DNA of 64,000 bases. Origin: Cobetia amphilecti (lineage in GTDB: Bacteria; Pseudomonadota; Gammaproteobacteria; Pseudomonadales; Halomonadaceae). The notes under the pieces were generated by a model. That model did no database searches and was not told where the DNA came from. It was given only the letters and a program-made list of their open reading frames with translations. The stretch covers positions 3,162,001-3,226,000 of the forward strand of contig NZ_CP084115.1 in the NCBI RefSeq assembly GCF_020217465.1. The letters are read 5' to 3'. The translations under genes and the position numbers were made by a program. Shown here piece by piece: positions 1-64,000 of the stretch (its first letter is position 1; each line of letters begins with the position of its first letter).

Positions 1-1545
1 GGGCAGGTCCTTGTCGCCGCCGATATCCAGCGTGCGCATGGTGACCGGCAGCGGCGCGAAGCCCAGCAGCTGCTCACGATAAAGACGCGCCTGCTCCTGC
101 TCGCTGGGGAAGCGGTCACTCATCATGAACGGTACTTCGGTGCGGTAGAGCCCGACCCCGCCGACCCGCGACTTGAGCGACGCGACGGAATCCAGCGCCA
201 GGCCGGTATTCACCATCAGCGGCAGAACATGACCATCCGGGGTCACACTTGGCAGATCCTGCTCCTGTTCCAGCAGCGCACTCAACGCCTGCTCCTCCTC
301 GATCAACCGTGAATAGTAGGCGCCGAGCTCAAGCTCGGGACGCACTACCAGTCGACCACGGTGACCATCGAGAATGACCGGTGCACCGCCCAGTCGCGAC
401 AACGGAAGATCCACCATGCCCAGCACGGTGGGAATCCCCATCGCACGCGCCAGGATGGCGACATGCGAGGTACTCGAGCCACTGACCGCGACCAGCCCCT
501 TGAGGCGTTCACGCGGGACTTCCCCCAGCGTGGCGGGGCTGATCTCGTGACCGATGAGGATGGTGTTTTCCGGGTATTCGATCGGACCGCTATCACCCTC
601 TTCCTGCAGGTGTGACAACACGCGGCGCCCAAGATCCCGTATGTCGGCGGCTCTTTCGCGCAGATAGTCGTCATCGACACGCTCGAGATACTGCACATGG
701 CGGCGCACGATATCGGCCAGCGCCGCCGGCGCCCACTGTCCTTCACGGATGCGCTTCTCGACTTCCTGGCCCAGCGCCGCGTCACCCAGCATCTGCTGAT
801 AGACCTCGAACAGCGCATGTTCCTGGGTGGAGATACGACTGGCGAGGCGCTCCGCCGCGACGCGAATCTCTTCGCGCACGGCGTTGATCGCCTCCTTGAG
901 GCGTGCGATCTCGAATTCGATATCGGTGGGGATCAGGTCGGGGACGGCGTCCAGGTCGGCAGGCGGAGACAGCACGAAGGCCTTGCCGATGGCGATACCA
1001 GGCGAGCCGGCCACGCCGGAGAAGGTCGCCTGGCCGCTGGTACCGGCCAGCTTGCCCAGCGCCCCGGTGGCCAGGGCGTGGGCCAGCACTCCCGCCAGCT
1101 GCGCGCCGAGGGTGACAAGGAAGGCTTCCTCACCTTCATCGAAACGGCGCTTCTCGTGCTGCTGGATGACCAGCACCCCGAGCACGCGACGCTGATGGAT
1201 GATGGGGACACCGAGGAAGCTGGAGAAACGCTCCTCTCCGGTCTCCTCGAAATAACGGAATTGGGGATGTGCGGGCGCATCCTCGAGGTTGAGCGGCTCT
1301 TCTCTGAGCGCCACCATCCCGACCAGGCCCTCGCCACGTGCCAGACTGACCTGCCCCACCGACGACGAGCGCAGACCGATGGTGTCCTTGAGCACGAAGC
1401 GATCGCTTTCCGGTGCCAGCAGATAGACGGAGCAGACGTCCGTCTTCATGGCCTTGCGTATGCGCAACACCATGGTCGCCAGTGCCGCGTCCAGAGAACG
1501 TGCGCCATTGACCTCCTGAACGATACGACGTAGCACCTCAAGCAT
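1..1545 (-). CDS. ptsP: Phosphoenolpyruvate-protein phosphotransferase with N-terminal GAF domain (PtsP, nitrogen PTS enzyme I), 3' end outside window
   Basis: First enzyme of the nitrogen phosphotransferase system: it autophosphorylates from PEP and passes phosphate to NPr. The visible N-terminal part has a GAF-type sensor region (about residues 1-160, starting MLEVLRRIVQEVNGARS), a linker, the PEP-utiliser N-terminal helical region, and the swivelling phosphohistidine domain with the motif STSHVAI, whose His is the phosphorylation site. The start of the PEP-binding barrel (YRTEVPFM) follows, then the window ends. The start ATG at 1545 lies about 110 bp after the rppH stop, and the rppH-ptsP order matches E. 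coli, so the two are probably cotranscribed. The duplicated string acctcaagcatgg (1535 and 1551) sits at the start codon. The identity is secure. Confidence 0.93.
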   Translation of the reverse strand, partial: MLEVLRRIVQEVNGARSLDAALATMVLRIRKAMKTDVCSVYLLAPESDRFVLKDTIGLRSSSVGQVSLARGEGLVGMVALREEPLNLEDAPAHPQFRYFEETGEERFSSFLGVPIIHQRRVLGVLVIQQHEKRRFDEGEEAFLVTLGAQLAGVLAHALATGALGKLAGTSGQATFSGVAGSPGIAIGKAFVLSPPADLDAVPDLIPTDIEFEIARLKEAINAVREEIRVAAERLASRISTQEHALFEVYQQMLGDAALGQEVEKRIREGQWAPAALADIVRRHVQYLERVDDDYLRERAADIRDLGRRVLSHLQEEGDSGPIEYPENTILIGHEISPATLGEVPRERLKGLVAVSGSSTSHVAILARAMGIPTVLGMVDLPLSRLGGAPVILDGHRGRLVVRPELELGAYYSRLIEEEQALSALLEQEQDLPSVTPDGHVLPLMVNTGLALDSVASLKSRVGGVGLYRTEVPFMMSDRFPSEQEQARLYREQLLGFAPLPVTMRTLDIGGDKDLP

Positions 1546-1652
1546 GGAGTACCTCAAGCATGGTGTATCTCGCGCATCGAAGACGTCGAGAAGGTGATTG
1601 CTCAGCCAAGGCGGCGTGACCCACGCTCAGCCACCCGCGCCCATCAACGCCA

Positions 1653-2327
1653 TCAGCCGGACGAATGACGCCCGTGACCCTCGGAGCTGGCGTCACCGGC
1701 TCCGGAGTCAGCGGCACCTGTGCCATCGAGCCCCTTGGCCGCCGCGTTGGCAGTAGCGACCGGTGAGCCACTGGCGCCAGACGGCCCGCAGGCGCCCCGC
1801 GCCTCATGCAGCGATGGCCCCTCGGCGAGCGCCTTGAGCCGCTCGGTGTCCACCAGACGCTGCAGACGCGGCGCCAACTCACGCAGGGCGCGCCGATAGA
1901 CCTCACGCTTGAAGGCCACGACCTGCCCCAGCGGATACCAGTAGCTTACCCAACGCCAGCCATCGAATTCAGGGTTGGGCGTGGTATCCACACTTACGCG
2001 GTTGTCCTGACAGCGAATCTGCAACAGGAACCACTTCTGCTTCTGACCGATGCAGATCGGTCGGGAGTGCGTTCTTACCATGCGTCTGGGTAACCGGTAG
2101 CGCAGCCATCCACGGGTGCAGGCCAGTATCTCGACGTCCTCAGCTTTCAGGCCGATCTCTTCTTCGAGTTCACGAAACAGCGCCTGTTGCGGTGTCTCGT
2201 TTGGCTTGATGCCCCCTTGCGGAAACTGCCACGCATTCTGTCCTACCCGGCGCGCCCAGAGCAGCTGGCCCTCACAGTTGGCAATGATGATGCCAACGTT
2301 GGGGCGAAAGCCGTCAGCGTCGATCAC
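1653..2327 (-). CDS. rppH: RNA pyrophosphohydrolase RppH (Nudix)
   Basis: Removes pyrophosphate from the 5' triphosphate end of mRNA and so starts RNase E-dependent decay. The N-terminus [15 protein letters not shown] and the Nudix box ([20 protein letters not shown] and the next residues, about 38-60) match the family closely. I chose the GTG at 2327 because AAAGGTGA lies six bases upstream and the protein then begins at the conserved [11 protein letters not shown]; an in-frame ATG at 2360 would add 11 atypical residues. E. coli RppH is 176 residues; this protein has about 224, with a Gly/Ala/Ser-rich low-complexity tail after about residue 160. It lies just upstream of ptsP and is divergent from the HAD gene at 2588. 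Confidence 0.92.
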
Positions 2328-2446
2328 GGATGTCACCTTTGATTCGTTAATTGAAACCATTCTTCCACAAAGGCTGAAAGCGCTTCAATACGCGGTTTGG
2401 CGGTGTGAAAGCCCGAGCACCTCTGCAATAATCGCTGCCTTCACGC

Positions 2447-2461
2447 TATTGCAGTGCAACA
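2447..2461 (+). promoter_or_regulatory. Candidate PhaR-like operator (TGCAGTGCAACA box)
   Basis: The 15-mer TATTGCAGTGCAACA is nearly identical to boxes at 12397 and 12577 and resembles the TTGTGCANTGCAACA dyad that I recall for PhaR, the polyhydroxyalkanoate regulator. It lies in the divergent region between rppH and the HAD phosphatase, about 125 bp from each start. What binds here is inference. Confidence 0.3.
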
Positions 2462-2587
2462 CGGCCGTGCGAGACTGCTCGTCGGCCACCGTACACCCGC
2501 GCAAACACTGGGCCGGCACCTTATCGTGCTCTGTTGTCCGTGTCTGTCGCCCAGCCGAGTGTGGCTGGGCAGAGCAAGGAGTTTTCC

Positions 2588-3244
2588 GTGAGTCTGGCCA
2601 TCTTTGATCTCGACAATACCCTGATCGCCGGGGACAGTGATCACGCCTGGGGCGAATTTCTGGTCGAACAGGGCGCTGTCGACGCCAACGTCTACCGTGA
2701 AGCCAACGAGCGCTACTACCAGCTCTACCAGAGTGGCGAGCTGGACATTCACGAATACCTGGCCTTCTCACTCAAGCCGTTGTCCGAGAACAGTCCGGAG
2801 CAGCTGGCGGCCTGGCACCAGCAGTTCATGGCCGCCAAGATCGAGCCCATCATCCTGCCGCGGGCGGAAGAGCTGCTGGCACGCCACCGGGCACGCGGCG
2901 ACACCCTGCTGATCATCACCGCCACCAATCGCTTCATCACCGCTCCCATCGCGGACCGCCTGGGTGTCGATGAGCTGATCGCCATCGAGCCCGAGATCGT
3001 CAACGGCCGCTACACCGGACGCGTCAGCGGCGTCCCCAGCTTCCAGGCCGGCAAGGTGACCCGCCTCGAGGCCTGGCTGGCCGAACGTGACCACACTCTG
3101 GATGGCAGCACCTTCTACAGCGACTCCATCAATGACCTGCCGCTGCTGGAGCGTGTCGATACTGCCATCGCAGTGGACCCGGATGAGCAACTGCGCGCCG
3201 CCGCTGACGCGCGCGATTGGCGCATCATTTCGCTGCGCGACTGA
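2588..3244 (+). CDS. HAD-superfamily subfamily IB hydrolase (SerB-like phosphatase)
   Basis: A cytosolic phosphatase of about 218 residues. Motif I is FDLDNT (residues 6-11; the first Asp is the nucleophile and the second the general acid), motif II is the ITATN region, and the Mg-binding motif IV is SDSINDLPLLE. An alpha-helical cap sits between motifs I and II, as in phosphoserine phosphatase-like HAD-IB proteins. The GTG start at 2588 is preceded by AAGGAG with six-base spacing; an ATG at 2534 would add 18 residues without family support. The substrate cannot be told from sequence: the family includes SerB-like and lipid-phosphate enzymes. A second, diverged HAD-IB gene lies at 61777. Confidence 0.85.
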   Translation: MSLAIFDLDNTLIAGDSDHAWGEFLVEQGAVDANVYREANERYYQLYQSGELDIHEYLAFSLKPLSENSPEQLAAWHQQFMAAKIEPIILPRAEELLARHRARGDTLLIITATNRFITAPIADRLGVDELIAIEPEIVNGRYTGRVSGVPSFQAGKVTRLEAWLAERDHTLDGSTFYSDSINDLPLLERVDTAIAVDPDEQLRAAADARDWRIISLRD

Positions 3245-3277
3245 TAAACGACTGATTTGCTTGGCTTTTATCGATCC

Positions 3278-3347
3278 ATAAGGTCGATCAGCCTCAGCTA
3301 TAAGGTTTTCATGTGGCTACAAGCATTCACCATAAAGTCGACCTTAT
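3278..3347. repeat. 10-bp inverted repeat pair upstream of the Mqo-like gene
   Basis: ATAAGGTCGA at 3278-3287 is perfectly matched by its reverse complement TCGACCTTAT at 3338-3347, with 50 bases between. The pair lies upstream of the candidate -10 box at 3377 in an AT-richer stretch. It could be a paired operator or a long-loop stem; no function is assigned. Confidence 0.4.
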
Positions 3348-3382
3348 TTGCTGAATCATTTCGCACAAGATGTGTCTATAAT
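3348..3382 (+). promoter_or_regulatory. Candidate promoter for the Mqo-like gene
   Basis: TATAAT (3377-3382) sits in an AT-richer stretch about 120 bp before the start codon. The best -35 lookalike, TTGCTG (3348-3353), is 23 bases away, which is too far for a standard sigma70 promoter. Only the -10 element is convincing. Confidence 0.3.
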
Positions 3383-3502
3383 GTGTGTCCATCGAACCGT
3401 CGAGCCTGGTGCGGCAACTTTTGCCCCGTCACGGCAGGACGGCCTCCGGAATCCCGGTCGGGTCCGGGGGATGTCCCTCACCAACCTTGAGCGTGAGCAG
3501 CC

Positions 3503-4894
3503 ATGTCCTCAACGACATACGATGTCCTGATTGTGGGTGGCGGCGTGTCCGGCACCGCCCTTCTCTATGAACTCGCCCGCTACACCGACCTCAAGTCGGT
3601 CGGCCTGGTGGAAAAGTACGACCACGTCGCGATCGTCAACTCGCACGGTCGCAACAACTCCCAGACCATTCACTGCGGCGACATCGAGACCAACTACACG
3701 GTCGAGAAGGCGCGTGTGACCAAGCGCACCGCGGGCATGGTGGTCAACTTCGCCACCAAGCTCAGCGAGAGTGAGCGCGATCACATCGTCTACAAGTATC
3801 CGAAGATGGTGCTGGCGGTCGGTGCCAAGGAATGCCAGTTCCTGCGCAAGCGTTTCGACACCTTCAAGCAGCTGTTCCCCAACCTGAAGCTGCTCGAGCG
3901 TGATGATATCGCCGAGCTGGAGCCGAAGGTGGTGGAAGGTCGTCGTCCTGACGAGGAAATCGTCGCGCTGGGTTCCACCGACGAATATACCGCCGTCAAC
4001 TACACCACCCTGTCGGAAGCCTTCGTCAGCGAAGGCGAGAAGGCAGCGGCCGAGAAAGGCATGAACTTCGACGTTCGCCTCTCGACCGCCGTGGAAGACA
4101 TCCGCAAGGAAGGTGACGTCTACAAGGTCAAGACCGACAAGGGCGAGCTCAGCGCACGCTATGTCGTGGTCAGCGCCGGCGGTCACTCCCTGCTGTTCGC
4201 CCACAAGATGGGTTACGGCCTGGACAAGTCCTGCCTGCCGATGGCCGGCTCCTTCTACTTCACCCCGAAGGTGCTCAACGGCAAGGTCTATACCATCCAG
4301 AACGAGAACCTGCCGTTCGCCGCCGTCCACGGCGACCCGGACGTGCTGGTGGAAGGCAAGACCCGCTTCGGCCCGACCGCCCTGATGCTGCCGCTGCTGG
4401 AGCGCTACAACGGCAAGACCTTCTGGGAGTTCCTCAAGGTGCTGCGCATGGACCGCAACGTCGTCAAGGCCCTGTGGGACCTGATGAAGGTGCGCGACAT
4501 CCGCAACTACATCTTCAAGAACTTCATGTTCGAGGTGCCGGTGCTGCGTGAGCGTCTGTTCCACGGCGACATCAAGAAGATCGTGCCGAGCCTGGACGTC
4601 AAGGACGTCAGCTTCGCCAAGGGCTTCGGTGGCGTTCGTCCGCAGTTGATCGACAAGAGCAAGCAGAAGCTCGTGATGGGCGAAGCCAAGATCAATCCGG
4701 GTACCGGCATCGTCTTCAACATGACGCCGTCACCGGGTGGCACCAGCTGTCTGGGCAACGCCGAGAAGGACATGTATCTCGCCCAGGAATTCCTTGGCTT
4801 CAACATCGACAAGGAAACCTTCGAGCGTGATCTGCTGACCGGCGAGATCGAACTGACCGAGATCGAGCGTCCGGAGGCCTCCTCACTGATGTAA
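3503..4894 (+). CDS. FAD-dependent malate:quinone oxidoreductase-like protein
   Basis: A 463-residue FAD enzyme. The Rossmann motif is at residues 9-16 (VGGGVSG), followed by a glutamate-ending strand. A second FAD-contacting segment (RYVVVSAGGHS) lies mid-protein and a C-terminal FAD/substrate region (NPGTGIVFNMTPSPGGTS) closes it. These features fit the malate:quinone oxidoreductase/L-2-hydroxyglutarate oxidase superfamily, which passes electrons from a 2-hydroxyacid to membrane quinones. It differs from classical E. coli Mqo and is shorter than its roughly 550 residues, so the substrate assignment is less certain than the fold. It is monocistronic, with a strong terminator 30 bp downstream. 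Confidence 0.75.
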   Translation: MSSTTYDVLIVGGGVSGTALLYELARYTDLKSVGLVEKYDHVAIVNSHGRNNSQTIHCGDIETNYTVEKARVTKRTAGMVVNFATKLSESERDHIVYKYPKMVLAVGAKECQFLRKRFDTFKQLFPNLKLLERDDIAELEPKVVEGRRPDEEIVALGSTDEYTAVNYTTLSEAFVSEGEKAAAEKGMNFDVRLSTAVEDIRKEGDVYKVKTDKGELSARYVVVSAGGHSLLFAHKMGYGLDKSCLPMAGSFYFTPKVLNGKVYTIQNENLPFAAVHGDPDVLVEGKTRFGPTALMLPLLERYNGKTFWEFLKVLRMDRNVVKALWDLMKVRDIRNYIFKNFMFEVPVLRERLFHGDIKKIVPSLDVKDVSFAKGFGGVRPQLIDKSKQKLVMGEAKINPGTGIVFNMTPSPGGTSCLGNAEKDMYLAQEFLGFNIDKETFERDLLTGEIELTEIERPEASSLM

Positions 4895-4923
4895 GCCTCT
4901 TTCGAGACACGCATCGGGATGAG

Positions 4924-4967
4924 CATCAAAAAGCCCCGCCAGCGAATGCTGGCGGGGCTTTTTGATG
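4924..4967. terminator. Strong bidirectional intrinsic terminator
   Basis: A perfect 20-bp stem (catcaaaaagccccgccagc and its complement) with a GAAT loop. It is rich in GC with A/T runs on both sides, so it can end both the Mqo-like gene and the convergent rsd transcript. Confidence 0.93.
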
Positions 4968-5002
4968 GGTGCCTGTCGATGGGTGCCTGGCGGGAGGCGG
5001 CC

Positions 5003-5506
5003 TCAGGACACCGACTGACCCGACGGGGCCGACTGGGCAATTGGCTCGTGTACCGCATGCAGACGCTGGATCAGCTGATCCTCCAGCGCGAAACGCTCGG
5101 TCAGCCCCTGCTGCAGGCGGGCCAGCCATTCCGGCAGTCGGGCGCGATAGTGCTGGCAGCGGGTAGGACTGGAGAAATCCTCATCGAAGGACAGCACCAG
5201 CTCGGTGGAGGGTTCCAGGCGCTGCATCAGCTGCTCGCAGACCGCCAGCGCCGCGGTGTCCTCGAAGACACGGCCTTCTTCCTTGAGCTGAGGATAGACC
5301 TCGAAATGCCCCGCCGAGATGTAGTCCATCAAAAGCTCGATGAAGCGATTGACGCGTGTCATCTCGAGCTGCTCGAGGTCATTCACGCAGGCCTCGTGCA
5401 GATCCATGAAGCAGACCAGCATCTCGCGTCGCTGGTCCAGCCAGCGATCAACCAACTGATGAACGCCACGAAAGCGTTCCGCCGCAGTGGTGCATTCCTC
5501 CAGCAT
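5003..5506 (-). CDS. rsd: Rsd/AlgQ family anti-sigma factor
   Basis: Binds the housekeeping sigma70 factor and lowers its competition for RNA polymerase core, mainly in stationary phase; in pseudomonads the homologue AlgQ affects alginate and siderophore genes. The N-terminus MLEECTTAAERFRGVHQLVD, followed by RWL, aligns with E. coli Rsd from its first residue, and the helical motifs LMDYISAGHFEVY and RFALEDQLIQRLH are both present. The start at 5506 is preceded by AGAGGAGG with five-base spacing; the frame stays open to 5626, but that extension has no family support. The product is 167 residues, close to the usual length. It ends head-to-head against the 4924 terminator. Confidence 0.87.
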   Translation of the reverse strand: MLEECTTAAERFRGVHQLVDRWLDQRREMLVCFMDLHEACVNDLEQLEMTRVNRFIELLMDYISAGHFEVYPQLKEEGRVFEDTAALAVCEQLMQRLEPSTELVLSFDEDFSSPTRCQHYRARLPEWLARLQQGLTERFALEDQLIQRLHAVHEPIAQSAPSGQSVS

Positions 5507-5632
5507 GGGCGCCTCCTCTGGCATGACCCGAACGATAGGGGCTGACATCCGGTGCTCGCCCCGCTGCCAACCCACTATCCTCCATGCCGTGCACGCTGCC
5601 AACCCCCCACCATGGTGGCAGGGCATATTGCC

Positions 5633-6193
5633 TCAACGGCGGAAGCTGCTCCACAGCATCGCCAGCGGTACCAGCGCCAGCCCACAGAAGCCGATCAACG
5701 ACCACTGCGGGATCGAGAGCCCCAGCCATTGCGCGCTGATCTGGGCGCACTCACCGGAGGCGTTGAGCACCTGGGTGATCACGTCCCATACCGGCAGCAC
5801 TTCCAGCATGTAGTTGAGGCCCGGGCCACAGGCCGGCACCTGATCCGGCGGCAGTGACTGCAGCCAGATATGGCGACCCGCCAGTACGACCGCGCCGAGG
5901 CTGCCGGCCAGTGCGCCCAGCGCGTAGATGCGCGTGCCGATGCGTCCGGGGCCATGCAAGGCTCCCAGCAGGAAGAAGGCGCCGGCCACGGCCACCGCCA
6001 CGCGCTGGAAGATGCACAGCGAACACGGCGCCAGATCGAAGGCGAACTGCAGCACGAAGGCCACGCCCAGCAAAAAGGCGCACCCCAGCGCTCCCAAAAG
6101 ACACCATTGACGCCCGCTCCAGCTCGCCAGCCGGGCAAGCCCGCCCTTGCGCGCTACCGGCTGCTGCCCCGATTGTTTGTCCGCTTGTGTCAT
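5633..6193 (-). CDS. dsbB: Disulfide bond formation protein DsbB
   Basis: Inner-membrane protein that reoxidises DsbA and passes electrons to quinone. Four membrane helices are visible. The first periplasmic loop carries the Cys57-Ser-Leu-Cys60 pair, and the second carries Cys122 (PACG) and Cys149 (SGEC), which is the full set of four catalytic cysteines. The start at 6193 follows AAGGA with six-base spacing; the upstream extension to 6262 is not conserved. The 186-residue length is normal. It lies 126 bp upstream of rsd in the same direction. Confidence 0.93.
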   Translation of the reverse strand: MTQADKQSGQQPVARKGGLARLASWSGRQWCLLGALGCAFLLGVAFVLQFAFDLAPCSLCIFQRVAVAVAGAFFLLGALHGPGRIGTRIYALGALAGSLGAVVLAGRHIWLQSLPPDQVPACGPGLNYMLEVLPVWDVITQVLNASGECAQISAQWLGLSIPQWSLIGFCGLALVPLAMLWSSFRR

Positions 6194-6338
6194 TTGCCGT
6201 CCTTGCCGGTGGAACTCCAGTGGAGTCATGGGTGAGAAATGACGCAGCCGCAAGACCATCAAGGCCCTGCGACTGCATTGAGGCTTGCACCGCGTCGTGC
6301 CCTGCAGCCGCGCTCAGTCTGGCTGCACAGGCCACATA

Positions 6339-6374
6339 CATCATCGGCGCCTCAAACCTGAGGCGCCGATGATG
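6339..6374. terminator. Perfect hairpin between gshA and dsbB
   Basis: A perfect 16-bp inverted repeat (catcatcggcgcctca) around a four-base loop. It lacks a clear T-run, so it may be a weak or factor-assisted terminator for gshA. Confidence 0.6.
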
Positions 6375-6465
6375 AAGCGATAGCCGAATCCGTCACTATC
6401 AGCGACTGATGCCTATCATGCCGTGTCGCGATGACCTGAACATGAATTGGCGTTGCGTCACGAGA

Positions 6466-8061
6466 TCACGCCGGTTGCGTGCCATGGGCGGACGCGAAGT
6501 ACTCGGCCATGAAGGTGTCGAAATCCTGATGATCGCCCTTCTCGATGTCGCCCTGCTGCTGCAGCGAGGTCTCGACCAGCTGATCGAGCAGATAGCCGCG
6601 CGCACGCTCCGTCGGCTCTGACTTGAACTGCTCGGCCTGCCCCTTGGCCAGCGCCAGCACTTCGTCGACGAAGTTGCTGCCGTTGTCGAGCATGCTGGTC
6701 AGCAGACGGCCCGACGGGGTGGTCTGGGCATCGTCGAAGCGCGGCGCGAGCGCCGCCAGCGCATCACGGTGCGCGCTGCCCGTCTTGTCGCCACTGTCGA
6801 GCAGGCCCGCGACTTCCCCCAGCTCATCCATGATGTTGGCCGCCAGATCGCGCAGGCGACGCTCTTCACCATTGACGCTCAGGGTCAGTTCCGGGTCACG
6901 CCCGGCCTCGACCACGCGACGCTTGCTGTTGTCGAGCGTGGCGCATTCCTCGTCGTCGATCCACGGGCTCTCGGTCAGCAGACACCAGATCAGGAAGGTA
7001 TCGAGGAAGCGGATCTGCGTCTCGTCGATCCCGACCGGCAGGAAGGGGTTGAGATCCAGACAACGCACTTCGATGTACTCGACGCCACGCCCTTCCAGTG
7101 CCTGGCTGGGCGTCTCGTTCTGCCGGGTGACACGCTTGGGACGGATGTCGGAGTAGTACTCGTTCTCGATCTGCAGGATGTTGCTGGAGAGCTGCGACCA
7201 ACTGCCATCGTCCTGCTTGACGCCCAGCTTCTCGTAGTCCTTCCACGGCGTGACGATGGCGTGACGCAGCGTGCCGACGAAGTTGTCCAGCGAGTTGAAG
7301 CAGATCTTGAGCTGCGCCTGCACCTTGTTCTGATAGCCCAGGTCCGACATGCGCAGGCTGGTGGCGTAGGCCGAGACCAGGCTGCGGTCCGCCTGACGCT
7401 TGAGGCGATCATCATTGCCGCCATCGAGGAAGCTCTCATCGATGCCCGGCGAGGCGCCGAACAGATAGAGCAGGATCCAGCTGTGACGACGGAAGTTGCG
7501 GATCAGCTCGAAATAGCGACGCGAGCGGAAGTCGCGCGCATCTTCCGCCTCTGCCCCTTCCAGCCCCTGCAGCAGGCTCCAGAAGTCATCCGGCAGCGAG
7601 AAGTTGTAATGGATACCGGCAATCGACTGCATGATGCGCCCGTAACGGACGTCCAGCCCCTTGCGGTAGATATGCTTCATGGTGCCGCTGTTGGAGGTGC
7701 CGTAATCGGCGATCGGCACGCTGTCGTTGCCGTGCAGACGCGGCGGCATGCTGGCCGGCCAGATCAGCTCATCGCCCAGGTTGCGATAGCTGAAACGATG
7801 CAGGTCAGCCAGAAACTCCAGCGACTCCTTGGGACGAGTGAACACCGGGGTGATGTACTCGAGCAGAGACTCGGAATAGTCCGTGGTGATGTACGGGTGG
7901 GTCAGCTTCGACCCCAGAGAACGCGGATGCGGCGTCTGGCTGATGTCACCGCCAGCGGTAACCCGCAGGCCTTCCTTCTCGATACCACGGCGCAGGCGCC
8001 CGAAGAGACCCTGACGGGCCTGGGGCGTGAGTCGCGCAATGGCGGACGCGAGTTGCTCGGA
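6466..8061 (-). CDS. gshA: Glutamate-cysteine ligase GshA
   Basis: Catalyses the ATP-dependent first step of glutathione synthesis. The family signature is clear: RRGIEKEGLRV near the N-terminus (ATP/Mg-binding glutamates), TTDYSESLLEYITPV, and YRKGLDVRYGRIMQSIAGIHYNF (shown in parts) for glutamate binding. About 531 residues, in line with the proteobacterial class I enzymes. I prefer the TTG at 8061 (LSEQLASAI), which has GAAAGGG upstream; the frame is open to an ATG at 8139, but those 26 residues look non-coding. It is a single gene between tex and the 6339 hairpin. The start codon is the only real doubt. Confidence 0.93.
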   Translation of the reverse strand, partial: SEQLASAIARLTPQARQGLFGRLRRGIEKEGLRVTAGGDISQTPHPRSLGSKLTHPYITTDYSESLLEYITPVFTRPKESLEFLADLHRFSYRNLGDELIWPASMPPRLHGNDSVPIADYGTSNSGTMKHIYRKGLDVRYGRIMQSIAGIHYNFSLPDDFWSLLQGLEGAEAEDARDFRSRRYFELIRNFRRHSWILLYLFGASPGIDESFLDGGNDDRLKRQADRSLVSAYATSLRMSDLGYQNKVQAQLKICFNSLDNFVGTLRHAIVTPWKDYEKLGVKQDDGSWSQLSSNILQIENEYYSDIRPKRVTRQNETPSQALEGRGVEYIEVRCLDLNPFLPVGIDETQIRFLDTFLIWCLLTESPWIDDEECATLDNSKRRVVEAGRDPELTLSVNGEERRLRDLAANIMDELGEVAGLLDSGDKTGSAHRDALAALAPRFDDAQTTPSGRLLTSMLDNGSNFVDEVLALAKGQAEQFKSEPTERARGYLLDQLVETSLQQQGDIEKGDHQDFDTFMAEYFASAHGTQPA

Positions 8062-8228
8062 CAAGGTATGAACCCTTTCGCATGGGGAGAAGCCCAGCCT
8101 CTCCGGTCGAATTGGATGACCATGGCCCGCGTGCTGCACCGGATGCCATGCAAGACGCGAACGGCAGCTACCGTTCGCGTCAGGTCAGTATGCCCACATT
8201 ATGGGCGCGTAAAAAATGCTTTCAAGGC

Positions 8229-10652
8229 TTATGATTTCGACTTGCGCGCATTGAGCAGTGCTGCTGCCATCGCATTGTTGGCCGGTGCCGCGCCGCCGCT
8301 CGCGCCAGAATTGCTGCCGCGACCACCGCGCTCCTGACGGCCACCGCCGCCTTGCGAGCGCCCACCGCGACCGCCCTCTGCGCCGCGTCGCGCCTCGCCT
8401 GCCGCGCCTTTCTCGGCGGGAGTATCGCTCATGCGCATGCTCAGCGCGATGCGCGCGCGCGGGATGTCGACTTCCATCACCTTGACGCTGACGATGTCGC
8501 CCGCCTTGACCACCTCGCGCGGGTCGGCAACATACTTTTGCGACAGGGCAGAGATGTGTACCAGGCCGTCCTGATGCACGCCGATGTCCACGAAGGCCCC
8601 GAAGTGAGTCACGTTGGTGACGACGCCCTCAAGCTTCATGCCCGGCTCGAGGTCCTTGAGGGTCTCGACGCCTTCCTTGAACTCGGCGAAGCGGAATTCG
8701 GGGCGCGGGTCACGTCCCGGCTTGTCCAGCTCGCGCAGGATGTCGGTCACCGTCGGCAGACCGAAGTGCTCATCGGTGAATTCCGTCGGCTTCACGGTGC
8801 GCAGGAAGGCGCTGTCACCCAGCAGACTCGGCAGATCACGCCCGTGCGCCTTGGCGATGCGCTCGACCAGCGGATAGGCCTCCGGGTGGACGGCACTGGC
8901 ATCCAGCGGATTCTTGCCGGAGGCGATGCGCAAAAAGCCGGCACACTGCTCGAAGGTGCGCGGACCCAGCCGGCTGACCTTGAGTAATTCCTGGCGCGAG
9001 GCGAAACGGCCGTTGGCATCCCGGTGCGCGACGATATTCTCGGCAAGCGTGGTGTTGAGACCCGCGACGCGCGACAGCAGCGCGCTTGAGGCCATGTTGA
9101 GGTCGACGCCGACACCGTTGACGCAATCCTCGACGACGGCTTCCAGACTGCGCCCCAGCTGCACCTGACTGACATCGTGCTGGTACTGGCCGACGCCGAT
9201 GGACTTGGGCTCGATCTTGACCAGCTCACCCAGCGGGTCCTGCAGGCGGCGGGCGATGGACACCGCGCCGCGGATGGTCACGTCCAGGTCCGGGAATTCG
9301 CGCGCCGCATATTCCGAGGCCGAGTAGATGGACGCGCCGGCCTCGTTGACCATCACCTTCTGCAGGCGACGGCCGGACAGGCGCGTCAGCACGTCGGCGG
9401 CCAGCTTGTCGGTCTCGCGCGAGGCGGTGCCGTTGCCGATGGCGATCAGCTCGACGTCATGCCGCTCGACCAGCTTGACCAGCTCGGCCACCGAGGCGTC
9501 CCAGCGATTGTGTGGCGCATGCGGATAGATGGTGGCCTGATCGACATACTTGCCGGTGGCATCCACCACCGCGACCTTGACGCCGGTACGCAGGCCCGGG
9601 TCCAGGCCCAGCGTGGCCTTGGGGCCCGCCGGCGCCGCCAGCAGCAAGTCCTTCAGGTTGTCGGCGAAGACCTGGATGGCCTCCTGCTCGGCGCGCTCGC
9701 GCAGGCGGCCGATCAGCTCGCTTTCCAGATGGGTATAGAGCTTGACGCGCCAGGTCCAGCGCACCACTTCCTTCAACCAGCGATCCGCGGCGCGCCCCTG
9801 ATCCTCGATGGAGAAATGCGCCGCGATGGCGCCTTCCATCGGGTGACGCGGCAAGTCGTCTTCGCCTTCCAGCTTGAGCGCGAGGCTCAGCACGCCTTCA
9901 TTGCGACCACGCAGCATGGCCAGCGCACGGTGCGAGGGCGCCTTGTGCAGCGGCTCGTCATGCTCGAAGTAATCGGAGAACTTGGCGCCCTCCTGCTCCT
10001 TGCCCTTCATGACGCGCGCACTGAGGATACCGTCGTCCCACAGACGTTGACGCAGGCGACCGACCAGCGCGGCGTCCTCCGCGAAGCGCTCCATCAGAAT
10101 CTGCTTGGCGCCATCCAGCGCCGCCTTGGTATCGGCCACGTCCTTGTCGGCAGCGACGAAACCGGCCGCCTGAGCCTCCGGCTCCAGCGTCGGGTCCGCG
10201 AGCAGCGCATCGGCCAGAGGCTCCAGCCCCGCTTCACGCGCGATCTGGGCCTTGGTACGGCGCTTCTTGCGATACGGCAGATAAAGATCTTCCAGGCGCT
10301 GCTTGCTGTCGGCGGCCAGCACATCCCGCTCAAGCGCGGCGCTCAGCTTGTTCTGCTCGGCGATCGATTCGAGCACGACCTGACGCCGCTCCTCCAGCTC
10401 ACGCAGATAGCGCAGGCGCTCTTCGAGCTGACGCATCTGGGTGTCATCGAGCCCGCCGGTGGCTTCCTTGCGGTAGCGCGAGATGAACGGCACGGTCGCG
10501 CCGCCATCCAGCAGCTCGACGGTGGCGGTGATCTGTTCTTCGCGCACCCCAAGCTCACCGGCCAGCGCCTGTTGAATGCGGCGAGTGGTGGCAGCGGGCG
10601 ACAGCGTCGGTGCAGGACGGGAGGTGGTAGCGTCAGTTGCAGTAGCGTCCAT
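8229..10652 (-). CDS. tex: Tex family S1 RNA-binding transcriptional accessory protein
   Basis: An 807-residue nucleic-acid-binding protein. In order it has the helical Tex N-terminal region, a YqgF/RNase H-like domain ([19 protein letters not shown]), a helix-hairpin-helix region ([19 protein letters not shown] in part), and a C-terminal S1 domain ([20 protein letters not shown]). A Gly/Arg-rich tail follows ([20 protein letters not shown] in part), which may add RNA affinity. Known Tex proteins affect transcription and virulence gene expression; the exact role is unsettled. It is transcribed alone toward gshA. Confidence 0.95.
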
Positions 10653-10690
10653 GAAACGTCAGTCCCTTACAGCAGAATTCATGCGGCAAT

Positions 10691-10732
10691 ATACAGACGG
10701 CCCGGTCGTGGAATCGACCGGGCCGTCTGTAT
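10691..10732. terminator. Intrinsic hairpin between tex and msrB
   Basis: An 18-bp perfect stem (atacagacggcccggtcg) with a six-base loop. It lies downstream of msrB and just upstream of tex on the minus strand, so it most likely ends the msrB transcript. Confidence 0.75.
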
Positions 10733-10812
10733 CACGATGTCGTCACGTTACCACAAAGCGGCAAGATTGCTTTAGCCGCTCACTGCGCCAGCCGGGATGC
10801 CTCCCAAGCGCC

Positions 10813-11310
10813 TCACGCGGGCACGAAGCGCAGCGCGACACCGTTGTTGCACCAGCGCAGGCCGGTGGGTTCGGGGCCATCCTCGAAGACATGCCCCTGA
10901 TGCCCGCCGCAGCGCGCGCAGTGATATTCGGTGCGCGGCCAGATGAGTCCGTAGTCGGTCTTGGTCAGAAGGCGCCCTTCGATATGATCGAAGAAGCTGG
11001 GCCAGCCGGTGCCGGACTCGAACTTGGTGGCGGAAGAGAACAACGCCAGATCACAACCGGCACAGCGATACTCACCCTCGCGATGCTCCTTGTTGAGCTC
11101 GCTGGAGCCCGCCCGCTCGGTGCCTTCCTCGCGCAGCACGCGATACTGCTCCGGGCTCAGGCGGGCACGCCATTCGTCTTCTTCGAGGGTCAGCGGCGTG
11201 ATATCCGCGCCACGCTCGAGCTCGAGCTCCGGACGCGCGGCAGACAGCCTGGGCAGCGCCAGCATCGCTCCCGCCCCCAGCACCAGCCCTATGAATTGGC
11301 GACGTTGCAT
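10813..11310 (-). CDS. msrB: Peptide-methionine (R)-S-oxide reductase MsrB, probably exported through Tat
   Basis: Reduces methionine-R-sulfoxide in oxidised proteins. The zinc site is Cys83/Cys86 and Cys131/Cys134 (CAGC, CARC), and the catalytic residue is Cys154 in LRWCNNGVALRF. The start at 11310 has AAGGAG seven bases upstream. The N-terminus MQRRQFIGLVLGAGAMLALP, ending about residue 26, reads as a twin-arginine-like signal, so the enzyme probably works in the periplasm, unlike the cytosolic E. coli MsrB. The 165-residue length includes that signal. Tat use is inferred from the RRQFIG motif. Confidence 0.92.
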   Translation of the reverse strand: MQRRQFIGLVLGAGAMLALPRLSAARPELELERGADITPLTLEEDEWRARLSPEQYRVLREEGTERAGSSELNKEHREGEYRCAGCDLALFSSATKFESGTGWPSFFDHIEGRLLTKTDYGLIWPRTEYHCARCGGHQGHVFEDGPEPTGLRWCNNGVALRFVPA

Positions 11311-11390
11311 GACGTGTCTCCTTGTAGCAATGAACGGCAATACTGACTTCTACGCGCAGCGGCCTGCGCTGGATGCATCGCCTCATGAGA

Positions 11391-11422
11391 AAGCCCCCAC
11401 GATGCTGCCATCGCGGGGGCTT
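11391..11422. terminator. Hairpin downstream of the SDR gene
   Basis: A 14-bp stem with one G-T pair (aagcccccacgatg / catcgcgggggctt), just past the stop of the minus-strand reductase at 11453. It has only a modest T-run and is probably an intrinsic terminator. Confidence 0.65.
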
Positions 11423-11452
11423 GGGTCTCATCGGCTGACGCCAGCCATCGGG

Positions 11453-12214
11453 TCAGATGCGCAGACCACCATCACATTCGATCACTCGCCCGGTGAAGTA
11501 GTCATTGTCGAAGATGAAGGCCACGCTGCTGGCGATATCTTCCGGGCGGCCCAGGTCGCGCATCGGGATGCCACTCTTGATCTTGTCGAGCATCTCCGGC
11601 TTCATGCCGGCGGTCATCTCGGTGGCGATGAAGCCCGGCGCCACGGCACCGACACGAATCCTGTAGCGTGCCAGCTCCTTGGCCCAGGTCACGCTCAGTG
11701 CCGCGACACCGGACTTGGCGGCGGTGTAGTTGCTCTGCCCCATGTTGCCGGCGCGCGAGATGCTGGAGATATTGACGATCACGCCCGGCTGGCCAGCTTC
11801 GATCATCTGGCTGGCCGCTTCACGCGTGCACAGGAAGACACCGGTCAGATTGACATCGATGACCTGCTGCCAGCTGGACAGCGACATGGTCTTCTCCACC
11901 ACGCCATCACGCGCCTTGATCAGCAGCCCATCGCGGGTGATGCCGGCATTGTTGACCAGACCGCTCACCGGTCCCAATGCGCTCTTGATGGCCGAGAAGG
12001 CCGCCGTGACGGAGTCCTCTTCCGCGACATTGGTCACGAAACCCTGCGCCTTGATGCCTGCAGCTTCCAGACTCGCGACGGCGTCATCCAGGCCGTCCTG
12101 TTCGATGTCCAGCAGCGCCAGTACCGCTCCCTTCTCGCCCAGATAGCGCGCCATGGCCAACCCCAGCCCACGAGCGCCGCCCGTAATCGCGATGACCTTG
12201 TCGTCAAGCTTCAT
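11453..12214 (-). CDS. Short-chain dehydrogenase/reductase, FabG/PhaB-like
   Basis: A 253-residue NAD(P)H-dependent SDR. It has the cofactor motif TGGARGLG near residue 11, NNAG, the catalytic Ser in NISSISRAG, and Tyr/Lys in SNYTAAKSG. The C-terminus VIECDGGLRI is typical of the 3-oxoacyl reductase group. The start at 12214 follows GGGAGACGG; the frame is open to 12316, but only from this Met does the family begin. It could reduce 3-oxoacyl-ACP or acetoacetyl-CoA. The two PhaR-like boxes upstream lean slightly toward a polyhydroxyalkanoate role, which remains inference. Confidence 0.85.
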   Translation of the reverse strand: MKLDDKVIAITGGARGLGLAMARYLGEKGAVLALLDIEQDGLDDAVASLEAAGIKAQGFVTNVAEEDSVTAAFSAIKSALGPVSGLVNNAGITRDGLLIKARDGVVEKTMSLSSWQQVIDVNLTGVFLCTREAASQMIEAGQPGVIVNISSISRAGNMGQSNYTAAKSGVAALSVTWAKELARYRIRVGAVAPGFIATEMTAGMKPEMLDKIKSGIPMRDLGRPEDIASSVAFIFDNDYFTGRVIECDGGLRI

Positions 12215-12396
12215 GTCCCGTCTCCCAGGTTGTCTGCCGGCAGTGAGGAACGTCTGCCGGATGCGAGGCCCGAATGCCGTACGGGCGTCACGATCTATGT
12301 GTCGAGTGTCCCGCACCGCGCCCTTCAGTGTTGAGCGTCATCGTGACAGAGAATGCCTCGGGATGACGCCCGCTGCCAGCTCGCGGTGAATTCTCA

Positions 12397-12411
12397 TGAT
12401 GCAGTGCAACA
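12397..12411 (+). promoter_or_regulatory. Candidate PhaR-like operator, copy 2
   Basis: TGATGCAGTGCAACA, about 185 bp upstream of the SDR start. It shares TGCAGTGCAACA with the copy at 2447. The assignment to PhaR rests on remembered consensus. Confidence 0.33.
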
Positions 12412-12576
12412 GATCACGGCGTGTCCTGCCTCAACGCAGGCGAGATCCGCCAACGCAACGCACTGACGGCGTCAACGCACGCCATCGACAGCGGGCGCGA
12501 AAGCAGGGAATGCTGATGAGTGAGCCTCGGCCCGCCCCCTGCGGACGCCATGGGCTCTACCTGTCCAGCCCCTCTA

Positions 12577-12591
12577 TTGTGCACTGCAACA
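12577..12591 (+). promoter_or_regulatory. Candidate PhaR-like operator, copy 3 (best match)
   Basis: TTGTGCACTGCAACA fits the TTGTGCANTGCAACA form at every fixed position. It lies between the SDR gene and fxsA, and a further GCAACA follows directly, so it may be part of a multi-site operator. Confidence 0.4.
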
Positions 12592-12775
12592 TGCAACATC
12601 GTTCAGCATGGCACCGCTACTCCTGCAGCGCCAGCCATCCACGCCGCCGACCATCAGCGGCTCATCAGCGGATCATGGCCCGTTCATGAGCCCGATTCGA
12701 CTGTTCCCCATCCGGCGGCTGGTTTACCCTTGACGCATTGGCGCAACCTGCCATTTACCTGCTTCGGGAGAGACG

Positions 12776-13339
12776 ATGCCCATACTGTTAGTGATTACCC
12801 TGTTCGGGTTATTGGATTTCGTGGTGCTGTTCAGTCTTGGCAGCCAGATCGGCCTGCTGCCGACCCTGGCGCTGGTGCTGATCACCGGCGCCGTCGGCCT
12901 GCATCTGATTCGCCGCGAAGGTCGCGCGACACTGATGCGCGCCCAGGAACGCCTGCAACGTGGCGAGATGCCTTCCGGCGAGCTGATGGAAGGCGCGGCG
13001 CTCATCTTCGGCGGTGCCCTGTTGATGGCGCCGGGCTTTCTGTCTGACGCCTTCGGCCTGCTGTGCCTGCTCCCCGCCTCACGGGGACTGTTAACGCGCG
13101 GCCTGAGCGGCAATGGCGCGATCGCGCGCTTCTTCAAGGGGCGCTTCTCGGCTGCGGGAACCTCGCGCAGCACCCGCACGGGTGACTGGGAAGCCGACGC
13201 CCGTGCTGACAGCGCATCACGCAGCGATGGCGATCAGCAGCACGCCAGCGGCAACCATGCAGGGCAGCAAGGCAGCAGCCAGCAGACCGGCGAGCCGCTG
13301 GAAGGCGATTACATCAGCCGTGACGAGCCGCGCCTCTAG
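12776..13339 (+). CDS. fxsA: FxsA family membrane protein
   Basis: A 187-residue inner-membrane protein. Hydrophobic segments at about residues 3-45 (with LFSLGSQIGLLPTLALVLIT) and 75-100 match FxsA, and the conserved EGRATLMRAQERLQRGEMPS and LMAPGFLSDAFGLLCLLP segments are present. FxsA was named for suppressing F-plasmid exclusion of phage T7; its normal role is unknown. The C-terminal 60 residues are polar and low in complexity (Ser, Gly, Gln). The start has GGGAGAG upstream. The fxsA-groESL order is conserved in many gammaproteobacteria. Confidence 0.88.
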   Translation: MPILLVITLFGLLDFVVLFSLGSQIGLLPTLALVLITGAVGLHLIRREGRATLMRAQERLQRGEMPSGELMEGAALIFGGALLMAPGFLSDAFGLLCLLPASRGLLTRGLSGNGAIARFFKGRFSAAGTSRSTRTGDWEADARADSASRSDGDQQHASGNHAGQQGSSQQTGEPLEGDYISRDEPRL

Positions 13340-13415
13340 CGCCTTCTCACGCACAAGCACCACGCGCAATCGTCTGCTTGAGAACCATGTTTGAAAGTCA
13401 TGTTTGAAAGCGATG

Positions 13416-13450
13416 GGCCCGGCACTGGAACACCAGTGCCGGGCCTTTTT
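13416..13450 (+). terminator. Intrinsic terminator of fxsA
   Basis: A perfect 13-bp stem (ggcccggcactgg) with an AACA loop followed by five T. Confidence 0.92.
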
Positions 13451-13485
13451 GATTCGTGATATCTTGCTTCACAGGCTCCATCACG

Positions 13486-13525
13486 CTGTCCTGCTCTCTC
13501 CTGTCCTGCTCTCTCCTGTCCTGCA
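13486..13525. repeat. 15-bp tandem repeat, 2.7 copies
   Basis: The unit ctgtcctgctctctc occurs at 13486 and 13501 and partially at 13516. It is intergenic, between the fxsA terminator and the groES promoter. Confidence 0.9.
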
Positions 13526-13823
13526 CTGGCCAGCCCCAGCGCCAATGCCTGTCACTGACCGGAGTCGCGCTCTGTGAGCTGCCCGACCGAACCCTTGCGC
13601 CTTGCAACAAGGCTCACCCTGGCCTCTGCCCACCCACTGGCGTCTTGTACCAATGGACACCGTCTGGAGGCTGCCAGCTATATGCCAACGGTGAACGGCT
13701 CGGATACACTCAAGCCGTTGATTCATCTAGCGGAACCTTGCGGAAGACAGGCTGCACCCAGGGTGCGTAGCTTTCATGCGACGCACAAGATGCACCGATT
13801 TGAAATTTTTTTATGATCGCCTA

Positions 13824-13850
13824 CTTGAAAGCTGTCCCCCCGCCACCATA
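13824..13850 (+). promoter_or_regulatory. Candidate sigma32 heat-shock promoter for groESL
   Basis: CTTGAAA (13824-13830) is a perfect sigma32 -35 element. After 13 bases it is followed by CACCATA, a partial match to the CCCCATNTA -10. The position, about 130 bp before groES, and the target both fit. No CIRCE (HrcA) palindrome was seen. Confidence 0.5.
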
Positions 13851-13982
13851 AAAGCGGTGCAATGGATAACGGCCACGCCCCCAGCGGCGGGGCCCAACAC
13901 TCGGTAGGCAACCCCATTGAACGCCAGACTCACCGACAAAGAACGGGAGCTGGCGGGATTTACCATCAGGAGAACGTGAGCA

Positions 13983-14276
13983 ATGAACATTCGTCCCTTG
14001 CACGATCGCGTCGTGGTTCGTCGCGTGGAAGAAGAACAGAAGACTGCAGGTGGCATCGTTCTGCCCGGCAGCGCCCAGGAAAAGCCGACCCGTGGCGAGA
14101 TTCTCGCTGCCGGCAACGGTCGCATCCTCGAAAACGGTGAAGTTCGCCCGCTGGACGTGAAAGTCGGCGATACCGTGATCTTCAAGGATGGCTACGGCGT
14201 CGAGAAGCAGAAAATCGACGGCGAAGAGGTGCTGATCATGAGCGAGAGCGACATCCTCGCCGTGGTGGAAGGCTGA
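13983..14276 (+). CDS. groES: Co-chaperonin GroES
   Basis: A 97-residue cap of the GroEL folding chamber. The N-terminus [20 protein letters not shown], the mobile-loop region ([15 protein letters not shown]) and the C-terminal [16 protein letters not shown] are diagnostic. AGGAGAACGTGAGCA precedes the start. It is cotranscribed with groEL, which starts 57 bp downstream. Confidence 0.98.
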
Positions 14277-14315
14277 GTTTCAGCTTTTTCGGGTTCCAAC
14301 GCTTCGACTTACTGA

Positions 14316-15983
<1,668 letters not shown>

Positions 15984-15993
15984 GCCAGCCTCA

Positions 15994-16010
15994 CCCCCCC
16001 CCCCCCCCCC
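15994..16010. repeat. Homopolymer tract of 17 C
   Basis: An uninterrupted C17 run 11 bp after the groEL stop and before its terminator. Its length is likely to vary in replication or in sequencing. Confidence 0.95.
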
Positions 16011-16032
16011 ACGACTCACCCGTCGTGACCCG

Positions 16033-16066
16033 AACCGCTCCTGCGCAAGCAGGGGCGGTTTTTTTA
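16033..16066 (+). terminator. Intrinsic terminator of groESL
   Basis: A 12-bp stem with one G-T pair (aaccgctcctgc / gcaggggcggtt), a GCAA loop and a run of T. Confidence 0.92.
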
Positions 16067-16302
16067 ATGCCTGTCATTCAAGGCGCTGCAGCTCTCATAC
16101 GGTAAGCGCCGCGGCTCTCGGCACCTGACGCCTCCCGCTCACCACGCTACACTAGGCGCCACTTTTTGCCGCGACCCGAGACATTGCGCCTGGTGATGAC
16201 AGTGCATCGAGGCTGACGATGCATTGAGGCTGAAATGCCCACGATCACGACCGATGACGCCAACCGCTCAGGCCGCGCGACTCGCTTGCCCAGGACCTTC
16301 TC

Positions 16303-17121
16303 ATGACTGATACCCCCGCCGCTTCCCAGACCACTAGCGCCCTCGACAATGTGCGTGTCGTGCTGGTGCAGACCTTCCATCCCGGCAACATCGGCGCCAC
16401 CGCTCGCGCCATTCTGACCATGGGCATCAAGGACCTGGTGCTGGTCAATCCGCGCTGCTTCCCCGACGAGGAAGCGACGCGTATGGCCAGCGGCGCCGCG
16501 GAGCTGCTGGATAATGCACGCGTGGTCGAGCGCCTGGAAGACGCCGTCAATGACTGCCAGCTGGTCATCGGGGCCAGCGCTCGTCTGCGCAGCGTCCCGC
16601 TGCCCCACTTCGATGAGCCACGCGAGATGGCGGCGCACGCCATGGATATCGCGCGCGATGGCAAGGTGGCGCTGGTATTCGGCCGCGAGCGCTTCGGGCT
16701 GACCAACGAGGAAATCGCCTGCTGCACGCATCAGGTGTCGATCCCCACCAACCCGGACTACGGCATCCTCAACGTCTCACAGGCCGTCCAGGTGCTGGCG
16801 CACGAGTGCCGCAGTACATGGCGCCTGACGCTCGACAAGCCTCAGGAGGCGCCTGTGGCGCGCCGTGAGGATGATCAGCTGCCGACCCGCGAACAACTCG
16901 GCTACTTCCATGAGCATCTCGGCCGCGCCCTGCAGGGCTCCGGCTTCCTCAACCAGCCCCACTCCCAGACCGAAGAGCGGCTGCGCGCCCTGTTCGCACG
17001 TGCCGAGCCGACACGCCGCGAGCTCTCCATCCTGCGTGGCATGCTGTCCAATCTTGAGCGTCAGACGGCAGCGGCGAACGCTGGCACAGGCAGCGAGCAG
17101 AGCGATCACGAGGCGTCCTGA
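16303..17121 (+). CDS. trmJ: tRNA (cytidine/uridine-2'-O-)-methyltransferase TrmJ
   Basis: A SPOUT-fold methyltransferase that 2'-O-methylates tRNA position 32. Conserved SpoU/TrmJ motifs run in order: QTFHPGNIGATARAILTMG (motif 1), VALVFGRERFGLTNEEI (motif 2) and IPTNPDYGILNVSQAVQVL (motif 3, which forms the trefoil knot and binds SAM). A C-terminal extension with EERLRALFARAEPTRRELSI is typical of TrmJ rather than TrmL. At 272 residues it is a little longer than the E. coli protein. It stands alone. Confidence 0.93.
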   Translation: MTDTPAASQTTSALDNVRVVLVQTFHPGNIGATARAILTMGIKDLVLVNPRCFPDEEATRMASGAAELLDNARVVERLEDAVNDCQLVIGASARLRSVPLPHFDEPREMAAHAMDIARDGKVALVFGRERFGLTNEEIACCTHQVSIPTNPDYGILNVSQAVQVLAHECRSTWRLTLDKPQEAPVARREDDQLPTREQLGYFHEHLGRALQGSGFLNQPHSQTEERLRALFARAEPTRRELSILRGMLSNLERQTAAANAGTGSEQSDHEAS

Positions 17122-17596
17122 GTCGCGCACGACCGCCCCGTCATGTACTGAGGCTCGGACTGTTGCTACTTGGCTCTCGCCACTTCGCAACAGCCTGTCA
17201 GCGCAACGTCATCCTTCTGACATGGATCAAGGTGCACTGTAGACCTTCCGCTATGCTTGATAGGCAAGACGTCAGGCACCGCAGAACCCGTCACACAGCC
17301 TAGGTATAGAAATACGGGTATAGAAATACCGGCATAGAGATACGGCACAGACCCATGCAGTAGCTGCAGCCCAGCAAGGAAGTCACGCGCGAAGGCTGCA
17401 GTGTCAGGCAAAGGCTCCTTTGCGACCTTGAGACCTGCCATGCAGGTCGAGAACTGCCGCAAGAGCAGGCAGAGACGCCGCCACGCCAACACACGAAGGG
17501 CCATGACAGGCCAGCGTGGCGACGCACCTCGAGACACCCACAAGAAGAGCCGACCCTGATCCCATCCACGACCATGGACTCACGGAGCGCCTTTAC
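17122..17596. other. Intergenic stretch after trmJ
   Basis: About 475 bp without a recognisable gene. It contains three copies of a 14-bp tandem repeat at 17303 and nothing else I can support. Confidence 0.5.
17303..17344. repeat. 14-bp tandem repeat, 3 copies
   Basis: Units ggtatagaaatacg, ggtatagaaatacc and ggcatagagatacg. The AT-rich unit is unlike its surroundings and is not a multiple of three. Confidence 0.93.
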
Positions 17597-17800
17597 ATGA
17601 CTCGGACAGCCGCACGACAGACTCAGACCCCGGACGCGGAACAGCTGGCCAGCGACATCCACCAGCTGGAAGCTCGCCTGCTCAAGACCGACCCGACGCA
17701 GGAACCGACGCTCTACCGCAGCCTGTACTGCACGATCTCGCTACGCCAGATGCAACTGCTGGCCAAGGTCAGTCAGCCCGCAGCCTCGCAGGCGCATTGA
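17597..17800 (+). CDS. Small hypothetical protein
   Basis: A possible 67-residue protein (MTRTAARQTQTPDAEQLASD onward). The central segment LEARLLKTDPTQEPTLYRSLY followed by CTISLRQMQLLAK looks like real helical coding with normal codon use, but the ribosome site is weak (GAG only) and I recognise no family. The frame is open upstream to an ATG at 17516. A strong terminator follows at 17883. It may be a conserved small Halomonadaceae protein or chance. Confidence 0.4.
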   Translation: MTRTAARQTQTPDAEQLASDIHQLEARLLKTDPTQEPTLYRSLYCTISLRQMQLLAKVSQPAASQAH

Positions 17801-17882
17801 GCGACGCCAGGTGAGATGGTTGGCAGGTGGCGACTGGTAATGATCAACAATGACCAGCAGCCACCCGTAACGACCAGGCATG

Positions 17883-17917
17883 AAAAAACCGCCACCCCGA
17901 AGGGTGGCGGTTTTTTT
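17883..17917. terminator. Bidirectional intrinsic terminator
   Basis: A 15-bp stem (aaaaaaccgccaccc) around a three-to-five-base loop, with A and T runs on both sides. It can end the small plus-strand gene and the minus-strand rpsA transcript. Confidence 0.9.
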
Positions 17918-17964
17918 CGTTCCCGCATATGACATGCGTCTCATGCAGGATACCGATTCGGAGA

Positions 17965-18000
17965 CGCTGAGGTGACTACCAGAGGCATGTCACCTCAGCG
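17965..18000. repeat. Perfect 12-bp inverted repeat downstream of rpsA
   Basis: cgctgaggtgac and its complement with a 12-base loop, without a T-run. It lies 46 bp past the rpsA stop and is possibly an mRNA 3'-end stabiliser or upstream terminator stem. Confidence 0.5.
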
Positions 18001-18045
18001 TGGATCCGGACTCCCCACCTCACGAGGAGGCGGAGTGTCTCGGGA

Positions 18046-19725
18046 TCACTCCTGACCCAGCTGCTGCTTGATCAGATCACCGATGGTAGTCGGGCCGTTG
18101 CTCTCGACTTCCTGGGTACGCGGCTTGGCAGCATCGCGACGCGGTGCTTCAACCTGGTCCTTGGACTTGACGGACAGGTTGATCAGGCGGCTCTTGCGAT
18201 CCACACCGACGATCTTGGCTTCGACAGCATCGCCGACGCTCAGGACGTTGCGTGCGTCTTCGACACGGTCAGCGCTGATTTCAGAAGCCTTCAGGATAGC
18301 GATGACGTCAGTCGCCAGCTCTACCTGAACTTCCTTGGCATCGATGTCGACAACACGACCGGACACGATAGCGCCCTTGTCGTTGACGGCCAGGTACTCG
18401 GAGACCGGATCGCTCTCGAGCTGCTTGACACCCAGAGAGATGCGCTCACGTTCCGGATCGATGGACAGGATGACCGCTTCAGCTTCTTCGCCCTTCTTGT
18501 AACGACGCACGGCTTCTTCGCCAGCTTCGTTCCAGGAAATGTCGGAGAGGTGAACCAGGCCGTCGATGCCGCCTTCCAGACCGATGAAGATACCGAAGTC
18601 AGTGATTGACTTGATGGTACCGGAGACACGGTCGCCCTTGTTGTGCTTGCCGCTGAAGTCTTCCCACGGGTTGGTGGTGCACTGCTTGATACCCAGGGAG
18701 ATACGACGACGCTCTTCGTCGATGTCCAGAATCATCACTTCCACGTCATCGCCGACATTGACGACCTTGGACGGGTGGATGTTCTTGTTGGTCCAATCCA
18801 TTTCGGACACGTGGACCAGACCTTCGACGCCCTCTTCCAGCTCGGCGAAGCAGCCGTAGTCGGTGAGGTTGGTGACGCGTGCGTTGATCTTGGCGCCTTC
18901 CGGGTAGCGAGCCTTGATGTTGACCCACGGATCTTCGCCCAGCTGCTTGAGACCCAGAGACACACGGTTGCGCTCGCGGTCGAACTTCAGCACCTTGACA
19001 TTGATCTCGTCGCCGACAGCAACGATCTCGGACGGATGCTTGATGCGCTTCCATGCCATGTCGGTGATGTGCAGCAGGCCGTCAACGCCGCCGAGGTCGA
19101 CGAAGGCGCCGTAGTCGGTCAGGTTCTTGACGATACCCTGAATCTGCTGACCTTCCTGCAGAGTGGCCAGGAGGGCTTCACGCTCAGCGCTGTTCTCGGC
19201 TTCGAGGACGGCACGACGGGACACGACAACGTTGTTGCGCTTGGCGTCGAGCTTGATGACCTTGAAGTCCAGCTCCTTGTTCTCGAGGTGGGCGGTGTCG
19301 CGCACAGGGCGGACATCGACCAGAGAACCCGGCAGGAAGGCACGGATGGTGTTGATGTCGACGGTAAAGCCACCTTTGACCTTGCCGTTGATCACGCCCT
19401 TGACGATCTCGTCTTTCTCGAAGGCGGCTTCCAGCTCTTTCCACGCTTCGGCACGCTTGGCCTTCTCGCGGGACAGGCGGGTCTCACCGAAGCCATCTTC
19501 CACGGCTTCCAGTGCAACCATGACTTCGTCGCCGATGCTGATGGACAGCTGGCCACTTTCGTCACGGAACTGTTCAGACGGAATCTGACCTTCAGACTTC
19601 AGACCGGCATTGACAGTGATCCAGTCGCCATCGATATCCACGATGGTAGCGGACACGATTGCGCCCGGCTCCATGTTGATGTCCTGGAGTGACTGTTCAA
19701 ATAAATCAGCAAAGCTCTCGCTCAT
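18046..19725 (-). CDS. rpsA: 30S ribosomal protein S1
   Basis: A 559-residue mRNA-binding protein of the small ribosomal subunit. Six S1 (OB-fold) repeats can be followed; the last four carry the clear GxVxxxTDYGxFVxL pattern ([60 protein letters not shown]), while the first two are the diverged ribosome-docking repeats. The N-terminus [20 protein letters not shown] is typical. It lies downstream of cmk, as in most gammaproteobacteria. Confidence 0.98.
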
Positions 19726-20031
19726 GGTATTCCTACATGATCAACGTTTGGGGCGGCTTGCACCGCAGTCTCCGTACCACCAGCAAGCACGGGCCATATC
19801 TACATATCCCCGGGGGCGTTGACGCTGGTTCGAGATACACCGGCTTTCCGCTTGCCGCCGATGCACCCCATGACACCTTGCCGGGGGGTTGATGACACCT
19901 CGGTGTCATCTGGGTTCTGCATCATCACTCGCGAAGCGAGCGAAACCCGCTGCTGCCCGACCCGGAGGCCGTATTGCAACAGCAGGCGATCAATCCGTTG
20001 TTCTGACGACTTACAGGCTGAGACTCGAGTC
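19726..20031. other. cmk-rpsA spacer (306 bp), likely rpsA leader
   Basis: No gene is seen. It contains a 9-bp hairpin with a tiny loop at 19891-19910 (gatgacacctcggtgtcatc). E. coli rpsA has its own promoters and an autoregulated leader in the same place; this one shows no clear sequence match. Confidence 0.5.
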
Positions 20032-20036
20032 TCAGC
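20017..20036. repeat. Perfect 20-bp palindrome at the cmk stop
   Basis: gctgagactcgagtctcagc overlaps the last codons of cmk. It could be a weak terminator or mRNA stem. Confidence 0.5.
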
Positions 20037-20751
20037 GCGCCGCTACCAGGCCGTATTCGACCAGCAGCTGCTGGATGCGTTCGATCACCTGGTCGATGTC
20101 GAGATCCGTCGTATCGAGGATCACGCCGTCGTCTGCAGGCTTGAGCGGGGCGACTGCCCGGCCCATGTCACGCGCATCGCGCGCCTGTATTTCTGTCAAA
20201 AGGCTCGAAATATTAGCATCGACACCCGCTTCCTGCAACTGGGCATGACGACGACGCGCACGTTCCTCGGCGCTCGCCGTCAGGAAGATCTTGAGCGGCG
20301 CACCGGTGAAGACCACCGTGCCCATGTCGCGACCATCGGCCACCAGGCCCGGCGCACGCGCAAAGGCACGCTGGCGCGCCAGCAGTGCAGTCCGCACGCG
20401 CGGCTGGGCCGCGATGATGGAGGCATTGTTGCCGACCGACTCGAGACGGATGTCACGGGTGACGTCCTCGCCTTCCAGAATCACGCTGGTGGCGTCGCCT
20501 TCGGCATCGAACTGCACATCGAGGTGCTCGGCGATGGTCGCCACGGCGTCCTCGTCTTCCAGCGCCACGCCATGACGCTCGGCGGCCAGTGCCGTCAGGC
20601 GATAAAGCGCACCGGAATCCAGCAGATGCCAGCCCAGGCTCGACGCGACCAGACGACTGATGGTGCCCTTGCCTGCCCCGCCGGGGCCATCAAGGGTCAA
20701 CACCGGCGCGTCGCAGATCTGGCTGTGATGAGGTGTCGCTTCCCCGCTCAT
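20032..20751 (-). CDS. cmk: Cytidylate kinase
   Basis: Phosphorylates CMP and dCMP with ATP. The P-loop GPGGAGKGT is at about residues 22-30, the CMP-binding region follows ([12 protein letters not shown]), and the [12 protein letters not shown] and [12 protein letters not shown] motifs are those of bacterial Cmk. Its ATG overlaps the stop of the upstream tyrA-aroA gene (ATGA), so translation is coupled. The 239-residue length is slightly longer than E. coli Cmk because of a short N-terminal extension. Confidence 0.96.
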
Positions 20752-23051
20752 GAAGCCTCCTGGCCGGGTGCCACGGCACCGAGGTTCTCGACCTGCATGC
20801 CGACTTCAGCGGCCAGCGCCACGAAGTTCGGGAAGGAGGTCGCGACATTGGCGCAGTCGTCGATCAGGATCTCGCCCTGGGCGCGCAGCGCCGCGACACT
20901 GAAGGCCATCGCGATGCGGTGATCGCCGTGGCTGTCGACCAGGCCGCCACCGTAGGCGCCACCACGGATGTCGATACCGTCCGCGACCACTTCGTGCTCG
21001 ACGCCGATCTGCGCCAGACCATCCGCCATCACCTGGATGCGATCGGACTCCTTGACGCGCAGTTCCTCGGCGCCACGCAGACGGGTCATGCCCTCGGCAT
21101 TGGCAGCGGCGATGAACAGTGCCGGGAATTCGTCGATGGCCAGCGGCACCTGGTCTTCCGGAATGTCGATGCCCTTGAGCGGCGCATAGCGGATGTGCAG
21201 GTCTGCCACCGGCTCGCCGCCGACTTCGCGCTCATTGGAGACGCTCAGGTCGGCACCCATCGCCTTGAGGATGTTGATCACGCCGATGCGCGTCGGGTTG
21301 ATGCCGACGTGCTCCAGCACCAGTTCGGAGCCCGGTGTGATGGCCGCGGCGACCAGGAAGAAGGTCGCGGAGGAGATGTCGGCCGGCACGTCGATCGGGC
21401 AGGCTTCGAGGCTGCCGCCACCGTTCAACCACGCCTCGGCGCCCTGACGCTCGACCTTGTAGCCGAAGCCATTGAGCATGCGCTCGGTGTGATCACGCGT
21501 CGGCGCCGGCTCGATGGCACGCGTCTCGCCTTCGGCGTAGAGACCGGCCAGCAGCAGGCAGGACTTGACCTGAGCGGACGCCATCGGCATCTCGTAACGG
21601 ATGCCCTTGAGCGGCTGACCACCGTGGATACGCAGCGGCGGACGGCCGTTGTCTGCGGTATCGATCACCGCGCCCATCTCGCGCAGCGGATTGGCGACGC
21701 GGTCCATCGGACGCTTGGTCAGCGAGGCATCACCGGTCAGCTCGGTGTCGAAGGCCTGACCGGCCAGCAAGCCGGCGAACAGGCGCATCGCGGTGCCGGA
21801 GTTGCCGACATACAGCGGGCCCGGCGGCTGCTTCAGGCCGTTGAGACCCACACCGTGAATGGTGACACGCCCCTGATGCGGGCCTTCGATGACCACGCCC
21901 ATGTCGCGGAAGGCCTGCAGCGTGGCCAGACTGTCTTCCCCTTCCAGGAAGCCTTCGACTTCGGTCACGCCGGTCGCCAATGCGCCCAGCATGATGGAGC
22001 GATGCGACATGGACTTGTCGCCCGGCACACGAATGCGCCCCTGAACCTGCCCACCCGGCAGTGCACGGTACCGCACGTTCTGCTGTTCCATGGTCTGATA
22101 ACTCGTCTGTTTCAAGAGGGTATTGAAGTAGTGTCGGGCGTGGCTTGCGCGGGTGAATATCCCCAGCATCGCCTCACCATCGCCCGCGGTCACGGCAGCG
22201 CGCACCCGCGCTACCCCGGCCTCGAATTCGTCCAACGCCTCCAGCACCGCATCGCGGTTGGCCAGATAGACGTCGCGCCACATCACCGGGTCACTGCCCG
22301 CGATGCGCGTAAAATCACGGAAACCGCCCGCCGCGTAGCGGAAGATCTCCAATCGCTCATCCTGGCGCGCCAGGCTGTCGACCAGCGAGAACGCCAGCAG
22401 GTGCGGCAGGTGGCTGGTGCGCGCCAGCACTTCGTCGTGGCGCGCCACGCTCATGCTCAGAAGCTGGGCACCACATACCGACCACATGGCCGCCACGCGT
22501 GCCACGGCCTCGGCATCGCTGTCCGGCTCCGGCGTCAGGATCACCTTGTGATCGCGATAGAGCTCGGGATTGGACGCCGCGACACCGCTCTTCTCGGACC
22601 CGGCGATCGGGTGACCGAGCACCAGATTCGGCGGCATGCGACCGAAGACGCCGAGCGCCGCATCGCGGATCGCGCCCTTGGTGCTGCCGACATCGGTGAT
22701 GACGGCGTCATCATCCAGCAACGGCGCCAGTTCGGCCATCACGCTCTGCATCGCCATCACCGGCACGCACAGCACGATCAGCGAGGCACCCGGTACCAGC
22801 GCCGCCAGTTGCGTGCTGCCACCGTCGATCAGCCCCATGCGCTGGCCGAGGCAGATCTCGTTGGAGTCACGATCACAGGCGAGAATCTCGCCGCGATGGC
22901 CCGCCGCGCGCAATGCCGCCGCCAGCGAGCCACCGATCAAGCCCAGCCCGACCAGCAGGATACGCCGCTCGCCGGCCAGACGCTCCGCTGACGGCAGCGA
23001 GGACAGCAGGTCTGACGACGCAGCATGGCGCGCGTGGTCAAGCTCGCTCAC
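20748..23051 (-). CDS. Fused prephenate dehydrogenase / 3-phosphoshikimate 1-carboxyvinyltransferase (TyrA-AroA)
   Basis: A single 767-residue polypeptide catalysing a tyrosine-branch step and the penultimate shikimate step. The N-terminal part (about 30-320) is NAD-dependent prephenate dehydrogenase with GLGLIGGS at 35-42 and [11 protein letters not shown]. The C-terminal part (about 330-767) is EPSP synthase with [21 protein letters not shown] and [13 protein letters not shown]. The same fusion is known in Pseudomonas and relatives. The GTG at 23051 overlaps the pheA stop, so translation is coupled. There is no hisC-type aminotransferase between pheA and this gene. Confidence 0.95.
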
Positions 23052-24187
23052 AGCACACCGACCGGGTAGGACCCGAGCACCTTGACGTCCGCCGCGCACT
23101 GGCGCAGCTCTTCCAGCGTCGCCGTGATGAGCGGGTCATCGCGGTGGCCACGGAAGTCGATGAAGAAGACGTAGTTCCAGGCACCGGAGCGTGACGGACG
23201 CGTCTCGACGCGGGTCAGGTCGATCTGGTGGCGGTGGAACGGCGCCAGCAGGTCGTGCAGTGCCCCCGGCTGGTTGCGCATCGCCACCACGATGGAGGTC
23301 TTGTCATCGCCGGACGCCGGCACCGAGCTGTCACCGATGATCAGGAAGCGCGTCGAGTTGTCGGGGCTGTCCTCGATCTTCTCCTCGACCTTCTCCAGCT
23401 CATAGAGCTTGGCCGCCATGTCACCGGCAATCGCCGCACTATGCCACTCGGTGCGCACCTGACGCGCGGCCTCGGCATTCGAGGACACCGCGATGCGCTC
23501 GGCGTGCGGGAAGTGGGCATCCAGCCACTTGCGGCACTGGGCCAGCGACTGGGCGTGGGAATAGATGCGCGAGATCTTCTCGCGACGCGTATTCGGGCCC
23601 ACCAGCAGGTGGTGGTGAATGCGCAGCACCACTTCGCCTGAGATCTTGAGCTGCGAGCCCATGAACGAATCCAGCGTGTGGTTGATGACGCCCTCGGTGG
23701 AGTTCTCCACCGGCACCACACCGTACTGCACCGCGCCCGCTTCCACTTCGCGGAACACCTCGTCGATGGCGGCCATCGGCTTGGTCACGGCGCTGTCGCC
23801 GAAGTGCTTGAGCGCGGCCTGCTGGGTGAAGGTGCCTTCCGGGCCGAGATAGGCCAGGCGGATCGGCTGTTCCAGCGCCAGACAGGCGGACATGATCTCG
23901 CGGAACAGACGCGCCATCTCCTCGCCTTTCAGCGGGCCGGGGTTGTTGGCCATGATGCGACGCAACACCTGGGCTTCGCGCTCCGGGCGGTAGAACTGCA
24001 CCTGGCCGTCCTCGCCCACGTCACCGGCCGCCAGCTTGACCTCGGCGACCTGCTGCGCGCAGCCCGCGCGCTCGCTGATCAGGTTCAGCAGCTCGTTGTC
24101 GATGGCGTCGATGCGCTGACGCAGGTCGTCCAGCGTCACCGCCTTGCCCGCCGCCTGCGGCGCAGGGCTCTCCTTGGAATCCGACAT
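23048..24187 (-). CDS. pheA: Bifunctional chorismate mutase / prephenate dehydratase (P-protein)
   Basis: Converts chorismate to prephenate and then phenylpyruvate. A chorismate mutase helical domain (about 16-100, DDLRQRIDAIDNELLNLISE) is followed by the dehydratase domain (RLAYLGPEGTFTQQAALKHF onward, with PVENSTEGVINHTLD) and a C-terminal ACT domain (GALHDLLAPF, LTRVETRPSR) that senses phenylalanine. The start at 24187 follows GGGAGGAGGTGAG. At 379 residues it is normal. It sits between serC and tyrA-aroA. Confidence 0.97.
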   Translation of the reverse strand: MSDSKESPAPQAAGKAVTLDDLRQRIDAIDNELLNLISERAGCAQQVAEVKLAAGDVGEDGQVQFYRPEREAQVLRRIMANNPGPLKGEEMARLFREIMSACLALEQPIRLAYLGPEGTFTQQAALKHFGDSAVTKPMAAIDEVFREVEAGAVQYGVVPVENSTEGVINHTLDSFMGSQLKISGEVVLRIHHHLLVGPNTRREKISRIYSHAQSLAQCRKWLDAHFPHAERIAVSSNAEAARQVRTEWHSAAIAGDMAAKLYELEKVEEKIEDSPDNSTRFLIIGDSSVPASGDDKTSIVVAMRNQPGALHDLLAPFHRHQIDLTRVETRPSRSGAWNYVFFIDFRGHRDDPLITATLEELRQCAADVKVLGSYPVGVL

Positions 24188-24200
24188 CTCACCTCCTCCC

Positions 24201-25295
24201 TTAGCCGTGACGGCGCGCGAAGTCGCCCATGAAGTCCACCAGCGCAGTGACGGCAGCTTCCGGCACGGCGTTGTAGAGGCTGGCACGCATGCCACCGACG
24301 CTGCGGTGACCGGCCAGATTCAAGAGACCCGCCGCTTCGGACTCGGCGAGGAAGGTCTTGTCGAGACGGTCATCGGCCAGCACGAACGGCACGTTCATGC
24401 GTGAGCGGTTCTCGGTGACGATCGGGTTGGAATAGAAGTCGCTGCCATCGATGGCCGCGTAGAGTGCCTGCGCCTTGCGATCATTGATCGCGTTCATGGC
24501 GGCGAGGCCACCGACCTCGTCCTTGAGCCACTCGAACACCAGCCCGGAGAGATACCAGGCGTAGGTCGGCGGCGTGTTGAACATGGAATTGGCCTCGGCG
24601 GCCGTCTTCCAGTTCAGCATGGTCGGGCAGTCCTTGCGGGCGCGATCGAGCAGATCTTCGCGCACGATGACCAGCGTCAGACCCGCCGGACCGATGTTCT
24701 TCTGGGCGCCGGCATAGATGACGCCGAAACGGCTGACATCCAGCGGGCCAGACAGGATGGAAGACGACATGTCGCACACCAGCGGCACGCCATCCGCTGC
24801 CACCTCGGGGATGTAGTCGAACTCGAGGCCGCCGATGGTCTCGTTGGCGGTGTAGTGCAGATAACCCACATCACCCGAGAGCTGGATCGCGTTCTGGCGC
24901 GGCACGGCGATCAGGCCATTGCTCTCGCTGGAGGCCGCCACGTGGCTGCCCACCGCCAGATGCTCGGCTTCCTTGATCGCCTTCTTGCCCCAGATACCGG
25001 TATACAGATAGTTGGCACTGCCACCCGCGCCCAGCAGGTTCAGCGGCACACCCGCAAACTGGGTCGAAGCGCCACCCTGCATGAACAACACGCGATAGTT
25101 GGACGGAATCTCGAGCAGTTCGCGCAGGTCCGCCTCGGCCTTCTCGGCGATGGCCACGAATTCGTCGGAGCGATGACTCATCTCCATGACGGACAGTCCG
25201 CGGCCCTGATAATCCAGCATCTCGGCGCGGGCGCGCTCCAGGACAGCGGTCGGCAGTGCAGCAGGACCGGCGCAGAAGTTGAACTTGCGTGTCAT
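24201..25295 (-). CDS. serC: Phosphoserine aminotransferase
   Basis: A 364-residue PLP enzyme of serine and pyridoxine synthesis. It starts NFCAGPAALP; the PLP lysine lies in YAGAQKNIGPAGL, and the C-terminal VGGMRASLYNA motif is typical. Length and sequence are those of proteobacterial SerC. Only 13 bp separate it from pheA, so the two are cotranscribed. Confidence 0.98.
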   Translation of the reverse strand: MTRKFNFCAGPAALPTAVLERARAEMLDYQGRGLSVMEMSHRSDEFVAIAEKAEADLRELLEIPSNYRVLFMQGGASTQFAGVPLNLLGAGGSANYLYTGIWGKKAIKEAEHLAVGSHVAASSESNGLIAVPRQNAIQLSGDVGYLHYTANETIGGLEFDYIPEVAADGVPLVCDMSSSILSGPLDVSRFGVIYAGAQKNIGPAGLTLVIVREDLLDRARKDCPTMLNWKTAAEANSMFNTPPTYAWYLSGLVFEWLKDEVGGLAAMNAINDRKAQALYAAIDGSDFYSNPIVTENRSRMNVPFVLADDRLDKTFLAESEAAGLLNLAGHRSVGGMRASLYNAVPEAAVTALVDFMGDFARRHG

Positions 25296-25319
25296 GTCGT
25301 CTTATTTCCCGAAAGTGAA

Positions 25320-25342
25320 GCGACCGCCCCGAAGGCGGTCGC
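25320..25342. terminator. Short hairpin between gyrA and serC
   Basis: gcgaccgcc and its complement around CCGAA, just after the gyrA stop. There is no T-run, so it probably attenuates rather than ends transcription. Confidence 0.45.
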
Positions 25343-25353
25343 AATCCAGCGTC

Positions 25354-28131
<2,778 letters not shown>

Positions 28132-28379
28132 GATTCGTCAAATCCTTGAACTCAACTGTTGGCGCCACTGCAGCAACGACGCATGCTCCGTCGGTACTGC
28201 AGCGCGGCAGTGGCGTGAAGCAGACACGGGGTGCCAGCTCCGCGGCACCGAAGTGGCGGCATTATATCACTTGCGAGCGCGCCTAGCAGCTCACACGACG
28301 CCGCAAGGACACCTCAGTACGGTAGTACGGCCGTCAATATGCGCGGCCTGCTGGCTCATGCCTCGCCGCTGAGGGGCGA

Positions 28380-28928
28380 TCAGGCCGTTTCTTCACTGAC
28401 CAACGCGCCCAGCAGCGCGCCGATCTCGCCGTCCAGCGGCATGGCGCGACCGGTGTCGGTATTCATCAGCACGAAGGTGAAGTCCGCCCTGGAGACCAGC
28501 GCCCCGGAACGCGGATGCACCTCGCCCATGCGCCGCTCGCCCAGATGGATCTCCTGACGCATGATCATCTTGCGGCGCCCGAGCTCGGCCAGCCGCGTGG
28601 TGATGACCAGCTCATCATGCACGGTGGCGGGATAGTGCCAATCCAGGTTGAGGTTGACCGCCACCATCGCGATACCTTCGCGCTTGAGCGCGGCCAGATC
28701 GAGATGCGCGAGCATGAACTCCCAGCGCCCTTCCTCATAGAACTCCAGATAGCGGGCATTGTTGACGTGCCCATAGCCATCCAGATGATAACCACGCACC
28801 GTCAGGGTCGTGCGACTGACGACGCCTGCGTGATTGCCGACGTCTGTGTGAGTGCCGACGTCTGTGCGAGTGCCGACATCTGTGTAAGAGCCGACCGCTG
28901 CCTGCGGTGGATTGCTGTCGTGTTGCAT
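28380..28928 (-). CDS. Acyl-CoA thioesterase, hotdog 4HBT family, with N-terminal repeats
   Basis: A 182-residue hotdog protein. The core starts at about residue 42 with TLTVRGYHLDGYGHVNNARY followed by LEFYEEGRWEF, the 4HBT/YbgC-type active-site segment, and continues to a typical five-strand pattern. The start at 28928 follows GGGAGG. The first 38 residues carry 6-residue repeats (TDVGTR, TDVGTH, TDVGNH) encoded by 18-bp tandem DNA repeats; these are not part of the fold. The substrate is unknown. Confidence 0.8.
   Translation of the reverse strand: MQHDSNPPQAAVGSYTDVGTRTDVGTHTDVGNHAGVVSRTTLTVRGYHLDGYGHVNNARYLEFYEEGRWEFMLAHLDLAALKREGIAMVAVNLNLDWHYPATVHDELVITTRLAELGRRKMIMRQEIHLGERRMGEVHPRSGALVSRADFTFVLMNTDTGRAMPLDGEIGALLGALVSEETA
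28812..28901. repeat. 18-bp tandem repeat, about 5 diverged copies
   Basis: Units gtgattgccgacgtctgt, gtgagtgccgacgtctgt, gcgagtgccgacatctgt and flanking relics. They lie in frame at the 5' end of the thioesterase gene. Confidence 0.9.
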
Positions 28929-29059
28929 CCCTGCCTCCCGTCCGTGAAACGATCGCGCCGTATGGCCATCGTCAGCTGATCTTATGCCGGTGACGGACAG
29001 AAAAACAAACGCTTGGCTGAATGATGACGCCTGCCCTGCTCGCCATCCCGGCAAGGCGG

Positions 29060-30160
29060 CTACTCGCCGGGCGGACCCTGCGGTGGCCTCTCGCCGCCCT
29101 CCTCGTCGAGGAAGTGCCCCTTCTCGCCCATGAAGCAGCCGAAGATCTGGTTAACCCCCGGCGCCAAGGCGTGATAGTGATAGCCACGCACCGGGTCCGT
29201 CTCGCCGCCACACTCATCCAGGTCAGCGGGAACATTGCCGTCGTTGTCCTCTCTGGCATAGATGGCATAGCCATCCAGCGCATAGCCGATCATCGGCGAA
29301 TGGCCATCTTCCTGAATGCCGATCTCGGAGCAGCCAGTGGCGGTGTGATAGTGATAGCCCTCATGAGGGTTGGCATGCGCGCCACAATCATCGAGCACTC
29401 CCAGGGTGTGAGAACTCAGGATCAGCTCCAGCGGCGCCGGCGGGCCGAACAGCACGCCATTGAGCGCCACGCCGGTGTTGGAGCGGCCGGCAAGCGAGGT
29501 CGGCTCGGCGGCCGGCACCGGCACCTCGGGAATCACGGCAGTCTTCTCGATGCCACCGCCCAGCTCATCCAGCGGACACTCGAGACAGAAGTTGTCGAAG
29601 CCCTCGATGGGGTTCGGGTTCCCCGCCACCTCGCAGCCACGCGCGCCATCGATCACGGTGATCTCGCCCGTGTTGACGTCGTACATCTGCCACTCCTTGT
29701 CCTTGTAGAGAGTGGCCAGATTCTTGATGAACTCGCCGTCCACCTGATAGAGGGTGCCCTCGCCATCCATCCAGGTGCCGCCTTCCTGCTCACCGGAGTG
29801 GATATTGGGCGGGCAGAAAGGCCCCTCCGGCGAGGTTTGCGGGTCCGCGGGCGCACCGGCCACGCGGAACTGATAGCAGGTCGTCTGCGTGCCGCCGCTC
29901 AGGGTGCAGTCGACGGTCTCGACCTCACCGACGATCGCGCCCTCGGCAAACACCTCAGGTTCCAGCCCGAGCGCCGCAGGGGCAGATTCGCCGTCAGCGG
30001 CTGCCTCTTTCGTGACCGTTGCACTGGTCTCGGCCGCGCTGGCCGCCTTGTCGTGGGCGTCATGCTCCCCGCTGCAGCCGAACAGCAGCAGGGTCAGCGC
30101 CGCCAGCGTCAGTGGTCGTGTCCGTTTCAGCGCGCTCGCGCCTGAAGCTCTGCTCTTCAC
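29060..30160 (-). CDS. YHYH-domain lipoprotein
   Basis: A 366-residue exported lipoprotein. The N-terminus MKSRASGASALKRTRPLTLA, followed by ALTLLLFGC, is a signal with a lipobox, giving Cys29 as the lipidation site. The mature part has two GYHYH motifs (HEGYHYHTATGC and VRGYHYHALAPG), MIGYALDGYAIYA, and many cysteines. This is the YHYH family, whose function is not settled; the paired histidines suggest metal binding. The GTG at 30160 follows GGAGG with five-base spacing; the frame is open to 30226 through a repeat-rich stretch. Confidence 0.8.
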   Translation of the reverse strand: MKSRASGASALKRTRPLTLAALTLLLFGCSGEHDAHDKAASAAETSATVTKEAAADGESAPAALGLEPEVFAEGAIVGEVETVDCTLSGGTQTTCYQFRVAGAPADPQTSPEGPFCPPNIHSGEQEGGTWMDGEGTLYQVDGEFIKNLATLYKDKEWQMYDVNTGEITVIDGARGCEVAGNPNPIEGFDNFCLECPLDELGGGIEKTAVIPEVPVPAAEPTSLAGRSNTGVALNGVLFGPPAPLELILSSHTLGVLDDCGAHANPHEGYHYHTATGCSEIGIQEDGHSPMIGYALDGYAIYAREDNDGNVPADLDECGGETDPVRGYHYHALAPGVNQIFGCFMGEKGHFLDEEGGERPPQGPPGE

Positions 30161-30544
30161 AAAAGCCTCCACAACCGTCTCCTCAGCAGTCCCCACAGCA
30201 GTCTCCACAACAACGTCGTCGATCACTCTGCTGCCCTCCGCGTCTCAAGTCTGATGGTCTATGCCTATAGGTCGATGCCTGCTATTCGATATCTACTGGT
30301 CGATGCCTGCTGATCGATATCTGTCGGGCGATACCGCAAACCGCCAGACCGCGCACCGCCAGGTCGACTCAAGACTAGCGCCACAGCGTGCATACAGTAT
30401 GTCTTTGTGCTCGCGCGCGATGGTCGGCAACCGCAGTGTGACGCAGGGTCACGTCCACGGCGGATGACCCGTCGCATGAGTTTCGCCATAATATGCGCCA
30501 TTCAGACGGGCAGCCCCCGTTCACCGGACTCAAGGACTGGTCGC
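30161..30544. other. Divergent spacer between YHYH lipoprotein and rdgC (384 bp)
   Basis: Holds 12-bp repeats (agtccccacagc, agtctccacaac at about 30191) and a 28-bp tandem duplication at 30270. No gene is seen. The promoters of both neighbours must lie here, but none is clear. Confidence 0.5.
30270..30325. repeat. 28-bp tandem duplication
   Basis: ggtcgatgcctgctattcga plus eight bases, repeated directly with four differences. It is intergenic and not a multiple of three. Confidence 0.9.
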
Positions 30545-31465
30545 ATGTGGTTCAAGAACCTGCAACTGTATCGCCTGCACGATAGCGCCCCGCTGGAAGA
30601 GGGTCGTCTCGCCGACGCCCTGCCGGAGCATGTCTTCCGCCCGGTCACCGGCGTCGAAGCCAAGCGTATCGGCTGGGTCGCACCGGGCGGCCGCAACAGC
30701 GACCTGCTGGTGCACGAGATTCAGGGCCATTTCCTGATCAGCGCCCTGCGCCAGGAGCGCGTACTGCCCTCCGCCGTGGTCAAGGAAGAACTCGAGGAGC
30801 GCGTGGCCGAGCGCGAGACCGCCGAAGGCCGTCCGCTGCGTCGCCGCGAGAAGCTGACCCTCAAGGAGCAGATCTACGAGGAGCTGCTGCCGCGCGCCTT
30901 CACGCGCTCCTCGCGCACCGACCTGTGGTGGGACAGCCGTCGCGGCCTGATCGCCGTCAACGCCTCGAATGCCAAGCGCGCAGAGGAAGTGCTGGACCTG
31001 CTGCGCCAGACACTGGGTACGCTCAAGGTCACGCCGCTGGCCGTCGCGCAGCCGCCTTCCCAGGTGATGACCACCTGGCTCAAGGATGTCAGCTCGCGCC
31101 CGGAAGACCTGATCGTCGGTGACCAGGTCGAACTCAAGGCGCCGGGCGGCGAGGATGGCGTGCTGCGTGCACGTCAGTTCGATCTCGACGGCGAGGAAAT
31201 CCAGACGGCGCTGAATCTGGGCCGTGTGGTCAGCAAGCTGGCGCTGGAAGTCGATGGCCGCGTCGCGCTGGTGCTCGGTGAGGACATGGCGCTCAAGAGC
31301 CTCAAGTTCGCCGATGCCGTGGTCGATGAAGCCAACGCCCAGGATGACGGCGAAGACCCCATCCTGCGTCTGGAGACCGACTTCGCGCTGATGGCCCAGG
31401 TGCTGTCCGGCGTGATCGAGCAGATGACCGCCTGGCTGGGTGGTGAAGCCCAGCCCGCCAGCTGA
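30545..31465 (+). CDS. rdgC: Recombination-associated protein RdgC
   Basis: A ring-shaped DNA-binding protein that limits RecA loading. The N-terminus MWFKNLQLYRL is the family hallmark; KEQIYEELLPRAFTRSSRTD and the C-terminal LSGVIEQMTAWLGG follow. The start at 30545 is chosen on that N-terminus; the frame is open to 30407. The 306-residue length is normal. Confidence 0.96.
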   Translation: MWFKNLQLYRLHDSAPLEEGRLADALPEHVFRPVTGVEAKRIGWVAPGGRNSDLLVHEIQGHFLISALRQERVLPSAVVKEELEERVAERETAEGRPLRRREKLTLKEQIYEELLPRAFTRSSRTDLWWDSRRGLIAVNASNAKRAEEVLDLLRQTLGTLKVTPLAVAQPPSQVMTTWLKDVSSRPEDLIVGDQVELKAPGGEDGVLRARQFDLDGEEIQTALNLGRVVSKLALEVDGRVALVLGEDMALKSLKFADAVVDEANAQDDGEDPILRLETDFALMAQVLSGVIEQMTAWLGGEAQPAS

Positions 31466-31527
31466 GCCTTGGGCCCGCTGCCGACCCTCTCTTTTTTCAG
31501 AATGACAAACCCGGATGACGTGCGTCG

Positions 31528-32796
31528 ATGACTGACACTGCAACACCCAAGCCTGCCACGACCAGCGAACAGGACCCGTTCGCCGATATTCGCCCCTACC
31601 ACGACGACGAGGTAGCGGAGGTGCTGGTACGCCTGGAGCAGGACCGCGAGCTGCTCGACACCCTGACTCGCTTCCGCCTGCCGGGCCTGACCCAGCGTTT
31701 CCCGTGGCTGGCACGCCAGGTCGCGCGCCTGGCCATCAAGCGCGAGATGATTGGCGTCAAGGATGTTGCCAGTTTCCAGAGCCGCATCGCCGTCTACATG
31801 GCGCGCATGATCCACACCACCACCACCAGCTTCGAGACGGTGGGGCTGGAGCGCCTGTCCCCGGACACGCCGTATCTGTTCCTGTCCAACCATCGCGATA
31901 TCTCGCTGGACCCGGCCTTCGTCAACTACGCCCTCTATCGTCACGGGCGTGACACGGTGCGCATCGCCATCGGTGACAACCTGCTGCAGAAACCCTTCGT
32001 CACCGACCTGATGCGCCTCAACAAGAGCTTCATCGTGCCGCGCTCCGCCAAGGGCAAGCGCGCGATGCTGGCCGCCTACCAGTCGCTGTCGGGCTATATC
32101 CGCCACTCGCTGACCCACGACCAGCACTCCATCTGGCTGGCCCAGCGTGAAGGGCGCGCCAAGGATGGCCGTGATGGCACCGAGAGTGCCATCATCAAGA
32201 TGCTGACCATGGCGGCGCGCACCGCCGACAAGACGCGTCCGTTCAGCGAGGCGGTCAGCGAGCTCAACATCGTGCCGGTGTCGATCAGCTACGAGTTCGA
32301 CCCCTGTGACCTGCAGAAAGCGCGTGAGCTGGCGGCCGTCGCCAATGAAGGCCGTTACGAGAAGGTGCAGTACGAGGACATCAAGTCCATCGCGGCGGGT
32401 ATCAGCGGGCACAAGGGGCGCGTCAAGCTGGTGTTCGGCGAGCCGCTCAAGGGCGACTTCGAGACCCCGGAAGACGTGGTGAAGGAAGTCGACCGCCAAG
32501 TGCTGGCCTACTACACCCTCTACCCGAGCCATCAGCTGGCACTCGAGAAGCTGGCCGCCAGCCGCCCGCAGCTGCGTGAGGAGCCGCGCCTGGCCTCGGC
32601 GCTGGATGTCTCGGCCATCAGCGGTGCCGAGCGCGCCACCTTCGAGAACCGCCTCGCAGAGGTGCCCGCAGAGCTCAAGGACTGGTGGCTGGTGCAATAC
32701 GCCAACCCGATCCTCAATCGCGAAGGGCTCTCCATCGATCTCGATGAAAAGCTCGATGCCGCCGAGGCGACGGACGGCGAGAAGGTCGCTCAGTAA
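31528..32796 (+). CDS. 1-acyl-glycerol-3-phosphate acyltransferase-like membrane protein
   Basis: A 422-residue protein of the PlsB/PlsC acyltransferase superfamily. The catalytic HX4D motif is in SNHRDISLDPAF, and the substrate-binding block (NKSFIVPRSAKGKRAMLAAY) and the downstream VPVSISYEFDPCD segment are clear. The long N-terminal region with PWLARQVARLAIKREMIGVK is found in a gammaproteobacterial subgroup of unknown exact substrate. It follows rdgC by 62 bp and ends before a strong terminator. Confidence 0.83.
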   Translation: MTDTATPKPATTSEQDPFADIRPYHDDEVAEVLVRLEQDRELLDTLTRFRLPGLTQRFPWLARQVARLAIKREMIGVKDVASFQSRIAVYMARMIHTTTTSFETVGLERLSPDTPYLFLSNHRDISLDPAFVNYALYRHGRDTVRIAIGDNLLQKPFVTDLMRLNKSFIVPRSAKGKRAMLAAYQSLSGYIRHSLTHDQHSIWLAQREGRAKDGRDGTESAIIKMLTMAARTADKTRPFSEAVSELNIVPVSISYEFDPCDLQKARELAAVANEGRYEKVQYEDIKSIAAGISGHKGRVKLVFGEPLKGDFETPEDVVKEVDRQVLAYYTLYPSHQLALEKLAASRPQLREEPRLASALDVSAISGAERATFENRLAEVPAELKDWWLVQYANPILNREGLSIDLDEKLDAAEATDGEKVAQ

Positions 32797-32836
32797 GCCA
32801 GCACTGCGGAGCAAGACACTTGAGTCTTGTACCTGC

Positions 32837-32876
32837 CACGAAAAAGCCACCGTCAATCGACGGTGGCTTTTTCGTG
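32837..32876. terminator. Bidirectional intrinsic terminator
   Basis: An 18-bp perfect stem (cacgaaaaagccaccgtc) with a short loop and A/T runs on both sides. It serves the acyltransferase gene and the convergent potassium transporter. Confidence 0.94.
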
Positions 32877-32881
32877 GGCTG

Positions 32882-34345
32882 CTACTTGCGCCAGAAGCTG
32901 GGCGAGAACAGCACCAGCACGGTCAATATCTCGAGACGCCCCATCAGCATGCCGATGCACAGCAACCACTTGGCGCTGTCCGGCAGGCTCGAGAAGTTGC
33001 CCGCCGGGCCGATGATCTCACCCAGCCCCGGGCCGACGTTGGTGACGGCCGTGGCGGCGCCGGTCACCGCGGTGATCAGGTCCAGCCCGATGAACGACAG
33101 CGCCAGCGCCAGGCCACCGATGGTGATGAAGAAGAAGAACGAGAAGGCGATCACGGCGCGCACCACCTCATCGGGCAGCGCGCGACCGTTGTAGCGCTGC
33201 GAGAAGACGCCATTGGCATGGATCAACGAGCGCAGATGGTTGCCGAGCATGATCAGGCCGATCTGCAGGCGGAAGATCTTCATGCCGCCGCTGGTCGAGC
33301 CGCTGCAGCCTCCGACGAAGGTCAGATAGAAGAAGGCCACCACCGCAAAGGACCCCCAGGCACTGTAGTCGTCGCTGGCGTAGCCGGTGGTGGTCACCAC
33401 CGAGATGACATTGAAGGTCACCTGGGTCAGCGCCGTGAAGATGGCCTCGCCATTGACGACGCGATACAGCGTCAGCAAGGCGATCACCCACCCCAGCAGA
33501 CGCAGGAAGCCGCGCACCTGGGCATCACGCCACAGGACACCGGCCTGGTCCTGCCAGGCGCGGATGAACAGCACGAAGGGCAGCGCCCCCAGCAACATGA
33601 ACGCCGACGCCATCCACAGCAGATAGGGCCGGTCGGAATAGACGCCCATCGAGCTGTCGTAATTGGAGAAACCGCCGGTGGCCAGCGACGTCATGCCATG
33701 CACCAGCGCATCCAGCCAGTGCATGCCACCGAGCCAGTAACAGACGATGGCCAGCAACGTCAGCCCGACATAGACCAGCCCGATGGCCTTGGCCACGCCA
33801 CCGGCACGCGGCAGCACCTTGTCGGACCAGTCCGAGGATTCGGTCTGGAACAGGCGCATGCCGCCGACCTTCAGAAACGGCAGGATCGCGATCGCCATCA
33901 CGATGATGCCGATACCACCGACCCACTGCATCAGGCCGCGCCACAGCTTGAGGCCATCCGAGAGCCCTTCGATGTCAGACAGCACGGTCGAGCCGGTGGT
34001 GGTGATCGCCGACACCGATTCGAACACGGCATCGGTCACGCCCAGGTGGGTCGCACCGAAGATCAACGGCAGGCTCGAGTAGGCCGACACCAGCACCCAG
34101 CTCAGCGTCGTCAGCACGAACATCGCACGCGGCTTGAGTTGCAGCTCCACCTTGCGCGAGACCGTCAGCATGATGACCGCCGAGCCGAGCGTGATGCCCA
34201 GCGAGATCAGAAAGGCGCTGGCATCCGCATCCGCTTCGCCGAGCAACACCAGCAAGGGCGCCAGCATCATCAAGGCCACCACGCATAGCAGCAGGCCGAG
34301 TACCCGGATGACCGGCAACCACTCCGAGAGCGAAAGAAGGCGCAT
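32882..34345 (-). CDS. TrkH-family potassium uptake protein
   Basis: Membrane subunit of a Trk potassium transporter. The four pore loops are recognisable: SAITTTGSTVL, GMTSLATGGFSNYD, SVVTTTGYASDDY and AVTNVGPGL, each with the filter glycine, within about ten to twelve helices. I chose the Met at 34345 because it gives 487 residues, the usual TrkH/TrkI size; the frame is open to 34435 with a 30-residue Arg/Ala-rich extension. Ribosome sites are weak for both. In halomonads two such proteins (TrkH, TrkI) exist; which one this is cannot be decided here. Confidence 0.93.
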   Translation of the reverse strand: MRLLSLSEWLPVIRVLGLLLCVVALMMLAPLLVLLGEADADASAFLISLGITLGSAVIMLTVSRKVELQLKPRAMFVLTTLSWVLVSAYSSLPLIFGATHLGVTDAVFESVSAITTTGSTVLSDIEGLSDGLKLWRGLMQWVGGIGIIVMAIAILPFLKVGGMRLFQTESSDWSDKVLPRAGGVAKAIGLVYVGLTLLAIVCYWLGGMHWLDALVHGMTSLATGGFSNYDSSMGVYSDRPYLLWMASAFMLLGALPFVLFIRAWQDQAGVLWRDAQVRGFLRLLGWVIALLTLYRVVNGEAIFTALTQVTFNVISVVTTTGYASDDYSAWGSFAVVAFFYLTFVGGCSGSTSGGMKIFRLQIGLIMLGNHLRSLIHANGVFSQRYNGRALPDEVVRAVIAFSFFFFITIGGLALALSFIGLDLITAVTGAATAVTNVGPGLGEIIGPAGNFSSLPDSAKWLLCIGMLMGRLEILTVLVLFSPSFWRK

Positions 34346-34766
34346 CAGCGCCTGCGAGTGCGCTCGGGTCGCCTGCCCTGCGCGAGCACTTGCGCGCGCT
34401 CGTCTACGCAGCAGGTCCCGCGAGCCACCCTTCATGCCACCGGCCTGTTGATGACAGTCATCATTGTGCGTCCTCAGCGTTTTACCCCATGACGCCCCGG
34501 GCGCCAGTCTCAGTGCGACGATACCCTACACCCTCTTCTGCCGCTGTCCAGCGCCGCCACAGCGGTGACCCGCCGCAGGACATCACACCCCGACACCTCA
34601 CGTCAGGCGCCTTGTGCCGCCCTGCAAGCTGCTATCCTGCCAACGACACGCGTAGCCACGCCGCCTGCTCAGTGCCAACACGCCTGAGTCCGGTTGGGCT
34701 GCCCAACCCCTGTGCGGTACACTGAGGCCCCAATATGGCAACGATGCGTTCACGGACAAGAACCTC
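34346..34766. other. Divergent region between the potassium transporter and the aryl polyene cluster
   Basis: About 420 bp without a supported gene. It contains the possible 5' extension of the transporter and a candidate promoter at 34694. Confidence 0.5.
34694..34723 (+). promoter_or_regulatory. Candidate sigma70 promoter for the aryl polyene cluster
   Basis: TTGGGC, an 18-base spacer and TACACT, about 45 bp before the first gene. Both elements are imperfect. Confidence 0.3.
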
Positions 34767-35480
34767 ATGCGTCTGACTGATTGGCGAGCCTGGCAGGCGA
34801 GTGCGTCCCGCACCGCCCACGACAGCCGCGTAGATATCACCCCCTCCCCGCGTGCCGAGCAAGTCCCGGCCATGCAGCGTCGTCGACTCAGCCCGGTCGG
34901 CCAGGCCTGCTGCAAGCTGCTGTTCGCGCTCGACCCTGACGCCGACCTGCCTATCATCCATGCCTCGCGCCATGGCGATACCGGCAAGATTCTCGCCCTG
35001 CTGGACGCCGCCACCCAGTCCGACGAAGCCCTGTCACCGGCGCGCTTCTCGCTCTCGGTGCACAACGCCGTGCTGGGCATGTACTCGATCACCGGCAAGT
35101 CCCATCAGCCGCTGGAAGCCCTCGCCGCCTGTGGCAACGAATTCGAGGCGCTGATGAGCGAGGCGCTCGGCTATCTGAGCGAGCGCGGGGACGTCATCGT
35201 GCTGTTCTCCGATATCGCCGCGCCGGAGGCCTTCCTGCTCCACGGTGACTACCCGGCCTGCGCCAGCGCCGTCGCCCTGCGCCTGAGCCGCAGCAGTGAC
35301 GATGACAGCGCATGGACACTGAGCGCTACGCCTGGCGAATCGTTGACGGACAGCGCCCCGACGCCGCTTGAGGTCATCGCCTGGCTCGAGCAGGCCGGGG
35401 CTGAGACGCTCCCCTGTCGTCGCCATCACTGGCAGCTGAGCCGCGCTCACGCCGCCTCACCGACGCCGCCAGCAGACTGA
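34767..35480 (+). CDS. apeC: Beta-ketoacyl synthase chain-length factor-like protein
   Basis: A 237-residue partial ketosynthase fold of the ketoacyl-synt_2 type. Conserved features are IIHASRHGDTGKILALLD and FSLSVHNAVLGMYSI; there is no catalytic Cys. In aryl polyene systems this subunit pairs with the main ketosynthase and sets polyene length. It is first in the cluster, and its TGA overlaps the next ATG by one base. The symbol follows published ape naming from memory. Confidence 0.8.
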   Translation: MRLTDWRAWQASASRTAHDSRVDITPSPRAEQVPAMQRRRLSPVGQACCKLLFALDPDADLPIIHASRHGDTGKILALLDAATQSDEALSPARFSLSVHNAVLGMYSITGKSHQPLEALAACGNEFEALMSEALGYLSERGDVIVLFSDIAAPEAFLLHGDYPACASAVALRLSRSSDDDSAWTLSATPGESLTDSAPTPLEVIAWLEQAGAETLPCRRHHWQLSRAHAASPTPPAD

Positions 35481-36292
35481 TGCCACGCATGCTGTCGTCT
35501 CCCCTCGGGCGCCTGTGGCGTGGCATCGCTACGGCCATCAGCTTCCTGACCTTCGGGCTGGGCGGCTTGCTGGTGGGGGGAATGTGGCCCCTGCTGACAC
35601 TGGTGGTACGCCGCCCCGACAAGCGACAGAAGCTCGCGCGCAGCATCATCCATCACTGCATGCGCGGCTTCGTGGGCCTGATGCGCGGCCTGGGCGTGCT
35701 CGACTATCGCCTGCACGACTGCGAGCGTCTGCAACGTCCCGGCCTGCTGGTGCTGGCCAATCACCCGACGCTGATCGACGTGGTCTTCCTGCTCGCGCTG
35801 ATTCCCCACGCCGACTGCGTGGTCAAGGGACGGCTGGCACGCAACCCCTTCACCCGTGGCCCCATCCGCGCCGCTGGCTACATCACCAATGAAGAGCCGC
35901 AGGGCGTGCTCGAGGCCGCCGGCGCGAGCCTGGCGCGCGGCAATGCCTTGATCCTGTTTCCGGAAGGCACGCGCAGCGTGCCCGGGCGCGCGCTGAAATT
36001 CCGCCGCGGCGCCGCCAACATCGCGCTGCGCACGCCAAGCGAGATCACCCCCGTGCTGATCGACTGCCAGCCCAGCACCCTGACCAAGGGCGAGCCCTGG
36101 TATCACATCCCGGCCCGACGGGTGATGCTCAATATCAAGGTGCTGCCGGACATGACGGCGCATGTCGCACCGCCACCGGCAGCAGAGGATGAGGTGCCGC
36201 TGTCACGCGATGCCCGCCAGTTGACGCGCCGCCTGGCCAGCGACTTTGCCGCTGAGCTGGCCGCCTTTCAGCGACGGATTCGCGAGTCATGA
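35480..36292 (+). CDS. 1-acyl-sn-glycerol-3-phosphate acyltransferase-like protein
   Basis: A 270-residue PlsC-superfamily acyltransferase. It has an N-terminal membrane anchor (about 15-45) and the catalytic HX4D in ANHPTLIDVVF. The second block is LFPEGTRSVPG, typical of phosphate/acceptor binding. In aryl polyene clusters such enzymes are thought to attach acyl or polyenoyl chains to a glycolipid. It overlaps the CLF gene by one base and is followed by a 145-bp gap. Confidence 0.85.
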   Translation: MPRMLSSPLGRLWRGIATAISFLTFGLGGLLVGGMWPLLTLVVRRPDKRQKLARSIIHHCMRGFVGLMRGLGVLDYRLHDCERLQRPGLLVLANHPTLIDVVFLLALIPHADCVVKGRLARNPFTRGPIRAAGYITNEEPQGVLEAAGASLARGNALILFPEGTRSVPGRALKFRRGAANIALRTPSEITPVLIDCQPSTLTKGEPWYHIPARRVMLNIKVLPDMTAHVAPPPAAEDEVPLSRDARQLTRRLASDFAAELAAFQRRIRES

Positions 36293-36327
36293 CAACGCGC
36301 TGATCCGCACTGCCCCTGATCTCGATG

Positions 36328-36359
36328 TTGATCAGATAGCGAGAAAAAGTGATTAAGAT
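36328..36359 (+). promoter_or_regulatory. Candidate internal promoter upstream of the ACP genes
   Basis: The only sizeable gap early in the cluster is AT-rich, with TTGATC and, 20 bases on, TAAGAT. The spacing is long, so this is weak. Confidence 0.25.
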
Positions 36360-36437
36360 ATTCGGCCTTCCCGCCGTTAATAAAGCCTGCTGCCATTCAT
36401 ACCGGCCATTATCGGTACGCCGACACGAGGAATACTC

Positions 36438-36707
36438 ATGAGCGATAGCGCCAAGCTGGAACTGGAACTCAAGCAACTGATCATCGACACCCTGGAGCTT
36501 GAGGACATCACGCCGGACGACATCGTCGCCGATGAACCGCTGTTCGTGGACGGCCTGGGGCTGGATTCGATTGACGCCCTGGAGCTCGGTCTCGCGCTGC
36601 AGAAGCAGTACGGCATCACGCTGGACGCCGAAGCCGAGGACACCCGCGCGCATTTCGCCAGCCTCAATGCCCTGCGTGAACTCGTGGAGGCCCGTCGTGA
36701 GCGCTGA
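36438..36707 (+). CDS. apeE: Acyl carrier protein (first)
   Basis: An 89-residue carrier protein. The phosphopantetheine serine is in GLGLDSIDALELG (about residue 44), with acidic helix II around it. It starts MSDSAKLELELKQLIIDTLE, with CGAGGAA upstream. It has to be activated by a PPTase; the one at the cluster end is truncated. The symbol follows ape naming from memory and could be swapped with the second ACP. Confidence 0.9.
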   Translation: MSDSAKLELELKQLIIDTLELEDITPDDIVADEPLFVDGLGLDSIDALELGLALQKQYGITLDAEAEDTRAHFASLNALRELVEARRER

Positions 36708-36969
36708 GCAACAGACCGCGTCCCGCGAAGAGATCTATGCCCATGTGCGCAGCACCCTGATCGAGCTGTTCGAGATCGATGCCGCTGACATCCACCCCGA
36801 GGCGCTGCTCTATGAAGACCTCGACATCGACAGCATCGATGCGGTGGACCTGGTGGTCGAACTCAAGAAGTTCACCGGCCGACGCATCGAAGCCAATGAC
36901 TTCAAGAGCGTACGCAGCCTCGATGACGTCGTGACCGCCGTCGAGCAGCTGATGCAGCGCCAGGCATGA
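36697..36969 (+). CDS. apeF: Acyl carrier protein (second)
   Basis: A 90-residue carrier protein starting at GTG (VSAEQQTASREEIYAHVRST) inside the end of the first ACP gene, with GGAGG six bases upstream. The phosphopantetheine serine is in EDLDIDSIDAVDLVVELKKF. The 11-bp overlap implies coupled translation. Two ACPs are usual in aryl polyene clusters, one for loading and one for elongation in current models. Confidence 0.9.
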   Translation: MSAEQQTASREEIYAHVRSTLIELFEIDAADIHPEALLYEDLDIDSIDAVDLVVELKKFTGRRIEANDFKSVRSLDDVVTAVEQLMQRQA

Positions 36970-37583
36970 CGTCATTGTCCTCTGGTCGAGGGCGGCGTCC
37001 GTCACTGCCAAGGCTGCTGCTCGGCGGGCTGGGCGTCGTGGCCGCCATATGCTGGCCACTGCTGGTCTATGCCCTGCTCTCGCGGCTGACGGCAGACCCG
37101 GTGGGCGACGCGACCAGCGGACATGTCTCGCCCTGGGTGTGGGCACTGATCGCGCTGGGCGCCTTGCTGATCCAGCGTCTGCCCTTGCCGTTGATCCTGC
37201 GCCTGACGCTGGCCGCGCTGCTGATCGCCATCAGCCTGCTCAGCGAGGCGGAACTGGGGCTGCGCGCCTATCCGGTGCTGGTCAATCTGGCCATGCTCAG
37301 CGTGTTCGCCACCAGTCTGTGGCGCGGCATGCCGGTGATCGAGCGCCTGGCGCGTCTGCAGGAGCCTGATCTGCCCGCCGCCGGCGTGCGTTATACCCGC
37401 AAGGTCACCCGAGTGTGGTGCGGCTTCTTCGTCTTCAATGCCAGTGTTGCCGCGACCACGGCGCTGTATGCCGACCTCGCGACCTGGACGCTCTACAACG
37501 GCCTGGTGAGCTACGTGCTGATGGGGCTGCTGTTCTGCGGCGAATGGCTGGTACGCCGTCGCCTGCGCCGCGCCGATGGCTGA
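36966..37583 (+). CDS. COG4648-like membrane protein
   Basis: A 205-residue integral membrane protein with about six hydrophobic segments (LLLGGLGVVAAICWPLLVYA, VWALIALGALLI, LTLAALLIAISLL, the NLAMLSVFA region, WCGFFVFNASVAATTALY, and LVSYVLMGLLFCGEWLV). Proteins like this occur regularly beside aryl polyene ACPs, with no proven function. Its ATG overlaps the second ACP stop (ATGA). Confidence 0.75.
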   Translation: MTSLSSGRGRRPSLPRLLLGGLGVVAAICWPLLVYALLSRLTADPVGDATSGHVSPWVWALIALGALLIQRLPLPLILRLTLAALLIAISLLSEAELGLRAYPVLVNLAMLSVFATSLWRGMPVIERLARLQEPDLPAAGVRYTRKVTRVWCGFFVFNASVAATTALYADLATWTLYNGLVSYVLMGLLFCGEWLVRRRLRRADG

Positions 37584-37587
37584 ACCT

Positions 37588-37635
37588 GGTTATCGATGAG
37601 CTTGGCTATCGATGAGCTCGGCTATCGATAGCTGA
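37588..37635. repeat. 16-bp tandem repeat, 3 copies
   Basis: ggttatcgatgagctt, ggctatcgatgagctc and ggctatcgatagctga, directly after the membrane-protein stop and before the ligase start. The unit length is not a multiple of three. Confidence 0.92.
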
Positions 37636-37643
37636 ATCCATGT

Positions 37644-39764
37644 ATGGATACGCCCGGCGTGGATACGCCCCCAGATGAATTCGACTTTCTGAAGAGTTGC
37701 CTGCCTCACATGTCTGATGCCCGCCAGCCTGCCAGCCGCGCCACCGCACGCTCCACTGAGCAAGACGCCGCCCAGCGCGCCACCTCCCTCATCCATCAGG
37801 GTTGGCGCCAGCTCGCCCGACTCGCGCCCGCGGCGCCGGCCTGCTGGCTGGCCAGTCCCGGTCAGCCGCTGCGCCCGCTGAGTCGTGCCGAGCTGATGGC
37901 ACGCGTCGATGCCTGGCATCAGTGGCTGGACAACCTGCCCGCTGCGCATGCTGGCCGCCGACCCGGCGCACGTTGGGTGCTGTTCCAGCCCACCACACTG
38001 GGCGCCTGCGTGCAGCTGCTGGCGCTGTGGGAGCGCGGCATGCTCGCCGTGCTGCCCGGCGATGACCGCCCGGAAACCCTGGCCCGCCTGGCCGAGAGCA
38101 GTGATGGCAAACTGCCCGAGACCAGCGCCGCTGGCTGGCCGCCGGAGCAATCCGGAGCTCTCAGCTCTACCGGCACTCTCAGCTCTACCGACTCTGTCGG
38201 CTCTACCGCAGCACCGAATACACCGTTCGAGATCACGCCGGACGGCGGGCGTCTCGCGCTGGAGCTCTGCACCTCCGGCTCCACCGGCGAGCCGCTGCGC
38301 ATCGCCAAGCGCTTCGATCAGCTCGAGGCCGAACTGGCCGTGCATCGCGCGCTGTGGCCGCTGGCGACGGACGCTTCAGGCACTGACTCAGCGTCTGAGC
38401 CAAGCACAGGCGCCGTCAGCCTCAGCCAGGTCAGTCACCAGCACATCTACGGTCTGCTGGTGTCGCTGCTGCGCCCGCTCAGCGAAGGGGTGCCGTTTCT
38501 CAGCGAAGCCTGTCATTACCCGGAGCAGCTGGCCGCCGCCATCGCGCAGCTGTCCGGCCTCGGGCATCGCTGCCAGCTAGTCAGCTCGCCGGCCCAGCTG
38601 GCGCGCCTGCCCCAGGCCAGTGACGGGAGCCGCGTGGCGGGCCAGGCTCAGGCTCAGGTGTTGCGGGTCTTCTCTTCAGGTGCCCCGCTGCCGGCCGAGG
38701 CCGCCCGCCACGCAGAGAACTGCCTGCAGGCGCCGGTGATCGAGATCTACGGCAGCACCGAAACGGGCGGCATCGCGCATCGCCGCCAGCACGAGACGTC
38801 CGACTGGACACCGCTGCCGGAGGTCGAGATCCGCTTCTCGCCCGCCTTCGCGGTGCGCTCGCCGTTTCTGGAGCAGCCGGACCAGTGGTGGCAGCAGGCC
38901 GACAACGCCGCGCCAGTGGCGGCTGAAACGTCGTCGCAAGGCGAGCAGCAGGCGGCGCCACGCTTCCAGCTGCTGGGGCGCAGTGATCGGCTGGTCAAGC
39001 TGGCCGGCAAGCGGGTCTCGTTGAGCGCGGTGGAGCGCTGCCTCAGCGCGCAAGCGGAGGTGCTGGAAGTACGTTGCCTGCCGATGCCCACCCGCGATCA
39101 TCGTCTGGGCGCGGTGGTGGTGATGGACGAGAGCGCGCTGCCGCAGGACCACGCCAGCCGCCGTGATCTGATTGCCCGTCTGCGCCGTGCGCTGATGCCG
39201 GGTTTCGAGCGCATCGCCCTGCCGCGCTACTGGCGATTCGTCACGCGCCTGCCGCTGAATGCCCAGGGCAAGTTCACGGCGGATTCCGTCGCGCGGCTGT
39301 TTGCCGATCTCGACGATCATCGTCTGCCACGCTGGCTGGGCGAAACCTCCAGCGGTCCGCAGCAGCTGACGCTGGAAGCCGAGGTGCCCGACAGCCTGTG
39401 CTACCTCGAGGGGCATTTCGCTGACCAGCCACTGGTGCCCGGCGTGGTGATGCTCAAATGGGCTCGCGATCTCGGTCGCCGCCTGCGCCTGGCGGGTGTC
39501 GGCGTGCAGGAAAGCCGTTTTCAGCGTCTGGAGCGCATCAAGTTCTCCAACCTGTTGCTGCCGGGCATGCGCTTTACGCTGGCCGCGACACTGGTCGCCG
39601 ACAGTCACGGCCTGCGCGTCGACTTTCGCCTGGAATCCCGCGCGGGCCTGCACGCCAGTGGCCGCTTGCGCTACGGTGCTGAAACCGATAGCGCGGCTGA
39701 TAGCTCGCCCCTCAGCCCACCACTCAGTTCGCCCCAGACGACACCCACACCGGAGGCGTCATGA
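37644..39764 (+). CDS. Aryl-ACP ligase fused to a hotdog 3-hydroxyacyl-ACP dehydratase
   Basis: A 706-residue two-domain protein. The N-terminal adenylation domain has the P-loop-like CTSGSTGEPLRIAK and IYGSTETGGIA, and should activate the aryl acid and load it on an ACP. The C-terminal about 130 residues are a FabA/FabZ-type hotdog (CYLEGHFADQPLVPGVVMLK), matching ApeI. In the Xenorhabdus and E. coli clusters these are ApeH and ApeI. A Ser-rich 6-residue repeat (LSSTGT, LSSTDS, GSTAAP) from 18-bp DNA repeats sits in the adenylation domain. The start is uncertain: an internal ATG at 37710 (MSDARQPAS) is equally possible. Confidence 0.85.
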   Translation: MDTPGVDTPPDEFDFLKSCLPHMSDARQPASRATARSTEQDAAQRATSLIHQGWRQLARLAPAAPACWLASPGQPLRPLSRAELMARVDAWHQWLDNLPAAHAGRRPGARWVLFQPTTLGACVQLLALWERGMLAVLPGDDRPETLARLAESSDGKLPETSAAGWPPEQSGALSSTGTLSSTDSVGSTAAPNTPFEITPDGGRLALELCTSGSTGEPLRIAKRFDQLEAELAVHRALWPLATDASGTDSASEPSTGAVSLSQVSHQHIYGLLVSLLRPLSEGVPFLSEACHYPEQLAAAIAQLSGLGHRCQLVSSPAQLARLPQASDGSRVAGQAQAQVLRVFSSGAPLPAEAARHAENCLQAPVIEIYGSTETGGIAHRRQHETSDWTPLPEVEIRFSPAFAVRSPFLEQPDQWWQQADNAAPVAAETSSQGEQQAAPRFQLLGRSDRLVKLAGKRVSLSAVERCLSAQAEVLEVRCLPMPTRDHRLGAVVVMDESALPQDHASRRDLIARLRRALMPGFERIALPRYWRFVTRLPLNAQGKFTADSVARLFADLDDHRLPRWLGETSSGPQQLTLEAEVPDSLCYLEGHFADQPLVPGVVMLKWARDLGRRLRLAGVGVQESRFQRLERIKFSNLLLPGMRFTLAATLVADSHGLRVDFRLESRAGLHASGRLRYGAETDSAADSSPLSPPLSSPQTTPTPEAS
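38157..38210. repeat. 18-bp tandem repeat inside the ligase-dehydratase gene
   Basis: gctctcagctctaccggc, actctcagctctaccgac and a third, diverged copy. In frame. Confidence 0.88.
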
Positions 39765-40624
39765 GCCAGCCCCAGGCGCCGATGACCGGCCACACACCCT
39801 CTCCCCCCGTCAGCGAGTCGCCACTGCGCGCCTGCGTGGTGATTCCGGTCTACGACCACCCCGCCACCATCGCCGGCGTGTGCGCGGGTCTGGCACCGCT
39901 CGGGCTGCCCATCGTGCTGGTGGATGATGGCTGCAGCGCGCCCTGCGCCGAGGTGCTGGATCAGCTGGCGGCCGAGGGTCATCACCTGGTGCGCCGTGAG
40001 CAGAATGGCGGCAAGGGCGCTGCCGTGCGCAGCGGCCTGCAGGCTGCCGAGCAGCTCGGCTTCACCCATGCCCTGCAGGTGGATGCCGATGGGCAGCACG
40101 ACGTCAGTGATCTGCCCGCCTTCCTCAACGGCATGCAGGAAAATCCCGACTGCCTGCAGATCGGCTATCCGCAATACGACGCCAGCGTGCCGCGCATCCG
40201 CTTCTATGGCCGCTACGCCTCGCACATCTGGGTGTGGATCAACACCCTGTCGCTGGCCATCCGCGACACCATGTGCGGCGTGCGCCTCTATCCGCTGGCC
40301 GCCACCAACCGGCTGCTGGCGCATCATGACTGTGGCGATCGCATGTCCTTCGACACCGAGGTGCTGGTGCGCTGGTACTGGGCCGATGGCGAGGTCGCCA
40401 ACCTGCCGGTGCATGTCAGCTATCCCACCGGAGGCGTCAGCCACTTCCGCCCCGGTCACGACAACCTGTTGATCAGCGCCATGCACACGCGGCTGTTCCT
40501 CGGCATGCTGCTGCGCTCACCGAAACTTGCCTGGCGCACGCTGTCGGGACGCAATGGCAGGACATCATCCACTCATGTCAGTCGCCCCTCGCAGCCTGAC
40601 GATGCGAAGGGGAAACACGAATGA
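39761..40624 (+). CDS. Family 2 glycosyltransferase
   Basis: A 287-residue GT-A-fold enzyme. It has ACVVIPVYDHPATI, the nucleotide-binding VLVDDGCS, the DXD-like VDADGQHD, and the acceptor-side DTEVLVRWYW. It resembles polyprenyl/dolichol-phosphate glycosyltransferases. In aryl polyene clusters it probably glycosylates the lipid acceptor or the polyene. It overlaps the ligase gene (ATGA) and the next gene (ATGA). Confidence 0.87.
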   Translation: MSQPQAPMTGHTPSPPVSESPLRACVVIPVYDHPATIAGVCAGLAPLGLPIVLVDDGCSAPCAEVLDQLAAEGHHLVRREQNGGKGAAVRSGLQAAEQLGFTHALQVDADGQHDVSDLPAFLNGMQENPDCLQIGYPQYDASVPRIRFYGRYASHIWVWINTLSLAIRDTMCGVRLYPLAATNRLLAHHDCGDRMSFDTEVLVRWYWADGEVANLPVHVSYPTGGVSHFRPGHDNLLISAMHTRLFLGMLLRSPKLAWRTLSGRNGRTSSTHVSRPSQPDDAKGKHE

Positions 40625-41664
40625 CCCATTGGGCACGCCTGTCGGAAACCGGCTCCACCACTGGCATGCGCCTGATGGTGACGATTCGTCGTCGCCTAGG
40701 TGCCTGGCCGTTTCGTATCGCGCTGTTTCCGGTGCTGGTGTGGTACTTCCTGCTGCGCGGGGTGGCGCGGCGTGCCTCCTTCGACTTCCTCAAGCGCCTC
40801 GAGCCAGAGCTTGGCGGCGTGCGCCTATGGACGAGAAGCTTCGCCCACTTCATGCAGTTCGGTGAGGCGATCATGGACAAGGTCTCGGCCTGGAGCGGCG
40901 AGATTCCGCTGACCTCGCTGACCGGCACCGGCCCGGAAGACCTGCGCGACGCCGCGCTGCGTGGCGAGGGCGGCATCATCCTCGTCGCTCACCACGGCAA
41001 TCTGGATGTGATCAATGCCATCGGCGAGCGCCACGACATCGATCTGTGCGCGCTGGTGCACACGCGCCACGCCGAGAAGTTCAATCAGCTGCTGGAGCAG
41101 GCCACCGGGCGCAAGCCGCCGCAGATGATCGAGGTCAGCGAGATCACGCCTGCCACCGCCATGGCGCTGGGCGATCGGGTCAATCGCGGCGGCTTCGTGG
41201 TCATCGCCGCCGACCGCGTGCCGATTCCGCCCACCGCCGACGATGCCAAGGCAGACACCCCTCCAGCAGAAGGCAGCAGACTCGCGTCGCCGGCCAGTGC
41301 CGCGGCCTCACCGCGCGTGCTGCACTGTGACTTCATCGATCAGCCCGCGCCCTTCCCGCAGGGGCCCTTCATGCTGGCCGCGCTGCTGCGCTGTCACGTC
41401 TATACCCTGAGCTGCATTCGCGAACAGGGCGGCGCCCATCCGCGTTTCCGGGTCGACTTCGCGCCCTTTGATGACAGCCGCGCCGTCAAGCGCAGCGGTC
41501 GCGAGGCGTGGATCCAGCAGGCCATGCAGCGTCACGCCCGTCATCTGGAAGCGCGCGTGAAGCGCCATCCGCTGCAGTGGTTCAACTTCTTCGACTTCTG
41601 GCATCAGGCGCCTGACAGCACGTCGAATCCAGACAGCGCGTCGGCTCCGAAACAGGACGCCTGA
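40621..41664 (+). CDS. LpxL-like lysophospholipid acyltransferase
   Basis: A 347-residue membrane acyltransferase of the lipid A acyltransferase (HtrB/LpxL) superfamily. It has an N-terminal membrane helix (FRIALFPVLVWYFLL), the catalytic HX4D in VAHHGNLDVINAI, and VVIAADRVPIPP. A Ser/Ala-rich insertion (about 215-240) follows that block. It should add an acyl or polyenoyl chain to the glycolipid made with the upstream glycosyltransferase; this role is inferred. Confidence 0.83.
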   Translation: MTHWARLSETGSTTGMRLMVTIRRRLGAWPFRIALFPVLVWYFLLRGVARRASFDFLKRLEPELGGVRLWTRSFAHFMQFGEAIMDKVSAWSGEIPLTSLTGTGPEDLRDAALRGEGGIILVAHHGNLDVINAIGERHDIDLCALVHTRHAEKFNQLLEQATGRKPPQMIEVSEITPATAMALGDRVNRGGFVVIAADRVPIPPTADDAKADTPPAEGSRLASPASAAASPRVLHCDFIDQPAPFPQGPFMLAALLRCHVYTLSCIREQGGAHPRFRVDFAPFDDSRAVKRSGREAWIQQAMQRHARHLEARVKRHPLQWFNFFDFWHQAPDSTSNPDSASAPKQDA

Positions 41665-41777
41665 GCCGCGCCGGGCCTGCGGCAACGCTGCTTCGCGCCC
41701 GGCTCTGCGGCCTTCACCTTGTTCGCTCTTCACGTTCAGCGCATTTTCACGCTTCTCTCTTCGCCAGGTACCTCGTC

Positions 41778-43382
41778 ATGTCACAGCCCGCCACCTCTTC
41801 CTCCGCCCTGATTCTCGACGGCAGTGATATCACCCTCGAGCAGTTGATCGATGTCGCCGAAGGCCGCCGTGAGGTGCGCCTGACTTCGGATGCCGCCTTC
41901 CGCGCCCGTATCGAGGCCGGCCCGGCCCTGCTGGAACGCCTGCTGGAGGAAGAAGGCGTGGTCTACGGCGTCACCACCGGTTACGGCGATTCCGTGACGC
42001 GTGCCGTGCAGGGGGCAGAGGACCTCGAAGCCCTGCCGCGCCATCTCTATACCTTCCACGGCTGTGGCATGGGCGCGGACCTGGATGTGGTCAGCAGTCG
42101 CGCGGTGGTGATGGTGCGCCTCGTCTCGCTGTGCCGTGGTGTCTCCGGGGTCAGCATGGCGCTGCTGGAGCGCCTCGTATGGCTGCTCAATCACGACATC
42201 CTGCCGCGCATTCCCGAAGAAGGCTCGGTGGGAGCCAGCGGCGATCTCACCCCGCTTTCCTATGTCGCCGCCGTGCTGTGTGGCGAGCGTGAGGTCTGGG
42301 TGCGCCCCGGCGCAGGCCAGCCCCACGCGCTGCGCCCGACGGCCGAGGTCTTCGCGGCACACGGCCTGACGCCCTATGTGCTGCGCCCCAAGGAAGGCCT
42401 GGCGCTGATGAACGGCACCGCCGTGATGACGGCTCTCGCCGCGCTGGCCTATGGCCGCACCTGCTACCTCAGCCGCCTGAGCGCGCGCATCACCGCCCTC
42501 AGCGTGCAGGCGCTGGAAGGCAACCCCTACCACTTCGATGCCGACCTGTTCGCCGCCAAGCCGCACCCCGGTCAAGCCCGCGTGGCCCAGTGGCTGCGCG
42601 ATGATCTGGCCCACCCGGCGGCACCGGAAGTCGACGCCACGCCGATCAACTCGCCGCGTCTGCAGGACCGCTACTCGACGCGCTGCGCGCCCCACGTCAT
42701 CGGCGTGGTCGAGGACAGCCTCAGCTGGTGGCGCAGCTTCCTGGAGACCGAGCTCAACAGCGCCAACGACAACCCGCTGATCGATGTCGAGGCCGGCAAG
42801 ATTCTCCACGGCGGCCACTTCTATGGCGGCCATGTGGCGATGGTGATGGACAGCCTCAAGACGGCGGTCGCCAACCTGGCTGACCTGCTCGACCGCCAGC
42901 TGGCACTGCTGGTCGACAGCCGCTACAACCGTGGCCTGCCCAGCAATCTCAGCGGTGCCACGCCCGAACGCGCGCCGCTCAATCATGGCTACAAGGCGGT
43001 ACAGATCGGCGCCTCGGCCTGGACGGCGGAAGCCCTCAAGCTGACCATGCCCGCCAGCGTCTTCTCGCGCTCCACCGAGTGCCACAATCAGGACAAGGTC
43101 AGCATGGGCACCATCGCCGCGCGGGATGCGCTGCGCGTGCTGACACTGGTGGAACAGGTCGCCGCCGCCACCCTGCACGCCGCCGTGCAGGGCAGCGAGC
43201 AACGCGCCGACATCACGGGTCAAGCCGCCACGCCGCCCAGACTGGCCGCCTTCACCCGTGAACTGCGTGAAGACATCGCGCCCCTCGAGGAAGATCGCGG
43301 TCTGGAAGCCGACCTGCGCCTGCTGTGCGCGCGCATCCGTGAGCGCCATTGGGCCCTGAGCGCCGGCGAGGCCAACGCATGA
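41778..43382 (+). CDS. HAL/PAL/TAL-family aromatic amino acid ammonia lyase
   Basis: A 534-residue enzyme. The MIO cofactor triad Ala-Ser-Gly is at 153-155 in EGSVGASGDLTPLSY, the catalytic Tyr is near residue 63 in YGVTTGYG, and NDNPLI and the C-terminal QDKVSMGTIAARD are family hallmarks. The substrate-selectivity pair in RHLYTFHGCG is Phe93-His94, neither the Ser-His of histidine lyases nor the His-Leu of Rhodobacter tyrosine lyase. In this cluster it most likely makes a cinnamate or coumarate starter, so hutH is a poor name. Confidence 0.9.
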   Translation: MSQPATSSSALILDGSDITLEQLIDVAEGRREVRLTSDAAFRARIEAGPALLERLLEEEGVVYGVTTGYGDSVTRAVQGAEDLEALPRHLYTFHGCGMGADLDVVSSRAVVMVRLVSLCRGVSGVSMALLERLVWLLNHDILPRIPEEGSVGASGDLTPLSYVAAVLCGEREVWVRPGAGQPHALRPTAEVFAAHGLTPYVLRPKEGLALMNGTAVMTALAALAYGRTCYLSRLSARITALSVQALEGNPYHFDADLFAAKPHPGQARVAQWLRDDLAHPAAPEVDATPINSPRLQDRYSTRCAPHVIGVVEDSLSWWRSFLETELNSANDNPLIDVEAGKILHGGHFYGGHVAMVMDSLKTAVANLADLLDRQLALLVDSRYNRGLPSNLSGATPERAPLNHGYKAVQIGASAWTAEALKLTMPASVFSRSTECHNQDKVSMGTIAARDALRVLTLVEQVAAATLHAAVQGSEQRADITGQAATPPRLAAFTRELREDIAPLEEDRGLEADLRLLCARIRERHWALSAGEANA

Positions 43383-43909
43383 ACGAGAGACAAGCCATGA
43401 ATCAGCCAGCCGAAACACCGATGCCGACCGCCACGGTAGAGATGGAAGTGCCCTTCCACGACGTCGACATGATGGAAGTCGCCTGGCACGGCCATTACGT
43501 GCGCTATCTCGAGATCGCCCGCTGCAAGCTGCTCGACATGCTCGACTACAACTACCCGCAGATGCGCGATTCCGGCTACGCCTGGCCGGTGATCGACCTG
43601 CGCCTGCGCTATGCCGGCCCGGCGCGCTTCGGTCAGCGCATCGCCGTCACCGCGCGGCTGCGTGAGTGGGAGAACCGCCTCAAGCTCGACTACGTGATCC
43701 GCGATGTCGAGAGCGGCAAGCGCCTGACCCGCGGCTACAGCGTGCAGGTCGCCGTCGGGTTGGAAGATGGCGAGATGCTGCTGGCCTCGCCCGCCGCGCT
43801 CAGCGAGCGGCTGGCCGCCTGGCAGGCCAGTCAGTCGCAAGTCAGCCAGTCACGCTCCAGCGACGAGGATGCGCCTGCCACCCCGAACCCGACACAAGGA
43901 ACACCGTGA
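43379..43909 (+). CDS. apeK: Acyl-CoA/ACP thioesterase, 4HBT type
   Basis: A hotdog thioesterase of about 176 residues with VPFHDVDMMEVAWHGHYVRY, the 4-hydroxybenzoyl-CoA thioesterase signature (catalytic Asp in DVDMMEVAWHGHY), and WPVIDLRLRYAGPARFGQRI. The ATG at 43379 overlaps the lyase stop; a second ATG at 43397 is also possible. The polar tail after about residue 145 is low in complexity. It is thought to release or edit polyene intermediates. The symbol follows ape naming from memory. Confidence 0.85.
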   Translation: MNERQAMNQPAETPMPTATVEMEVPFHDVDMMEVAWHGHYVRYLEIARCKLLDMLDYNYPQMRDSGYAWPVIDLRLRYAGPARFGQRIAVTARLREWENRLKLDYVIRDVESGKRLTRGYSVQVAVGLEDGEMLLASPAALSERLAAWQASQSQVSQSRSSDEDAPATPNPTQGTP

Positions 43910-44514
43910 TGACTTCGCGCCTTGCCATTGCCGCCACTGCCCTGCTGCTGACTGCCGGTGCCCCCTGGGCCAGCGCATCCGAGAACAGTGCCTCAAAGAC
44001 CAGCACCGCCGAATTCGACGCCCGCGCCCTGACGCAACAGCTGGCGCGCACCGCCCCGGTCTGCGGTGACTTCCAGCAGACGCGCTGGCTCGAGGATGTC
44101 GGTGCAGAGCTCGAGAGCCGGGGTCACTTCCGTCTGATCGGCGACCCGAACGCACCCGAAGGCCTGGTGTGGGAAACCACTTCGCCGATTGAAGACCGTC
44201 TCGAGATGCGCCCCGATGCCGGCCAAGGCCCGAATGGCGAGCCGCTGCCGGCCGACCAGCAGGCGATGGCGGAGCTGCTGATCAGCTTCTTCCACGGCGA
44301 CTGGCAGGCGCTGGAGGAGCACTTCTCCCTGACGTTGACGGGTACGCCGGATGATTGGCAGGCCAGCCTGACGCCCAACGATGCCCGGCTGGCCGAGGCC
44401 ATCGAGCGCCTCGAGATCGACGGTGGCAGCTGGCTGGAACACGTGAATCTCGACAGCGGCGACGGTGACCGCCTTGAGCTGGCGCTCACCGCCGGCGGTC
44501 ACTGCGAGCGATGA
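43909..44514 (+). CDS. LolA-like periplasmic carrier protein
   Basis: A 201-residue exported protein. A signal peptide (MTSRLAIAATALLLTAGAPW, cleaved after about residue 24) is followed by a LolA-type fold with FQQTRWLEDVGAELESRGHF and VWETTSPIEDRLEM. It probably carries the polyene lipid across the periplasm, by analogy with lipoprotein carrier LolA. The start at 43909 overlaps the thioesterase stop by one base (TGATG), with AAGGAA upstream. The exact cargo is inferred. Confidence 0.82.
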   Translation: MTSRLAIAATALLLTAGAPWASASENSASKTSTAEFDARALTQQLARTAPVCGDFQQTRWLEDVGAELESRGHFRLIGDPNAPEGLVWETTSPIEDRLEMRPDAGQGPNGEPLPADQQAMAELLISFFHGDWQALEEHFSLTLTGTPDDWQASLTPNDARLAEAIERLEIDGGSWLEHVNLDSGDGDRLELALTAGGHCER

Positions 44515-46967
44515 CATCGCCCAGCCATGAGCCGCGCCAGGGGCTGGATCGCGCCATCTGGCGCTGGCTGTGGGCCGCCGCCCTGCTGCTGTGCGCGCTG
44601 CTGCTGGCCGCGAAGATCGTCCCGCAGAGCCCCTGGCGTGGGGCGATCGACACCCGCATCACCGCCATGCTGCCAGAGCAGGAGCGCAGCCCGCTGGCAG
44701 CGCGCGCCGAATCGCTGGATGACACCGCCAACCGGCTGGTGATTCTGGTCGGCAGTCGCGATGCCAGCGCCGCCGCACGCAAGCAGCGTGACGCCGCCGC
44801 CCAGGCGCTGCGTCAGGCGCTCGCGCCCATCGCGACGCTGGATGACGGCAAGAGCCTCGAAAGCCTGCGCCTGCCGGCAGAGGTCCAGCCGGCCCTGATC
44901 GCCCCGTCGCTTGCAGGCCTGAGTGACGATGACTGGCAGGCACGCGCCCTCAGGCAACTGTTCCAGCCCGGCGGCCAGCGCGACCTGATCCGCGATCCCT
45001 TCGGTCTCGCCGGCGCCTGGCAGAGCTGGCTGACGCCCGCCAACCTGTCGCTGTCCGGCGGCCAGCTCTTGCTGCGCGCGCCGGCTTCCGCTGGCTCAGC
45101 CAGTAACGAACAGGACAGTGATGAGCAGAACAGCGAAGAAGGCGGTAGCGGCTATCGGCTGATCAGCGCCACCCTGACGGGCAGCGCCTACGCGATGAGT
45201 GACCAGCAGGCGCTGGAGCAGGCCGTGAATGGCGTGAAGGCCGACTATCCCGACGTCCAGCTGCTGCGCTCCGGACTGGTCTTCCATGCCAGCAACGGCG
45301 CGCAACAGGCCAAGCAGGAGATGTCGACCATCGGGCTCGGCTCGCTGATCGGCGTGCTGCTGTTGCTATGGGCGGTGTTCCGCACCCCGCGTCGGCTGCC
45401 ATTGCTGCTGGTGCCGGTGGCCACGGGTGTGCTGTTCGCGCTGCCGCTGACCTGGTGGGCCTTCGGCAGCCTGCATGTGCTGACGCTGGCCTTCGGCGCC
45501 AGCCTGATCGGCATCTCCATCGATTATGTGCTGCATCTGGAGTGCATGCGCCGTCTGGCGACGCATGGCCGTGGCGGGCTCGCCGCGCTGTGGCCGGGCC
45601 TGACGCTGGGACTGTGCTCCAGCCTCGCCGCCTATCTGGCCATCACCCTGACGCCGATGCCCGGCCTGCGCCAGATGGGCATGTTCGCGGCGCTCGGCTT
45701 GATCGGTGCCTGGCTGAGCGTGCGCCTGTGGCTACCGCAACTGCCACTGCCGGCACAGGCCACCCGCGAGGACTCCCCCGCCGCCCGCGCCGCAGGATGT
45801 CTGGCGCGCGCCATTCCCGGCAAGCGCAGCTGGCAGGCACTGGGTCTGCTGCTGATGGCTGCGCTTGCCAGCCTCTACGGACTGCGCAGCGATGACCGCC
45901 TCACGCAGCTCAACCCCTCGCCTGCGTCTCTGATCAACGAGCAACGCGAGGTCCAGCGCCTGCTTGCCGAACCGGATGGCCTGCGCTACCTGATCGTGCA
46001 GGCCGAGACTGACGCCGCCCTGCTCACGCGCCTGCATGCGCTGGAAGACACCTTCCAGCAGCTGAATGCACGCCAGCAGCTGGGCCACTGGGCGAGCCTC
46101 GCTCAGCAACTGCCGACGCTTGAACAGCAGCAGGCCAATCTCGGCGCCATGCGTGAGCGCACCCGCACCCTGCTGCCCCAGGTGCTGAGCACCGCAGGCC
46201 TGTCACCCGAGCTAGTCACGCGTGCCGAGCAGGCCATCGCAGACGCCCACCCGCTGCGCCCGGCGGACTGGGTCGCGCTGCCCGCCGGTGAGATGGGCCA
46301 GCGACTGTGGCTCGATTCGCGCCGCGCCGCCATCGGCATCGTGCGCTTCGGCGATGTCACGGCTGAGGGCAGCGCAGCGCTTGCGCGCCTCGCCGCGGAT
46401 GACGACAGACTCGAGTATGTCGATCAGGTCGCCAGGCTCTCGACGACGCTGGGCAGGATTAGCAGCGAGATGGCCTGGCTGGTCGGCGGCGCGGTGGTCT
46501 TGATCAGCCTGCTGCTGGCGCTGCGCTATCGCCGCAGCACCTGGCGAGCCCTGCTGCCGCCGCTGGGCGGACTGGTGCTGACGCTGGCGGCCCTGACGCT
46601 GGCAGGCGTCGGCCTCAACCTCTTCCACCTGCTGGGCCTGTTGCTGGTACTGGGGATTGGCCTCGATGCAGGCATCTTCTGTGCCGAGCATCCCGCGCGC
46701 AGCGCAGAAAAAAGCAGTGCTGGCATCTTCTGTGCCGAGCATCCTGCGCGCCGCTCTTTATCAGCTCCAGCGTCAGATGCAGCACAGACCAGCACCAGCC
46801 GTGCATCGCAGGCCAGCCTGCTGGCGATTTCGCTGTCGTGCGCCTCCAGCCTGCTAGCCTTTGGGTTGTTGAGCTTCAGTCAGACACCGGCGCTGGCGGC
46901 ACTGGGGCTGGCCTGCCTGCTGGGGCTGAGCGCCACCTGGTGTCTGGTGCCCTTCGCGCGCAGTTGA
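44511..46967 (+). CDS. MMPL/RND-family exporter
   Basis: An 818-residue transporter with about twelve helices in two halves, each half a periplasmic domain followed by a five-to-six-helix bundle (IGLGSLIGVLLLLWAVFRTP and GISIDYVLHLE in the first half, LLLVLGIGLDAGIFCAEHPA in the second). GIDYxxHxE-like motifs mark proton-coupled MMPL proteins. It should flip or export the polyene glycolipid across the inner membrane. A 51-bp direct duplication repeats GIFCAEHPAR in the second half. It overlaps the LolA-like gene by four bases. Confidence 0.88.
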   Translation: MTSPSHEPRQGLDRAIWRWLWAAALLLCALLLAAKIVPQSPWRGAIDTRITAMLPEQERSPLAARAESLDDTANRLVILVGSRDASAAARKQRDAAAQALRQALAPIATLDDGKSLESLRLPAEVQPALIAPSLAGLSDDDWQARALRQLFQPGGQRDLIRDPFGLAGAWQSWLTPANLSLSGGQLLLRAPASAGSASNEQDSDEQNSEEGGSGYRLISATLTGSAYAMSDQQALEQAVNGVKADYPDVQLLRSGLVFHASNGAQQAKQEMSTIGLGSLIGVLLLLWAVFRTPRRLPLLLVPVATGVLFALPLTWWAFGSLHVLTLAFGASLIGISIDYVLHLECMRRLATHGRGGLAALWPGLTLGLCSSLAAYLAITLTPMPGLRQMGMFAALGLIGAWLSVRLWLPQLPLPAQATREDSPAARAAGCLARAIPGKRSWQALGLLLMAALASLYGLRSDDRLTQLNPSPASLINEQREVQRLLAEPDGLRYLIVQAETDAALLTRLHALEDTFQQLNARQQLGHWASLAQQLPTLEQQQANLGAMRERTRTLLPQVLSTAGLSPELVTRAEQAIADAHPLRPADWVALPAGEMGQRLWLDSRRAAIGIVRFGDVTAEGSAALARLAADDDRLEYVDQVARLSTTLGRISSEMAWLVGGAVVLISLLLALRYRRSTWRALLPPLGGLVLTLAALTLAGVGLNLFHLLGLLLVLGIGLDAGIFCAEHPARSAEKSSAGIFCAEHPARRSLSAPASDAAQTSTSRASQASLLAISLSCASSLLAFGLLSFSQTPALAALGLACLLGLSATWCLVPFARS
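46671..46751. repeat. 51-bp direct duplication inside the MMPL gene
   Basis: A 30-bp string at 46671-46700 (ggcatcttctgtgccgagca, then tcccgcgcgc) recurs at 46722-46751 with one difference. It adds 17 residues in frame. Confidence 0.95.
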
Positions 46968-47051
46968 GGCGGGTCTGAAGCGAAAGACAAGCAAGCCGCA
47001 GGGAACGCAGCGCAGCATGTACACATAACGACAACGACAGGGGACGATGCC

Positions 47052-48443
47052 ATGGAATCGGCAGATCGCAGCAACAACCCACCACGCAAGGAAGTCATCA
47101 TCATCGGCGCCGGACCCGCCGGCGCGGCGGCGGCGGCGTGGCTGGCACGCGCGGGCCATGCGGTGCGCGTACTGGAGCGCAGCCACTTCCCTCGCTTCTC
47201 CATCGGCGAGAGCCTGCTGCCACGTTGCATGCAGCATCTGGAGGCCTGCGGCTTGATGGAGGCCGCCGCCGCCGGTGGCTATCAGCGCAAGACCGGTGCG
47301 GCCTTCACCCGCCGCGGCGAGCATCGCGTGATCGACTTCCGCGACAAGTTCAGCGACGGCCCCGGCACCACCTGGCAGGTAGAGCGCGCCGACTTTGATC
47401 AGCGCTTGATCGAGGGCGCGCGGGCGGCGGGCGCCGAGGTCGAATTCGGTGTCACGGTCACGGGCTTCACTCCGGCTCGCGCCGCGCAGAGCGACGCCAC
47501 CGGCCATGCGCAGGGGCCACGCCTCACGCTGGCGGATGGCCGCGAGCTTGAGGCCGCCTTCGTGCTGGATGCCAGCGGCTATGGCCGCGTGCTGGCGCGC
47601 CTCGAATCGCTTGAGCGTGACCCGCGCCTGGAGCCGCGCATGGCGCTGTTCGGCCATGTCCACGATGGCATCGCCGACCTCGCGCCGCCCGCCGAGGGCT
47701 ATCGCCGCGACAATATCCTGATCGCCTCGCATCCTACGCATCCCGATGTCTGGTACTGGCTGATTCCCTTCGCCAATGGCCGCGCCTCGCTGGGCGTGGT
47801 CGGCCCGCGCGAGCTGATCGAGCCTGCCGCCGAGGACGATGCGCAGACACGCCTGTGGCAGTGGGTGATGGAAGAACCGCGCCTGGCGGAGCTGCTGCGT
47901 GATGCTCGACCGGCCAACGCCGTGCAGTCGCTGGGCGGTTACAGCGCCGATGTCAGTCGCCTGCATGGCCCGGGCTATGCGCTGCTCGGCAATGCCGGAG
48001 AATTTCTGGACCCGGTGTTCTCCTCCGGCGTGACCATCGCGCTGGAATCGGCGCTGCGTGCCGCGCCGCTGGTCGGGCGTGAGCTTACCGCGACCCGCGA
48101 TGAGCAGCGCCCCGACTGGGCCAGCGAATATGAGCAGCCGCTGCGCCGTGGCATCGAGGTCTTCCGCGAATTCGTCACCGCCTGGTACGACAGCCGTCTG
48201 ACCGACATCATCTATCATCCCGAGCCGCATGCGCGGATTCGCCAGATGATCAGCGCGGTGCTCGCCGGTTACGCCTGGGACACGACCAACCCCTTCGTCA
48301 GTGCCAGTCGCCGCCGCCTGACGGCCCTTGCCAGACTGACCGCGCCCGAGCAGACACTCGCGCCAGACGCGGTGCCGGAAAGCGATTCGCTCGCTGACCT
48401 CAGCGCCTTCGGCCGCGCAGCAAGCGTCGGCGAGAACAGGTAA
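47052..48443 (+). CDS. Flavin-dependent oxidoreductase with halogenase-type motifs
   Basis: A 463-residue FAD protein. The FAD site GAGPAG is at 19-24, GESLLP at 52-57 and the second FAD motif is GYALLGNAGEFLDPVFSSG. Two features fit the flavin-dependent halogenase family: Lys80 in RKTGAAF, at the place of the catalytic Lys, and WYWLIP at 234-239, the WxWxIP motif. Aryl polyene clusters carry related oxidoreductases of unknown role, and xanthomonadins are brominated, so aryl halogenation is possible. It could equally be a non-halogenating desaturase or monooxygenase. It starts 85 bp after the MMPL gene. Confidence 0.82.
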   Translation: MESADRSNNPPRKEVIIIGAGPAGAAAAAWLARAGHAVRVLERSHFPRFSIGESLLPRCMQHLEACGLMEAAAAGGYQRKTGAAFTRRGEHRVIDFRDKFSDGPGTTWQVERADFDQRLIEGARAAGAEVEFGVTVTGFTPARAAQSDATGHAQGPRLTLADGRELEAAFVLDASGYGRVLARLESLERDPRLEPRMALFGHVHDGIADLAPPAEGYRRDNILIASHPTHPDVWYWLIPFANGRASLGVVGPRELIEPAAEDDAQTRLWQWVMEEPRLAELLRDARPANAVQSLGGYSADVSRLHGPGYALLGNAGEFLDPVFSSGVTIALESALRAAPLVGRELTATRDEQRPDWASEYEQPLRRGIEVFREFVTAWYDSRLTDIIYHPEPHARIRQMISAVLAGYAWDTTNPFVSASRRRLTALARLTAPEQTLAPDAVPESDSLADLSAFGRAASVGENR

Positions 48444-48452
48444 AGTAGCGTC

Positions 48453-49268
48453 ATGAAAAACATGTCTTTCGCCTCTCACGCTGTTTCTACTGGGCTGCAC
48501 ACAGTCGGGCTGCGCTCAGCAGGGCTGCGCTCTACTGGGCTGCACACAGTCGGGCTGCGTTCAGCAGGGCTGCGCAGCCGCCTCGGGCTGGCCAGCCTTG
48601 CCGTGGCCGCCACGCTGCTGTTGAGCGGCTGCAGCCTGCTCGCCCCACAGCCGCTGGAGGCTGCCAGCCCGATGCCGGCGCTGGCGAGTCTCGAGCAGAC
48701 CAGTACCCAACGTCTGATTCTGCGTGTGGCGCGTATAGAGAGTGATGACAACGCAAAACGGACTGTCGCTGTGGATGCCGAGGCTGGCGAGGGTGCGCAG
48801 GAGCAGAATCTGCCGCCTCTCATCGGCGTACTGCGTCAATCGCCCGAGGCCATGCGGCTGGTCATGCTCAGCGTGCAGGGCCAACGCCTGCTGACGCTGG
48901 TGCATGATGCCGACGGCAGCCGTTTCGAGAAGGCACGCCCCGAGGTACTCGAGAAGCTGCCCTTCAGCGCCGACTGGCTGGCGCGACGTATCGCCTGGGT
49001 GCACTGGCCGCAGGCCGCGATCGATGACGCCTTTGCGAACACAGGCTGGCAGCTGGTACAACGCGGCGACTGGCAACAAAGTCGCCAGCCCGCGCAGCGC
49101 ATCATCACGCAAGATGGTGTGACCATCGCCGAGCTGACCCGCGATGCCAGTGGCAGCGTGACCCTGCGCGACCCGGCGGCCGACATGCAGCTGACGCTGG
49201 AACCGCTGGCAGCGCCCAGCACACAGAACGCCCCTGACGACTCACCGGAAGCTCCCGCGCATGACTGA
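48453..49268 (+). CDS. DUF3261-type lipoprotein
   Basis: A 271-residue lipoprotein. The hydrophobic segment and lipobox are LASLAVAATLLLSGCS, with the lipidated Cys at about residue 60. It is preceded by an unusual 42-residue leader made of two 15-residue repeats (TGLHTVGLRSAGLRS). The mature part has PLIGVLRQSPEAMRLVMLSV and is typical of the small outer-membrane lipoproteins found in aryl polyene clusters. The start may really lie downstream of the repeats, but no good alternative Met exists before the signal. Confidence 0.75.
   Translation: MKNMSFASHAVSTGLHTVGLRSAGLRSTGLHTVGLRSAGLRSRLGLASLAVAATLLLSGCSLLAPQPLEAASPMPALASLEQTSTQRLILRVARIESDDNAKRTVAVDAEAGEGAQEQNLPPLIGVLRQSPEAMRLVMLSVQGQRLLTLVHDADGSRFEKARPEVLEKLPFSADWLARRIAWVHWPQAAIDDAFANTGWQLVQRGDWQQSRQPAQRIITQDGVTIAELTRDASGSVTLRDPAADMQLTLEPLAAPSTQNAPDDSPEAPAHD
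48489..48578. repeat. 45-bp tandem duplication upstream of the lipoprotein signal
   Basis: Two adjacent 45-bp units starting actgggctgcacacagtcgg (48489 and 48534), nearly identical until the last few bases. They encode the 15-residue repeat before the signal peptide. Confidence 0.95.
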
Positions 49269-50580
49269 ATCTGTTGCAACCGTGGCCACCGCTACCCCCA
49301 AGGGCCGCGACACTGGCAACGCCTGCCGCCTGTCTCGCCCCGGCATCGTCTGCCCGCTGGGCGCAGACCACGGCCTGATCAGCAGTGCGCTGTTCAGCGC
49401 CAGCCGTGGCCTGCGTGTCAGTGATGACTTCAGCCCCGGCACGCCGCTGTCGCTGGGGCGCGTCACCGCGCGGCTGGTGGATGACAGCGACTGGCCGGCC
49501 CCGCTGCGCTCACGCAACAACCGCCTGCTGGCCACCGCGCTTGAGCAGTTGGCACCGGAACTTGAAGCCCTCAAGCGTCAGGGCATCGCGCCGGAGCGCA
49601 TTGGCGTGGTGCTCGGTACCAGCACCTCCGGCATCGGCGAGACGGAAGCCGCGATGGACGCCCAGCGCGCCGCCGTCGCCCAGGGCACGCCGAGCGCCGA
49701 CAGCTGGCCGCAAAGCTTTGAATATCGTCGTCAGGAACTGGGCGCACCCGCCGAGTGTGTCGCCTGGCTGAGCGGCGCGCGTGGGCCGATCTACACCCTG
49801 TCCACCGCCTGCACCTCCAGCGCCAAGGCCTTGGCCAGTGCACGTCGTCTGCTGGCCTCCGGCCAGTGCGATGCGGTGATCGCCGGCGGTGCCGACAGCC
49901 TGTGCCACATGACGGTGAAGGGCTTCATGAGTCTGGAGGCCGTCAGCCGCAAGCAGAGCCAGCCGCTGGGAGCCGAGCGCGATGGCATCAATCTGGGCGA
50001 GGCCGCAGTACTGTTCGTGGTCACGCCGGAGCGCGGCGGCGTACAGCTGACCGGCGTCGGCGAATCCAGCGATGCCCACCATATTTCCGCGCCCTGCCCC
50101 GATGGCAGCGGCGCCGAGGCCGCCATGCGCGGCGCGCTCGCCAGTGCCGGCCGCGCCCCCGGTGAGATCGACTACATCAACCTGCACGGCACCGCCACGC
50201 CGCTGAATGACGCGATGGAAAGCCTCGCCATCAGCCGCCTGTTCGGTGCAGATGCCGACTCTGACACCGGTTCTGATATCGATCACGCCCGTCTGCCCGC
50301 CGTCAGCTCGACCAAGGCCCTTACCGGCCATACGCTGGGCGCCTGCGGGGCGCTGGAAGCCGCCTTCTGCTGGCTGGCGCTGGAACATGGCCGCCTGCCG
50401 CCGCATGCCACGCCGCGTGAGGCGCTGGACCCGACGCTGCCTGCGCTCAACATCGTCTATCGTGACCGCCCCGAGACCCCGCCGCTGCGGGTGATGAGCA
50501 ATGCCTTCGCCTTCGGCGGCAACAATATCTCGCTGGTGCTGGAGCGCCACACCACCGACCCGGAGTCCTCTGCATGCTGA
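49261..50580 (+). CDS. apeR: Beta-ketoacyl-ACP synthase (ApeR-like)
   Basis: A 439-residue ketosynthase with the full Cys-His-His triad: Cys184 in LSTACTSSAKA, His309 in INLHGTATP and His357 in TKALTGHTLGACG. It elongates or primes the polyene chain; a role distinct from the other ketosynthase is known in Xenorhabdus, and the assignment to ApeR rests on position before the dehydratase and reductase. It overlaps the lipoprotein gene by eight bases. Confidence 0.87.
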   Translation: MTESVATVATATPKGRDTGNACRLSRPGIVCPLGADHGLISSALFSASRGLRVSDDFSPGTPLSLGRVTARLVDDSDWPAPLRSRNNRLLATALEQLAPELEALKRQGIAPERIGVVLGTSTSGIGETEAAMDAQRAAVAQGTPSADSWPQSFEYRRQELGAPAECVAWLSGARGPIYTLSTACTSSAKALASARRLLASGQCDAVIAGGADSLCHMTVKGFMSLEAVSRKQSQPLGAERDGINLGEAAVLFVVTPERGGVQLTGVGESSDAHHISAPCPDGSGAEAAMRGALASAGRAPGEIDYINLHGTATPLNDAMESLAISRLFGADADSDTGSDIDHARLPAVSSTKALTGHTLGACGALEAAFCWLALEHGRLPPHATPREALDPTLPALNIVYRDRPETPPLRVMSNAFAFGGNNISLVLERHTTDPESSAC

Positions 50581-51182
50581 CCCCGAGCACCGACTCAGTT
50601 TCCCTTGCTGGCGCTGAGGTGCAGCCCCGTGAGGCGCGCTATCCCGCCATGCCCTGCGCCATCGGCCCCTATGTGCCCCATGATGCCGGCATGTGCCTGC
50701 TGGATAGCGTGCTGCGCTGTGACGAGCATTCGCTGAGCGCCGACATCACCCCGACGCCAGACAATCTGTTCGCCGAGCCGGACGACGACGGCCAGGCCGT
50801 GATTCCCGCCTGGGTCGGGCTTGAGTGGATGGCGCAGGCCATCGCCGCCTGGTCGGGCCTGCAGGCTGCGCGCAGCGGCCAGCCGCCGCGAGTCGGCTTT
50901 CTGCTCGGGAGTCGCCGCTATGAGAGCGAAGTCGCCGCCTTTTCCTGCGACTGTCGCTGGCTGATTCATGTTCAGCTCGACTATCGCGCCGACAACGGGC
51001 TGGGCGCCTTCGAGGCCACCATCAGCGACGAGCACGGCGCCACTGTCGCGCGTGCCGGCGTCAATGTCTTCGAGCCGGCGCCCGAGCCGCTGCCCTCCGC
51101 GGCGTCTACGCAAGAGACCGCACAAGAATCCTCACCCGGACAGCAGGATGCTGCCGGTGCCTCATCGCAAGGTAATGTCTGA
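50574..51182 (+). CDS. apeP: Hotdog 3-hydroxyacyl-ACP dehydratase (ApeP-like)
   Basis: A 202-residue hotdog protein. It has MCLLDSVLRCDEHSLSADIT, followed by PAWVGLEWMAQAIAAWSG (catalytic-helix region) and GFLLGSRRYESEV, the ApeP pattern. It should pair with the ApeI-like domain of the fused ligase and dehydrate 3-hydroxyacyl intermediates. The C-terminal 30 residues are Ser/Gln-rich and probably disordered. It overlaps both neighbours by a few bases. Confidence 0.85.
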   Translation: MLTPSTDSVSLAGAEVQPREARYPAMPCAIGPYVPHDAGMCLLDSVLRCDEHSLSADITPTPDNLFAEPDDDGQAVIPAWVGLEWMAQAIAAWSGLQAARSGQPPRVGFLLGSRRYESEVAAFSCDCRWLIHVQLDYRADNGLGAFEATISDEHGATVARAGVNVFEPAPEPLPSAASTQETAQESSPGQQDAAGASSQGNV

Positions 51183-51955
51183 TGTCTGTCACACCCCTCG
51201 CTACTGAAACTGCCACCGCTGCCCCTGAAGCACGCGAGTGGATTCTGGTCACCGGCTCCAGCCGTGGTATCGGCCGCGCCATCGCGCTGCGTCTGGCCCG
51301 CGAAGGCTACAACCTGGTGCTGCATTGTCGCTCGCGCCGTGACGCCGCCGAGGAGGTCGCGCGTGAGATCAGCGCCCTGGGCGGCGAATCGCGCATCCTC
51401 AGCTTCGATGTCGCCGACCGTGACGCCGCACGCAGCGCGCTGGAAGCCGATATCGAGGCCCACGGCTGCTGCTACGGGGTGGTCTGCAATGCCGGTATCC
51501 ATGCCGACAACGCCTTCCCGGCGCTCACCGATGAAGACTGGGACAGCGTGATCCGCACCAACCTCGATGGCTTCTACAACGTCATCAAGCCGCTTTCCAT
51601 GCCGCTGGTACGCCGCCGCAAGCCGGGGCGCATCATCGTGATATCCTCGGTGTCGGGCATGATGGGCAATCGGGGTCAGGTCAACTATTCCGCCGCCAAG
51701 GCGGGGCTGATCGGCGCGGTCAAGGCACTTGCGGTGGAGCTGGCCAAGCGCCGCATCACCGTCAATGCCGTCGCACCGGGCGTCATCGCCACCGAGATGA
51801 CCGAAGGCGTCGAGATGGAAGAGGCGCTGAAGATGATTCCCATGCGCCGCGCAGGGGAAGCCGAGGAAGTCGCCGCCACCGTGGCCTTCCTGTGCTCGAA
51901 GGACGCCGGCTACATCACCCGCCAGACCATCGCGGTGAACGGGGGGATGTTCTGA
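51182..51955 (+). CDS. apeQ: 3-oxoacyl-ACP reductase, FabG type
   Basis: A 257-residue SDR. It has TGSSRGIGRAIAL, CNAGIHADN, the catalytic Ser in VISSVSGMMGNRG and Tyr/Lys in VNYSAAKAGL, with VNGGMF at the end. It reduces the 3-oxo group in each polyene cycle. It overlaps the dehydratase stop and the next ketosynthase start by one base each (TGATG). Confidence 0.92.
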   Translation: MSVTPLATETATAAPEAREWILVTGSSRGIGRAIALRLAREGYNLVLHCRSRRDAAEEVAREISALGGESRILSFDVADRDAARSALEADIEAHGCCYGVVCNAGIHADNAFPALTDEDWDSVIRTNLDGFYNVIKPLSMPLVRRRKPGRIIVISSVSGMMGNRGQVNYSAAKAGLIGAVKALAVELAKRRITVNAVAPGVIATEMTEGVEMEEALKMIPMRRAGEAEEVAATVAFLCSKDAGYITRQTIAVNGGMF

Positions 51956-53214
51956 TGACGACTTCCTCTCAGGCACTGCGCGGCAGACGTGTCGTGGTCA
52001 CCGGCATGCATGGCTTCTCGCCCATCGGCAATGACTGGCCGACCCTGCGCGCCAACCTGGCCGCCGGGCGCACCGGCATCCGCTATATCGAGGACTGGGA
52101 CAAGTACGACGGCCTCAACACCCGCCTCGGCGCGCCGGTCAACGATTTCGAACTGCCCAGTCACTACAACCGTCGCGCGCTGCGCAGCATGGGCCGTGTG
52201 GCGCAGCTGGCGACCCGCTCCAGCGAACTGGCGCTGGAAGCGGCCGGCCTGAGTGACAGCCCGCTCAAGGAGAGCGGCCAGATGGGCATCGCCTACGGCG
52301 CCTCGGCCGGTGAGCCGGATGCGGTGGCCGACTTCGGCAACATGCTGCTCAACCACTCCACCGACGGGCTCAGCGCCAATTCCTATATCCGCATGATGGC
52401 GCACACCGCGCCGGTCAATATCGGCGTGTTTCTCGGTATCAAGGGGCGGATTCACACCACCTCCAGCGCCTGCACCTCCGGCAGCCAGGGCATCGGTTAC
52501 GCCTATGAGGCGATCCGCTTCGGCCGCCAGACCGCGATGGTCGCCGGTGGCTGCGAGGAGCTGTCCGCCGCCGACGCCGCCGTGTTCGATACCCTGTTCG
52601 CCACCAGCACCTGCAATGAGCGCCCGGACCTGTCACCGCGGCCCTTCGATGCCGAACGTGATGGCCTGGTGATCGGTGAAGGCGCCGGCACGCTGATTCT
52701 GGAAGAGCTGGAGCACGCCCTGGCGCGCGGCGCGACCATCCACGCCGAGATTCTCGGCTTCGGCACCAACTCCGATGGCCGTCACGTCACCCAGCCGGAC
52801 GCCAACATGATGGAGGCCGCGATGCGCATGGCGCTGGAGGATGCCGGTGTCGAGGCCTCAGAGATCGGCTATGTCAGCGCCCATGGCACCGCCACCGAGC
52901 GCGGCGATATCGCCGAGAGCCATGCCACCCATGCGGTGTTTGGCGATTCCACGCCGATCAGCGCCTTCAAGAGTTACACCGGCCATACGCTGGGCGCCTG
53001 TGGCGCGCTGGAGGCCTGGATCGCCATCGAGATGATGCGTGATGGCTGGTTCCACGGCACCGCCAATCTCACCAGTCTCGACCCGCGCTGTGCGCAGCTC
53101 GACTACCTCACCGGCGCAGGCCGCGAGATCGAGACGGACACCGTGATGAGCAACAACTTCGCCTTCGGTGGCATCAATACCTCGCTGATTCTGCGTCGCT
53201 GGCAGGGCGAGTGA
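51955..53214 (+). CDS. apeO: Beta-ketoacyl-ACP synthase II-type (ApeO-like)
   Basis: A 419-residue ketosynthase with Cys173 in TTSSACTSGSQGIG, His310 in YVSAHGTATE and His344 in KSYTGHTLGACGALE. It is the main elongating ketosynthase and should act with the chain-length factor at 34767. The start at 51955 overlaps the reductase stop; the frame is open to 51892, but only from here does the family begin (RRVVVTGMHGFSPIG). Confidence 0.9.
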   Translation: MTTSSQALRGRRVVVTGMHGFSPIGNDWPTLRANLAAGRTGIRYIEDWDKYDGLNTRLGAPVNDFELPSHYNRRALRSMGRVAQLATRSSELALEAAGLSDSPLKESGQMGIAYGASAGEPDAVADFGNMLLNHSTDGLSANSYIRMMAHTAPVNIGVFLGIKGRIHTTSSACTSGSQGIGYAYEAIRFGRQTAMVAGGCEELSAADAAVFDTLFATSTCNERPDLSPRPFDAERDGLVIGEGAGTLILEELEHALARGATIHAEILGFGTNSDGRHVTQPDANMMEAAMRMALEDAGVEASEIGYVSAHGTATERGDIAESHATHAVFGDSTPISAFKSYTGHTLGACGALEAWIAIEMMRDGWFHGTANLTSLDPRCAQLDYLTGAGREIETDTVMSNNFAFGGINTSLILRRWQGE

Positions 53215-53428
53215 GTCACTGGCAATCTGATCTGGCGCCAGTCATTACGCTTCGCGCTGACGCCTTTGCAGGGTGTCGCCAACGTACGACTTTGCAGCGG
53301 GTCGGATCTGGCGCAAGATACGCGCCCGCTGCATGGTCTATGGTGTGATTGGCTCACGCCCCTGGCTGGCTGACGGCGCTATTCACTGGCGTCGCGCCAG
53401 TCAATCACCCTGTTAGGAGAGGTCTCAG

Positions 53429-53968
53429 ATGGCGTCACGTTCTGCTCAGTCGCTCGCATCCTCGAAACGTTCCACGGCACCTGCCACGCGCACTCGCTCG
53501 GGTCGCGCCTCGCGTGTGCTGACACTGGTGTCTGCACTGCTGCTCGGCTCTGCGGGGCTTGTGGCCTCCGCCCCGGCGGTGGCGCGGGACACGCAGCACT
53601 TCCTGCCGATCATGCCGGTGATGGCCAGCACCGCGGCCAGTCAGCGACTGGGCAAGGACGTGGCTTTCTTCTTCGGTGACAAGCAGCCCTACGAGCGGAT
53701 CGAGAAGCGCGGCTGGGCGCGGGTGAACCCGAAGACCAACGCCACCAACAAGAGCGATGCGGAAGCCTGTCGCTGGGTGTTCCTGTCGGCGCTGCGTGAG
53801 CTGCAGGAAAAGGCGCGCGAATATGGGGCCAATGCGGTCATCAACATTCGCAGCGACTATGACAAGGTGCCCTACTCCAGCAGCGAGAAGTACGAGTGCC
53901 ATGCGGGTAATATCGTCGCGGGCGTCGCGTTGCGTGGGGATCTGGTGATCCTGCATCCGAAGAACTGA
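53429..53968 (+). CDS. Exported protein of unknown function common in aryl polyene clusters
   Basis: A 179-residue protein with a long basic N-region and signal peptide (about 28-52, SRVLTLVSALLLGSAGLVAS then APAVA). The mature part has GWARVNPKTNATNKSDAEAC, ELQEKAREYGANAVINIRSD and a late CHAGNIVAGVALRGDLVIL. Similar small proteins at the same place have often been labelled excinuclease ABC subunit A, but nothing here is UvrA-like. AGGAGAGG precedes the start. Function unknown; secretion is inferred from the signal. Confidence 0.75.
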   Translation: MASRSAQSLASSKRSTAPATRTRSGRASRVLTLVSALLLGSAGLVASAPAVARDTQHFLPIMPVMASTAASQRLGKDVAFFFGDKQPYERIEKRGWARVNPKTNATNKSDAEACRWVFLSALRELQEKAREYGANAVINIRSDYDKVPYSSSEKYECHAGNIVAGVALRGDLVILHPKN

Positions 53969-53977
53969 TTCGCCATC

Positions 53978-54871
53978 ATGACGGCCAGGCAAGGCGAGGG
54001 TGTGAGCGAGACAAGTAAGCCGGTTGAGGATAACTCGGCAATCGAGCCTGCGGCGCGCCCGACCGACCACCCCGCCTACCGCTGCGTGGTGCTGGGGCAT
54101 GCTGCAGCGGATGGCTCCGCTTCGCTGAGCACTGGTTCACTGAGCAGTGGTTCGCTGAGCAGTGATTCGCCATGCATTGAGCCGCTGAGCGTCGGGCGGC
54201 CAAGCATTGAGCCGCTGATCTCGCATGATCCCCACGCCCTCGCCGCTTCCTTGGCGTCTGCGACTGGCGGCGCTGCCCGCGCCTTGGCGAATCACTGCTC
54301 TGCATCATCCCCTCGGCCAGCCCGCCTGTGGCTGGCCGAGGCGTGTGTGCTGCCAGCATCCTGTGCTGATTCGGCTGCTCCCTCTATCAACTCCTCGGCG
54401 GATGCTTCACGCCGTCGCTCGCTGCGCGCTCGCCAGCCGGATGTGGATAACGCGGACACCCCCGTGTCATCTGCCAAGGCCCGCCGTCGCCAGCAACGTG
54501 AAGCCGAGTCACACCTCGCTCGCCTCCTGCTAGGTGAACTCGCCGCGGCCCAAGGCATTGTGCTGCCACTGACCGACTGGTCGCCGCGTGGCCAGGCACC
54601 CCATCACCCTGCGCTACCGGCAGGCTTCTACGTCTCCATCGCCCACCGCCACGGCCATGTACTCGTCGGCCTCGCCACCGCCCCGCTCGGGCTGGACCTC
54701 GAATACCGCAACCCCCGCCACGCCCACGACCTCGACGCCCGCATCGCCATGCTGCCCCAGGACGCACGCGAACACCTCGCCGAGGCATCACACCTCAGCG
54801 AGACAGAACGACTGGACGGGTTTTATCGAGAATGGGTGAGGTATGAGGCGGCGTTCAAGTTAATAAGATAA
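53978..54871 (+). pseudogene. 4'-Phosphopantetheinyl transferase, C-terminally truncated
   Basis: Sfp-type PPTase that should activate the two ACPs. The Mg-binding residues are present: Asp240 and Glu242 in GLDLEY, and Glu290 in REWVRYEAAFK. The reading frame stops seven residues after Glu290, where Sfp-type enzymes usually continue for several tens of residues. The last codons TTA ATA AGA are AT-rich and belong to the island that begins at about 54860. The N-terminal half is a long, low-complexity Ser/Ala-rich region with 15-bp DNA repeats. The start may be a GTG at 54002 (AAGGCGAGG upstream). It may be inactive; whether the truncated form works is unknown. Confidence 0.75.
54119..54163. repeat. 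15-bp tandem repeat in the PPTase gene
   Basis: gcttcgctgagcact, ggttcactgagcagt and ggttcgctgagcagt, in frame (repeated LSSGS-like residues). A second pair, gcattgagccgctga, follows. Confidence 0.9.
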
Positions 54872-54883
54872 TGCGTCTTAAGC

Positions 54884-55618
54884 TCAGGATTTCCTAGCAT
54901 CTCTGATATACATGGCAGTTCCATTGCCACGCATTTCTATGGAAAACAGTTCTGATGCTCTAACTAAATCCCCAAGCTTTTTATACCCATAATTAATAGA
55001 TGAAAAAGAACTTTTATTAGACATATAATGTCCCACTCGGCCTAATAAAGACCACCCATCGTCTTCTGAAGATTGCTCTGCAGCGTTTCTTAGCAAATTG
55101 ACTAATGCTGTATCACTTCTAAGCTCATTCCTACATCTTGGAACTTGGCTACTATCATCTGGTATATCCGTAACTGGCTCTTCATAATACAATTTTTCAG
55201 TATATATAAATGTCGAACAAGCATCTACAAAAGGTCTCGGAGTCTTTTGCTCTCCAAAACCATAGACAGGGAATCCTCCTTCAAGCAGCCTCAAGACTAA
55301 TGGTGTAAAATCGCTATCACTAGTCATGAGCGCAAAAAGATCAATATTACCACTATAGAGGAGATCCATAGCATCTATAATCATTGCAGAGTCAGTAGCA
55401 TTTTTACCTTTCGTAAAGGCAAACTGCTGCATAGGCCTTATAGCATTTGGATGAAGCTTTTCAATCCATCCTGATAGCAAAGGGCTGTTCCAATCACCAT
55501 GGGCATGTCTGACATTAACCACACCATATTTTGCAAGCTCTTCTAGAACCCCTTCAATTGAATTATGACTAACATTGTCACAATCTATCAAAAGCGCAAT
55601 CCGTTGCTCTCCAGCCAT
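54884..55618 (-). CDS. NYN/LabA-type PIN-like ribonuclease with possible C-terminal LOTUS (OST-HTH) domain
   Basis: A 244-residue protein. The NYN domain (about 5-145) keeps the acidic residues that bind metal: Asp12 and Asp14 in LLIDCDN, Asp76 in KNATDSAMIIDAMDLL, and Asp101 and Asp103 in LMTSDSDFTPL. The C-terminal 75 residues (ALVNLLRNAAEQSSEDDGWS, then LLGRVGHYM and YGYKKLGDLVR) fit an OST-HTH/LOTUS RNA-binding domain. AAGGGG precedes the start, and the upstream membrane gene ends 24 bp before, so the two form an operon. Related NYN-LOTUS proteins are widespread in bacteria; a role in defence or RNA decay is inference. Confidence 0.83.
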   Translation of the reverse strand: MAGEQRIALLIDCDNVSHNSIEGVLEELAKYGVVNVRHAHGDWNSPLLSGWIEKLHPNAIRPMQQFAFTKGKNATDSAMIIDAMDLLYSGNIDLFALMTSDSDFTPLVLRLLEGGFPVYGFGEQKTPRPFVDACSTFIYTEKLYYEEPVTDIPDDSSQVPRCRNELRSDTALVNLLRNAAEQSSEDDGWSLLGRVGHYMSNKSSFSSINYGYKKLGDLVRASELFSIEMRGNGTAMYIRDARKS

Positions 55619-55642
55619 CAGCTCATCCCCTTGTTAGAAGTT

Positions 55643-57010
55643 TTAGTGGTTACAAAAATTATTTCTTAAGTACTCAACACCTTCAGTAGTATTATTTTCA
55701 ACCAGTCCCTTTGCAACCATTTCATCATATATTTCAATAATTTTCACGACATCATCCATGGAAATTTTATCATCATCGAGTAAAGCTTGTAATATCTGTC
55801 TAATCCTCTTGCCATATATTTTTGACCTGACATTTGATAAACGCTCTATCAAGAAGAATGACTGCGCAATAGAGAAGCTACGCTCGATACCCCCAAAGAA
55901 ATATTTAGATGCTTGAATTACCCCCATAACCCTGAACTCATACCTTACGGAAGACAAGTACATATCTAGCTGCTCGTCTTTATCTATAACTTTAGTAAAC
56001 CACTTGGCTAAAAGTATCTCTACAATCTTTCTTCTTTTTGTTTTACTAAAATCTTTTATAAACAATGTACGAACTAACTGCTGTGTAATAGTCGAGCCAC
56101 CTGACCTTGGGTGCAATTTCAACGAGGACAATATAACTCTTGCAAGCCCCTTCCAACTCACACCGCTGTGACGGTAAAACTCTTTATCCTCTATTCGCAC
56201 TGCAATTTGCTTGAGGGCCTTTAAGTCAATATTTAATCTCTGAGCTTCGTATACAGATAATTTTGCATGATAAACAATATGCTCTATTCGCTCCTCGACT
56301 TTTAACGAGAGTAGCTTAGACACATACTGAGTAAAAACAAGAAGCATACTCTCGTGCTTATCTAGCAAAGCGTGCCTATATAGGAAACAAAAGGCAACAA
56401 AAGCAAGGAATGATGCTGGAACAGAGACAACCAGATCAGCATTCAAAGTAGAAGCTATTGACAACCCGCCTACATCTAACAAAATAGTCAAAATAAAATA
56501 TATTACAAAAGCCGAGATTCCTGATATGGCATAGCATGGATATGCTACGTAAGTTTTCCAGCCTGGAAACATACGTATGGCAAATGGTTCATTAGCTCCT
56601 TCAATCCGCCAATTAGGAAGAACGAGCTGAAACTCACCATATTTAACACCGAGCACAGTTCTCAAAACAACTACTTTTCTAGCCGCATATACTATTGATT
56701 TTTGTCTTGCAGCAAAATGAAACAAAAATAGAACAGTAAATAGAATAGTGATAATGAGAAAAGCAAAAAGCATAGACTCAACTGGCATCAAAAAATCTTT
56801 ATTACCTGTAATGCTTTCCAATTTACCTAAAGTCAGTGAACCGAATGCTGCACCTATTACAATCGCGATATTAGCCGCGCTCAAGAAGACCTTCTCTTCC
56901 GTTTCTAACGTTTTTGACGCTGACCTATACTCTTCAAGAATCATTTCATTATTATCAAACTTAAACGTTGGGTAGTGCTGCTTCCAACCTGGGTTATCGC
57001 CACTATTCAT
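55643..57010 (-). CDS. Membrane protein with GT51 peptidoglycan glycosyltransferase domain
   Basis: A 455-residue protein without a transpeptidase domain. The N-terminal 215 residues have four likely membrane helices (about 43-62, 79-99, 160-180, 193-211) and no known family that I can name. The C-terminal region has GT51 motifs: Glu274 in RIEDKEFYRHSGVSW, GGSTITQQLVRT at 304-315, and Glu331 in KRRKIVEILLAKW. Motif 4 is degraded: where YLN is usual, it reads LDMYLSSV. The start has AGGTGG upstream. The short helical segment between (about 215-265) has no clear match. It is AT-rich, like its partner gene. Activity on lipid II would need the domain outside; see findings. Confidence 0.82.
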   Translation of the reverse strand: MNSGDNPGWKQHYPTFKFDNNEMILEEYRSASKTLETEEKVFLSAANIAIVIGAAFGSLTLGKLESITGNKDFLMPVESMLFAFLIITILFTVLFLFHFAARQKSIVYAARKVVVLRTVLGVKYGEFQLVLPNWRIEGANEPFAIRMFPGWKTYVAYPCYAISGISAFVIYFILTILLDVGGLSIASTLNADLVVSVPASFLAFVAFCFLYRHALLDKHESMLLVFTQYVSKLLSLKVEERIEHIVYHAKLSVYEAQRLNIDLKALKQIAVRIEDKEFYRHSGVSWKGLARVILSSLKLHPRSGGSTITQQLVRTLFIKDFSKTKRRKIVEILLAKWFTKVIDKDEQLDMYLSSVRYEFRVMGVIQASKYFFGGIERSFSIAQSFFLIERLSNVRSKIYGKRIRQILQALLDDDKISMDDVVKIIEIYDEMVAKGLVENNTTEGVEYLRNNFCNH

Positions 57011-57085
57011 CCAAAACCACCTATAAGCCCATCATGCAAAGAAAACATTTCTTAACACTTATACCCTAAACGACTAATAATAAAA

Positions 57086-57114
57086 AACCCCGCCAGAGAA
57101 ATCTCTGCCGGGGT
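57086..57114 (-). terminator. Intrinsic terminator of ridA
   Basis: A 13-bp stem with one mismatch (aaccccgccagag / ctctgccggggtt) and, on the minus strand, a run of T after it. It marks the right-hand limit of the AT-rich island. Confidence 0.85.
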
Positions 57115-57134
57115 TAGGAAAACCATACTGCGAG

Positions 57135-57491
57135 TTACTTAACAGCGGCGACCACGGTAATTTCACACAGCAGTTCCGGGCTGGCCATGGCGGCTTGTAC
57201 ACAGGCGCGGGCGGGGGCGTGACCTTGTGGCACCCAGGTGTCCCAGATGTCGTTGAAGGTCTTGAAGTCGTCCATTGTCTTGAGATAGACGGTGGCGGAG
57301 AGCAGGTGCTCGCGGTCGGTGCCGACTTCTTCCAGCAGCGCATCGACACGCGCGAGCATGCTGTTGGCCTGGTCCGTGATATTCCCGAAGCGATGGTCCG
57401 GACCGGCGACCTGGCCACACAGGTAGATGGTGTTGTTGTGGATCACGGCGCGGCTCATGCGCGGCTTGGTGTCATGGCGTTGGATGTTCAT
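57135..57491 (-). CDS. RidA-family protein
   Basis: A 118-residue member of the YjgF/YER057c/UK114 family, whose RidA members hydrolyse reactive enamines and imines made by PLP enzymes. The substrate-pocket motifs NNTIYLCGQVAG and VPQGHAPARACVQAAMAS (with the conserved Arg) are present. It is a subgroup relative rather than orthodox RidA. It has its own terminator and lies next to the island. Confidence 0.88.
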   Translation of the reverse strand: MNIQRHDTKPRMSRAVIHNNTIYLCGQVAGPDHRFGNITDQANSMLARVDALLEEVGTDREHLLSATVYLKTMDDFKTFNDIWDTWVPQGHAPARACVQAAMASPELLCEITVVAAVK

Positions 57492-57901
57492 CGAGAGTGT
57501 CCTTGTGCTGTTCTTCTTGGGTAGTGAAAAAATGCCCCCAGCGGTGCTGATACAGAAAAGACCGCTAGCGAAGCAGGGTGAGGTCAGTCCTTCAGCGTTC
57601 CAGATTCGCGCGAGCGGCGCAACGCGACCTGCGGAGAATATTACCCTGCATCAGAAGAACCTGTGGTTTCAGTTATGGGGGCTCTTGTGGTGGCTCTTGT
57701 GGTGACAGCTGTTGTTTCACGCGTGCTGCCGGTGATGCAGGAAAACGTGCGTGAACTCAAGACTGCCGGTATACGAAGACACCCGCCAGACAGCAAGACG
57801 CCGCGCCCGAGAGATTACGGAAGCGCGGCGTCACGGCAATGATGGAACGGCTCGCTCATCAGCCAATGCTCATAGAGCCGCCTGAGCGCCTCAGGGATGG
57901 C
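57492..57901. other. Intergenic region between ridA and the universal stress gene (410 bp)
   Basis: I see no gene. It contains a 12-bp direct duplication, ggctcttgtggt, near 57680. Confidence 0.5.
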
Positions 57902-58792
57902 TCAGCGCAGGATCAGCAGCGGCACCGTGGCGTTGCGAATCATCTCGGTGGTGGTGCTGCCGACCAGCAGCTGACGGATGCGCGAGTGGCCATAGGCGCC
58001 CATCACCAGCATGTCGATGGTGTGTTCCTTGGCATATTCGCGCAGGCAGGCTTCCACCTCTCCTGCTCTGAAGCTGGCCTGCACGCTGAAACCTGCCGCG
58101 GTGAGGGTGTCGCGCGCGGCGTCCAGCGGAGCCTGATGTTCCACCGACTCCGCGCCGACCATCACCAGATGCAGCTCCGCGCCTTGCAGCAGCGGGCTTG
58201 CCGCCAATACCTCGACGGCGCGCTTGATGGTGGTGCTGCAATCGAAGGCGATCAGCACCCGCGTCGGCTGATTGAACTCGCCCGGCACCACCAGCACCGG
58301 ACGATGCAGACTGCGAATCACGCGCTCCAGATTGCTGCCCAGGTGCTCGCTGGCCTGCTCCGCCCCTTCGCCGCGCTTGCCGATCACCAGCAGGCGAATC
58401 TCGTCTTCCAGCTCCGCGAGGGTCTCGACCAGCTCTCCATTGCGCTGGCGTGGACGCGGCTCCGCGATACCCGCCTGCACGGCGCGCTCGTAGGCGGCCT
58501 CCAGCATCAGGCGGCCCTGCTCCTGGGCGATACGCCCGCGTTGCTCATCCAGGGTGGCGAGCTCTTCCAGCAGATGCTCGCGCGCACCGAGCCCGATACT
58601 GCCGGAGAGATCACTGTTGGTCTCGCCCGCCCCTTCCTGGCGGTCGATCACATGCAGGAAGCTCAGCGGCGCCGAGAGACGTTGGCTTGCCCATACGGCG
58701 GCATCACACACGGAGACGGCAAAGGCGGAGCCGTCAATGCAGGCGGTGACCTTGTCATGGCCTGTCAGGGCACTGGCAGAGGATTGGCTCAT
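57902..58792 (-). CDS. Tandem-domain universal stress protein
   Basis: A 296-residue cytosolic protein with two UspA domains (about 8-150 and 160-296). The second has the ATP-binding-type glycine motif [17 protein letters not shown], and the first has a matching [18 protein letters not shown]. The start at 58792 follows AAGGAAG. It lies directly downstream of the sulfate transporter-like gene in the same direction, a common pairing in which the stress protein may control the transporter. Confidence 0.9.
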
Positions 58793-58875
58793 GGCGTGCT
58801 TCCTTATGCTGACGATCAAGGTGGCGCTTCAGGCGCCTGTTTCGAGATTACCACTTTCCGACCCTACCAACGCAA

Positions 58876-58908
58876 ACGGCGGGCAGCCCGTGAAGGACTG
58901 CCCGCCGT
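58876..58908. terminator. Hairpin between SulP and the universal stress gene
   Basis: An 11-bp perfect stem (acggcgggcag) with an 11-base loop, with a short T-run on the minus strand. It may partly end the SulP transcript. Confidence 0.6.
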
Positions 58909-58968
58909 CTTTACGCATCAATCACGCTGCTGGCGCCGCCCTCGATCAGGCGGGTGGCGCCAACGGGA

Positions 58969-60456
58969 TCAATGCCCCATCAGTTTCTCGACCGCATCCG
59001 GCTTGTCATGCACCGCGAAGCGATCCACCAGCGTGGCGCTGGCTTCGTTGAGGCCACGCACCTCGACCTCGGTACCCTCGCGGCGGAACTTGACCACCAC
59101 GGTGTCCAGCGCGCCGATGGCGGTGATGTCCCAGAAGTGTGCACGGCTGACGTCGATGACGACACGCTCGACGGTCTCCTTGAGGTCAAAACCGGCCTGG
59201 AACTGCTCGCTGGAGGCGAAGAACACCTGACCGACCACGCGGTATTCGCGGGTACGACCATCGGCATTCATGTCGCTGCCGATATGCAGCACCTGACCGA
59301 TCTTGTTGGCGAAGAACAGCGCCGAGAGCAGCACGCCGACCAGTACGCCGATCGCCAGGTTGTGGGTCGCGACCACGACGGCCACGGTGCCCAGCATGAC
59401 GATGTTGGTGGACATCGGGTGGGTCTTGAGGTCACGGATCGACTGCCAGGAGAAGGTGCCGATGGAGACCATGATCATCACCGCGACCAGTGCGGCCATC
59501 GGAATCTGCGAGACCCACGGGCCGAGGAACACGACCAGGATCAGCAGCACGACACCCGCCACCATGGTGGAGAGACGCGTACGACCGCCGGACTTCACGT
59601 TGATCATCGTCTGGCCGATCATCGCGCAACCCGCCATGCCGCCAAGGAAGCCGGTGACGACGTTGGCCGCGCCCTGGCCCTTGCACTCACGGTTCTTGTC
59701 GGACGGCGTATCGGTCAGATCATCGACCAGGGTGGCCGTCATCAGGGATTCCAGCAGGCCCACGACCGCCAGCGGCAGCGAGTACGGCAGGATGATCCAC
59801 AGGGTTTCCAGATTGAAGGGGATGTCCGGAATCAGGAACACCGGCAGGCTGTCCGGCAGCTCGCCCATGTCGCCGACGGTGCGGATATCCAGACCGACGA
59901 CCATCGCGAAGATGGTGAGCACGATGATGCAGACCAGCGGCGACGGCAGCAGCTTGCCGACCTTCGGCACCAGCGGCAGCAGGTAGATGATGCCGAGACC
60001 GGCCGCCGTCATGGCGTAGACGTGCCAGGTGACGTTGGTCAGCTCCGGCAGCTGGGCCATGAAGATCAGGATCGCCAGCGCATTCACGAAGCCGGTGACC
60101 ACCGAGCGCGACACGAAGCGCATCAGCGAGCCGAGCTTGAAGTAGCCGAAGATGATCTGGATCACGCCGGTCAGCACGGTGGCGGCCAGCAGGTATTCCA
60201 GGCCGTGGTCCTTGACCAGGTCGACCATCAGCAGTGCCATGGCACCGGTGGCGGCGGAGATCATGCCCGGACGGCCACCGGCGATGGCGGTCACCACGGC
60301 GATGGAGAAGGAGGCATACAGGCCGACCTTGGGGTCGACACCGGCAATGATGGAAAAGGCGATGGCTTCGGGGATCAGGGCCAACGCCACCACCAGGCCG
60401 GACAGGATGTCGGGCCGGAGGTTGGAGAGCCACTGCTGTTTGAGGCTGCTTGTCAT
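58969..60456 (-). CDS. SulP-family inorganic anion transporter with STAS domain
   Basis: A 495-residue membrane transporter. The SLC26/SulP hallmark is in [20 protein letters not shown] followed by VGLYASF. About ten to fourteen helices follow, and then a C-terminal STAS domain (about 400-490) with [20 protein letters not shown], in which Ser of the usual DxSxxxxxD motif is kept. It may carry sulfate, bicarbonate or another anion; the sequence does not decide. The universal stress gene follows. Confidence 0.93.
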
Positions 60457-60720
60457 CGAGTCGTCCGCAACAGGTTGGGGAAGGTGGTGTGCGTGCTGGA
60501 TCCTGGCGCTGTCGAGTCAGTCTGGCGTCCGGTTGTTGCAATCTTCATCACTGCCGTCAGGGGCAGTGCCGCTCGCGCCTGGCTCGCGTCGTGAAGTCGC
60601 CGTCGTTTCCGATCGCCCTGTGGCTTTCTTCGCGCCATGAGCTATTCGCTCCGGTCGCCGTGAGGCGTCCAGAGGGCTGTCATTTGACAGTGAATAAACT
60701 CGGGGATGGGCGGGATTGTA

Positions 60721-61770
60721 TCAGTTGCCGCCCGCAGACGCATCCGCAGAAGGCGTGCGCGTGGCCTGCAGGTGACGCAGGCGGCGGTCGATCAGGCTCT
60801 TGATCAGCATCGCGCCCAGCACCATGGCGCCGCCCACCCAGCCGCGCACGGTCAGCGACTCGTCCAGCACCCACCACACCCACAGGATGCCGAACACGCT
60901 TTCCAGCAGCATCAGCAGCGCCACCTCGGCGGACGGCAGATACAGCGGACCACGCTGGATCAGCGTGAAGCCCAGCGGCGATAGCACCAGACACAGCAGC
61001 ACCAGCCAGCCGGCGCGCCGGGCGAAATCATCGCTGTGCGAGGGCCATAGCTGGGTGAGCACGCTCTCGAGGCCCTCTGCTGCACCCTCCCCAGCACCAG
61101 AGACCGCCAACCACGTGCAGGCCAGCAGGCCGCACAGCGCGGTCAGCAGTCCCGACAGTGTCAGCATCGGGCTCATGTCGAGGCCCGGGCGCGTACGGCA
61201 CAGCGTGAAGTTGCCCGCCAGTGACAGGCTGCAGCCCAGCGCGAGCAGATTGCCGGTCAGTGAGCCGTTGCCCGCCTCGTCCATCACCAGCAGCGTGATG
61301 CCCGCCAGCGAGACCAGAATCGCGCCCCATACATGGCGCGGCTGACGCTCGCCCAGCCATAGCCGCGACATCAGCGCCGCGAACAGCGGACTGGCAGCGA
61401 GGATGATCAGCACATTGCCGGCGCGGGTGTATTGATTGGCGAGCACGAAGCCCAGCGTGGAGCCGGTGAACAGCAGCGCGACCCACAGCCCCGTACGCCC
61501 GCAGCCACGCATGCGCGCCAGCGCACTGGCGAAGCGCTGGCCTGGCCCGCCGCGCTGGGTGAGCAGCAGAATCAGCGCAAAGCCGATGGCCGTCAGCAGG
61601 CCGCGCCAGAACACCAGCGGGCCATCGGCGACATCGGCGAGGCGCAGCAACAGCGCATCCGGCGAGATCAGCAACACGCCCAGCGCCGTCAGCGCGACGC
61701 CGCGCGCCTGCAGGGCTCTGGCATCCGGGCCGTGATCGCGGGAAAGATGGGAGTCAGTCGACGGCTGCAT
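60721..61770 (-). CDS. EamA/DMT-family transporter
   Basis: A 349-residue inner-membrane protein with ten helices arranged as two EamA repeats (first about 27-160, second about 170-315). The LGERQPRHVWGAILVSLAGI and LTVRGWVGGAMVLGAMLI segments are typical repeat ends. The substrate is unknown; the family includes metabolite exporters. It starts seven bases after the HAD gene stop, so the two are cotranscribed. Confidence 0.9.
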   Translation of the reverse strand: MQPSTDSHLSRDHGPDARALQARGVALTALGVLLISPDALLLRLADVADGPLVFWRGLLTAIGFALILLLTQRGGPGQRFASALARMRGCGRTGLWVALLFTGSTLGFVLANQYTRAGNVLIILAASPLFAALMSRLWLGERQPRHVWGAILVSLAGITLLVMDEAGNGSLTGNLLALGCSLSLAGNFTLCRTRPGLDMSPMLTLSGLLTALCGLLACTWLAVSGAGEGAAEGLESVLTQLWPSHSDDFARRAGWLVLLCLVLSPLGFTLIQRGPLYLPSAEVALLMLLESVFGILWVWWVLDESLTVRGWVGGAMVLGAMLIKSLIDRRLRHLQATRTPSADASAGGN

Positions 61771-61776
61771 GCACGC

Positions 61777-62649
61777 TCAGTCCGATTCGATGGACAGGTG
61801 CGACTGGCGCCAGTCGACCACCGGCCAGCCACGCGCTTCGGCGAACTGGCGCAGCGGCGCATCCGGCTGGGTGGCGTGGGGATGATCGACCCGCTCGAGC
61901 AGCGGCAGGTCGTTGTGGGAATCGGAGTAGCCCCACAGTGCCTGCGGCGCACGCTTGAGCTGGCTGGCGTCTTCCAGCCAGGCATCCAGCGCCGCCAGCT
62001 TGCCTTCGCGGAAGGTGACGATGCCGGTGGTCTCGCCGGTGAAGCGGCCCTCTTCATCGAAGGCAGGATGGGTGGCCAGCGCGCCATCGGCGGTCAGACG
62101 ACTGGCGATGGGGCCGACCAGATGATGCATGGAGGCGGAGATGATCAGGGTGCGATGGCCCGCCTCGCCGTGTTCGGCCAGCCGTGCGATGCCGCCTTCC
62201 AGCAGACGCGGCATTACCATTTCTTCCACGAAATCATCGACTTCACGACGCACCTCATCGCGATGCCGTCCGATGAGCGGGCTGAGCAGATGGCCGGTAT
62301 GCTCGTGGATATCTAGGGTGCCGGCGTGATACTCGCTCTGGTGGCGCTCGCCGATGGCCATGAAGGCATCGACATCCTCGATCCAGCCACAGGCGGCCAT
62401 CCAGCGCATCCACATGCCGGTGCAGTCGCCATCGAGCAGGGTATCGTCGAGATCGAACACCGCCAGCGGGGAATCCAGCTGGCAGAAATGGCGCAGATAC
62501 CCCTCACCCGGCGGCGATAGCGGTGGCAGCAGCGTCACGGCATCGCAGTCGGCACAGAGATCCGCCAGCGGTGAGCGGCGGACCTCTACCCCGGGGGCAG
62601 CATTGAGGGCGCGCGGCGCAGCAGAGGGTGAGGGCATGGTTCGAGTCAC
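61777..62649 (-). CDS. HAD-superfamily subfamily IB hydrolase (second)
   Basis: A 290-residue phosphatase. Motif I is AVFDLDDTLLDGDCTGMW (about 63-80), motif II is LIISASMHHLVGPIA, and motif IV is GYSDSHNDLPLLERV. It resembles the gene at 2588 in domain order but has an N-terminal extension of about 60 residues without a known match, so the true start may be later (no good Met is seen). The substrate is unknown. Confidence 0.83.
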   Translation of the reverse strand: MTRTMPSPSAAPRALNAAPGVEVRRSPLADLCADCDAVTLLPPLSPPGEGYLRHFCQLDSPLAVFDLDDTLLDGDCTGMWMRWMAACGWIEDVDAFMAIGERHQSEYHAGTLDIHEHTGHLLSPLIGRHRDEVRREVDDFVEEMVMPRLLEGGIARLAEHGEAGHRTLIISASMHHLVGPIASRLTADGALATHPAFDEEGRFTGETTGIVTFREGKLAALDAWLEDASQLKRAPQALWGYSDSHNDLPLLERVDHPHATQPDAPLRQFAEARGWPVVDWRQSHLSIESD

Positions 62650-62771
62650 GACAGGCTCCGAGTGGACGAGGGAGTCAACGGCTTCCTGCCGTTACTGCGT
62701 GACCCTCGCATGCGGCGCCGCGCTGGGCAAGTCCGTCGCGCCTTCATGACCCGCAGTCGCTGCGCGCGGCG

Positions 62772-63800
62772 CTAGCGCTGGGCGAGTCGAGCGAGCGCCA
62801 GACTGGCAATCGCGGTGTCCTGCACGCCGGTGCCGGTAAGGTCTGCCACCGTGATGAGGGTATCAGTGGCGGTTTCAGCCTGTTCACCGCTGTTCTGGTC
62901 ACCGCTGTTCTGGTCACCGTCACGCAGACGACGCCCATCGGCCAGCAGCTTGCCCAGCTCGTACACCTCGCATGCCTTGGCCTGGTCTTCATCCAGCCCC
63001 TTGAGCTCCCCATTGATTTCCGACTGGGCGCGGCTGTCACACACGAAGTAGTCGCAATCGGTCAGCACGTCGGCTTCCAGCTCGCGCTTCTCGGGGCTGT
63101 CGGAGCCCATCGCGGTGACATGCACGCCTTCCGGCAGCATCGAGTATTCCAGCAGCGGCGTGTGAGACGGCGTGGCGGTGATGATGATATCGGCGTTCTG
63201 ACACACCGCATGCAGGCTGTCATGGCTGCGCACGGTGAGTCCCAGGCGCTGCTCGGTGTCGCGCGCGAAGCGCTCGCCGCGCTCCTTGTCGCGTGCCCAG
63301 ACATCGACACTCTCGATATCGCGCACCAGTCGCAGCGCTTCCAGCTGCAGGCTCGCCTGCTCACCGGCGCCGATCAGTGCGACGCGCTTGCTGTCGGGGC
63401 GTGACAGGGCCTCTGCCGCCACGGCACCGGCCAGCGCGGTGCGAATGGCGGTGAGATAGCCACCGTCATCCAGCAGGGCCTTGGCCAGCCCCGTCTCGGC
63501 GGAGAACACCACCATCAGGCCATTGAGGCTTGGCAAGCCGCGGGCGGGATTGTTGAAGAAGCCGGGGCTGATCTTGATCGCGAAGTGCTTGAGCCCCTGA
63601 ATGTGGGCGGTCTTGACGTCCACCTCGCCGTTGGCCTCCTCGATGGCCATCGACAGGATCGGCGGCTGCACCACCTTGCCTTGGCCCAGCGCGATGAAGG
63701 CATCGCGAATGGTGCCCAGTGCCGTGGCGTCCAGCCCCACGACCTGCTCGATCTGTTCACGGGAATACGTCTGCATGCTTTCTTGAGTCGGTTCCGTCAT
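62772..63800 (-). CDS. eutC: Ornithine cyclodeaminase/mu-crystallin-family protein, probably ectoine utilisation EutC
   Basis: A 342-residue NAD(P)-binding protein. It has ILSMAIEEANGEVDVKTAHI and FAIKISPGFFNNP, the Rossmann motif VALIGAGEQASLQLEAL, DDGGYLTAIRTALAGAVAAE, and GSDSPEKRELEADVL. This fits the ornithine cyclodeaminase superfamily. The gene before it ends like a PLP-dependent threonine dehydratase, which is the eutB-eutC arrangement of ectoine degradation in halomonads. A 15-bp repeat near the 3' end encodes GDQNSGDQNS. The start at 63800 follows GGAGGAGGG. Confidence 0.72.
   Translation of the reverse strand: MTEPTQESMQTYSREQIEQVVGLDATALGTIRDAFIALGQGKVVQPPILSMAIEEANGEVDVKTAHIQGLKHFAIKISPGFFNNPARGLPSLNGLMVVFSAETGLAKALLDDGGYLTAIRTALAGAVAAEALSRPDSKRVALIGAGEQASLQLEALRLVRDIESVDVWARDKERGERFARDTEQRLGLTVRSHDSLHAVCQNADIIITATPSHTPLLEYSMLPEGVHVTAMGSDSPEKRELEADVLTDCDYFVCDSRAQSEINGELKGLDEDQAKACEVYELGKLLADGRRLRDGDQNSGDQNSGEQAETATDTLITVADLTGTGVQDTAIASLALARLAQR
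62887..62916. repeat. 15-bp tandem repeat inside eutC
   Basis: ccgctgttctggtca twice, with a diverged third unit upstream. In frame; it adds a GDQNS repeat. Confidence 0.93.
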
Positions 63801-63858
63801 GCGCCCTCCTCCTGATGTGCCATCATCTGTCTCACGCTGTGAGCCATGGGCGAAAAAA

Positions 63859-64000
63859 TCACTGCTGAGCGTCCGCCAGCAGCGCTCTGGCCTGATCGAA
63901 GGTCTCCAGACTGACGCCATTGCCGCTGATGATCAGCGCGACACGCTGGCCGCGGATCGACTCGGCCAGCGCCGGGTCGGTCTCGCCCAGTCGCGAGGCC
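63859..64000 (-). CDS. eutB: C-terminal end of a PLP-dependent dehydratase, probably EutB (partial)
   Basis: Only the last 46 residues are in the window (ASRLGETDPALAESIRGQRV, then ALIISGNGVSLETF and ALLADAQQ). The SGNGVSLE segment resembles the end of threonine dehydratase-like PLP enzymes, and the next gene is EutC-like. The assignment to EutB rests mainly on that context. The stop at 63859 is 58 bp before the eutC start. Confidence 0.55.
   Translation of the reverse strand, partial: ASRLGETDPALAESIRGQRVALIISGNGVSLETFDQARALLADAQQ

Follow-up and report, generated by a model that had tools for sequence, protein, structure and literature searches.

A variable slot beside ridA in Cobetia amphilecti and its occupant, a candidate anti-phage membrane protein with a GT51 domain

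The locus described here raises the question of why a short block of 38% G+C (between 54849 and 57076), which carries the genes for a membrane protein with a GT51 domain and for an NYN-type protein, lies within surrounding DNA of approximately 65% G+C. The window, i.e., the whole stretch of DNA that was analyzed, comprises 64,000 nucleotides. We consider it fairly probable that the block is the present occupant of an integrase-less site for defence cassettes, and that it consists of a candidate anti-phage membrane effector and an independent RNase. The features concerned are as follows.

53978..54871, plus strand: left flank, probable 4'-phosphopantetheinyl transferase (PPTase)-like gene (Pfam 4PPT_N, 0.023, a weak match)
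54850..57076, no strand: low-G+C cassette filling the variable slot (54850-57070 aligns nowhere to four congeners)
54884..55618, minus strand: NYN (LK-nuclease type) and OST-HTH/LOTUS protein (ORF, 244 aa)
55643..57010, minus strand: four-helix membrane protein with a C-terminal GT51 (Transgly) domain, the first gene of the block (ORF, 455 aa)
57076..57115, minus strand: right border, imperfect inverted repeat with a T-run (found by eye; absent from the terminator scan listing)
57135..57491, minus strand: right flank, RidA (Ribonuc_L-PSP by Pfam; present in 6/6 genomes)

The block and its conserved flanks

A reading made previously from the sequence alone had placed a sharp composition switch at approximately 54860, and the G+C contents of successive segments confirmed this (0.66 at 54001-54500, 0.37-0.39 at 55001-57000, and 0.55-0.59 at 57001-58000, with 0.38 for 54850-57075), the block being slightly wider on the left. 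The last base with homology to congeners was 54849, and homology resumed at 57076-57082 in all four of the congeners aligned. The two adjacent minus-strand genes of that reading were recovered as ORFs, with a gap of 24 bp separating the GT51 gene from the NYN-OST-HTH gene behind it, and they are probably co-transcribed; a promoter scan was uninformative (10 found vs. 6.3 expected).

Regarding the left flank, the PPTase-like gene of the window does not have the C-terminal part found in other genera, and no solved relative was found for a longer homologue from another genus. One border of the slot falls within a coding sequence, and the final codons of the PPTase-like gene, including a conserved Lys, derive from the cassette side. 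On the right, the inverted repeat looks like the terminator of ridA, and a similar element was seen by eye in five of the six genomes of the genus.

All six of these genomes had both flanks with a different low-G+C filling between them; the slot of one congener (G657) was inferred because its flanks sit at the ends of two separate contigs. The fillings are 1.6-2.6 kb in length (G657 not included), with one system per genome, and are oriented alike in five of the six genomes, the NADAR gene of G657 running the opposite way. Known or candidate defence genes, namely, Abi_C/AbiJ, Pycsar, an OLD-type ATPase-TOPRIM, and NADAR, occupied the slot in four of the five congeners. When the eight main cassette proteins of the five congeners were submitted to PADLOC (one transposase was left out), six gave matches from 8e-12 to 9e-78 (AbiJ, PycC in two pieces, PycTM, Old, and PDC-M42C), against two of ten flanking core genes used as a control (1.4e-6 and 3.2e-11, at a threshold of 1e-5). 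In G657, the PADLOC model that NADAR matched has candidate status only, and the filling of G658, DUF6119/TIGR04141, had no PADLOC match. Among nine ORFs of the fillings submitted to Pfam, the only mobile gene recognized was an rve-type transposase inside the pycC gene of G660. No site-specific recombinase was seen.

The site has the properties of a core defence hotspot, i.e., conserved flanks (6/6), differing defence systems (4/5), and no single mobile element as an explanation. The cDHS1 and cDHS2 hotspots of Pseudomonas aeruginosa, as presented in the available part of the report on them (PMC10250203), have fixed core flanks, a variable defence content, and no single mobile element and are almost always occupied, and the present slot resembles them in each of these respects. 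It differs from them, as far as that part describes them, in its small size with a single system per genome, in the lack of a tRNA or tmRNA gene at 50000-61000 of the window, and in having a border inside a coding sequence.

The same distribution may also be read in another manner: the slot would accept horizontally acquired genes of any kind, and defence genes would be frequent in it only because they are the dominant small mobile cargo. The sample of six genomes is small, one of the five congeners carries DUF6119, and neither the GT51 nor the NYN protein of the window matched PADLOC-DB 2.0 (0/2), all of which would suit this explanation. However, the defence content in four of the five congeners argues against it, as does the finding that no metabolic or drug-resistance gene was recognized among the main ORFs of the fillings, and we regard it as somewhat unlikely in comparison with a site for defence cassettes.

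In a defence-cassette site, cassettes of one system each would be swapped between lineages at the PPTase-like/ridA site with no recombinase of their own in sight, and homologous recombination between the conserved flanks may be the route. Since exchange of this type is expected to leave a higher flank identity beside the cassette, it is relevant that the left flank of G659 was 0.915 identical there vs. a background of 0.797, a level equalled by 1.2% of background stretches; this was the only clear case, the increase being weak in G658 and absent in G661 and G660.

The GT51-membrane protein and its predicted orientation

The 455-aa protein had been read as four membrane helices followed by a GT51 transglycosylase domain with both catalytic Glu residues, and each of these elements was upheld. 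Four hydrophobic segments (41-59, 79-97, 162-180, and 193-211) all precede the GT51 domain, residues 264-392 matched Pfam Transgly at 3.8e-30, and E274 (in IEDKEF) and E331 (in RRKIVE), which we take to be the GT51 catalytic pair, align with Glu residues of solved GT51 enzymes. Since the match covers positions 24-152 of the 178 in the model, its C-terminal end is unmatched, and a motif like RLSNVRS occurs in the family at this place. Both Glu residues were retained in all five full-length family members and in a 3' piece from Aliidiomarina, and four hydrophobic segments precede the domain in all five, with a fifth inside the GT51 region of the G1330 member.

A structure model obtained from seven alignment rows reached pLDDT 70.8 and pTM 0.64 (three rows gave a pLDDT of only 40.5). 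With this model, Foldseek identified the GT51 structure 3d3h (E 3.9e-4, TMt 0.70), with no match outside GT51 rows better than E 0.7, and VIA-align gave a Z of 13.2 and an rmsd of 3.5 over 164 aligned residues, against 9.1 for the best unrelated row. VIA-align rows for residues 20-216, including MurJ, were rejected because they scored no better than common helical bundles do.

Ordinary GT51 peptidoglycan glycosyltransferases have a single N-terminal helix and a periplasmic catalytic domain. The window protein shares with these enzymes, both the monofunctional ones and class A PBPs, the fold, E274 and E331, and the motifs GGSTIxQQ and RRK..E, and differs from them in its four helices, in the predicted cytoplasmic position of its domain, and in the unmatched end of the GT51 model. 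By the Transgly domain, the fold, and the two Glu residues it is a GT51 member, one that has four helices rather than one, and the four-helix GT51 proteins would form a new membrane-protein family.

The orientation, opposite to that of normal transglycosylases, is predicted from hydropathy and loop charge only. Loop 2 contains 9-10 K+R vs. 3-6 D+E in each full-length member (5/5). The first 40-50 residues, which are net negative in four of the five and neutral in one, suit an inside location less well. The negative N terminus, together with the retained fold and catalytic residues, would be compatible with a periplasm-facing monofunctional transglycosylase, one serving wall repair or alteration as a stress or niche gene with no role in defence. 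We consider such a protein improbable here: an inside position of the domain is predicted for 5/5 members from the four helices and the positive second loop, the GT51 model is unmatched at its end, where the RLSNVRS-like motif occurs, and the family is sporadic, with homologues beside integron integrases and defence genes (see below).

Relatives, neighbours, and the question of a pair

The GT51-membrane protein was found in five further genomes (Nitrincola, G952, G1330, Aliidiomarina, and G1278) and is sporadic, with one other occurrence among 293 genomes in a sample of the order. The sequence-only reading had proposed looking for defence genes nearby, and homologues in four of these five genomes lie beside an integron integrase or among defence genes. 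The Nitrincola gene belongs to an array that also contains an integron integrase (291.9 bits, cut-off 265), SIR2 and HerA, and PDC-S71, and the G952 gene adjoins an integron integrase (369.5 bits, above the cut-off; the reading frame used begins at position 71 of the model). In G1330, a same-strand run consists of an MmeI-type methyltransferase, a helicase (weak match), a T5orf172 nuclease, the GT51 protein, a membrane protein, and a Schlafen-AlbA protein, with a gap of 2 bp between the nuclease and GT51 genes of this restriction-type operon. In Aliidiomarina, the gene is split over contigs, with an AriA-like ATPase near one half and AbiEi on the contig of the other, and in G1278 the two neighbours tested included no recognized defence gene.

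In both integrons, those of Nitrincola and G952, the GT51 gene resembles a single-gene cassette, with attC-like ends identified by eye (folding z of -1.6, -2.3, and -2.7 in Nitrincola and -1.2 and -3.3 in G952) that a strict script missed. Similar ends in G1278 and Aliidiomarina were rejected, as folding did not support them (z 0.07 and 0.24). The strict script found no attC-like site in the window block, a weak test because the sites identified by eye in the two integrons likewise escaped it, and no integrase was recognized by eye among the ORFs of 50000-62000. Defence cassettes in integrons have been described (Kieffer et al. and Darracq et al., as cited in the available part of PMC13092281); two GT51-membrane homologues are like them in adjoining an integron integrase, one in the SIR2-HerA array, and for the window copy neither an integrase nor an attC-like site turned up in this weak test. 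Phage or plasmid cargo as the source was rejected because no record covered 80% of the GT51 protein, either among the 283 plasmid records with any match or among 35 phage records; two viral contig scans also yielded no relative.

Regarding the 244-aa protein, the proposal of an NYN nuclease with a LOTUS domain held, with Pfam matches to NYN (5.6e-36) and then OST-HTH (1.8e-12) and the acidic residues D12, D14, D76, D101, and D103 read from the sequence. In the available part of PMC2848206, bacterial proteins with LK-nuclease/NYN and OST-HTH domains are not linked to other RNA systems and are suggested to be standalone RNA-degrading enzymes; the window protein has the same two-domain architecture, and, unlike the proteins in that account, its gene shares a block with a GT51-membrane gene. 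According to the portion of PMC8195603 that was available, a predicted immune system includes fusions of OST-HTH with S1 domains, as distinct from NYN-OST-HTH. Matches to NYN-OST-HTH were present in 367 plasmid records. In nine plasmid records with such a gene, no GT51 gene was annotated nearby (annotation only, with hypothetical proteins left aside) and no neighbour recurred in more than two, repA with DUF2913 and ParA each being found in two. A DNA search of 5,426 E. coli genomes returned just one short stretch matching the NYN gene (103 bases), located on plasmids in four genomes. Judging from its family, the NYN-OST-HTH protein of the window is probably an ordinary RNase that shares the cassette by chance.

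The sequence-only reading had instead proposed a horizontally acquired two-part module, for example for defence or stress, in which the nuclease would sense or cut RNA and the membrane protein would act as the effector. The acquisition and the link to defence stood, the latter through the slot contents (4/5) and the contexts of the homologues (4/5). The two genes are adjacent on the same strand, are similar in base composition, and form one block, and the GT51 gene of G1330 also lies directly behind a nuclease gene, although of another family. The linked pair was not supported: recurrence of the two genes as neighbours had been proposed as a check, and none of the five other GT51-membrane genomes gave an NYN-OST-HTH match at 1e-5 (0/2, 0/2, and 0/1, the last from a search with no positive, in which an empty result carries no weight), so that, as far as sampled, the homologues never co-occur. 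The GT51 gene also appears as a lone cassette in two integrons, and the plasmid records that hold NYN-OST-HTH matches contrast with the lack of any covering 80% of the GT51 protein. A single paired system therefore seems unlikely, and an effector candidate with an independent RNase is the more plausible content of the block.

A candidate effector and its significance

Under the defence-cassette reading, the GT51-membrane protein would most likely be an abortive-infection effector. Its four helices may anchor the GT51 domain on the cytoplasmic face, infection may be sensed by the membrane part or by a partner, and the GT51 domain may then bind or polymerize the lipid-linked peptidoglycan precursor in the inner leaflet, which would halt wall synthesis in the infected cell. 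In its likeness to PycTM and other abortive-infection membrane effectors, it may be considered that PycTM occupies the equivalent slot in G660; unlike PycTM of Pycsar, the window protein has no PADLOC match, has a GT51 domain, and has no cyclase partner.

A bolder and rather doubtful extension is an inside-out transglycosylase in immunity: a cytoplasmic, membrane-anchored GT51 enzyme that would attack the unflipped wall precursor of the inner leaflet and kill or halt the infected cell, and that would travel as a single-gene cassette, via integrons and via an integrase-less slot whose cassettes supply the end of the PPTase-like gene with the last conserved Lys kept each time. Among the papers listed in literature searches, as judged from titles and the beginnings of abstracts, no immune system that uses a peptidoglycan-type GT51 enzyme was found, and "transglycosylase" in the three of these papers in which it was looked up refers to tRNA or DNA base exchange. 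Since the literature searched to this extent contains no GT51-based immune system, a defence effector aimed at the wall precursor would, if true, represent a new mode of killing.

If the GT51 fold is indeed cytoplasmic, this raises the question of what GT51 can do before lipid II flips. The slot, which accommodates one system at a time between sharp borders with no integrase, is a clean place for studying the exchange of defence genes, and a few candidates for testing emerge from it, namely, the GT51 protein, DUF6119, and the partner of Abi_C.

Swapped contents of the slot between a PPTase-like gene and ridA

The block at 54850..57076 lies in a window (3162001-3226000) of a single-contig genome of 4.16 Mb. 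The sequence-only reading was borne out on the composition switch, on the two genes with their domains, and on the gap that separates them.

53978..54871, plus strand, PPTase-like gene (left flank)
54884..55618, minus strand, NYN gene, 244 aa
55643..57010, minus strand, GT51 protein gene, 455 aa, 24 bp from the NYN gene
57135..57491, minus strand, ridA (right flank)

A flank search within the genus returned six genomes including that of the window, all of which carried both flanks, and the filling of the slot differed in every congener. The left homology ended at window base 54849 in all four aligned congeners and at 54848 in the G657 piece, while the right homology resumed at 57076-57082, or at 57135 in G657, the two slot flanks of which were located at the ends of two contigs. 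The fillings were 1.6-2.6 kb with a G+C content of 34-41% (34 and 37% for the G657 pieces). The filling genes of the window and of four congeners were opposite in direction to the PPTase-like gene, and the NADAR gene of G657 was opposite to ridA, which is the reverse of the orientation in the other five genomes.

Table. Slot contents in the five congeners (genome; contents; matches)
G661; Abi_C protein and membrane protein; Pfam 1.7e-21, AbiJ 1.7e-18
G660; Pycsar pair, L038:1126-3587; PycC in two pieces 8.8e-78 and 1.9e-24, PycTM 2.6e-26
G658; DUF6119/TIGR04141 protein alone, L039:1215-2858; 1.7e-131
G659; AAA ATPase with OLD TOPRIM; Old 9.2e-73
G657; NADAR protein; 1.8e-27, PADLOC candidate PDC-M42C 8.1e-12

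The Pycsar occupant of G660 looks broken because an rve-type transposase gene separates the two pycC pieces; the neighboring PycTM is an open frame. The Abi_C/AbiJ-like protein of G661 adjoins a protein of 239 aa (L037:1922-2641), which was judged to be a membrane protein by eye and had no family match above the cut-off, and the two may possibly form a two-gene Abi system. By its position, the DUF6119/TIGR04141 protein of G658 is a candidate defence gene; the TIGR04141 family is described as "sporadically distributed". Profiles of defence systems (PADLOC) matched six of the eight main filling proteins of the five congeners (in a sample of six genomes with the window's), all at 8.1e-12 or below, with no match for the G661 membrane protein or the DUF6119 protein. 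As a control, ten core genes of the window yielded two matches at 1e-5, namely, a desaturase model (1.4e-6) and RidA against PD-T4-2_B (3.2e-11).

It is plausible that cassettes are exchanged via the flanking sequences. In the slot fillings, no site-specific recombinase was identified, and no tRNA or tmRNA gene was found within window positions 50000-61000. Slot-adjacent identity in G659 was 0.915 on the left and 0.882 on the right versus a background of 0.797, with 1.2 and 8.9% of background stretches, respectively, being equally high; it was slightly above the background in G658 (15 and 20% of background stretches as high) and not above it in G660 or G661.

The left-flank gene, which showed a weak Pfam match (4PPT_N, 0.023), probably encodes a PPTase, and we take FYREW..YEA..K to be its PPTase motif. 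Among eight homologues from other genera, the four C-terminal regions compared all extended well beyond this motif, and one homologue of 207 aa continued for approximately 70 residues past the lysine. Within the genus, this lysine is at the same place in 6/6 genomes, the frame stops 3-19 residues after it, and the final codons vary by genome (AAFK, ATIK, AVLK, AKTK, ATLK, and VMIK). The left border of the slot falls within this gene, the end of which is supplied by the cassette. A dN/dS of 0.13-0.44 over residues 161-292 (ten pairs from five genomes, without G657) suggests that selection acts on the shortened gene. The N-terminal part (53978-54460) is Ser/Pro-rich and highly variable among congeners, which the C-terminal part is not. 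Upstream of the slot, a fatty-acid/polyketide-type gene run at 44511-53214 (ketosynthase-like and ketoreductase-like by eye) resembles an aryl-polyene cluster.

Fold and predicted topology of the GT51 protein

In this protein, four hydrophobic segments precede a domain that shows the GT51 fold and residues. The Pfam match covered model positions 24-152 of 178, and, thus, the end of the model was unmatched. A structure model built from seven aligned rows (pLDDT 70.8, pTM 0.64) matched solved GT51 domains in Foldseek (3d3h, E 3.9e-4, TMt 0.70) and in a structural alignment (Z 13.2, rmsd 3.5 over 164 residues; best unrelated row 9.1).

Positively charged loops are cytoplasmic under the positive-inside rule. 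In all five full-length members, the helix 2-3 loop had 9-10 K+R versus 3-6 D+E, and the helix 1-2 and 3-4 loops each had at most three of either. When this rule is applied to the loop charges, the helix 2-3 loop, the N terminus, and the GT51 domain are predicted to be cytoplasmic; however, the first 40-50 residues carry a net negative charge in four of the five members and are neutral in one.

Genomic contexts of the GT51-membrane family and the NYN gene

Besides the genome of the window, the family was found in five genomes: Nitrincola tapanii (50-51% identity), Aliidiomarina sanyensis (54% over the N-terminal part, with the gene split over two contigs), G952 and G1278 (43-44%), and G1330 (30%). 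In the genomes sampled, a search with the whole protein gave 2/293 for the order (1e-25); the other counts were 1/369 of the class (1e-6) and, at 1e-5, 2/398 of the phylum, 2/196 of the Aliidiomarina family, 2/295 of the G1278 order, and 1/56 of the G1330 family, each count including the query genome or centre itself; therefore, the family is rare and scattered.

Its genes occur in defence and integron contexts. In the Nitrincola array, the GT51 gene follows an integron integrase, PDC-S71, and a membrane protein and precedes a GNAT gene, a protein that PADLOC matched only weakly (0.003), and SIR2 with HerA, in that order; attC-like sequences, identified by eye (folding z -1.6 to -2.7), flank the GT51 gene on both sides. 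The protein between PDC-S71 and the GT51 gene (L006:8881-9759, 292 aa, several hydrophobic stretches, no Pfam, PADLOC, or NCBIfam match) is apparently a single-gene cassette of this array. In G952, the GT51 gene directly adjoins an integron integrase and has an attC-like sequence at its stop codon (z -1.2). In Aliidiomarina, an AriA-like ATPase and a reverse-transcriptase fragment lie upstream of the GT51 gene, and AbiEi is on the contig carrying its 3' half. The G1330 run (L065:67-8896, one strand) comprises a methyltransferase (MmeI_Mtase, 3.7e-88), a helicase (weak match), a T5orf172 nuclease (7.4e-15), the GT51 protein, encoded after a gap of 2 bp, a membrane protein, and Schlafen-AlbA, and is possibly a new defence operon. 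No recognized defence gene was found among the two neighbors checked in G1278.

The proposal that the GT51 and NYN genes form a recurring pair was not supported: none of the five other GT51-membrane genomes had an NYN-OST-HTH match. The window genome has a second NYN-OST-HTH gene (G000:C1:1740754-1741488, L044; 43% identical), and three of the five congeners have one copy (42-46%). Relatives of this protein occur in 367 plasmid records; the annotated neighbors in nine of these include replication/partition, restriction-modification, DEAD/DEAH helicase, and HNH nuclease genes, with repA/DUF2913 common to two records and ParA likewise, and no GT51 gene among them. PMC2848206 reports that NYN-OST-HTH proteins show no linkage to other RNA systems, and its authors propose an enzyme that works on its own.

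Possible role in defence

We infer a defence function for the GT51 protein, which would attack the lipid-linked precursor. Among the literature matches listed, there was no described system of this kind for transglycosylase/GT51 or for NYN/OST-HTH in defence; in three papers that contain it, "transglycosylase" refers to other enzymes, and the main text of PMC13092281 does not contain transglycosylase, glycosyltransferase, peptidoglycan, or NYN. Since core defence hotspots have already been described (PMC10250203), the slot represents a new example of an established type, and the GT51 protein that it carries in C. amphilecti is a candidate for a new type of effector.
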